A stretch of DNA of 27,514 nt, taken from positions 1 through 27,514 of the IMG/VR virus record IMGVR_UViG_3300047562_000926. One strand, 5' to 3'. The stretch comes from a virus. This document shows positions 1 through 27,514 of this stretch, in pieces. The notes beneath the pieces are model-generated. The model did no database searches. It was given only the letters and a program-made list of their open reading frames with translations, and was not told the origin of the DNA. A program made the translations under genes and the position numbers. Every line of letters begins with the position of its first letter. Positions within the stretch are counted from its first letter, which is position 1.

Positions 1-164
1 GATGAATCATAGTGCAATCCTGTGCCGTTAAGTGTCGCTTCATCGATTGCAACGTTAAAATCACTATCAAAGTTTTCTTTTGTATAAACTTGCTCGACAT
101 CAAAGCTAAATTCACCAGTAACATTGTCATAGCTTAAATCACCACTCGCCGTGAACAGATTTCT
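1..164 (-). repeat. Fibre-gene repeat, second copy (incomplete at edge)
   Basis: Copy of the unit at 508-671, offset exactly 507 bases (169 codons): the Arg codon that opens the block lies at 162-164 here and at 669-671 in the other copy, and the Tyr of LTYD/LHYD lies at 9-11 and 516-518. The protein sequences match closely (FSFDVE, VYTK, NFDSDFNV in both) with many synonymous base differences, so the duplication is not recent. Confidence 0.75.
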
Positions 165-893
165 AATATTAGAAGTGACTATAGGATCACTGACATCAGC
201 TTGAACTCTTGCAGTTGTGTAGTATTGATTCAAGGCTCCTTCAGGCAAGTCATCAGTCGTACTTCCGCTAAGATCAAAACTAGCTACACCACCACTAGAG
301 TTTAAAACTTGAAATTGGCTACCACCAATGTCTTTTATTTGTAAACCACCCAGCTGAATGGTCTTTCCACTTAAATACAGAGTTCTCCACTTATGTGTTG
401 AATCACCTAGATCATATGCGCTATCTACGCTAGGTATAATGCTTCCGCTAACGGCCTTTAAGAAGTAGTTAGCGAGTTCTCCACTGTCGACGTGTAGTGT
501 ATTCGTTGACTCGTCATATGTCAGACCATACCCACCGATAGCGGCTTCATCTAAAGATACGTTAAAGTCTGAGTCAAAGTTAGCTTTTGTATAAACTGAT
601 TCTACGTCGAAGCTGAACTGCCCAGTCGCAGAGTCATATGTCAGGTCTCCGGCTGCACTGAACAATGATCTGATAGCTTGTCTTGGAACCGAATCTTCAA
701 AGCCATAGAGAACATAGTTGCTACTAGCAGAGTCATAAACTAAGATCTGTCCATCTATAGGACTAGTTGCAACGACGTCTTGTATTCCATCTAGTGTTAT
801 TGAACTAGAAGCTACGAATCGTCCAGTAGGAATGCCTACTATGACTTTCTTAACGATTGTGGTGTTATTGCCTACAGTAAGTTTAATCGCCAT
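1..893 (-). CDS. Tail-fibre-like virion protein, 3' end cut by window edge
   Basis: About 297 codons are readable from the ATG at 891-893 leftward with no stop before base 1, so the C-terminus lies outside the window. The protein is rich in Ser, Gly, Asp and Thr and carries an internal repeat: a block starting RSLFSAAGDLTYD recurs 169 codons later as RNLFTASGDLSYD, each followed by FSFDVE, VYTK and NFDSDFNV. Between the copies is a segment of the type DSAYDLGDSTHKWRTLYLSG, which I know from fibre and appendage proteins of marine T4-like phages. The role is inferred as a trimeric fibre or baseplate appendage that touches the host. The gene follows the 117-residue gene by 7 bases and shares its late promoter at 1310-1317. 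Family assignment is by repeat style and context only. Confidence 0.7.
   Translation of the reverse strand, partial: MAIKLTVGNNTTIVKKVIVGIPTGRFVASSSITLDGIQDVVATSPIDGQILVYDSASSNYVLYGFEDSVPRQAIRSLFSAAGDLTYDSATGQFSFDVESVYTKANFDSDFNVSLDEAAIGGYGLTYDESTNTLHVDSGELANYFLKAVSGSIIPSVDSAYDLGDSTHKWRTLYLSGKTIQLGGLQIKDIGGSQFQVLNSSGGVASFDLSGSTTDDLPEGALNQYYTTARVQADVSDPIVTSNIRNLFTASGDLSYDNVTGEFSFDVEQVYTKENFDSDFNVAIDEATLNGTGLHYDS
508..671 (-). repeat. Fibre-gene repeat, first copy
   Basis: N-terminal-side copy of the 507-base-period repeat in the fibre-like gene. It encodes the block from RSLFSAAGDLTYD to GYGLTYDES. More copies may lie beyond the left edge. Confidence 0.75.
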
Positions 894-900
894 GTCTATC

Positions 901-1254
901 TCACTTCGTGACTGATGGGGTTACTTGAATCCTGCCTTCGAGGATCCTCTCAACGATAGTATCTCCATCACTGTCTACAAATGAGATCTCAACATCATAT
1001 ACGTAGCGGCCAGCCTTCAAAGCATCTGTCTGAGTGTTAGTAAGAGAGAGCGTAATGATACCAGTAGTCGGATCTGGATTAATTCCAGTAGTAAATGCAG
1101 TGGTATCTGAAGAGTCGCTGTTATAGTTCTTCTTCATCTTTGCAGCGACACTGTAGTTTGTCAGATCTTTTGCTGCGCCAGTTGTATCTTCGCAGTGCAG
1201 CTCAATCGTAACGTCAGTGCCCTGATCGACACTGAACTCTTCGTAGGTGGCCAT
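901..1254 (-). CDS. Small Ig-like virion structural protein
   Basis: A 117-residue protein starting at the ATG at 1252-1254, preceded on the minus strand by an AGGGAG ribosome site. The pattern of short beta strands is that of a single Ig-like or BppU-like beta-sandwich domain: QGTDVTIELHCED, then DLTNYSVAAKMKK, then GIITLSLT, then GRYVYDVEI, then RILEGRIQVTPS. Such domains are common in phage baseplate and fibre-attachment proteins. It is the first gene of the leftward late unit and lies just upstream of the fibre-like gene, so a linker or virion-decoration role is likely. No enzymatic motif is visible. The family identification is structural guesswork from the sequence; that it belongs to the virion is inferred from the promoter and its neighbour. 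Confidence 0.6.
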   Translation of the reverse strand: MATYEEFSVDQGTDVTIELHCEDTTGAAKDLTNYSVAAKMKKNYNSDSSDTTAFTTGINPDPTTGIITLSLTNTQTDALKAGRYVYDVEISFVDSDGDTIVERILEGRIQVTPSVTK

Positions 1255-1309
1255 GAAATACTCCCTGTAATTTCTTTGTCGGACGTGACTTTACGCCCCT
1301 GCCTGGCTT

Positions 1310-1317
1310 TATTTATA
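1310..1317 (-). promoter_or_regulatory. T4-type late promoter, leftward
   Basis: The plus strand reads TATTTATA, which is TATAAATA on the minus strand, an exact match to the T4 gp55-dependent late promoter box. It lies 55 bases upstream of the 117-residue gene, allowing a normal leader. Confidence 0.8.
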
Positions 1318-1342
1318 ATAATAAAATATTTAGATAAATGTT

Positions 1343-1350
1343 TATAAATA
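1343..1350 (+). promoter_or_regulatory. T4-type late promoter, rightward, for the island
   Basis: Exact TATAAATA box in the plus orientation, 33 bases before the ATG at 1383. It is divergent from the box at 1310-1317. It is the only exact plus-strand box I found in the island, so it may serve the whole rightward operon. It also overlaps the upstream ATG at 1338, which argues against that start. Confidence 0.8.
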
Positions 1351-1370
1351 AAAATGAACTTATTAATGAC

Positions 1371-1376
1371 GGGAGG
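1371..1376 (+). promoter_or_regulatory. Ribosome binding site fixing the start at 1383
   Basis: GGGAGG, six bases before the ATG at 1383. It lies downstream of the late promoter and decides the start of the nitroreductase-like gene against the longer reading frame that opens at 1338. Confidence 0.75.
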
Positions 1377-1382
1377 TTTACA

Positions 1383-2129
1383 ATGAGTTTTAATCGTTAC
1401 TTGGAAAAAACAATCACTAAATCACAAAGATGCCAACGTAATTGGGATCTATCTAAAAGCATTCCTGCTGAAGATATTAAAACAATGATGACATCAGTGA
1501 CACAGTGCTCTTCAAAACAAAATCGTGTATTCTACAAGTGCAAGTTCATCACTAACAGAGAGATCATTGAAAAGATCTACAAGACAACAGGCGGTGCTGG
1601 ATATTATGACCGCACATCTTGGAAAACTTTGGCAGAGTGGGGAATGACAAGAGAAGAGGCTTTATCAAAAGATATGCTTCAAGATCAAAAGAGACCAGAA
1701 TATTGGGCAACAAGAATTTATGATGAGTCAGACGCAAGTATGAATCCTCAAGTTCTTGGAAATCTTTTAGTCGCTTTCATTAGAGATAGAGATCCTTCCG
1801 AAGGATATCGCACTCGTGAAGAAAGAATAAACGGTAAACATTTTAGCCAAGATGAAGAGCATAGTCTCACAAGCCGCGATGAATCTGTAGCGCTAGGTAT
1901 TGGTGCTGGCTACTTGACTCTTACCTCTAATATGCTTGGTTATGCTTCTGGTTGCTGCCAATGCCATGATGAGGATGAAGTAAGTAAAATCCTAGGTGAA
2001 GATGAACCAACTCTATTACTCATGGGCATCGGTTATCCTGATCCAAACAGAAATAGGCTTGAGCATCACCAAGCAGCAAAGAGATTCACTTCACATAATA
2101 AGACAGTTATTGTTGATGAAATAGTGTGA
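1383..2129 (+). CDS. Nitroreductase-like flavoprotein
   Basis: A 248-residue protein when started at the ATG at 1383, chosen because the GGGAGG site and the late promoter both lie upstream of it and downstream of the other in-frame ATG. Features expected of an FMN-dependent nitroreductase fold are an N-terminal basic stretch QRNWDLSKSIP (residues 18-28), the Ser-Lys-Gln-Asn turn near 44-47, and a C-terminal GIGAGYLTLTSNMLGY (172-187) followed by CCQC (191-194) and LLLMGIGYPD (211-220). Similar nitroreductase-family proteins occur in marine T4-like phages. The substrate is unknown; reduction of a quinone, nitro compound or flavin is the family's usual chemistry. It opens the rightward island. 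Its base composition looks like that of the structural genes. Confidence 0.65.
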   Translation: MSFNRYLEKTITKSQRCQRNWDLSKSIPAEDIKTMMTSVTQCSSKQNRVFYKCKFITNREIIEKIYKTTGGAGYYDRTSWKTLAEWGMTREEALSKDMLQDQKRPEYWATRIYDESDASMNPQVLGNLLVAFIRDRDPSEGYRTREERINGKHFSQDEEHSLTSRDESVALGIGAGYLTLTSNMLGYASGCCQCHDEDEVSKILGEDEPTLLLMGIGYPDPNRNRLEHHQAAKRFTSHNKTVIVDEIV

Positions 2130-2144
2130 TCAATCTATTTTATT

Positions 2145-2978
2145 ATGAAGAAAGTGAATATATTATGTACGAGCAAGCCTTGCGATGGCTTGCTCTACTA
2201 TAGCTATGAATATTGCTGCTATCTTAATTTTATTGGGGTAGCAGCAAATCTTATTATAATCACAAATCCAAAATTTTCAGAAGAAAATTATTGTGAATCA
2301 ATAAAAGAAAAATATACCTCATTTGAAAATGTAATCATCAACGATATTATTGATGATAGCACACCCATATTAGTTATGGGAAGAAGCATGATTACCATGG
2401 CTTATTTGGATAGATATGATTATAATATGGACCAAAGGATTATTTTAAGCTTATTATTAAAAAATAAAGTAATAGCAGTATATTCCGAGAATCATGGTTA
2501 CGAATATAATGATGCTTTGGAATACTTTAAACCAAAAGAAATTGTCAATTTATGCGATTACGATGTGTATCCAAATGGTTTGGGAAGTAAATTTGAAAAA
2601 AGAATTTATTTTGACATACATAAACCAATAAAGAATGAAGTAGAATTTGACTATTTGTTTAATGGTGGCAATAGAAGTTATTATGCTGATGTGATGAAAG
2701 TGATTAAAAAATATCCATCACATGGCATTATGGTCTATAATTTAGAATACATCAATGATAGCTATAATCATATATTAATGCCAGTTAAAAATTTATTAGG
2801 TAAATTTAATACCTACGTCTATACAAAATCGATTAACGATCCAGCACCACGTATAATCCAAGAGTGTAAATACTTTAATAAGAACATAATCTTTGAGAGC
2901 AACAACCTGGGCGCCGAGATTTATTATGAACGTGAAATCGAGATTCCAAATGTGGAGAATATATTAAATGAATTATAA
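2145..2978 (+). CDS. Possible GT-B-type glycosyltransferase
   Basis: A 277-residue protein with no strong database-style motif. It opens with a beta strand and hydrophobic stretches (VNILCTS; FIGVAANLIIITNP). The most telling part is the C-terminal region FNTYVYTKSINDPAPR followed by IIQECKYFNKNIIFES (residues 221-252), which resembles the nucleotide-sugar-binding end of GT-B enzymes, where an acidic residue (here E240) holds the donor. VEFDYLFNGGNRSYYADV (166-183) could be the start of the second Rossmann domain. The stop overlaps the next gene by 11 bases. Most of the gene is AT-rich (27-30% G+C in two counted lines), but the last 80-100 bases are visibly richer, as if a recombination junction lies inside it. 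The function is tentative. Confidence 0.4.
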   Translation: MKKVNILCTSKPCDGLLYYSYEYCCYLNFIGVAANLIIITNPKFSEENYCESIKEKYTSFENVIINDIIDDSTPILVMGRSMITMAYLDRYDYNMDQRIILSLLLKNKVIAVYSENHGYEYNDALEYFKPKEIVNLCDYDVYPNGLGSKFEKRIYFDIHKPIKNEVEFDYLFNGGNRSYYADVMKVIKKYPSHGIMVYNLEYINDSYNHILMPVKNLLGKFNTYVYTKSINDPAPRIIQECKYFNKNIIFESNNLGAEIYYEREIEIPNVENILNEL

Positions 2979-4035
2979 CGGATGGGATAGAGAATACTTA
3001 GAGAACAAATCTGAATACCAGAAACTATTCGATGAAGTGATGCAAGTCGATAACGATAGAAACGTAGAGTTTCTAGAGAAGAGAATTGCTGACTACTCAA
3101 ACAGAAGATATGCAGTAGCAGTCAGTAGCGCAACAGATGCGCTGTACTATTCTTTGCTATGCTATGGCATTGGTCCTGGTGATGACGTATTAGTATCAGA
3201 CTTCTCATGGATATCTACTGCCTCTTGCATATCCATGACAGGAGCTAACCCTATCTTCTGTGACATAGACCTAGAGTCTTATCACATCTCGATCGAATCA
3301 ATCCAAGAAAACTATACGTCTAAAACTAAGGCTCTGATCTATACACACCTCTTTGGTAATATGACGGACACTAAAGAGATACAAGATTTTTGTAAAGAAA
3401 AAGGCATTGCGTTTATTGAAGATGCAGCACAGTCACTAGGCTCTAGTTTAAATGGAGTAAAAGCTGGATCGATAGGAGATGTCAGCTCATATAGTTTTAA
3501 TAACAACAAAGTCATCGCTGGTATCTCCGGTGGTGGTATGTTGATGACTGACAACGAAGACTTTGCAAAGTTAGTTAGGAAATTGAGACGTCATGGCAAG
3601 GATAAAGACTATGAGATTCTTGGATACAACTCTAAGATGTTTTATATGAATGCGGCTTTCATTAACTTTAGATTAAACAAAATGGAAGAGTGGCAAAGGC
3701 GCAGACAGAGCATAGCTATGCAATATGAAGATTTCTTTTATGCTTTACCGATCCATTTCCAAACTATGGGTAATGGATTGAATCATAACTATCATAAGTA
3801 TGTTATTCGATTTGAAATAAAAGAAGAAAGAGACTTGATGCGTAAACAATTGAATGCTACAGTGCATTATGATAAACCAATATCTGAAAATTCAAAGTAT
3901 AAATCGATAGGTAAGCCGAACGCTAAGATAGTAAGTGATACGGTCTTATCGCTACCTATACATCCTTGGTTGACAGATCAAGAAATAAATATGATAGGAC
4001 TAAATGTGTCGATGAATGATATTAGAGCATCATGA
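2968..4035 (+). CDS. DegT/DnrJ/EryC1/StrS sugar aminotransferase
   Basis: A 355-residue protein of normal length for this PLP-dependent family, which moves an amino group from glutamate or glutamine to a keto-sugar on a nucleotide carrier. Landmarks in order: SSATDALYYSLL (53-64, the SGT-AL region), GIGPGDDVLV (67-76), EDAAQSLGSS (151-160, with D152 placed to contact the PLP ring nitrogen), and SYSFNNNKVIAGISGGGML (174-192), with K181 as the expected Schiff-base lysine. The start ATG at 2968 has GGAG at 2954-2957 and overlaps the preceding gene. G+C content is about 37% in a counted line, unlike the AT-rich genes on each side. In context it probably makes an amino sugar used by the glycosyltransferases of the island. 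The exact sugar and position cannot be read. Confidence 0.88.
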   Translation: MNYNGWDREYLENKSEYQKLFDEVMQVDNDRNVEFLEKRIADYSNRRYAVAVSSATDALYYSLLCYGIGPGDDVLVSDFSWISTASCISMTGANPIFCDIDLESYHISIESIQENYTSKTKALIYTHLFGNMTDTKEIQDFCKEKGIAFIEDAAQSLGSSLNGVKAGSIGDVSSYSFNNNKVIAGISGGGMLMTDNEDFAKLVRKLRRHGKDKDYEILGYNSKMFYMNAAFINFRLNKMEEWQRRRQSIAMQYEDFFYALPIHFQTMGNGLNHNYHKYVIRFEIKEERDLMRKQLNATVHYDKPISENSKYKSIGKPNAKIVSDTVLSLPIHPWLTDQEINMIGLNVSMNDIRAS

Positions 4036-4061
4036 AAAACAAAAAAAAATAAGGTAATACT

Positions 4062-4733
4062 ATGGCTGATTTAGATTATAAAATAATGAGTCCGTATAAA
4101 AGAGCACACCTCGGTGTCAATATAGACATTACTCACCGTTGTCCATTAGAGTGCCCGGCATGTCAGCGACAAGGTTGGGTACAAAAAGGAAAAAAAGTAC
4201 CTGGCCAGGATATGTCGATCGAGGAATTTAAAAAAATTATAGAATTCTTTCCAGCTCTTACATTCTGTGGCCAAAGATCAGATCCTGTACATCATCCAAA
4301 GTTTTTAGAATTTCTAAAAATTATGTATGAAAAGAAAATAATATGTGGTATTCATAATGCATCATCGGCAAAAAGTGAGGAATGGTATATAAAAGCATTT
4401 AAAGCACACCCATATGCTAGATGGGTATTTGGCATCGATGGCATGCCTAAGGATAGTAGTAAATATAGAATTAACCAGGATGGTGAAAAACTTTTTAACA
4501 TTATGTTAATGTCTAAACAATATCTGAAAAAACCTCCAGTATGGCAATATATTATCTTTAGTTATAATGAAAAAGATATAGAAGAAGCAAAAAGAATAGC
4601 TGAAGAAAATGAAATATATTTCCTATTAGTGCATTCATCAAGATTTACGCAATTAAAAGAAACAGAAAAAACTGATGTCATAAATTTTAAACCAAAAGAA
4701 ACGCAGAATTATGTCAAAACAGATTTTAACTAG
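4062..4733 (+). CDS. Radical SAM protein, SAM-core half
   Basis: A 223-residue protein with the radical SAM cluster motif C27-X3-C31-X2-C34 (THRCPLECPACQRQ), which binds the 4Fe-4S cluster that cleaves S-adenosylmethionine. Downstream are strands typical of the partial TIM barrel: LTFCGQRSDPVHHPKFL, WVFGIDGMP, WQYIIFSYNEKDIEEA and FLLVHSSRFT. RBS AAGG lies at 4051-4054. The frame ends at 4733, and the next frame, starting inside it at 4711, carries the cysteine-rich SPASM-like tail that such proteins normally have in the same chain. The gene is therefore either split by a one-base frameshift (mutation, assembly error or programmed) or has become two subunits. The substrate is unknown. Related proteins in phages and in surface-polysaccharide clusters lie next to aminotransferases, as here. 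Confidence 0.8.
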   Translation: MADLDYKIMSPYKRAHLGVNIDITHRCPLECPACQRQGWVQKGKKVPGQDMSIEEFKKIIEFFPALTFCGQRSDPVHHPKFLEFLKIMYEKKIICGIHNASSAKSEEWYIKAFKAHPYARWVFGIDGMPKDSSKYRINQDGEKLFNIMLMSKQYLKKPPVWQYIIFSYNEKDIEEAKRIAEENEIYFLLVHSSRFTQLKETEKTDVINFKPKETQNYVKTDFN

Positions 4734-5154
4734 CACATTAGATATACCAGAAGCGATGGATGCACGAACGCAAGAAATTACATCAGATAAACTCTATCCA
4801 AAATGTTTAGTTGGCAGTCAACAGTTTGCAGTTGACAACATGGGTCATTTAATACCGTGCTGCCAGTGCGACAGCACATATAATTTAAAAGATAAAAATT
4901 ATATTGAATTTCTTAAATATGTAAAAATAGAGGATTACGAATCAATAGAAGAGATATTACTATCAGATGCTTGGCTATTGTTTGAAGAAAACTTAAAGAA
5001 TAATCAAGGATTCAGAATGTGTCATCGCTATTGCGCCACAAAAGATACTTCATTTAAAAAGGAAGTTACATATATTGGTAAAGAAATTGTCAGACAAATG
5101 AATGATGGGGAACTAAATAATATTCCTAGGATGACAGATTTTAAAAGAAGATAA
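4711..5154 (+). CDS. SPASM-like C-terminal half of the split radical SAM protein
   Basis: A 147-residue frame whose ATG at 4711 lies 23 bases inside the end of the SAM-core gene, in the +1 frame. It has no SAM-cluster motif but has the cysteine spacing of an auxiliary iron-sulphur domain: C32 in LYPKCLVGS, C50-C51-x-C53 in GHLIPCCQCDS, and C104-x3-C108 in RMCHRYC. Phage radical SAM proteins of this type that I know place this pattern after the SAM core in one chain, so this reads as the detached second half. There is no clear ribosome site before 4711; coupling to the stop at 4733 could allow separate translation. It could be a working subunit, the product of a +1 frameshift, or a dead fragment. 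The open frame is intact to its stop. Confidence 0.7.
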   Translation: MSKQILTSTLDIPEAMDARTQEITSDKLYPKCLVGSQQFAVDNMGHLIPCCQCDSTYNLKDKNYIEFLKYVKIEDYESIEEILLSDAWLLFEENLKNNQGFRMCHRYCATKDTSFKKEVTYIGKEIVRQMNDGELNNIPRMTDFKRR

Positions 5155-5163
5155 CAAGACTTG

Positions 5164-6000
5164 ATGGAAAATTTAAAACCTAAAACATATAAAGAGCTAC
5201 TCGATTCTGAATATAAAGGTATTGATTTTTATTTGTCAAAATCTTGTAATAAATCATGCCACTATTGTACGGCATGGACTTTAGAAATGCGAAATCTAGA
5301 TGTTGATATGGATTTTTTCCATAGAACTTTAGAGTATTTAAAACCATTCAAAGCAAGAATAAATTTATTAGGTGGTGAACCAGCACTTATAAAAAATTTG
5401 GATGTTATAATTGCAGAAATAAAAAAATATGATAATCTTATTTGTGCAGTATTATCAAATTCTTTAATAAGAAAAAGATATCCATTCGTTCTTGAAGACC
5501 CGGATATATTTTATTTTGAGCATTTAGTATTAGACTTTCACGAAGACAAAATAGAAAAACTTGGTAATTATAAATTCTTACCGGAAAATAATAAAAATAA
5601 CTATAATTTAATTATAGAAACACCAAAGTATTTTGAATATAGAAATAATTTTAATTTATCAGAAATTGATCATAAAAATACAATCTTTAAAGAATATAAT
5701 TCTAGATCACCATCTTATAATATAAGAGTTCAGGTGCCTGAATTAACTAGAAGAGTTTGCGCTGCATTTCCATCTGTACCGGTAATAGATTTTGAAATCC
5801 AAAAAATTCGTCATTGCAGTAAAAAAGTTATTAATGGTTCTAGACAATTTGACGTAACTAAAGAAAACATTCATCGTATGATGACTTATGATTTATTTGA
5901 ATTTGAAGATTATTGTAAGACTTGCACAGAACAGATACGGCCTCAATTAGAAGAAAAAATATTAATAGTATATGAGTATAACGCAAGGGCCCTGAGATGA
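5164..6000 (+). CDS. Second radical SAM protein with cysteine-rich tail
   Basis: A 278-residue protein started at the ATG at 5164 rather than the TTG just before it. The radical SAM motif is C28-X3-C32-X2-C35 (SCNKSCHYCTAW), followed by the glycine-rich LLGGEPAL at 68-75, the GGE motif that contacts the methionine end of SAM. The C-terminus has further cysteines (RRVCAAFP, IRHCSKK, DYCKTCTE), which suggests an auxiliary cluster. It is very AT-rich (about 18-20% G+C in counted lines). It starts 9 bases after the split radical SAM pair and overlaps the carbamoyltransferase by four bases (ATGA), so all three are probably translated together. The substrate is unknown; a sugar or glycan substrate is suggested only by context. 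Confidence 0.78.
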   Translation: MENLKPKTYKELLDSEYKGIDFYLSKSCNKSCHYCTAWTLEMRNLDVDMDFFHRTLEYLKPFKARINLLGGEPALIKNLDVIIAEIKKYDNLICAVLSNSLIRKRYPFVLEDPDIFYFEHLVLDFHEDKIEKLGNYKFLPENNKNNYNLIIETPKYFEYRNNFNLSEIDHKNTIFKEYNSRSPSYNIRVQVPELTRRVCAAFPSVPVIDFEIQKIRHCSKKVINGSRQFDVTKENIHRMMTYDLFEFEDYCKTCTEQIRPQLEEKILIVYEYNARALR

Positions 6001-7448
6001 AAATTTATAGTATAGCGTTAAGCCCGCATGATCATAACGCGTATGACGGCGTATTTCATGATCAGCAAGAAAGATACACTAGAAGAAAACATAACATATA
6101 TCCAAATCAAGAAGATATAAGACCAATGATCGGATTTTATTTTGATTACTATAATCCTTCTGATCACGAGATATTTGCATTTACAATCACACAAGGTGGT
6201 TTAGAATTACTGCCCCGCAATTTAATTGATGATGATTTTTTAAAATTTAAACCAACAAAATTATGGGATTATTATAGAAAAGACAATGTGTACTATATTG
6301 ATCATCATCAGTCACACGCAACGTATGCATATCTTTCATCTGGATATACAGAATCGGATATCTTAGCTATTGACGGCCGCGGAATAAATTTTAAATGTAT
6401 CTTCATTAATAAAGATGGTGATATTATAGACTTATCAAATGCAGTTAGCATAGGTTCTTTATGGAACTATTTTGCAAAACTTTTGGGATTTGGTAACCTT
6501 GGTGCTGGAAAAATTATGGGTCTGGCTGCGTATGGTGAATATAGTCAAACCATGCAAACAATAATTGATTATTACTGTGATAATAATTTTCAATTTCCAG
6601 ATGGGCATATTGAATTAGTACGCGAACTTAAATTAGCAGATGTTGCATATACATTACAACAAGCTACGATTGAATTAATTAATGAACATGTGTTACCGTT
6701 AAAAACATGTGATAATATTTGTATCGCTGGTGGCGTTGCGTATAATGGTTATATGAATGAGGAATTTACAAAACACTATAAAAATGTATATGTCCCGCCA
6801 GCGCCAGGTGATGAGGGACAGTCACTTGGTGCGTATATGCATGCAGATTATATTTTAAATAATAATGTGCATATTCCTTCAGTCTATGGGGGTAAGGAAT
6901 ATGATTATGTTGGTGATGAAAAGGTAAATTTAATTGAGGTTGCGCAGGCAATTGCCGACGGTAAAATTGTAGGTTGGTTCCAGGGCAAATCAGAGAGTGG
7001 CAATCGTGCCTTAGGTAACCGTAGTATTCTTGCCGACCCACGAAACCCAAATATAAAAGACATAATTAATAGTACTATTAAACTCAGAGAAGATTATAGA
7101 CCTTTCGCACCCACAGTCCTTGAAGAATATTATCAAGAGTATTTTGATACTAATCAACCGAGTCCTTATATGTCAAGAATTGTACCAGTTAAATCTAATA
7201 AAATCCCTGGCGTTACCCATATTGACAATACAGCAAGAATACAAACATTGAATAGAGAACAAAATGCAAAATATTATGATTTAATAAATGAATTCTATAA
7301 AATAACTGGAATCCCGATGCTATTAAATACAAGTTTTAATTGCCAAGAACCTATGGTAGAAACACCCGAGGAAGCAATTAACACATTTTATAAAACACAA
7401 CTTGACTTATTGGTTATTAATGATTATATCTTGCGTAAAATGGGGTGA
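5997..7448 (+). CDS. NodU/CmcH/TobZ-family carbamoyltransferase, full-length
   Basis: A 483-residue two-domain enzyme that transfers a carbamoyl group from carbamoyl phosphate, through a carbamoyl-adenylate, to a hydroxyl of a sugar or natural product. Motifs in the N-terminal Kae1-like domain are ERYTRRKHN (25-33), DHHQSHAT (102-109, metal and substrate histidines), GLAAYG (175-180), IAGGVAYNG (243-251) and PAPGDEGQSLG (268-278). Motifs in the C-terminal YrdC-like domain are VGWFQGKSESGNRALGNRS (325-343), LADPR (345-349), EDYRPFAPTV (365-374) and LLNTSFN (442-448). It is somewhat shorter than many family members (about 550-600) but keeps both domains. The next gene begins 29 bases before its stop. 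In context it likely carbamoylates a sugar made or transferred by the island. Confidence 0.9.
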   Translation: MKIYSIALSPHDHNAYDGVFHDQQERYTRRKHNIYPNQEDIRPMIGFYFDYYNPSDHEIFAFTITQGGLELLPRNLIDDDFLKFKPTKLWDYYRKDNVYYIDHHQSHATYAYLSSGYTESDILAIDGRGINFKCIFINKDGDIIDLSNAVSIGSLWNYFAKLLGFGNLGAGKIMGLAAYGEYSQTMQTIIDYYCDNNFQFPDGHIELVRELKLADVAYTLQQATIELINEHVLPLKTCDNICIAGGVAYNGYMNEEFTKHYKNVYVPPAPGDEGQSLGAYMHADYILNNNVHIPSVYGGKEYDYVGDEKVNLIEVAQAIADGKIVGWFQGKSESGNRALGNRSILADPRNPNIKDIINSTIKLREDYRPFAPTVLEEYYQEYFDTNQPSPYMSRIVPVKSNKIPGVTHIDNTARIQTLNREQNAKYYDLINEFYKITGIPMLLNTSFNCQEPMVETPEEAINTFYKTQLDLLVINDYILRKMG

Positions 7449-8148
7449 TAAATTTACTCACGAACATGTAAACCGTCTGTATAAAATGGCGCTTAAAAAT
7501 TTTGATGATGAATTTACATTTGTTTGTTTTACAGAAAATGGTAATAAATTAAATAATGATATAAAAGTTATACCATTAGATCTTTCATATGATTTAGAAA
7601 ATTGGTGGTGGAAATTATTATTATTTAAAAATCCATCAGAAGACGTAAATCTATTTTTTGATTTGGATGTTGTGATCCAAAATAACATTACACATTTAAA
7701 AGAATATGCTATAGAAAATAAGCTTTGTATGATAAAAGCTTATTGGAAACCTTACGAATTAAGTAGGTCGCATGCGTTATTTGATACAAATTTTAATTCA
7801 TCCATATTAGCCTGGAAAGGTGATTTGAGTATAATTTGGAAATCTTTTTTAGAAGATCCAGAATATTTTATGTCAAAATACAATGGCATAGATTCTTTTA
7901 TTGATTACCATCATAATGAAAAAATACATTTTTTTAAAAAAGGCATTGCATATTCCAGATTATACGGTATAGATGAAAATAATTATTGGCGAAATGTTAA
8001 TGGTACAATTCAACCCAAATATTTTTTTGAACCCAATTATAGTGTGTGTATATTCAACGGCTGGAGAAGAAAAACAGATATAGATAATGGGAATAAATAT
8101 TTCCTAGACAATGAAGGGTATAAAGGCTTTGAGCACTATTGGAATTGA
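7420..8148 (+). CDS. GT-A-fold glycosyltransferase
   Basis: A 242-residue protein started at the ATG at 7420, because MIISCVKWGDKFTHEHVNRL is the usual N-terminal strand and helix of this class; an upstream TTG would add six residues. The donor- and metal-binding DxD motif is LFFDLDVV (DLD at 81-83), preceded by WWWKLLLFK. FNSSILAWKGD is the usual central strand, and the tail has FFEPNYSVCIFNGW. It belongs broadly to small nucleotide-sugar transferases like GT8 relatives of T4-like phages. It overlaps the carbamoyltransferase stop by 29 bases and the next gene by 38 bases, so translation is probably coupled. It is AT-rich. Donor and acceptor are unknown. Confidence 0.75.
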   Translation: MIISCVKWGDKFTHEHVNRLYKMALKNFDDEFTFVCFTENGNKLNNDIKVIPLDLSYDLENWWWKLLLFKNPSEDVNLFFDLDVVIQNNITHLKEYAIENKLCMIKAYWKPYELSRSHALFDTNFNSSILAWKGDLSIIWKSFLEDPEYFMSKYNGIDSFIDYHHNEKIHFFKKGIAYSRLYGIDENNYWRNVNGTIQPKYFFEPNYSVCIFNGWRRKTDIDNGNKYFLDNEGYKGFEHYWN

Positions 8149-8851
8149 TTATCCATATTGGAAAGTTTTATGGGACGCTAAAAATGATGGTTATGATACA
8201 AGATATGTATTAGATGCTTTATCGCCGAATCAAATAGAATCAAAAACATGGTTAGTAAATATCCTTTCACTTTTGAATCTTGATAATGAATTAAAAGTAC
8301 AACTATATGGTGGTTGGCTTGGATTCCCATTAATTGATTTATTATCTGAACATTTTGATATTAAGTATTTACAAAATATCGAATTAGACGAAAAGGCATT
8401 AATAATATATAGAAAATTTACAGAATATAAAAATCTAGACAGCTTAGTTTATGATTTAAAACTTATTGATGTCAGAGAAGAAGATAGTGATTATACACCT
8501 GATTCTGGAAAAGAAAAAAAATGGAAAAAGATATGTAAATGTGTAACTAAAGATAATTATGTAAAATTTCAATTAAAAGAATTACCACTTATAAACTTGG
8601 TTATAAACACATCCGGCGAACACATGCCAGATTTACCAGAATTAATTAAAAATAAAACATATCAAAAACAATGTTTATTTGTTGTGCAAAGTAATAATAT
8701 GTTTCATATTCCAGATCATATAAATTGTGTTAATTCTGAAAAAGAACTCTTGGAAAAATGTAAATTTGAAAACGTACATTATTCTGGTACAATGAAGATG
8801 CCAAATGATTATGAAAGATACATGGTAATAGGCGATTATGCAAAAAAGTAA
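8111..8851 (+). CDS. Class I methyltransferase-like protein
   Basis: A 246-residue frame. KVQLYGGWLGFPLIDLL (62-78) followed by LQNIELDEKALIIY (87-100) fits strand 1, the glycine-rich SAM loop and the acidic end of strand 2 (E91) of a class I methyltransferase. The later NTSGEHMPDLPELI resembles a segment I know in phage methyltransferase-like proteins. The start is uncertain: the ATG at 8111 overlaps the preceding gene by 38 bases, and a TTG at 8129 would begin just before STIGIDYPYWKV, where homology probably starts. The stop overlaps the next gene by 14 bases. O-methylation of a sugar would fit the neighbours, but the acceptor is not shown. Confidence 0.55.
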   Translation: MKGIKALSTIGIDYPYWKVLWDAKNDGYDTRYVLDALSPNQIESKTWLVNILSLLNLDNELKVQLYGGWLGFPLIDLLSEHFDIKYLQNIELDEKALIIYRKFTEYKNLDSLVYDLKLIDVREEDSDYTPDSGKEKKWKKICKCVTKDNYVKFQLKELPLINLVINTSGEHMPDLPELIKNKTYQKQCLFVVQSNNMFHIPDHINCVNSEKELLEKCKFENVHYSGTMKMPNDYERYMVIGDYAKK

Positions 8852-9692
8852 AGTAATTTACAGTTTATACATCGACATTTCAGAAGACGAATTAGACTAC
8901 CAACCACCACACTGGAATAGCACAGTACCTAAGAACGAATATGCCAAGTCGCAGTTTAAAGAGTACTATGACTGGCTTAAGCGCATGCACATTCAATACG
9001 CAGAGAAGTGCGGTGTAGAATATAAGCTGTTTGAATACGATCAGGATTATATTGACTATAAGAACTGGTTCAATGAGAAGTATCCACAGATCGTATCATA
9101 TAACATAGTGAACTTTTACAAGATACACTTACTTTATAAACTCGCTGAAGAGTATGATGAGATAGCTTACTTAGACTTTGATGTTGTGCCGGTGTCAAAC
9201 AATAACCTGTTTGAACATCATGATCTGAATGAAGGTATACACATTATGTATAGTGGAGACGTTGGAACTCCAGGACCTTCACATAGTAACAGATCACCTA
9301 CGGCAAAGTATTGGAATGCTCGAGCAATGTTTATGTATGATGAGTTGCCTAGCCATCACGGTGTGTTTAATACAGGTATTATTATAACAAATAAGAAGCA
9401 TCTAGAACAATTACAGTACTATGAAAACTTTGATGATGTCTTAAGATTAATGGATGAGATAAAGAAAGATGAAACGTTTGATGACAATACTAGAAGAATG
9501 TTTGGCTATGACAACGAAACGATATGGGCATATAAGACGGTGAAGAATAACGTTAAAGTTGTAAACCTCCATGAGTCATGGCATCACTTCATGGACAAAT
9601 GGAACTATATTCCAAGAGATACAAACTTAGTTCATACTATCAACAAGAACTTTGACTATGTAAAGAGCTGGTATGAGAAGACTCATCTTTAG
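8838..9692 (+). CDS. GT-A-fold glycosyltransferase, copy 1
   Basis: A 284-residue protein. The DxD motif is IAYLDFDVVP (DFD at 113-115), preceded by NFYKIHLLYKLAEEYDE and followed by HHGVFNTGIIITNKKHLEQ, the usual acceptor-side strand. The C-terminus contains LHESWHHFMDKWNYIPRDTN and ends FDYVKSWYEKTHL. It is a paralogue of the next gene (shared YDE, Y-DFDV-P, NTG and W-F/Y-I landmarks). Base composition changes at its start: about 35% G+C in a counted line, versus 17% in the gene before. It overlaps both neighbours (14 and 20 bases). The likely role is transfer of a nucleotide-activated sugar in the cytoplasm of the infected cell. Confidence 0.78.
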   Translation: MQKSKVIYSLYIDISEDELDYQPPHWNSTVPKNEYAKSQFKEYYDWLKRMHIQYAEKCGVEYKLFEYDQDYIDYKNWFNEKYPQIVSYNIVNFYKIHLLYKLAEEYDEIAYLDFDVVPVSNNNLFEHHDLNEGIHIMYSGDVGTPGPSHSNRSPTAKYWNARAMFMYDELPSHHGVFNTGIIITNKKHLEQLQYYENFDDVLRLMDEIKKDETFDDNTRRMFGYDNETIWAYKTVKNNVKVVNLHESWHHFMDKWNYIPRDTNLVHTINKNFDYVKSWYEKTHL

Positions 9693-10431
9693 CATTTACA
9701 CTGATAACCTTGATCCTCACTCATCTGCATCTGATTATAAGAAGGAGCAGTTTAGAATATATCGAGACAGGATAATTGAAGTTCAGAGAGGATATGCGTT
9801 TCTATGTAATGCAGACTATGCTCTACAAACAACTGAGATCTCAGACTATAACCTATTGCAGTTTGAAAAGCTTGTACTATTTCAAAAGGCAATTCAACAA
9901 TATGATGAGGTGCTTTATATAGATTTTGATGTGCTTCCTATAACTAAGACTAACTTCTTTAAAAAGTTTGATTTAAACAATATATGCGCATATAGTTTTG
10001 ACAGAAAACTTACAAAAGGTCAACTGATCGATAACCTAATTGATCCTATGAATGTATACGCTAAGACATGTTGCAAGAATGCTATGTTGCTTATCGATGA
10101 CATCGTTGGATCTAATGAGCTTATTAATACTGGAGTCTTAGCTGGGAATAAAAAGTCAATTGAAAGACTAGACTTTATTAGCAATCTAGAAGATATGCAT
10201 AAGATATATCAGCAAGCAAAAGAAGATAACGTATATCCAGAAAACATCACTGAAAACTGGTTTCCAAACAACGAAGCGTTTATATCGTATCTCATTGAGA
10301 AAAACAAAGTGCCTTTTACCAACATAGGCATTCAGTGGAACTTTATCTTAGATAAGTTTTGTCCTAAGCCTACGGCTGGGTGTCACTTTCTTCATCACGT
10401 AAACAAAGAATTTGAGTTAAGCTTTCAATGA
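9673..10431 (+). CDS. GT-A-fold glycosyltransferase, copy 2
   Basis: A 252-residue paralogue of the preceding gene. DxD motif VLYIDFDVLP (DFD at 84-86), NELINTGVLAGNKKS as the NTG strand, then IGIQWNFILDKFC and the C-terminus HFLHHVNKEFELSFQ. That C-terminus is repeated almost exactly in the remnant at 12191. The start ATG at 9673 lies 20 bases inside the previous gene, and the stop overlaps the short carbamoyltransferase gene by four bases. Compared with copy 1 it lacks the insertion around residues 15-35 and part of the middle. Donor and acceptor are unknown; two consecutive paralogues suggest two successive sugar additions or diverged acceptors. Confidence 0.78.
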   Translation: MRRLIFSIYTDNLDPHSSASDYKKEQFRIYRDRIIEVQRGYAFLCNADYALQTTEISDYNLLQFEKLVLFQKAIQQYDEVLYIDFDVLPITKTNFFKKFDLNNICAYSFDRKLTKGQLIDNLIDPMNVYAKTCCKNAMLLIDDIVGSNELINTGVLAGNKKSIERLDFISNLEDMHKIYQQAKEDNVYPENITENWFPNNEAFISYLIEKNKVPFTNIGIQWNFILDKFCPKPTAGCHFLHHVNKEFELSFQ

Positions 10432-11279
10432 ATATCTGGGGAATGTCAGGTAAAGGGCATGATGCATCAATTGTTGTTTTTAAAAACAGTAAGGTTGTTT
10501 TTGAAAACTATACTCGTGACAGAGAGCATGACATACTCATCATAAATCAAATAAAAGAAGCCTATGATGAACCAGACTTAGTTGTGTGGTATGAGAATCC
10601 GTGGAAGAAGATGTTCCGTCAATGGTGGGATGGCCATAAGAACTTTTACTCTGAAAACAACATAAAAAGATATCTAAGATCAAAAGGTATAACGTGTCGA
10701 TACCACCATCTCGATCATCACAGAAGCCACTCGGGACATCAATATGATAGCCCCTATGGTAACCCCTTAGTCATAGTTGCAGACTCAATTGGTGATATTG
10801 ATTGCACTTCAGTCTGGTTAAAGAATAAGAAGCTCGCTTCAATCAACTATCCTCATAGCATAGGACTATTCTACAGCTCAATGGTAAAAGCTACAGGTAT
10901 GATTCCCAATCAGGATGAAGCTGAGTTCGAGAAGATATCAAAACAATATGAAATAGATTATGATTTTAAAGCCTATATAAAAGATAGGTTTATTGTAGAT
11001 CACATATGGGCTCCACTATTTAAAACAAATTTGCACAAAGGCACAAAGCTGAACGTATCACCAGAAATACTAGCACCAGTTACTCAAAGTATATTTGAAG
11101 ACATGATAGAAAAGATCTATTATCATTGGACTTCTAGGGTTAAGTGCGATGGAGTTGTATTTGCTGGAGGTTGTGCTTTTAATAAATCAATAAGAGATAA
11201 GATTAACGTGTGGGTTCCAAAAAATCCTGGTGACGGAGGATCTGCTCGATCATGCGTATGGAGTTATTTAAATGCTTAA
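10428..11279 (+). CDS. Short carbamoyltransferase, Kae1-like domain only
   Basis: A 283-residue relative of the NodU/CmcH carbamoyltransferases that ends after the first domain. Seen: MNIWGMSGKGHDASIVV at the N-terminus (family start with GHDAS), HHLDHHRSHSGH (93-104, HH-SH metal and substrate motif), YPHSIGLFYSSMVKATGM (141-158), VFAGGCAFNKS (244-254) and VPKNPGDGGSA (263-273). Nothing corresponds to the YrdC-like C-terminal domain (no GNRALGNRS, no LNTSFN), and the stop follows PGDGGSA closely, so this is a compact form and not a frame break. In known full-length enzymes the YrdC-like domain makes the carbamoyl-adenylate; here that step could come from the enzyme at 5997 or the host. It overlaps both neighbours (4 and 8 bases). 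Confidence 0.78.
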   Translation: MNIWGMSGKGHDASIVVFKNSKVVFENYTRDREHDILIINQIKEAYDEPDLVVWYENPWKKMFRQWWDGHKNFYSENNIKRYLRSKGITCRYHHLDHHRSHSGHQYDSPYGNPLVIVADSIGDIDCTSVWLKNKKLASINYPHSIGLFYSSMVKATGMIPNQDEAEFEKISKQYEIDYDFKAYIKDRFIVDHIWAPLFKTNLHKGTKLNVSPEILAPVTQSIFEDMIEKIYYHWTSRVKCDGVVFAGGCAFNKSIRDKINVWVPKNPGDGGSARSCVWSYLNA

Positions 11280-11991
11280 AGTTTTAGCTGCTGGTTGTAG
11301 TCACACTGATAAAAATTTTAGATCGGTTTGGTATCCAGATCTAGACACATCATGGAAAAAATGGCCAGAAGTTTTTTCAGATAAACTTGGAGCTGAGTGC
11401 ACCAACGTTGGAAGATCTGGTTATGGTAATAATAGAATATTTAAGTCTTGCATGCTTGAGCTAGCAAAAAACAAATATGATATAGTAGTGATATTATGGT
11501 CAGACTCTACAAGAATAGACATATATGATTCATATACGTTTTTTCCGTGCACCAATCCTAATTCAAGACCACCTAATAATAGTTCTGCAAAAAATAATTT
11601 AATGGATGAATGGATAAGAGAAGGCGTTGATCATAAGTATTATGACTTAGTAGCCGGCATAAAAATGACTATTGATAATATGTTCATTATTCAAGAATAT
11701 TGTAAAGCACAAGGTATAAAACTAATTCAAATGATGTACAGCGGAGATTTTGCGCCTCAAGATAAGACAACAAAATATCACATGAGTTTAATGACTATGG
11801 AATACGATCTAAGAAAACAATTAGATAAAAGTTGTTGGGGCTATCCGTTTAATAAAATAAACGCAAAATCAATTGTATACGATGAGCTAGGAGCAGATTA
11901 TTCTATTTCTGTTTTAGATAAACACTTTAGCGAACAAGGGCATTGGATACTAGGGAACTATTTCTATGAAACATATAATAAGTTATATTGA
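11272..11991 (+). CDS. SGNH/GDSL hydrolase-like protein
   Basis: A 239-residue protein with SGNH-fold landmarks: VLAAGCSHTD (4-13), with S10 as candidate nucleophile; NVGRSGYGNNRI (45-56), with the Gly and Asn of blocks II/III; VVILWSDSTRID; and DKHFSEQGHWILG (216-228), whose D216 and H218 fit the catalytic Asp-His pair. Family members are esterases, acetyl-hydrolases or acyl-transferring enzymes that add or remove acetyl groups on glycans. As the last intact enzyme of the rightward operon it could trim or O-acylate the glycan. It starts 8 bases inside the short carbamoyltransferase gene. Composition is moderately AT-rich. Confidence 0.68.
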   Translation: MLKVLAAGCSHTDKNFRSVWYPDLDTSWKKWPEVFSDKLGAECTNVGRSGYGNNRIFKSCMLELAKNKYDIVVILWSDSTRIDIYDSYTFFPCTNPNSRPPNNSSAKNNLMDEWIREGVDHKYYDLVAGIKMTIDNMFIIQEYCKAQGIKLIQMMYSGDFAPQDKTTKYHMSLMTMEYDLRKQLDKSCWGYPFNKINAKSIVYDELGADYSISVLDKHFSEQGHWILGNYFYETYNKLY

Positions 11992-12082
11992 GCTCACTTG
12001 GTGGAAGATTAAATTATTTTTTATAAAGCCAAAAAAAGAAGACGGAAACTTCATCTATGAAGACGAGGATCATTTGCGTTAG
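11966..12082 (+). CDS. Small 38-residue protein, unknown function
   Basis: The frame from the ATG at 11966 to the TAG at 12080-12082 encodes MKHIISYIELTWWKIKLFFI then KPKKEDGNFIYEDEDHLR. The first half is hydrophobic and Trp/Phe-rich, and the second half charged and acidic, as in small membrane-associated phage proteins. It overlaps the end of the SGNH gene by 26 bases; a weak AGGGA lies at 11953-11957. The FIYEDE ending reminds me of short uncharacterised proteins of marine T4-like phages, but I cannot confirm this. It could also be chance. Confidence 0.45.
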   Translation: MKHIISYIELTWWKIKLFFIKPKKEDGNFIYEDEDHLR

Positions 12083-12152
12083 AGTTGGCGACTTATATGA
12101 TGAGTGGTGGGTAGATAATCTGCGACACATGAATCGATCAGTATCTCTATGA
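12057..12152 (+). pseudogene. Glycosyltransferase N-terminal remnant
   Basis: A 31-codon frame opening MKTRIICVRVGDLYDEWWVD and NLRHM before diverging into a short tail and stopping at 12150-12152. The opening has the first beta strand and helix of phage GT-A transferases (compare IISCVKWGDKFTHEHVNRL at 7423 on). No more of the gene follows: a terminator hairpin comes within eight bases. It overlaps the 38-residue frame by 26 bases, the way genes overlap throughout the island. It is read as the truncated start of a deleted glycosyltransferase gene. Confidence 0.55.
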
Positions 12153-12159
12153 AATAAAA

Positions 12160-12185
12160 AACCCCTCAGTTTTCACCGAGGGGTT
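12160..12185 (-). terminator. Rho-independent terminator, leftward
   Basis: AACCCCTC (12160-12167) pairs with GAGGGGTT (12178-12185) across a 10-base loop. On the minus strand the stem is followed by TTTT, A, TTT; on the plus strand no T run follows. It should stop leftward transcripts from the baseplate genes before they run antisense through the island; weaker action on the rightward operon is possible. Confidence 0.85.
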
Positions 12186-12190
12186 CTGCT

Positions 12191-12247
12191 CATTTTATTC
12201 ATCACGTTAATAAAGAATTTGAACTGAGTTTTACAAATGTGGTATGA
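12191..12247 (+). pseudogene. Glycosyltransferase C-terminal remnant
   Basis: The plus strand from 12191 encodes HFIHHVNKEFELSF then TNVV and stop. The first 14 residues match the C-terminus of the glycosyltransferase at 9673-10431 (HFLHHVNKEFELSF) at 13 of 14 positions, with 34 of 42 bases identical and almost all differences synonymous. In the next frame the following bases read MWYELYKKRQ, recalling WYEK at the end of the paralogue at 8838-9692, so a frameshift may also have occurred. No start or body of a gene precedes it, only the terminator. It is a relic of a third family member. Confidence 0.75.
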
Positions 12248-12273
12248 GCTTTATAAGAAAAGACAATTATCTA

Positions 12274-12777
12274 TTATTTTTCAATTTCATTAGACATATT
12301 TTCAGCTATTTCCAGGCCAATCCGTACTGCTTCTACAATAGTAGTAGCTTTTCTAAGCTCCATTTTCTTTTGTTTATCTTTACATTGCTTAACAATATCA
12401 AGTTCAAATAATTGAAGTTTAATTAGGAAAAGATCTTCTTTATCAGTTTTGGCATTAACAGTATCAAATAATTTTTCGATTAATACTTTATACACTCCGC
12501 TCTCGTGGGTATTGATATCATAAAGTAGACCGTCTTGCTTTGCATACGCTAACACGCGCTTCTTATACTCTTCCTGCGTTGCACGAATGTACTTGTATGT
12601 GTTTTCGTGAAGAGTGTCGATGTCGATATGTGTCAAAATCTCTTCCCACGCAGCATCGCCTTCGACTGCTTCATGATATGTCGCTACGAGGTTTTCTTCT
12701 GGGTCTTCCCAAGTGACTTCAACGGTTGTTCTCTCGTTGTTAGAGAATCTTGCTGTGATGAATTTCAAGCCGTTCAT
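12274..12777 (-). CDS. Conserved phage protein, unknown function
   Basis: A 167-residue protein starting at the ATG at 12775-12777, which overlaps the stop of the preceding gene (ATGA). Its N-terminal part has a short beta pattern (LKFITARFSNNERTTVEVTW), followed by an acidic, helix-rich body and a Lys/Glu-rich C-terminus with likely amphipathic helices (LFLIKLQLFELDIVKQCKDK). No enzymatic motif was recognised. It is the last gene of the leftward late unit before the terminator at 12160-12185, so a virion or assembly role is plausible but not shown. Confidence 0.6.
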   Translation of the reverse strand: MNGLKFITARFSNNERTTVEVTWEDPEENLVATYHEAVEGDAAWEEILTHIDIDTLHENTYKYIRATQEEYKKRVLAYAKQDGLLYDINTHESGVYKVLIEKLFDTVNAKTDKEDLFLIKLQLFELDIVKQCKDKQKKMELRKATTIVEAVRIGLEIAENMSNEIEK

Positions 12778-13709
12778 GCTGATTTTCCTATCTTCAGGTA
12801 ATAAGTGTTGATTGTTTGTGCAGTGCCGTTTGGAAACTCTTGGGCGCGATAGTCATCTGCATTGACAAAACGCGTCTGATAGTTGCCAGAACCATCAAGT
12901 TTTGTATCAGTCATACCAGAGCCTCGGTTGTTTCCAGTGGTGTAACTGTAACGAATCTTATAGTTAGTTCTGTTTGCTGCGGCATATCTCACGTAGTTCT
13001 GCAGCATCGTGTTAAAGTCACTCTCGGTATACGTCTGCAAATGGTTGTCACTTGTTCTCAACGATAGAGGTGAAGTAAACGAAGATGCGGATCCGTCTAT
13101 TGAGAACAAGTAAAAATTAGTGATAGTTGTAGGTTGATCTAGTGTCTCTGGAATAGATCCAGCAGTATATGCGGCCGTGTCTGCACGGGTGTCAGAGAAT
13201 ACAGCTGTTCCACTTGTAAGAGTATTGCCACTCAGTGACGTAGCCGTATAGATTTGATACGTACCACCTTGTGCAGTAGTTGTCGAACTAGACACTAAGT
13301 TATCAATTGCAGGTTCGATGATAGTGTTGTAGAAGTCTTCTTCTGTCATCACCTGTAGACCAGATCCTGTCCAGTACAGAGGTAAAGTTTTACCTGTTGC
13401 CGGCGTTGGAGCTGACACAGAAGCTACTGTCTCATTGATCTTACTATGATTGACCGTGACTGTAGAGGGTTCAGCCGTCTCACCTTCAGTCGGATATCTA
13501 GTAGTAAATGTACGATAGGCTCCAGCTTGAGTTCTAGTGTCACTCAACGTACCTAGACTACCACCAGAAGACACGACGCTCAAAGTCACAGACGGATTCA
13601 AGCTATATTGATAAGATACTTGAGCGATGATCTGATTGAGTTGCGATGAAGTCATCTCCTTCATCGATCCGCTGGCTGTATCCCAATACATTGGTCGTCT
13701 TACAGCCAT
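12774..13709 (-). CDS. Virion structural protein with three internal repeats
   Basis: A 311-residue Ser/Thr/Gly-rich protein starting at the ATG at 13707-13709 with an AGGGAG site upstream. It is built from three similar modules: MYWDTASGSMKEMTSSQLNQ, then LYWTGSGLQVMTEEDFYNTI, then a third with LSLRTSDNHLQTYTESDFNT; each goes on to a helix (IIAQVSYQY, IEPAIDNLV, MLQNYVRYA) and an aromatic beta stretch (YRTFTTRY, YQIYTATS, YKIRYSYTT). The repeated design suggests a fibre or baseplate appendage. Such proteins occur beside the giant DUF4815-type protein in marine T4-like phages. The exact role is unknown. Confidence 0.65.
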   Translation of the reverse strand: MAVRRPMYWDTASGSMKEMTSSQLNQIIAQVSYQYSLNPSVTLSVVSSGGSLGTLSDTRTQAGAYRTFTTRYPTEGETAEPSTVTVNHSKINETVASVSAPTPATGKTLPLYWTGSGLQVMTEEDFYNTIIEPAIDNLVSSSTTTAQGGTYQIYTATSLSGNTLTSGTAVFSDTRADTAAYTAGSIPETLDQPTTITNFYLFSIDGSASSFTSPLSLRTSDNHLQTYTESDFNTMLQNYVRYAAANRTNYKIRYSYTTGNNRGSGMTDTKLDGSGNYQTRFVNADDYRAQEFPNGTAQTINTYYLKIGKSA

Positions 13710-13712
13710 GAC

Positions 13713-14183
13713 TTAACTCCCTGGACTATATAGCGTCTTTACTGGAGATCCTGCTGAGTCATAGATTATGAGAGATACAGAAGAACTGAATAAGCTCGAC
13801 GTTATTGTATTTGGTGCAAGACTAAACTGCCCTGCCGCTGAGTCAAATAAGATACCGCCTGCACTATCGCTAGCAAAGTATCCTTTAACGGTAGCCGAGT
13901 CTGCAGCACCTGAAAGTGATATAACACCGGTCAAAGAATTATAAGAGAGAGATAGACCAAGAGCAGCGTCGTTGTTAACCGATAATCCTCCTCTAGAGAT
14001 TGTTACAATCTCAGATGAATCATCGATATCAATAATCTGATCTCTTATCTCATTAATTGCTGCTACTAAATTTGTGGCAGTTGTTTCAAGTGTAACAATA
14101 TCTCCCAAGTTTGTTGAGATCGTGTTTGTCTTGGTAACAAGTGTGGATACTGGATCCGATAAATTAATTGTTGTTACTGCCAT
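13713..14183 (-). CDS. Small fibre- or appendage-like virion protein
   Basis: A 156-residue protein from the ATG at 14181-14183. It opens MAVTTINLSDPVSTLVTKTN, continues with a likely helical stretch ETTATNLVAAINEIRDQI, typical of the N-terminal anchoring part of phage fibres, and then has a Ser/Gly/Ala-rich beta region (GLSLSYNSLTGVISLSGA, GGILFDSAAGQFSLA). A late promoter at 14310-14317 lies inside the upstream gene, so it may also be expressed on its own. It starts within the last 20 bases of the coiled-coil gene. A structural role is inferred from composition and place. Confidence 0.6.
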   Translation of the reverse strand: MAVTTINLSDPVSTLVTKTNTISTNLGDIVTLETTATNLVAAINEIRDQIIDIDDSSEIVTISRGGLSVNNDAALGLSLSYNSLTGVISLSGAADSATVKGYFASDSAGGILFDSAAGQFSLAPNTITSSLFSSSVSLIIYDSAGSPVKTLYSPGS

Positions 14184-14385
14184 GTTTTTCCTCTAGCATT
14201 TGAAGCAAGATACTTTTGATCTCGCCGATATCTTGCTCTAGCTTATCAATCCTCTTTTGATTGTCTTGAGAAGACCTTTTTACTTTTTTCGCTCTGTCTA
14301 TCTCGTTCTTATTTATATTGATGATAGAACCGGACACCGGATCTCGTGCAAGACCCGGATATCCTTCTACTCTCAACATCTTCAT
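14164..14385 (-). CDS. Small coiled-coil phage protein
   Basis: A 73-residue protein. The ATG at 14383-14385 overlaps the stop of the giant structural gene; an in-frame GTG one codon earlier is less likely. N-terminal MKMLRVEGYPGLARDPVSGS is a conserved opening I know from small proteins of marine T4-like phages. The rest is a charged helix with heptad spacing (RIDKLEQDIGEIKSILLQML), probably a coiled coil. Its function is unknown; the position between virion genes suggests a structural or assembly role. Confidence 0.65.
   Translation of the reverse strand: MKMLRVEGYPGLARDPVSGSIININKNEIDRAKKVKRSSQDNQKRIDKLEQDIGEIKSILLQMLEEKHGSNNN
14310..14317 (-). promoter_or_regulatory. T4-type late promoter inside the coiled-coil gene
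   Basis: Plus-strand TATTTATA, i.e. TATAAATA leftward. It lies within the 73-residue gene, 126 bases upstream of the ATG at 14183, and could give extra transcription of the three genes down to 12274. Confidence 0.65.
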
Positions 14386-17300
14386 CACGTTGCTAGCGCA
14401 ATCACTCTCAGATCTTTGATCTTTGGTGAACGCGAGCTGTTTGTTGATGTCATCACGATCTTTACTTGGTACGTAGTGAACGCTGCAAGTGTACCACCAT
14501 CTCCACCAGCAAGATACTCGTATTCTCTAAATGTAATACGATCATCGTCGGCAGGCAAAGTTGCTACAGCAGAGACTTCAGTCCAAGATTGATCGTCAAG
14601 AACATCATCGCCCGTACCAGTTTTATAGTATACTTTAAGATTTGCTGTACTCGGTCGATTTGCCGAAAGTAAGATCTTCAACCCGACAGCAGGTTCTTGA
14701 AGCGTAGTTTGCTTCGTTACGTGCTTAGCTGCTGTAGTTCCTTCAACAGGACTTGTCTCTGATACAAAAGACAAAGGAACATTAAAACCACTTGTTGCAG
14801 CAGAGTCTTGATTATCGATGACATTTTCTGTCAAAATCAAAGATGTTCTCTGTAAGTCAATGACAGGCGATACTTTCGTGTCGCTTGTTGCAAGATTAAG
14901 TTTAATTGTTGCTGATCTATTACCAGACAAGAAGTTAGTCTCGTTAGTGCGAGTCATGATGATCTTTGGATCATTGTTATAGTTGACTTCGTTTAAGATA
15001 ATATTAGAGAACGTAGAAGCCTTTGCTCTACCACTCAAAGAAGCACTACTTCTACCAAAAGTGTTACCACTACCTGCATAAGAAGCACCACTTGTAAATT
15101 TAGCACTTGCAGATATGGTAGTATTTTCAGGTTGCATGATTTGTACAAGAGGGATATACTCATCAAACATTGCTTGTTGTTCAACAACAATACCTGATCC
15201 ACCACCAATTAAAGTAATATTTGCTGTTTGAGATCCAAGAGACGTATTTGCGCCGATCTTGAAACCTGTCCAGTCAACTGCTGTAATAGTTCTAATGCCG
15301 TTGACTGCGTTATCAGAATCACCACCGATTGCAGAATCAGAGATACCGCCAAAACTATCAGCAAAGCCACTAGGTAAGATCACTCTAACCTGATCACCAT
15401 ACATGAAACCATGTCCTTGCAGAGAGAATGTTACGTCAGAATCACCACTATCAACTCTGAGTGGATTATTACCAAGTAATTCAAATGCAGGAGCACCATT
15501 CTCAAGATAAGCTTCAGCTGAAGACGAGAACTCTGCCCGATACAACTTAAACATCATATCACGCGTCTGGTCCGCAGTCCATGTCGAAGAGTTTTGAGAT
15601 TGAAACAACGAACCAAGTGTAGGTTGTTTGTTTACACGTGCAGCAGTTGTTCCTAAGATGAAGTCATACGTCTTAGCAACATACACATTATAGTCTGTAG
15701 TCTCTGCTTTCAACACAAAGGCATATTGTCTGCCAGGACTCAAGTAAACAGGTTCATCAAATACAAACTGAGTACCGTTTGTTCTCAGTGTTGTCATGTT
15801 ATTTGACGTGTCAACTGTTACTTGTGAAGGTGATAGTGTGACAGAAGCATCAGGTAGGATGTTCTCTGTAGGATACCCATTCTCAACCGTCACGATCTCA
15901 CATCTAACAGGAATAGTAGTGTCTTTAGAAGCAAAATAGACTTCGACCTTCGTCAAGAACATACCGTTCGGATACTCGATACGATCGACAAAAAAAGTTT
16001 GTGCAAGAGGATCACTGGCACCAATACTTCCGCCTTCACTGTTTATTGGGGGAGGCAAAGTAAATCTAGCTGTTACGTTTCTCCAAGAGTTAACATTTCT
16101 CTCTCTAGTCTCTAGAACACCAGAAGAAATAAACTGTGCTCTTGAATTACTGATAGCAGCATTATCATTACCGCCAGACACATCTAACAGTTTAAACTCA
16201 GCAGGACCAGTTCTAAACTTTATTGCATTAGTAGAAGGAATAAAGAACGTACCAGTCAACGTACCTTCTGCATCTGTAATCAGATCAGTTGTACCATCTG
16301 GGTGCTGTGTAGCATTAGCATGCCTGTTACCATATTCGATCGTATTGAGAGCAAATCTGCTAAACGAGTCGTCATTACACCACTCATCAACCGCAACGTT
16401 ATTGAAGTAAGGGAAGTATTGTGTGTCTGGTCTTAAGCCTACAGTCCTGAATGCAACTTTTTTAGATCTCATCCAAGGGATGACCTGAACTTCAACAACT
16501 CTCTCACCAACAACTTGACGTACCACATTAGAACTAGCGATAGACCATTGACCTGAAGTTCCAGTCCATCCGTTTCTCAAGGCTTGTCTTAGGGCCGCTC
16601 CGCTAACGTTTGATCTGATACCAAGATCATTAACTATATCTGGCCGATATCGAGTCTCAACCCACTCGTCAGAAGAAGGTGACAGAATCGTGTGACCCGA
16701 CGAGGTGATTACCGCAAACGGGTTGATGTTCATCGTTTCTGTCGCTAAGTTCTGATTAATCAGAGTAGTATGCGAATATGGCAAAGTGATGATATCGCCA
16801 CTGCGAACCACAGTATTTGCTACGTCGCTTGAATCAAATATCAAACGAACGTTTTTACTCACAAAAGGAGGATTCAACGTCTGATCTGCCTGATCAATAG
16901 AAGCTCTATATCGTGGACCAACTTCAGCAAAGTCAAGTGTATTAAAGTTATCTGCAAAGAATCCAGACTTAGTACGCGGGTTTCCTGCCGAATCTAATAC
17001 AAGAAGAGTTGCAGTGTTTGCTTCAAGTAAGTTTAGCGTTGTCACTTCTTCCAGATTATTGAGACGCTTCTCGATCTGGCCGATATCACGCATCGTATAA
17101 CCCTTATTGCTAATGAATTCAGATGTAAGATCTGAATCATTTAACGTATAAGGATTCAAGCTATAGTTATATAAAAGCATTGATCCTGTTGGCAGACTTG
17201 GCGGAACCGGGTCAAATGAAGATACACCTTGAATATACTTAGCTTCGGCTCTATTTTCTTTTTTATCTGTTTCAACTTTGCGAACTACTAATTTATCTTT

Positions 17301-19508
17301 TCTAGGCAAATAATACTCTACGTCTACGTCAATCGTATTAGTATTTTGAGGCAAAAGCGAGATATAATCGTTATTTGCTGGGAATGTTCCAGTTGAATCA
17401 ACAGCAGGTCTAAAATCAAGTACATCTCTTAGCGAAACAATTTCACCGTTATTTTTACGGTGTGAAGGAATGTCCGCATAGTTAATACCAGCATACGAGT
17501 TAACACTGAAGAAGTGGCCAGGGTCATGACTAAAATGGCGATACTTAACATATACGTTTCCAGTCGGAACGCTGATACCAGCTTTTTTAATCAGACGACC
17601 TCTAGCATAAAAGTTATCTCTTTGGCCATTGTCAAAGTTAAATACTCCGGTAAGATCGGCACCATCAGAATCTTGAACTCTGAGACGACTGATGTCATAG
17701 ATGTCAGTACGATCAAGCGTGATCCAAGCTAAACCAGTGCCATCTGAATCTGCAGAGTCTGGCCAGACTTTAGTAAGAGTTCTTGTATCTAATGTTTTAG
17801 GTCTAGAAGCTGGTGTTGAGACATCAACATATGCAATTAACTCATAAGCAGTTGAGTTGGCCATTCCAGAAATATCAACTGTCGTACCTGTAGGAGATCC
17901 AGCCAAGGTAAAAGTCACAGCAGATGCATCTGTTACAGTGCCATCTAATTTTGTGATAGTCCAATCACCTGTATCTGTAAAAGTCAAAGCCGATCCGCCA
18001 AAGCTTCCTGCTGCTTGTGTATAACTTCCAGCTCCATCTGATGTGAAAGTATAACGCCTTTGAACTTTTAAAGAGTTTACTGTTACGCCTGAACTTGTGG
18101 GACGGGTATTAGGCAAAGGAAATAACAAAGAATTATTTCCTGTTTCTTGAAGAGATGCAATACCATCTGTTAATTTAACATTAACATAATCACTAACACC
18201 AGTTCCAAAACTCCTAACCGAAGTAAAGTTTTCACCCGAATTCATCTGAATATCAAACAGATAGTGTCTGATATTTGATCCAAATCTTTCTACAGCTCTC
18301 ACTCTTGCTGTACCAATTGTAGAACCTATAGTTCCATAGTCAATACTATCTCTAAGATCTACTAGAGCAAAGGCATCGATATTTGGCATGCCTGCATTAC
18401 TTCCGTCACTATCTTGTAAAACAAAGTTTCCGTATTGAGCAACGACGTTTTTACCAGCAACTGTTTCAGTGTCTTGAGCCTTAGGTATTGTAATTCTTGT
18501 CAAAGCAGTCTCTAAGCGATATCCATCAACATATGCGACACCTGGAGAAACAACAATCTCTAAGTTAGAGTCGTTAAGATCTTCAACCTTTGCTTTAAAT
18601 GGCTTGACAACATAATTACCAGATTCTTCTTTTGTTCTTAAAGCCAGTACATCGTTGATCTTATTATAGTCACTAAAGCCATCAGATTGAAGTGAAACTG
18701 TACCGTTAACAACTCTTGCCACAAATACAAAGTTTTCGTCAGAGTCAACTTGGTCTCTAGAAGTAAGAGTCAATCTGATTCTATAACGGTCTGCACCAGG
18801 AGAGGCTGTGTTTGGTACTGCCCCTTGATTATCATATAATGCATTAGTGTCTGCAGTCGTTACGATATCTTCTGTGACTTTAAAACCAATATCGGCTGTA
18901 GGAGTACCAGAATACTTACTTAACAAGAAACTTTGTGATTCAGCAAAAACAAAGTGATCTTTAGTAAAGTACTCACCAGCCGCAACAGCAGCAAGAGTTC
19001 CTGTTCCAGTTGCAGAGGAAGAAGCTACATCAAGAGTAGATGAACCGTTAGTGATTGCTGCACCATCAGCTACACGAATCGTTGTTGCTCCAGCTGTAGC
19101 ATCTTTTGTGTAAGTATATTGAACATACAGAGTTGCAGGATCACCGGTTAGAGCATCTGCTTCTACTATTCTCAAGATTCTAAATTTAATATCTTGTGCT
19201 GGTGTCGTATACCATTCTTCACCAATCGTAGGCAAATTATCTGCAAGAGTATTAGAAGCTTCATTTAACTTAATGTATTCAAATGCGCTATTGACCGTGA
19301 TACCGCCTGGAGATACTACAGCGCCTTCATTAAAGATGTTGCGTGCAAATCTACCGATCTCTGCTTGAATGATAGTCTGCATCTGCGTGAGTTCACGCGC
19401 TTGTAGTGCTCTACCGCTATTGAAAAGAATTCGATGATAGTTGTCACTGTCAGCAAAGTCATCTTTATATGTATTTGCAAAAGTGGTAGATGTAAGATTT
19501 GTTGCCAT
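14385..19508 (-). CDS. Giant DUF4815-type virion structural protein
   Basis: A 1707-residue protein from the ATG at 19506-19508. The N-terminus carries the conserved block FANTYKDDFADSDNYHRILF followed by NSGRALQARELTQMQTIIQ (residues about 10-48) and then VVSPGG, which I recognise as the DUF4815 region of large virion proteins in marine T4-like phages. The long middle is beta-rich and Ser/Thr/Asp-rich; toward the C-terminus are the landmarks PLAQTFFVDRIEYPNGMFLT, YLSPGRQYAFVLKAETTDYN and DYDFILGTTA-like strands, then beta modules. It is likely a baseplate-peripheral or fibre-forming protein. It follows the gp8-like gene by 11 bases. The gene takes up nearly a fifth of the window and is intact. 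Confidence 0.75.
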   Translation of the reverse strand: MATNLTSTTFANTYKDDFADSDNYHRILFNSGRALQARELTQMQTIIQAEIGRFARNIFNEGAVVSPGGITVNSAFEYIKLNEASNTLADNLPTIGEEWYTTPAQDIKFRILRIVEADALTGDPATLYVQYTYTKDATAGATTIRVADGAAITNGSSTLDVASSSATGTGTLAAVAAGEYFTKDHFVFAESQSFLLSKYSGTPTADIGFKVTEDIVTTADTNALYDNQGAVPNTASPGADRYRIRLTLTSRDQVDSDENFVFVARVVNGTVSLQSDGFSDYNKINDVLALRTKEESGNYVVKPFKAKVEDLNDSNLEIVVSPGVAYVDGYRLETALTRITIPKAQDTETVAGKNVVAQYGNFVLQDSDGSNAGMPNIDAFALVDLRDSIDYGTIGSTIGTARVRAVERFGSNIRHYLFDIQMNSGENFTSVRSFGTGVSDYVNVKLTDGIASLQETGNNSLLFPLPNTRPTSSGVTVNSLKVQRRYTFTSDGAGSYTQAAGSFGGSALTFTDTGDWTITKLDGTVTDASAVTFTLAGSPTGTTVDISGMANSTAYELIAYVDVSTPASRPKTLDTRTLTKVWPDSADSDGTGLAWITLDRTDIYDISRLRVQDSDGADLTGVFNFDNGQRDNFYARGRLIKKAGISVPTGNVYVKYRHFSHDPGHFFSVNSYAGINYADIPSHRKNNGEIVSLRDVLDFRPAVDSTGTFPANNDYISLLPQNTNTIDVDVEYYLPRKDKLVVRKVETDKKENRAEAKYIQGVSSFDPVPPSLPTGSMLLYNYSLNPYTLNDSDLTSEFISNKGYTMRDIGQIEKRLNNLEEVTTLNLLEANTATLLVLDSAGNPRTKSGFFADNFNTLDFAEVGPRYRASIDQADQTLNPPFVSKNVRLIFDSSDVANTVVRSGDIITLPYSHTTLINQNLATETMNINPFAVITSSGHTILSPSSDEWVETRYRPDIVNDLGIRSNVSGAALRQALRNGWTGTSGQWSIASSNVVRQVVGERVVEVQVIPWMRSKKVAFRTVGLRPDTQYFPYFNNVAVDEWCNDDSFSRFALNTIEYGNRHANATQHPDGTTDLITDAEGTLTGTFFIPSTNAIKFRTGPAEFKLLDVSGGNDNAAISNSRAQFISSGVLETRERNVNSWRNVTARFTLPPPINSEGGSIGASDPLAQTFFVDRIEYPNGMFLTKVEVYFASKDTTIPVRCEIVTVENGYPTENILPDASVTLSPSQVTVDTSNNMTTLRTNGTQFVFDEPVYLSPGRQYAFVLKAETTDYNVYVAKTYDFILGTTAARVNKQPTLGSLFQSQNSSTWTADQTRDMMFKLYRAEFSSSAEAYLENGAPAFELLGNNPLRVDSGDSDVTFSLQGHGFMYGDQVRVILPSGFADSFGGISDSAIGGDSDNAVNGIRTITAVDWTGFKIGANTSLGSQTANITLIGGGSGIVVEQQAMFDEYIPLVQIMQPENTTISASAKFTSGASYAGSGNTFGRSSASLSGRAKASTFSNIILNEVNYNNDPKIIMTRTNETNFLSGNRSATIKLNLATSDTKVSPVIDLQRTSLILTENVIDNQDSAATSGFNVPLSFVSETSPVEGTTAAKHVTKQTTLQEPAVGLKILLSANRPSTANLKVYYKTGTGDDVLDDQSWTEVSAVATLPADDDRITFREYEYLAGGDGGTLAAFTTYQVKIVMTSTNSSRSPKIKDLRVIALAT

Positions 19509-19519
19509 GTATCTTTACC

Positions 19520-20905
19520 TTAGAATGTCAGTACGATCTTAATGTCTTCAGACTGTGATGTAGTTCTTTCGATTGCAGCTCTGTTCTCAATATAGAGAAT
19601 GTCACCAGAGAAAGCATCGACTGTAGCACCACGGCCACCACTGTCGAGAGCCTGCAATACTGTAGCAGTACCACCGCCATCATCAGTCAAAGGTTCTTCT
19701 GCAAAGGTGCCGAAACCAGTGTTCTCGTTCTGGTGATAGAAAATTGTAGTTCCGCTAACCTGATCTATGTATGCACTTGCAGAGTCACCGCTCAATAAGT
19801 TATCCGCTGTTAGAGTACTAGCACTGTCTACTACGATAGAACGAAGTGCTTTGCCGGCAGTTTGGTCAAAGATAGGACCTACCCCACCATTGCTGTCTTT
19901 ATACTTGATATTCTTAAACAAGATGATTTGACGGAAGTCTTGGTTATCGACCAAAAAAGTGCCGCCCTCATCGCCATCAGGTTTTACTGTGACCATCAGT
20001 GATGTTGACTTAAGATCATCTCTTGGGTCGTAACCGATACCGAGACTTGGACCGATGATAGGTCTTGCGGTAGCAGCAGTCGTAGGACTACCGCCAGAGA
20101 AATGAACGCTAGCGTAGTCGTAGCCGCTTCCAAGCGCTGCTGACTCGTTGTTCATCTCGATCTTCACAACTGAACCGCCTGAAATCGTAGCGGTTGCTGC
20201 AGCAGAGACGCCATTACCTCTAAAGATAACAGTTGGAGCTGAAGAGTAACCAGTTCCGCCACTCGTGATGTTAACGCCAAGAATCTGACCAGCAGTTGAA
20301 GCTTCTTTTACTTGAGCTTGTTGTTGCTCAAAGGTATTTAATGAAGGTGTATTGGCAGAGTCAGATATAAACTGGATAGGAATATAATTAGCAGACAAGA
20401 AGTTGTTAGCCTTGATAGCAGACAAAGCGTACAAGAATTTCCAACGATATCCGTCTGCAGTCTGAAAAGCTTGTGTGGCAGAGACGCCGGCTGTAGAATA
20501 ACTAGGTTGAACAGTAGATACAACAGCTCCGCCAAGAGCGTTTCTACCTTGTTGTAGACAGATGTAAACTTCGTTGGACTCTGTAAGTACATAGTATGCA
20601 TTAGATGGATATCCAGCTGCGTTATCGTTAAACCCACTGTATATAGTACCAGAAGCCCAATTATAACGAGGAACAACGAACGTAGCACCTTGAGTAGTGA
20701 CCTGTTTAACTGACTGCAAGTTAGATCTTGCAATGCGTTCTTCTCTCAGTGAGCGAAGCGGCGTCGCAACGTTATCGCTGTCATCATATTGATCAGACTT
20801 GCCGATACCAATATAATACTCGTTTGAATCTGATCCGTTTAAGATCTCTGTGAGTAGCAAGTCAGCTACTTGTTTTCTCAGTTTATCAGTAATGATTGCT
20901 GCCAT
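19520..20905 (-). CDS. gp8: Baseplate wedge protein, gp8-like
   Basis: A 461-residue protein with the opening MAAIITDKLRKQVADLLLTE then NEYYIGIGKSDQYDDSDN and LREERIARSNLQSV, the N-terminal style of T4 gp8-like wedge proteins in marine T4-like phages. TADGYRWKFLYALSA is another landmark, followed by a glycine-rich repeat stretch (ILGVNITSGGTGYSSAP) that also occurs in appendage domains. T4 gp8 is a 334-residue dimer that links the inner baseplate to peripheral proteins; the extra length here is probably the glycine-rich insertion. Gene order (after gp25, gp6 and the gp7-like gene) supports the assignment. Confidence 0.65.
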   Translation of the reverse strand: MAAIITDKLRKQVADLLLTEILNGSDSNEYYIGIGKSDQYDDSDNVATPLRSLREERIARSNLQSVKQVTTQGATFVVPRYNWASGTIYSGFNDNAAGYPSNAYYVLTESNEVYICLQQGRNALGGAVVSTVQPSYSTAGVSATQAFQTADGYRWKFLYALSAIKANNFLSANYIPIQFISDSANTPSLNTFEQQQAQVKEASTAGQILGVNITSGGTGYSSAPTVIFRGNGVSAAATATISGGSVVKIEMNNESAALGSGYDYASVHFSGGSPTTAATARPIIGPSLGIGYDPRDDLKSTSLMVTVKPDGDEGGTFLVDNQDFRQIILFKNIKYKDSNGGVGPIFDQTAGKALRSIVVDSASTLTADNLLSGDSASAYIDQVSGTTIFYHQNENTGFGTFAEEPLTDDGGGTATVLQALDSGGRGATVDAFSGDILYIENRAAIERTTSQSEDIKIVLTF

Positions 20906-20917
20906 CTTTTATTCCTG

Positions 20918-21319
20918 TTATGCTACTGTAGCACCGTAATGACCTGTGATATACCAATTGCTTCCGTCCCAGACAAGTGTAGCCGCATCGTACTGGTCTA
21001 GCGCAACCGTACTACCTTGTGCAAAGTTTGATGGAGTGATTGTCACAACACCAGCGCCTTTATTTGTAAACACCTTCACTTGTCCAACTGAACTCGCATC
21101 AGCTAAAGTTAGAGCAAGAGCCGAAGCTTTATTACAGATAGTATAAGGCGTAGAAGCAGACGCTGCTCCGTTCGCAGTAATAGTCTCTGAAGAGTGATAT
21201 AGGCCTAAGTAGCCGTACAATTCAGTGAAGTTTGCATTGATCTTAGTTCCAGCATTTCGTAGAGTGTCTCCAGTCCCGTCGTTTGCTGATGATCCAGTTG
21301 CAATTGTTTGTTGTGTCAT
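20918..21319 (-). CDS. Small appendage-type virion protein
   Basis: A 133-residue protein from the ATG at 21317-21319, with AGGT upstream. It opens with the phage-typical NDGTGDTLRNAGTKINANFT and ELY, a helix-forming motif found at the attachment end of many fibre and appendage proteins, and then forms a beta domain (VGQVKVFTNKGAGVVTITP, TLVWDGSNWYITGHYG). It has its own late promoter at 21349-21356. It may be a baseplate or fibre-linking decoration protein; no partner can be read from the sequence. Confidence 0.65.
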   Translation of the reverse strand: MTQQTIATGSSANDGTGDTLRNAGTKINANFTELYGYLGLYHSSETITANGAASASTPYTICNKASALALTLADASSVGQVKVFTNKGAGVVTITPSNFAQGSTVALDQYDAATLVWDGSNWYITGHYGATVA

Positions 21320-21348
21320 GTTGTTACCTGTTACGATAAATCAATTTC

Positions 21349-21356
21349 TATTTATA
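21349..21356 (-). promoter_or_regulatory. T4-type late promoter abutting a stop codon
   Basis: Plus-strand TATTTATA, i.e. TATAAATA leftward. It begins at the base right after the TGA of the gp7-like gene (21357-21359) and lies 30 bases before the ATG at 21319. It likely boosts the appendage, gp8-like and giant structural genes. Confidence 0.8.
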
Positions 21357-22334
21357 TCAATAGAAGGAATCCCCGATTGAATCTAAGTAGATCGTGTACA
21401 TGTCGTTGTCCATCGTCTCGAGTGCCAACGAGAAGTCAGGCGTCGCTCTCAGAGCACTGTCTCTCGTATCACTATCGTCGAATGTAAACGAGTTTGGAGT
21501 CAAGACTTCTGCAAGTGAAGAGTAATAGTTCTCTAGTTGCGTTGGTGTCAGTGTAGAGTATGTTGAGATCTTGTCATCAAGTCTGATACGATAGTCAACA
21601 CCATCTCCAACAGAGTCAAAGAGGCCTGTGAATTGCGTGAACTCTGGTTCTACTGCAAACTCTGCTGTACTAGAAAGAATAGGACCTGTGATGGCAGAGT
21701 CTCTTGGATTTTCTGAAGCTGATGTTAAAGCAAAATCCTTTACGCCTTCAAGTTCAACTTGTCCTGCAAAATAAAAACCTGCTGGGTGAACAAATTTTAA
21801 ATACAGATCGTTATATGTATTAGTACCTAAAGCAGATTTAATTAAGAGAGAAAAGATTTGATATAAAGCATTGTTTTGAATAAACCTTAGTGACTCATAG
21901 CCAATCTCAGACTCACCGACAATGAACATGTTTCTTTTAGGATATTCAACGTTGACTTCTTGGCCAAAGAAACCACGAAAGAAACCTTCAATTGAACTAC
22001 GTGTACCTTTGACACGATAAAATCGTGATAATAATGACGTCATCAGCCTTGGATTGTCAAAGAAAGAAGATGACTTAAGGCCTAACCCAATCTCTTGCAA
22101 GATATAATCTAACTTATCAAGATCTACTTGATCTGGATCTCTTAAAACGAAAAGTTGATTGATGTCTCTCTTAAAAGAGTGTGTGTTTTCGTTTTCTAGA
22201 TACTCGTAATACTTCTCTAAGAAAGTTACAATGTTAGGATAACTCTCTAAGAAATACTCAGGAAGTGCTTCTCGAACTTTACTCTTCGAGAAGCTTAAAT
22301 TACGACGGTTAAGATCTTGTACTTTATGTGTCAT
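21357..22334 (-). CDS. Baseplate wedge protein, gp7/tail-protein-I-like
   Basis: A 325-residue protein. The ATG at 22332-22334 overlaps the stop of gp6 (ATGA). The N-terminal half has the pattern of the tail-protein-I/gp7 wedge fold: ALPEYFLESYPNIVTFLEKY (residues 23-42), YILQEIGLG, and the key FYRVKGTRSSIEGFFRGFFG near residues 105-124. T4 gp7 is far larger (over 1000 residues), so only the core would be kept here; this is why the symbol is left open. The C-terminal part is Asp/Ser-rich and of unknown use. Position directly after gp25 and gp6 supports a wedge role. Confidence 0.6.
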   Translation of the reverse strand: MTHKVQDLNRRNLSFSKSKVREALPEYFLESYPNIVTFLEKYYEYLENENTHSFKRDINQLFVLRDPDQVDLDKLDYILQEIGLGLKSSSFFDNPRLMTSLLSRFYRVKGTRSSIEGFFRGFFGQEVNVEYPKRNMFIVGESEIGYESLRFIQNNALYQIFSLLIKSALGTNTYNDLYLKFVHPAGFYFAGQVELEGVKDFALTSASENPRDSAITGPILSSTAEFAVEPEFTQFTGLFDSVGDGVDYRIRLDDKISTYSTLTPTQLENYYSSLAEVLTPNSFTFDDSDTRDSALRATPDFSLALETMDNDMYTIYLDSIGDSFY

Positions 22335-24160
22335 GCCAGTGTTGTAAGAGTATTCTGATAGTCAACGATGGCACGAGCAAACGACAATCCTGAATCAATG
22401 TCGATAACATAACTTCTTAATGGTCTAATGGTTGACTCATTTGCTGGTATGACAGAAAATTTCATTTCGGTACCTTCTATCGCTGAAGGATTAAATGCAA
22501 TTAGAGATATAGTTCCTGTAGAAGCAGTGTAAGATCCGACGTTAGTAACAAGGGGTGTTCCTACAAGTGTTTGAACTTGCAATACGTTAGAACCTAATAC
22601 ATTACGAATTACACAAGTAGTGCCTTGATAGGTAAAACGCGAAGATACAACTTTATGTGATATTGAGTCTGGGCTTGCAATGGAAACAGGGAAATATAGA
22701 TTATAATTTCTTGCAGTTCCAAGAGTGGGTGACAGTCTCAGTTGTACTTTCACGTCCATCTTAGAGTTGAGAATAGCCGGAGACAACTTATCGATCTCTG
22801 TCAGAAGAGAAGATCTACGAAACACCTTGTCGAATCTCTTCAAATTCGTGGTAAAGTACGTGTTGATCGTGTTAGTCACAAGAGTCTCTATACCCCGCCC
22901 GGTCAAGTTGGTTAAGTCAGGATCAAAGTTAAACGTCGTACCAAGTTCAAGATATACGTTGGTGGGATCGCTAAACACTGTATCGATCGACATAATAGCC
23001 AAGTTGTTTGTCAAATTAGTTACGATCTGATCCTTAATGTTTTGTTTCTGGCTATCAGTTAAACCGTCAATAAACTTCAAGCTCACGTACACACGTCCGT
23101 ACACAGGAGGATTGTTTTGGTTTCCACCCCATGCATTAACATCTGTAATATAAGAATTGTAATTAGCTAGGATTTGAGCTTTGTAATCTTCAGCTGTCAC
23201 CATTCTCTGTTGAGAAGCAAAAGCGATCGTAGCGTTGTTCTTGATAGAAGAGATCGTTTCTTTTGCTGCACCACCAGTAGATGCACTTACTAATGTGGTA
23301 GACAATGGATAATCTGTGCCGTTTACGTCTACGTCGTTACTAGCGGTAAAGATACTGCCGCCATTTGCAAGGTCTGCACTCGTGGACAGATATGTGATGA
23401 CAATCTTATTTCCAGGAGAAGGTTGTTGTCCTAGAACACTACCGTCGCCAAAGATAACTTCGAAGTATCCGTTAGGAGCCTCTTTGACTTGATAGATCGT
23501 AGAAGTCGACGTGATTCTTACTGCTCTAGTAAGGTTTGTGTACACGGTGAAAGAAGAACCAGACACTGTATCGTAGACATCGACCTTCATGGTTGTAGTA
23601 TCCATCGTGTCGTCAGGTATCACGTAGACTTGTCCGTCACCCACATCACCCACAATAAAAGTCTTCGTACGCAGAGTTCCCTCTACGATCTCAATGTTAG
23701 CTGATTCGCTGCTGTTGAGAAACGAATAGTTACCAGATCCATCATCTGTTGCGATATAGTTTTCAAGTGTTTGAAAAGTATATGTCGCATCCTCAATAGA
23801 AGTCGTAAACGTAGTATAAGCTGGAAGCGTGATAGATGATGGGCGACCGGCATCAGTTACCGTGAGATTTAGGTTGACCGTAGCTCGAGCTGCAGTCTTA
23901 GATCTTGGGAAATAACCTAGAACTTCAGCATGAGATACAACAGAAGATCTTAACTGCGCAGTGTTTAAGAACGACTCATTTGTTGCAAAGTTAGCAATTA
24001 GGCCGTTGATATGAGTGTTGTAGGCTAAAACATCTAAGATATTCGAAAGACCAGAAGCTTCGAAGTCGTAGTCAGCAAACTCTGACTGAGCTTGAAGATA
24101 AGTCTTTAAGTTTGTCTTGATCGTATTAAAGTCTAAATCCGAAGATTGTATTGTTGCCAT
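22331..24160 (-). CDS. gp6: Baseplate wedge protein gp6 (baseplate J-like)
   Basis: A 609-residue protein beginning directly after the stop of gp25 (ATG at 24158-24160), with GAGGTT as ribosome site. The N-terminus LDVLAYNTHINGLIANFATN then ESFLNTAQLRSSV and HAEVLGYFPRSKTAARA is the conserved gp6 and baseplate-J signature. Later landmarks are NPPVYGRVYVSLKFIDG and a C-terminal beta region. T4 gp6 (660 residues) forms the ring of the inner baseplate and, with gp7 and gp53, the wedge. The length and the order gp25-gp6 fit well. Confidence 0.88.
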   Translation of the reverse strand: MATIQSSDLDFNTIKTNLKTYLQAQSEFADYDFEASGLSNILDVLAYNTHINGLIANFATNESFLNTAQLRSSVVSHAEVLGYFPRSKTAARATVNLNLTVTDAGRPSSITLPAYTTFTTSIEDATYTFQTLENYIATDDGSGNYSFLNSSESANIEIVEGTLRTKTFIVGDVGDGQVYVIPDDTMDTTTMKVDVYDTVSGSSFTVYTNLTRAVRITSTSTIYQVKEAPNGYFEVIFGDGSVLGQQPSPGNKIVITYLSTSADLANGGSIFTASNDVDVNGTDYPLSTTLVSASTGGAAKETISSIKNNATIAFASQQRMVTAEDYKAQILANYNSYITDVNAWGGNQNNPPVYGRVYVSLKFIDGLTDSQKQNIKDQIVTNLTNNLAIMSIDTVFSDPTNVYLELGTTFNFDPDLTNLTGRGIETLVTNTINTYFTTNLKRFDKVFRRSSLLTEIDKLSPAILNSKMDVKVQLRLSPTLGTARNYNLYFPVSIASPDSISHKVVSSRFTYQGTTCVIRNVLGSNVLQVQTLVGTPLVTNVGSYTASTGTISLIAFNPSAIEGTEMKFSVIPANESTIRPLRSYVIDIDSGLSFARAIVDYQNTLTTLA

Positions 24161-24604
24161 TTATCTTAACCTCGCTATCGATACGTCAAGTGAAACTGTC
24201 TCTGACGTACTGATGATTTGAAAAACTACTGTTACCTTTGCATCGTAGTTGTCTGGTATAATCAACACCTGAATGTCTCTCACTATGACTCTTGGTTCAT
24301 AGTTTCGAATTGCCGCTGCGATCATGTCCTTTAAGTCATCTTCATCAAAGTCTTCTGACAGAGAGAAGAGGAATCGATTTAAGTCACCGCCAAAATACGG
24401 TTGAAAAGGCTTCTCTGTCGTGTTTGTCAACAGAAGGTTTTTGATTGCTTGCTTTACTGCAGCTGCGTTTGTCTTCTTGTATATTTCGCCAGTTGTTTTC
24501 TTTGTAAAAGTAAGATCAATGTCAGTATACTGCCTCGTACGGGCAGTAATGATTGACTTAGTTTGAAGATTTCCATCTTCGATTGAGAAGGCTTTTGCTG
24601 GCAT
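24161..24604 (-). CDS. gp25: Baseplate wedge protein gp25
   Basis: A 147-residue protein from the ATG at 24602-24604. It has the GPW/gp25 family pattern: a leading strand IDLTFTKK, the helix AVKQAIKNLLLTNTTEKPF, then QPYFGGDLNRFLFSL, and the core EPR motif in RNYEPRVIVRDIQVLI. Family members are about 130-150 residues and plug the sheath-facing side of the wedge. The gene is directly joined to gp6. Confidence 0.88.
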   Translation of the reverse strand: MPAKAFSIEDGNLQTKSIITARTRQYTDIDLTFTKKTTGEIYKKTNAAAVKQAIKNLLLTNTTEKPFQPYFGGDLNRFLFSLSEDFDEDDLKDMIAAAIRNYEPRVIVRDIQVLIIPDNYDAKVTVVFQIISTSETVSLDVSIARLR

Positions 24605-24618
24605 AGTTACTATTTATT

Positions 24619-25218
24619 CTAAATCTCTAAGATTTCTACAAGCTCGTTTGTACTCTGTACATAATTATTGAACTGAGTCTCGACCTTGTTCTGATAGGTG
24701 ACTGCCCATGGATGGCGAATCTTCGGCATGATCATGACGATCTGTGCGTTGAGCTCACCATTAGGATCATACGAGTCGTAGTCGAGTATCATCTTCTCAA
24801 ACTGTATGTTGTCTTTGAGATAGACTGCAAGATCGAACGTCTTCTCTGCTGCGTTGTTACCGTCCTCGTCAATCAACTCATAGACCACAGCTTGACCGTT
24901 TGCCATCATGTAGTTAGTGCTTCCGACGTCTAGAGTCTCGCCTGGTGCAGGACGATATAGGCCCTCAGCAACAGTCAACCGATAGTCAGAAAACTCACCA
25001 GAGACATCGTCAGCGACCGTGAGTATGACTTGCGCTTGAAGATAATACTGCTTGGCAAGACTGAGTCTCTCACTTTTATTGATGATGTGTGTCATCGTTT
25101 GCTTATCACCATAACCACCTAAGAACCTCGCCATAGAGATTCCTTCAGCCAGTTTAGTTCTAGGTGTTATGACTGACTGATTGTCTGGATTATATACTGG
25201 ATCTGGTACATAAATCAT
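24619..25218 (-). CDS. Virion-associated protein between gp5 and gp25
   Basis: A 199-residue protein whose ATG at 25216-25218 overlaps the stop of the gp5-like gene (ATGA). N-terminal TPRTKLAEGISMARFLGGYG is followed by a helix SERLSLAKQYYLQAQVI, a beta-rich middle, and PKIRHPWAVTYQNKVETQFN near the C-terminus. It is not the usual gp53 opening, which occupies this kind of position in T4, and I do not recognise another named family. Placement inside the baseplate operon, with coupled translation, makes a baseplate or assembly role likely. Confidence 0.55.
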   Translation of the reverse strand: MIYVPDPVYNPDNQSVITPRTKLAEGISMARFLGGYGDKQTMTHIINKSERLSLAKQYYLQAQVILTVADDVSGEFSDYRLTVAEGLYRPAPGETLDVGSTNYMMANGQAVVYELIDEDGNNAAEKTFDLAVYLKDNIQFEKMILDYDSYDPNGELNAQIVMIMPKIRHPWAVTYQNKVETQFNNYVQSTNELVEILEI

Positions 25219-26570
25219 GATTTAAATCTCTTCGTGACGTCAGCTCTGTTACCAATAGGTTGTGTACCCCTTCTCGGTGTTCCAGAGATTGATGCAGTTC
25301 TACCGATCTTTTTCGGTGCTTGTTGGTTATATGCAGGGTTTAACTTACCTTCGGCTATCATTGCACCGACAAACTTCTGGTTATTCAAAGCGTTGATGTC
25401 TCTCAACTTAGATCTGACTTCAGAGACAGTCAACTCTCTATTTGAGAGACCGCCATAGTCCTCTGTTCTATCAAACGAGTTGAGCAGTGAATTACCTGGA
25501 TCAACAGACACTTCACGAATGCCAAAGCTTGAGTTGTGTAAATAATCGTTCATAATGCCTGACGTAGCTTCAACTGTTACGGTAGTATTATGAGATGGAT
25601 AATTAGCCGATCCTGGACCGCCTAAACCACCAGCAATATAAGCTCCTGATGCTAGATCTGCAAATGCAGCCTCATCTGCTTTACCTTCAAGAGTGCCGTG
25701 AAAAGTTTCACCCCAATATGATTTACCATAATGAATAATATTATCACCACCGATCGTGCCGCTTGCACCAATCACAGTCATATCATTTGCAGCAATGTTA
25801 GTGTTGTCTGCACTCATCACGATCGTATCTTCTGCAGTCATCGTGATATCGTCGCCACTATAGAAGTCAAATCCTCCTTCAACGATCTGCTTGACATTGC
25901 CTTTGATGATCTTGTTTGCTGAACCTAGGATAGTCTCAGTTTGTGTGCCACCTACAAAATTTGACTGATGCTCAGTAACGATTGTCTTCTGTGTCTTACG
26001 AACCTGTTGCTTGTACGAACCACGAACCTCGTCATTCTTGTTGCCACCAACAGTGACGTTATAGTCCCCACCCACCACGACGTCAAAGTTACCGGCAACC
26101 TGCAACGACAAATTGCCGTTGTACACCATCTCAGCGTCACCGTCTACAATCACCTTCTCGTCTTTTGCTGTGATGCGTACCGTGTTTCCAACAGAGCTGA
26201 TGATGACAGTGCCGTCTGCACGCATCTCAACGCCTGAGCCGGTGCGATGACGAAACAACATGCGCTCAGCCCCTGGAGTGTCGTCGATCTCTTGTACGTG
26301 ACCGCTGACTGTCTCTTTCACTTGGTTATAAGGATAAACTGAAGGTTGAACAGGTTTGAGGTTCAACGATATGTTCTTGTAACCTCCTCCTGTATAAACC
26401 TTGTTTATCTTCAAGCCTCTCGCTGACTGATTAGATGAAGATGTGTTGAGATAGTCTTTCTTTGGAAAAGAAGAAGAGGGGTCACTGAATCCTTCACTAG
26501 CAGGAGTCACTCCTGTGAGATCTATCTGCTCTTCACCTGTAATAAAATCTTGTGGTAATTCTGTAGCCAT
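25215..26570 (-). CDS. gp5: Baseplate hub/spike protein, gp5-like without lysozyme domain
   Basis: A 451-residue protein with a GAAGGT ribosome site. The region MLFRHRTGSGVEMRADGTVI to VRITAKDEKVIVDGD (about 104-145) and the following repeated short strands (NLSLQVAGNFDVVVGGDYNV, TETILGSANKIIKGNVKQIV) form the OB-to-beta-helix needle of gp5 and VgrG-like spikes. T4 gp5 carries an internal lysozyme domain; none is seen here. The C-terminal part after about 350 is polar (GLSNRELTVSEVRSKLRDIN) and may bind a tip or neighbour. It lies between the amidase-like coiled-coil gene and the gp25-gp6 pair. Confidence 0.75.
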   Translation of the reverse strand: MATELPQDFITGEEQIDLTGVTPASEGFSDPSSSFPKKDYLNTSSSNQSARGLKINKVYTGGGYKNISLNLKPVQPSVYPYNQVKETVSGHVQEIDDTPGAERMLFRHRTGSGVEMRADGTVIISSVGNTVRITAKDEKVIVDGDAEMVYNGNLSLQVAGNFDVVVGGDYNVTVGGNKNDEVRGSYKQQVRKTQKTIVTEHQSNFVGGTQTETILGSANKIIKGNVKQIVEGGFDFYSGDDITMTAEDTIVMSADNTNIAANDMTVIGASGTIGGDNIIHYGKSYWGETFHGTLEGKADEAAFADLASGAYIAGGLGGPGSANYPSHNTTVTVEATSGIMNDYLHNSSFGIREVSVDPGNSLLNSFDRTEDYGGLSNRELTVSEVRSKLRDINALNNQKFVGAMIAEGKLNPAYNQQAPKKIGRTASISGTPRRGTQPIGNRADVTKRFKS

Positions 26571-26573
26571 GTT

Positions 26574-27514
26574 CTACCTTCTACTGTTTTGATGATCGAT
26601 AGCTTTTTTCTGTTTTTTCTCAATAGCGGCGATCTCAGATTTTAATCTAGTTATATCTTCTTTTGCTGTTGCAATTCTTTTTGGCCTAGATGCAATCGAA
26701 GCAGCTTGTTTTTTCTGAATACTAGCTGGCCTATTTGGATCTGGGGCTGTACGCGTTTCAGCCTGTGCATTTGCTAATCGTTCTTCAGCATCTTTCAGAT
26801 CATACTTTAAACTATTTAGTTGTTTTTCATACTCAGTTCCTGGATACAACCTAGACTCAATCTCATCGGCTTCTTTCTCTAACTCGATTAATTGGGCGTC
26901 AATAACTTTTATCTTTTCGTTTATGGCTACTATCTTAGCGTTGTTAGTAGTAGAGCCGTATAAAGGACCTTTCTCTTTCATCAGTTTGTTATTCTCTTTG
27001 ACTAACTTGTCAATTTCTTCTTCGATCTGGCGAAGTCTTTCTTCATCAGTCAAATCTTCTTCTTTAGTCTTAACTGGTGGTTTACCTGTCTTAACGTCGG
27101 CAACTTTCTCAGGTTTTGGAGCAGGTGCTGGTTTTGTCTCCACTGGTGAAACTGTAGGTTTAGCGACTTTAGATGGTAGATACTTAGAGATCTCTTCCAT
27201 CTCAAAAGGTCCAAGCTTGTTTTGGTATCTTGTTGAGAGATCATTATCACCAACATAGAGAGTTTCCCAACCAAAACGACTGTTAGTCCAATCTCTTGCA
27301 CTGAATCCAGTCACCAAGACATCTGTCCCAGAATACTCGTCATTAGTAAACGCTTCTCCACCTGGAACAACCTTACGAAACACCTTACATATCTTCTCAA
27401 ATGATTTCCACTGTTCTGGTGTGTAACTAGCCTGATCGATTAGAAGTTTCTTGTCAACGTTAGTCTTAAACGGCGCGTCAGCATTTAGACCACCTACAAA
27501 CTCAACTGCAAGGG
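26574..27514 (-). CDS. Amidase-like virion protein with coiled-coil tail, 5' end cut
   Basis: The frame is open from the stop at 26574-26576 to the right edge (about 313 codons), so the start is outside; an internal GTG at 27383 is not the real start. Readable order: an N-terminal region LAVEFVGGLNAD ... YTPEQWKSFEKICKVF, which resembles the middle of amidase_2/PGRP-type peptidoglycan amidases; GFSARDWTNSRFGW where such enzymes usually have their GHRD zinc-ligand loop, here without that His; a Pro/Lys-rich linker (KPTVSPVETKPAPAPKPEKV); and a long charged coiled coil (EERLRQIEEEIDKLVKENNK and beyond). It lies just upstream of the gp5-like gene, so it may supply or have replaced the tail lysozyme. 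The missing His makes activity doubtful. Confidence 0.5.
   Translation of the reverse strand, partial: LAVEFVGGLNADAPFKTNVDKKLLIDQASYTPEQWKSFEKICKVFRKVVPGGEAFTNDEYSGTDVLVTGFSARDWTNSRFGWETLYVGDNDLSTRYQNKLGPFEMEEISKYLPSKVAKPTVSPVETKPAPAPKPEKVADVKTGKPPVKTKEEDLTDEERLRQIEEEIDKLVKENNKLMKEKGPLYGSTTNNAKIVAINEKIKVIDAQLIELEKEADEIESRLYPGTEYEKQLNSLKYDLKDAEERLANAQAETRTAPDPNRPASIQKKQAASIASRPKRIATAKEDITRLKSEIAAIEKKQKKAIDHQNSRR

Follow-up and report, generated by a model that had tools for sequence, protein, structure and literature searches.

What would a marine virus make with two radical SAM enzymes, a carbamoyltransferase, a glycosyltransferase, and a methyltransferase that are encoded in a single packed gene run? 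The question arises from a window of 27,514 nucleotides (i.e., the whole stretch of viral DNA analyzed here; IMG/VR record IMGVR_UViG_3300047562_000926). The window belongs to a marine T4-like phage, and the cassette lies in an exchangeable host-recognition/tail-fiber slot. On the basis of the enzyme families, we predict, with a probability of roughly 57%, that the products of the cassette synthesize an unusual sugar bearing amino, O-carbamoyl, and probably methyl groups and transfer it to an acceptor.

The run at 4062-8851 consists of six packed, translationally coupled core genes, followed by the start of GT2 at 8838 (Table 1); every open reading frame and overlap reported in an earlier sequence-only reading of this region was recovered. 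The whole operon is larger (i.e., about 1383-11991), with intergenic gaps of <30 bases throughout. It is extended upstream by a nitroreductase-like protein, a GT-B-like protein, and a DegT aminotransferase, and downstream by two glycosyltransferase-like proteins, a lone carbamoyltransferase N-domain, and an SGNH-like protein. Homologs of the SGNH-like protein are common in related cassettes. The nitroreductase-like protein matches Pfam Nitroreductase at an E value of 3e-4, just short of the cut-off, and has a homolog in locus L006; 63 of 92 related cassettes carry an unassigned family whose SKNQ stretch is reminiscent of nitroreductase. Searches for Rfam families and tRNA genes returned nothing. 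Among the cassette genes of the window, we recognized neither a sugar dehydratase nor an NAD-dependent dehydrogenase. Nucleotide-sugar synthesis genes were likewise not recognized in the window, so that the precursor must be supplied either by the host or by genes that lie beyond this fragment.

Table 1. Features of the cassette and its borders (window coordinates).
Feature	Position	Strand	Evidence or remark
T4-type late promoter motif TATAAATA	1310..1317	-	points toward tail-fiber assembly gene 901-1254
T4-type late promoter motif TATAAATA	1343..1350	+	~33 bases before likely first ATG (1383)
Nitroreductase-like flavoprotein	1383..2129	+	ORF 1338-2129; GGAGG before ATG 1383
Conserved 277-aa GT-B-like-fold protein	2145..2978	+	AlphaFold pLDDT 94.8
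DegT/DnrJ/EryC1 sugar aminotransferase	2968..4035	+	Pfam PF01041 1.5e-79, 268 bits
rSAM_A, radical SAM core protein, CX3CX2C	4062..4733	+	Pfam Radical_SAM 0.002; phrog_21308 7e-12
SPASM_B, SPASM/twitch-like iron-sulfur partner of rSAM_A, separate gene	4711..5154	+	Pfam SPASM 0.006
rSAM_C, twitch-type radical SAM enzyme	5164..6000	+	ATG; TTG 5161 also possible; Pfam 4.8e-7
CarbT, NodU/TobZ-type O-carbamoyltransferase	5997..7448	+	Kae1-like N domain and Carbam_trans_C; phrog_1601 2e-110
GT1, glycosyltransferase, DLDVV motif	7420..8148	+	phrog_1962 9e-15
MT, probable class I SAM-dependent methyltransferase	8111..8851	+	GGWxG ... NxDxD ... NTSxEHM (alignments)
GT2, GT8-like glycosyltransferase, resident in slot	8838..9692	+	relatives match Glyco_transf_8
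GT3, glycosyltransferase-like, DFDV motif, paired with GT2	9673..10431	+	alignment
CarbN2, lone carbamoyltransferase N-terminal (Kae1-like) domain	10428..11279	+	Carbam_trans_N 5.5e-10
SGNH-hydrolase-like protein	11272..11991	+	motif reading; no Pfam match
GT1-like gene remnant	12066..12160	+	tblastn with L199 protein, E 7e-10
Terminator-like strong hairpin between convergent gene runs	12158..12187	.	found on minus strand
GT3 3' end remnant, then rSAM-like gene start (weak)	12164..12290	+	tblastn E 6e-7, 0.008

The operon occupies a modular slot bounded by tail-fiber and baseplate genes, in which the sibling locus L199 holds only ~4 kb and C48C1 a giant gene. Pelagimyophage host recognition clusters are rich in glycosyltransferases and contain radical SAM cassettes (PMC7029224). 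The slot has the same makeup (i.e., a hypervariable region between baseplate/VrlC and tail-fiber genes, with glycosyltransferases), and the cassette is a variant of these known islands, sharing their location and general content; no carbamoyltransferase, split enzyme, or pathway is described in the main text of that study. The closest parallel is Pelagibacter phage Mosig EXVC030M (MT647606, genes 82 to 94), which has the same tail-fiber/baseplate slot and strand layout and homologs of the GT-B-like protein, rSAM_A, SPASM_B, DegT, rSAM_C, CarbT (62%), the methyltransferase, and GT2. It differs in a partly shuffled gene order, in other glycosyltransferases, and in the lack of CarbN2, and its genes are annotated only as molybdenum cofactor enzymes, a carbamoyltransferase, an aminotransferase, and hypothetical proteins. 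With respect to a possible SAR11 host, the G+C content of the window backbone is 41%, against 30% for Mosig (PMC7892664). A carbamoylated, otherwise unusual sugar, as proposed in the sequence-only reading, is still the best interpretation of the enzyme families, but the accompanying statement that no described phage system combines these enzymes needs correction; a homologous set is present in Mosig.

What is new here is that the first of the two radical SAM enzymes is divided between two genes. The gene at 4711-5154, which had been left unassigned, is by its sequence the SPASM-like partner of the core protein at 4062-4733. Alignment of 22 sequences showed that the CX3CX2C cysteines of rSAM_A are invariant; this protein scored 3.6e-9 against NCBIfam W_rSAM_matur, far below the cut-off of that model. 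In SPASM_B, the invariant cysteines are C32, C50, C51, C104, and C108. The two parts are encoded as two genes in 68 of 81 distinct cases, and three natural fusions were found (L050, L116, and L142). Auxiliary genes labeled ahbD have been reported from marine viruses, T4-like genomes are rich in radical SAM genes, and PF04055 and PF13186 occur together on only three contigs among 261 ahbD calls (PMC9301287 and PMC5332604). Such scarcity of contigs with both domains is what separate genes for the two parts would predict, and we infer that the ahbD calls may correspond to the radical SAM genes described here.

The second radical SAM enzyme, rSAM_C, is assigned to the twitch type. Numbered from the TTG at 5161, it has invariant C29, C33, and C36 (CX3CX2C), so that the motif on which the sequence-only reading had based both radical SAM assignments is invariant in both families. 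Its only further invariant cysteines are C200, C219, C252, and C255. This is the four-cysteine twitch pattern, with one putative auxiliary site; four cysteines ligate the auxiliary cluster of BtrN (PMC9012708). BtrN was also the best Foldseek match (1.8e-5) of the AlphaFold model (pLDDT, 84), followed by CteB (5.8e-5) and SuiB (1.1e-4), with TM-scores of only about 0.4 to 0.6; EpeE, anSME, BlsE, and AbmM were also among the matches. At the sequence level the similarity to BtrN is remote (E = 0.024). Because of the four-cysteine twitch pattern and the BtrN fold match, we propose that rSAM_C may perform a BtrN-like oxidation that supplies the DegT aminotransferase. The same logic (i.e., radical oxidation followed by transamination) links BtrN, a twitch radical SAM dehydrogenase, to a DegT aminotransferase in butirosin synthesis. 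The antibiotic-sugar enzymes BlsE and AbmM and the epimerase EpeE among the fold matches leave some room for a different radical step (i.e., epimerization, deoxygenation, or C-C bond formation), with DegT using a keto sugar made by the host; the GT-B-like protein could itself be an epimerase. We regard this variant of sugar tailoring as quite improbable, since the four-cysteine site and the top match to BtrN favor oxidation.

The rSAM_C family looks phage-specific in sequence searches. It was detected in 3 of 1,151 genomes (Pelagibacterales, Alphaproteobacteria, and Gammaproteobacteria); of the three contigs concerned, L115 and L116 also bear phage tail genes, and the remaining one (7.6 kb) has cassette genes and nothing else. 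No instance turned up in a pattern scan of GTDB. A host origin of rSAM_C was rejected on these grounds.

Radical SAM enzymes of this kind raise the alternative that the target is a protein (i.e., that they modify a side chain of a tail/fiber or host surface protein, which the transferases and the carbamoyltransferase then decorate). Many SPASM enzymes act on peptides (PMC9012708); CteB, SuiB, EpeE, and anSME follow BtrN closely in the fold search; and the slot sits among tail-fiber genes. Moreover, Mosig is the sole annotated phage with g12774 and g12274, and it is also the one in which rSAM_C occurs. Nevertheless, we consider protein modification unlikely. SPASM peptide maturases are characterized by two auxiliary clusters and about seven cysteines, whereas four are invariant in rSAM_C, in a twitch rather than a SPASM pattern, and five in SPASM_B. 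DegT, carbamoyltransferase, and GT8 proteins are mostly sugar enzymes. A RiPP system was rejected because there is neither a precursor peptide gene nor, given the short gaps within 1383-11991, room for one. Some loci that carry the cassette have no g12774, and 9 of 34 g12774 slots lack every cassette family, for which reason g12774 and g12274 were dropped as acceptors by association.

By domains and motifs, CarbT belongs to the NodU/TobZ-type O-carbamoyltransferases. Its single chain matches PF02543 (Carbam_trans_N, 2.6e-20) and PF16861 (Carbam_trans_C, 4.3e-67), which bears out the earlier assignment from HHQSHA and GNRALGNRS; both motifs are kept with few substitutions in 26 relatives. PDB matches include the novobiocin carbamoyltransferase, GdmN, and TobZ. 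CarbT shares both domains and motifs with these enzymes and NodU, but it forms a phage subfamily of its own, some members of which carry a fused radical SAM domain, and scores 138 bits against the NodU equivalog NF041651 (cut-off, 1,000). Nol-like carbamoyltransferases of cyanophages S-CAM8 and S-SSM7 belong to the same family (about 30 to 40% identity) but, at the two loci inspected, lie outside any radical SAM/DegT cassette. In Pelagibacterales, NodU-like genes occur often (235 of 397), but their similarity is much lower (no more than 332 bits, versus 878 for the phage-type copy). CarbN2 lacks the PF16861 domain in Pfam searches; it has one weak relative in phage records, and its homologs adjoin GT2-GT3 in L201 and L204.

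The DegT protein contains the presumed PLP lysine within an SFNNNK motif. Its best PDB match is glutamine:scyllo-inositol transaminase (3.5e-63), with QdtB and WbpE also matched, and it falls short of the LegC (185 versus 420) and PseC (185 versus 423.5) equivalog cut-offs. The GT1 assignment agrees with the earlier reading of a glycosyltransferase through phrog_1962; a start at 7420 yields MIISCVKWGD, the conserved start of relatives, and GT1 is fused to MT in several of them. The methyltransferase of the sequence-only reading is probable rather than proven, because MT itself has no direct Pfam or PHROG match and its domain matches are those of relatives (Methyltransf_25 in 8 of 24, best 2.5e-5; Spermine_synth in 7 of 24). 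Among GT2 relatives, 9 of 16 match Glyco_transf_8 (best 2.2e-8). GT2 is retained in the sibling L199, and the GT2-GT3 pairing recurs in L199, L201, L204, and others. The 277-aa GT-B-like protein is a probable glycosyltransferase or epimerase according to its model: its best Foldseek match is PimA (E = 2.4e-5), and UDP-GlcNAc 2-epimerase and T4 AGT are also matched, all with low TM-scores.

DNA hypermodification pathways include carbamoyltransferases and glycosyltransferases, which, together with the T4 AGT match, would suit a cassette that protects DNA from host nucleases with a modified base (i.e., hydroxymethylated cytosine or uracil that bears carbamoyl and glycosyl groups). This is very unlikely: the slot lies in the tail region, DegT and GT8 proteins belong to surface sugar pathways, and PF00303 (thymidylate synthase, dCMP hydroxymethylase) is absent from five of six cassette-bearing records, including Mosig, although the window itself covers just a fragment of its genome.

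Absence of the gene set from related phages had been named beforehand among the observations that would count against the sugar interpretation; instead, dozens of ocean phages were found to carry this set. Of the IMG/VR carbamoyltransferase loci, 27 distinct ones had sufficient flanking sequence; among these, MT was present in 26, DegT in 25, rSAM_C and the GT-B-like protein in 24 each, rSAM_A in 23, SPASM_B in 22, and GT1 in 16. In 63 of 92 loci (a set that includes loci found with rSAM_C), the gene immediately before CarbT is that of rSAM_C, and 579 of 584 core genes within 9 kb share the strand of the carbamoyltransferase. Such conservation of content and strand over many contigs rules out chance. 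Relatives carry fusions of rSAM_A with SPASM_B, GT1 with MT, SPASM_B with a glycosyltransferase, and a twitch radical SAM domain with CarbT; the radical SAM-carbamoyltransferase and glycosyltransferase-methyltransferase fusions argue for one pathway. We found no paper in the literature that describes or tests this gene set as a system.

These data also bear on whether the cassette could be passenger DNA, kept in a hypervariable slot as packaging filler with no coherent pathway. The slot is highly modular, gene remnants occur in the window, and filler has been raised as a possibility for cyanophage lipopolysaccharide genes (PMC3037559). We give this explanation the least credence, as active-site residues are invariant across divergent homologs, gene order and strand are conserved, and fusions recur.

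The T4-type late motif is found at nearly all homologous junctions of relatives. Ahead of the first gene, L008, L094, and Mosig likewise have TATAAATA without mismatch, and L012, L088, L154, and L169 have it with one mismatch. Because sigma70-like promoters occur in L088, L099, and L105 and the motif count in the window is at the chance level (4 versus 4.8), late timing of the cassette was dropped as a claim.

In the predicted sugar pathway, rSAM_C, and perhaps also the split rSAM_A/SPASM_B enzyme, would turn a hydroxyl of a sugar or cyclitol into a ketone through BtrN/SpeY-like radical dehydrogenation, and the DegT family enzyme would transaminate this ketone. The carbamoyltransferase, acting as other members of its family, would form carbamoyladenylate and move the carbamoyl group to a hydroxyl of the presumed sugar; MT may add a methyl group, and the GT-B-like and GT8/GT-A proteins would transfer the finished sugar. 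The acceptor could be either a host surface glycan, with receptors altered against competing phages, or the tail/fiber proteins of the phage itself. More tentatively, as a version that is possible but rather doubtful, the pathway may be a phage-specific aminosugar route in which both the split enzyme and the BtrN-like dehydrogenase make keto groups for DegT, the sugar being carbamoylated, methylated, and transferred by phage-encoded enzymes so as to remodel the host surface or the fibers of the phage itself. Such a branch of carbohydrate chemistry would have evolved in marine viruses rather than been taken over from the hosts searched.

Among the auxiliary genes of ocean viruses that are still poorly explained, those for radical SAM proteins rank with the most common, and they often carry the label ahbD, queE, or moaA. 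Because the core and its SPASM-like partner are encoded apart, they offer a natural test of the role of the auxiliary-cluster domain, and one cultured phage, Mosig, makes the question of glycan tailoring testable. If the sugar pathway is true, part of the marine viral radical SAM genes would represent glycan-tailoring islands for surface recognition or competition rather than heme or cofactor metabolism.

The IMG/VR record consists in full of the 27,514-base window. Its baseplate gene (22331-24160) matches those of T4-like myophages, with Phage C48C1 being the closest (46%), followed by Melnitz, HTVC008M, and Mosig. The cassette of proposed sugar-tailoring genes lies between a tail-fiber assembly gene and two small genes, g12274 and g12774, which adjoin VrlC-like and gp8-like genes. 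The sequence-only reading had described overlapping or closely spaced genes for two radical SAM enzymes, a carbamoyltransferase, a glycosyltransferase, and a methyltransferase at 4062-8851; every open reading frame (ORF), overlap, and motif that it claimed was found. This interval is a compositional unit, since its G+C content is 30% (4062-8835), whereas its neighbors, DegT and the genes from GT2 to CarbN2, have 36 to 37% and the structural genes 41%. A small plus-strand ORF (MKHIISYIELTWWKIKLFFIKPKKEDGNFIYEDEDHLR; ~11967-12083) overlaps the end of the SGNH-like gene.

Genes of the cassette and its borders in the window
Gene	Position	Strand	Remark
Tail-fiber assembly gene	901-1254		One border of cassette
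Nitroreductase-like protein	ATG 1383	+	First gene
277-aa protein	2145-2978	+	Second; confident GT-B-like structure model
DegT aminotransferase	2968-4035	+	Third
rSAM_A, radical SAM core	4062-4733	+	Fourth
SPASM_B, SPASM-like	4711-5154	+	Fifth
rSAM_C, twitch radical SAM	5164-6000	+	Sixth
CarbT, carbamoyltransferase	5997-7448	+	Seventh
GT1, glycosyltransferase	7420-8148	+	Eighth
MT, probable methyltransferase	8111-8851	+	Ninth
GT2, GT8-like	8838-9692	+	Tenth
GT3	9673-10431	+	Eleventh
CarbN2, carbamoyltransferase-like	10428-11279	+	Twelfth; lone Carbam_trans_N domain (Kae1-like N domain only)
SGNH-like protein	11272-11991	+	Thirteenth
g12274, small gene	12274-12777	-	Other border
g12774, small gene	12774-13709	-	Other border
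Baseplate and tail genes		-

The cassette is a conserved module. Among 27 distinct IMG/VR loci gathered with CarbT alone as the query and having at least 6 kb of flank on either side, MT occurred in 26, DegT in 25, rSAM_C and the 277-aa protein in 24 each, rSAM_A in 23, SPASM_B in 22, and GT1 in 16. Conversely, 32 distinct rSAM_C loci contained CarbT (31/32) and DegT (32/32). Across 92 distinct loci in a merged set, CarbT was immediately preceded by rSAM_C in 63 and directly followed by MT (54) or GT1 (18); 579 of 584 core genes shared one strand. Relatives of rSAM_C are encoded on at least 297 IMG/VR stretches. A search of 50,697 annotated phage records yielded a match only in Mosig EXVC030M, whose cassette occupies the genomic site corresponding to that in the window; the announcement of Mosig contains no discussion of its genes. 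A second packed run adjoins the Mosig cassette on the minus strand (L003:8551-14804; Asp/Arg hydroxylases, acetyltransferase, methylase, TauD-like dioxygenase, peroxiredoxin, flavin reductase, aminotransferase, and desaturase-like protein). The rSAM_C family looks phage-specific within the groups searched (Pelagibacterales, Alphaproteobacteria, and Gammaproteobacteria), because it was present in 3 of 1,151 genomes, on two contigs with phage tail genes and a short third one with cassette genes only.

The core site is in rSAM_A, while the auxiliary-cluster cysteines are in SPASM_B. Natural fusions of the two (L050, L116, and L142) indicate that they constitute a single enzyme in two halves. Among the loci collected, separate genes are the rule: 68 of 81 distinct rSAM_A genes had a separate SPASM_B within 150 bases, 3 were fused, and 10 had neither arrangement. 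Other fusions joined GT1 to MT (L011, L098-L100, L103-L105, L107, L109, and L112), SPASM_B to a GT1-like domain (L023-L025), and CarbT to a twitch-domain radical SAM protein (L027; NF033640, E 8e-88) or a radical SAM domain (L055); CarbT ORFs of similar length occur in L016, L038, L049, L053, and L071. Directly observed, as are the families, motifs, and conservation, these fusions point to cassette enzymes acting in one pathway. Proteins with the SGGxDS motif (ATP pyrophosphatase) occur in or near related cassettes (L105:5604-7070, L008:3968-4720, L168:7627-9912, and others), one being joined to a twitch radical SAM protein of the family fused to CarbT in L027; they possibly perform sugar amidation or thiolation.

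Alignment revealed in rSAM_C the three radical SAM cysteines and four more invariant ones (C-x18-C-x32-C-x2-C), as many auxiliary cysteines as in BtrN. The single auxiliary cluster of BtrN, the butirosin biosynthesis enzyme that makes a ketone from an alcohol, is ligated by four cysteines and that of MoaA by three, while SPASM domains typically hold two clusters (PMC9012708). A fold search ranked BtrN best and also listed SpeY, another twitch dehydrogenase; peptide-modifying SPASM enzymes scored nearly as high as BtrN. A DegT aminotransferase is also part of the butirosin pathway. Because the cassette shares these two enzyme types, with no sugar dehydratase recognized in it, we propose that radical oxidation would come first, followed by transamination; carbamoylation, methylation, and transfer would then ensue. 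We infer this order, as well as the substrates and target. CarbN2, whose homologs adjoin GT2-GT3 in L201 and L204, might borrow carbamoyladenylate from the full-length carbamoyltransferase. In an otherwise different phage, the cassette is directly followed, on the opposite strand, by a relative of CarbN2 (L093:9290-10258).

The interval between the tail-fiber and baseplate genes is an exchangeable slot. The annotated phage with the nearest baseplate gene, Phage C48C1, lacks the cassette there and has small hypothetical genes and a 10-kb gene instead. The latter (L172:11012-21055; C48C1 141011-151054; ~3347 aa) possibly encodes a giant adhesin. A closer sibling, L199 (g12774 86% identical), contains in its slot just GT2, GT3, a gene for a radical SAM/SPASM-like protein that is not split (363 aa), and a GT1-like gene; the opposite strand carries a methyltransferase-like gene. 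From this content, the window looks like an L199-type slot in which block 1383-8851 arrived beside a resident GT2-GT3 pair and CarbN2-SGNH replaced the radical SAM and GT1-like genes. The stretch from the SGNH-like gene to g12274 retains, at 12066-12290, remnants of a GT1-like gene and of a GT3 3' end with a radical SAM gene start after it, all matching the intact L199 genes. Of the g12774 loci with 9 kb or more downstream (n = 34), 25 had GT2, 23 a radical SAM gene, 12 CarbT, and 9 no cassette family.

A published marine T4-like genome carries 12 radical SAM genes (PMC5332604), and cyanophage carbamoyltransferases have been published (PMC3037559); the two such loci that we read are outside any such cassette. 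In the open-access literature, we found no description of the gene combination as a system, of the split enzyme, or of the fusions. A Baltic Sea survey reported 261 viral "ahbD" genes, with PF04055 and PF13186 together on just three contigs (PMC9301287). Split pairs like rSAM_A/SPASM_B would produce such a result, supposing that the present genes are those called ahbD. Some of the frequent viral "ahbD" labels in marine viral metagenomes (PMC9301287) may come from these islands, whose radical SAM and SPASM-like genes would have been annotated in this way.
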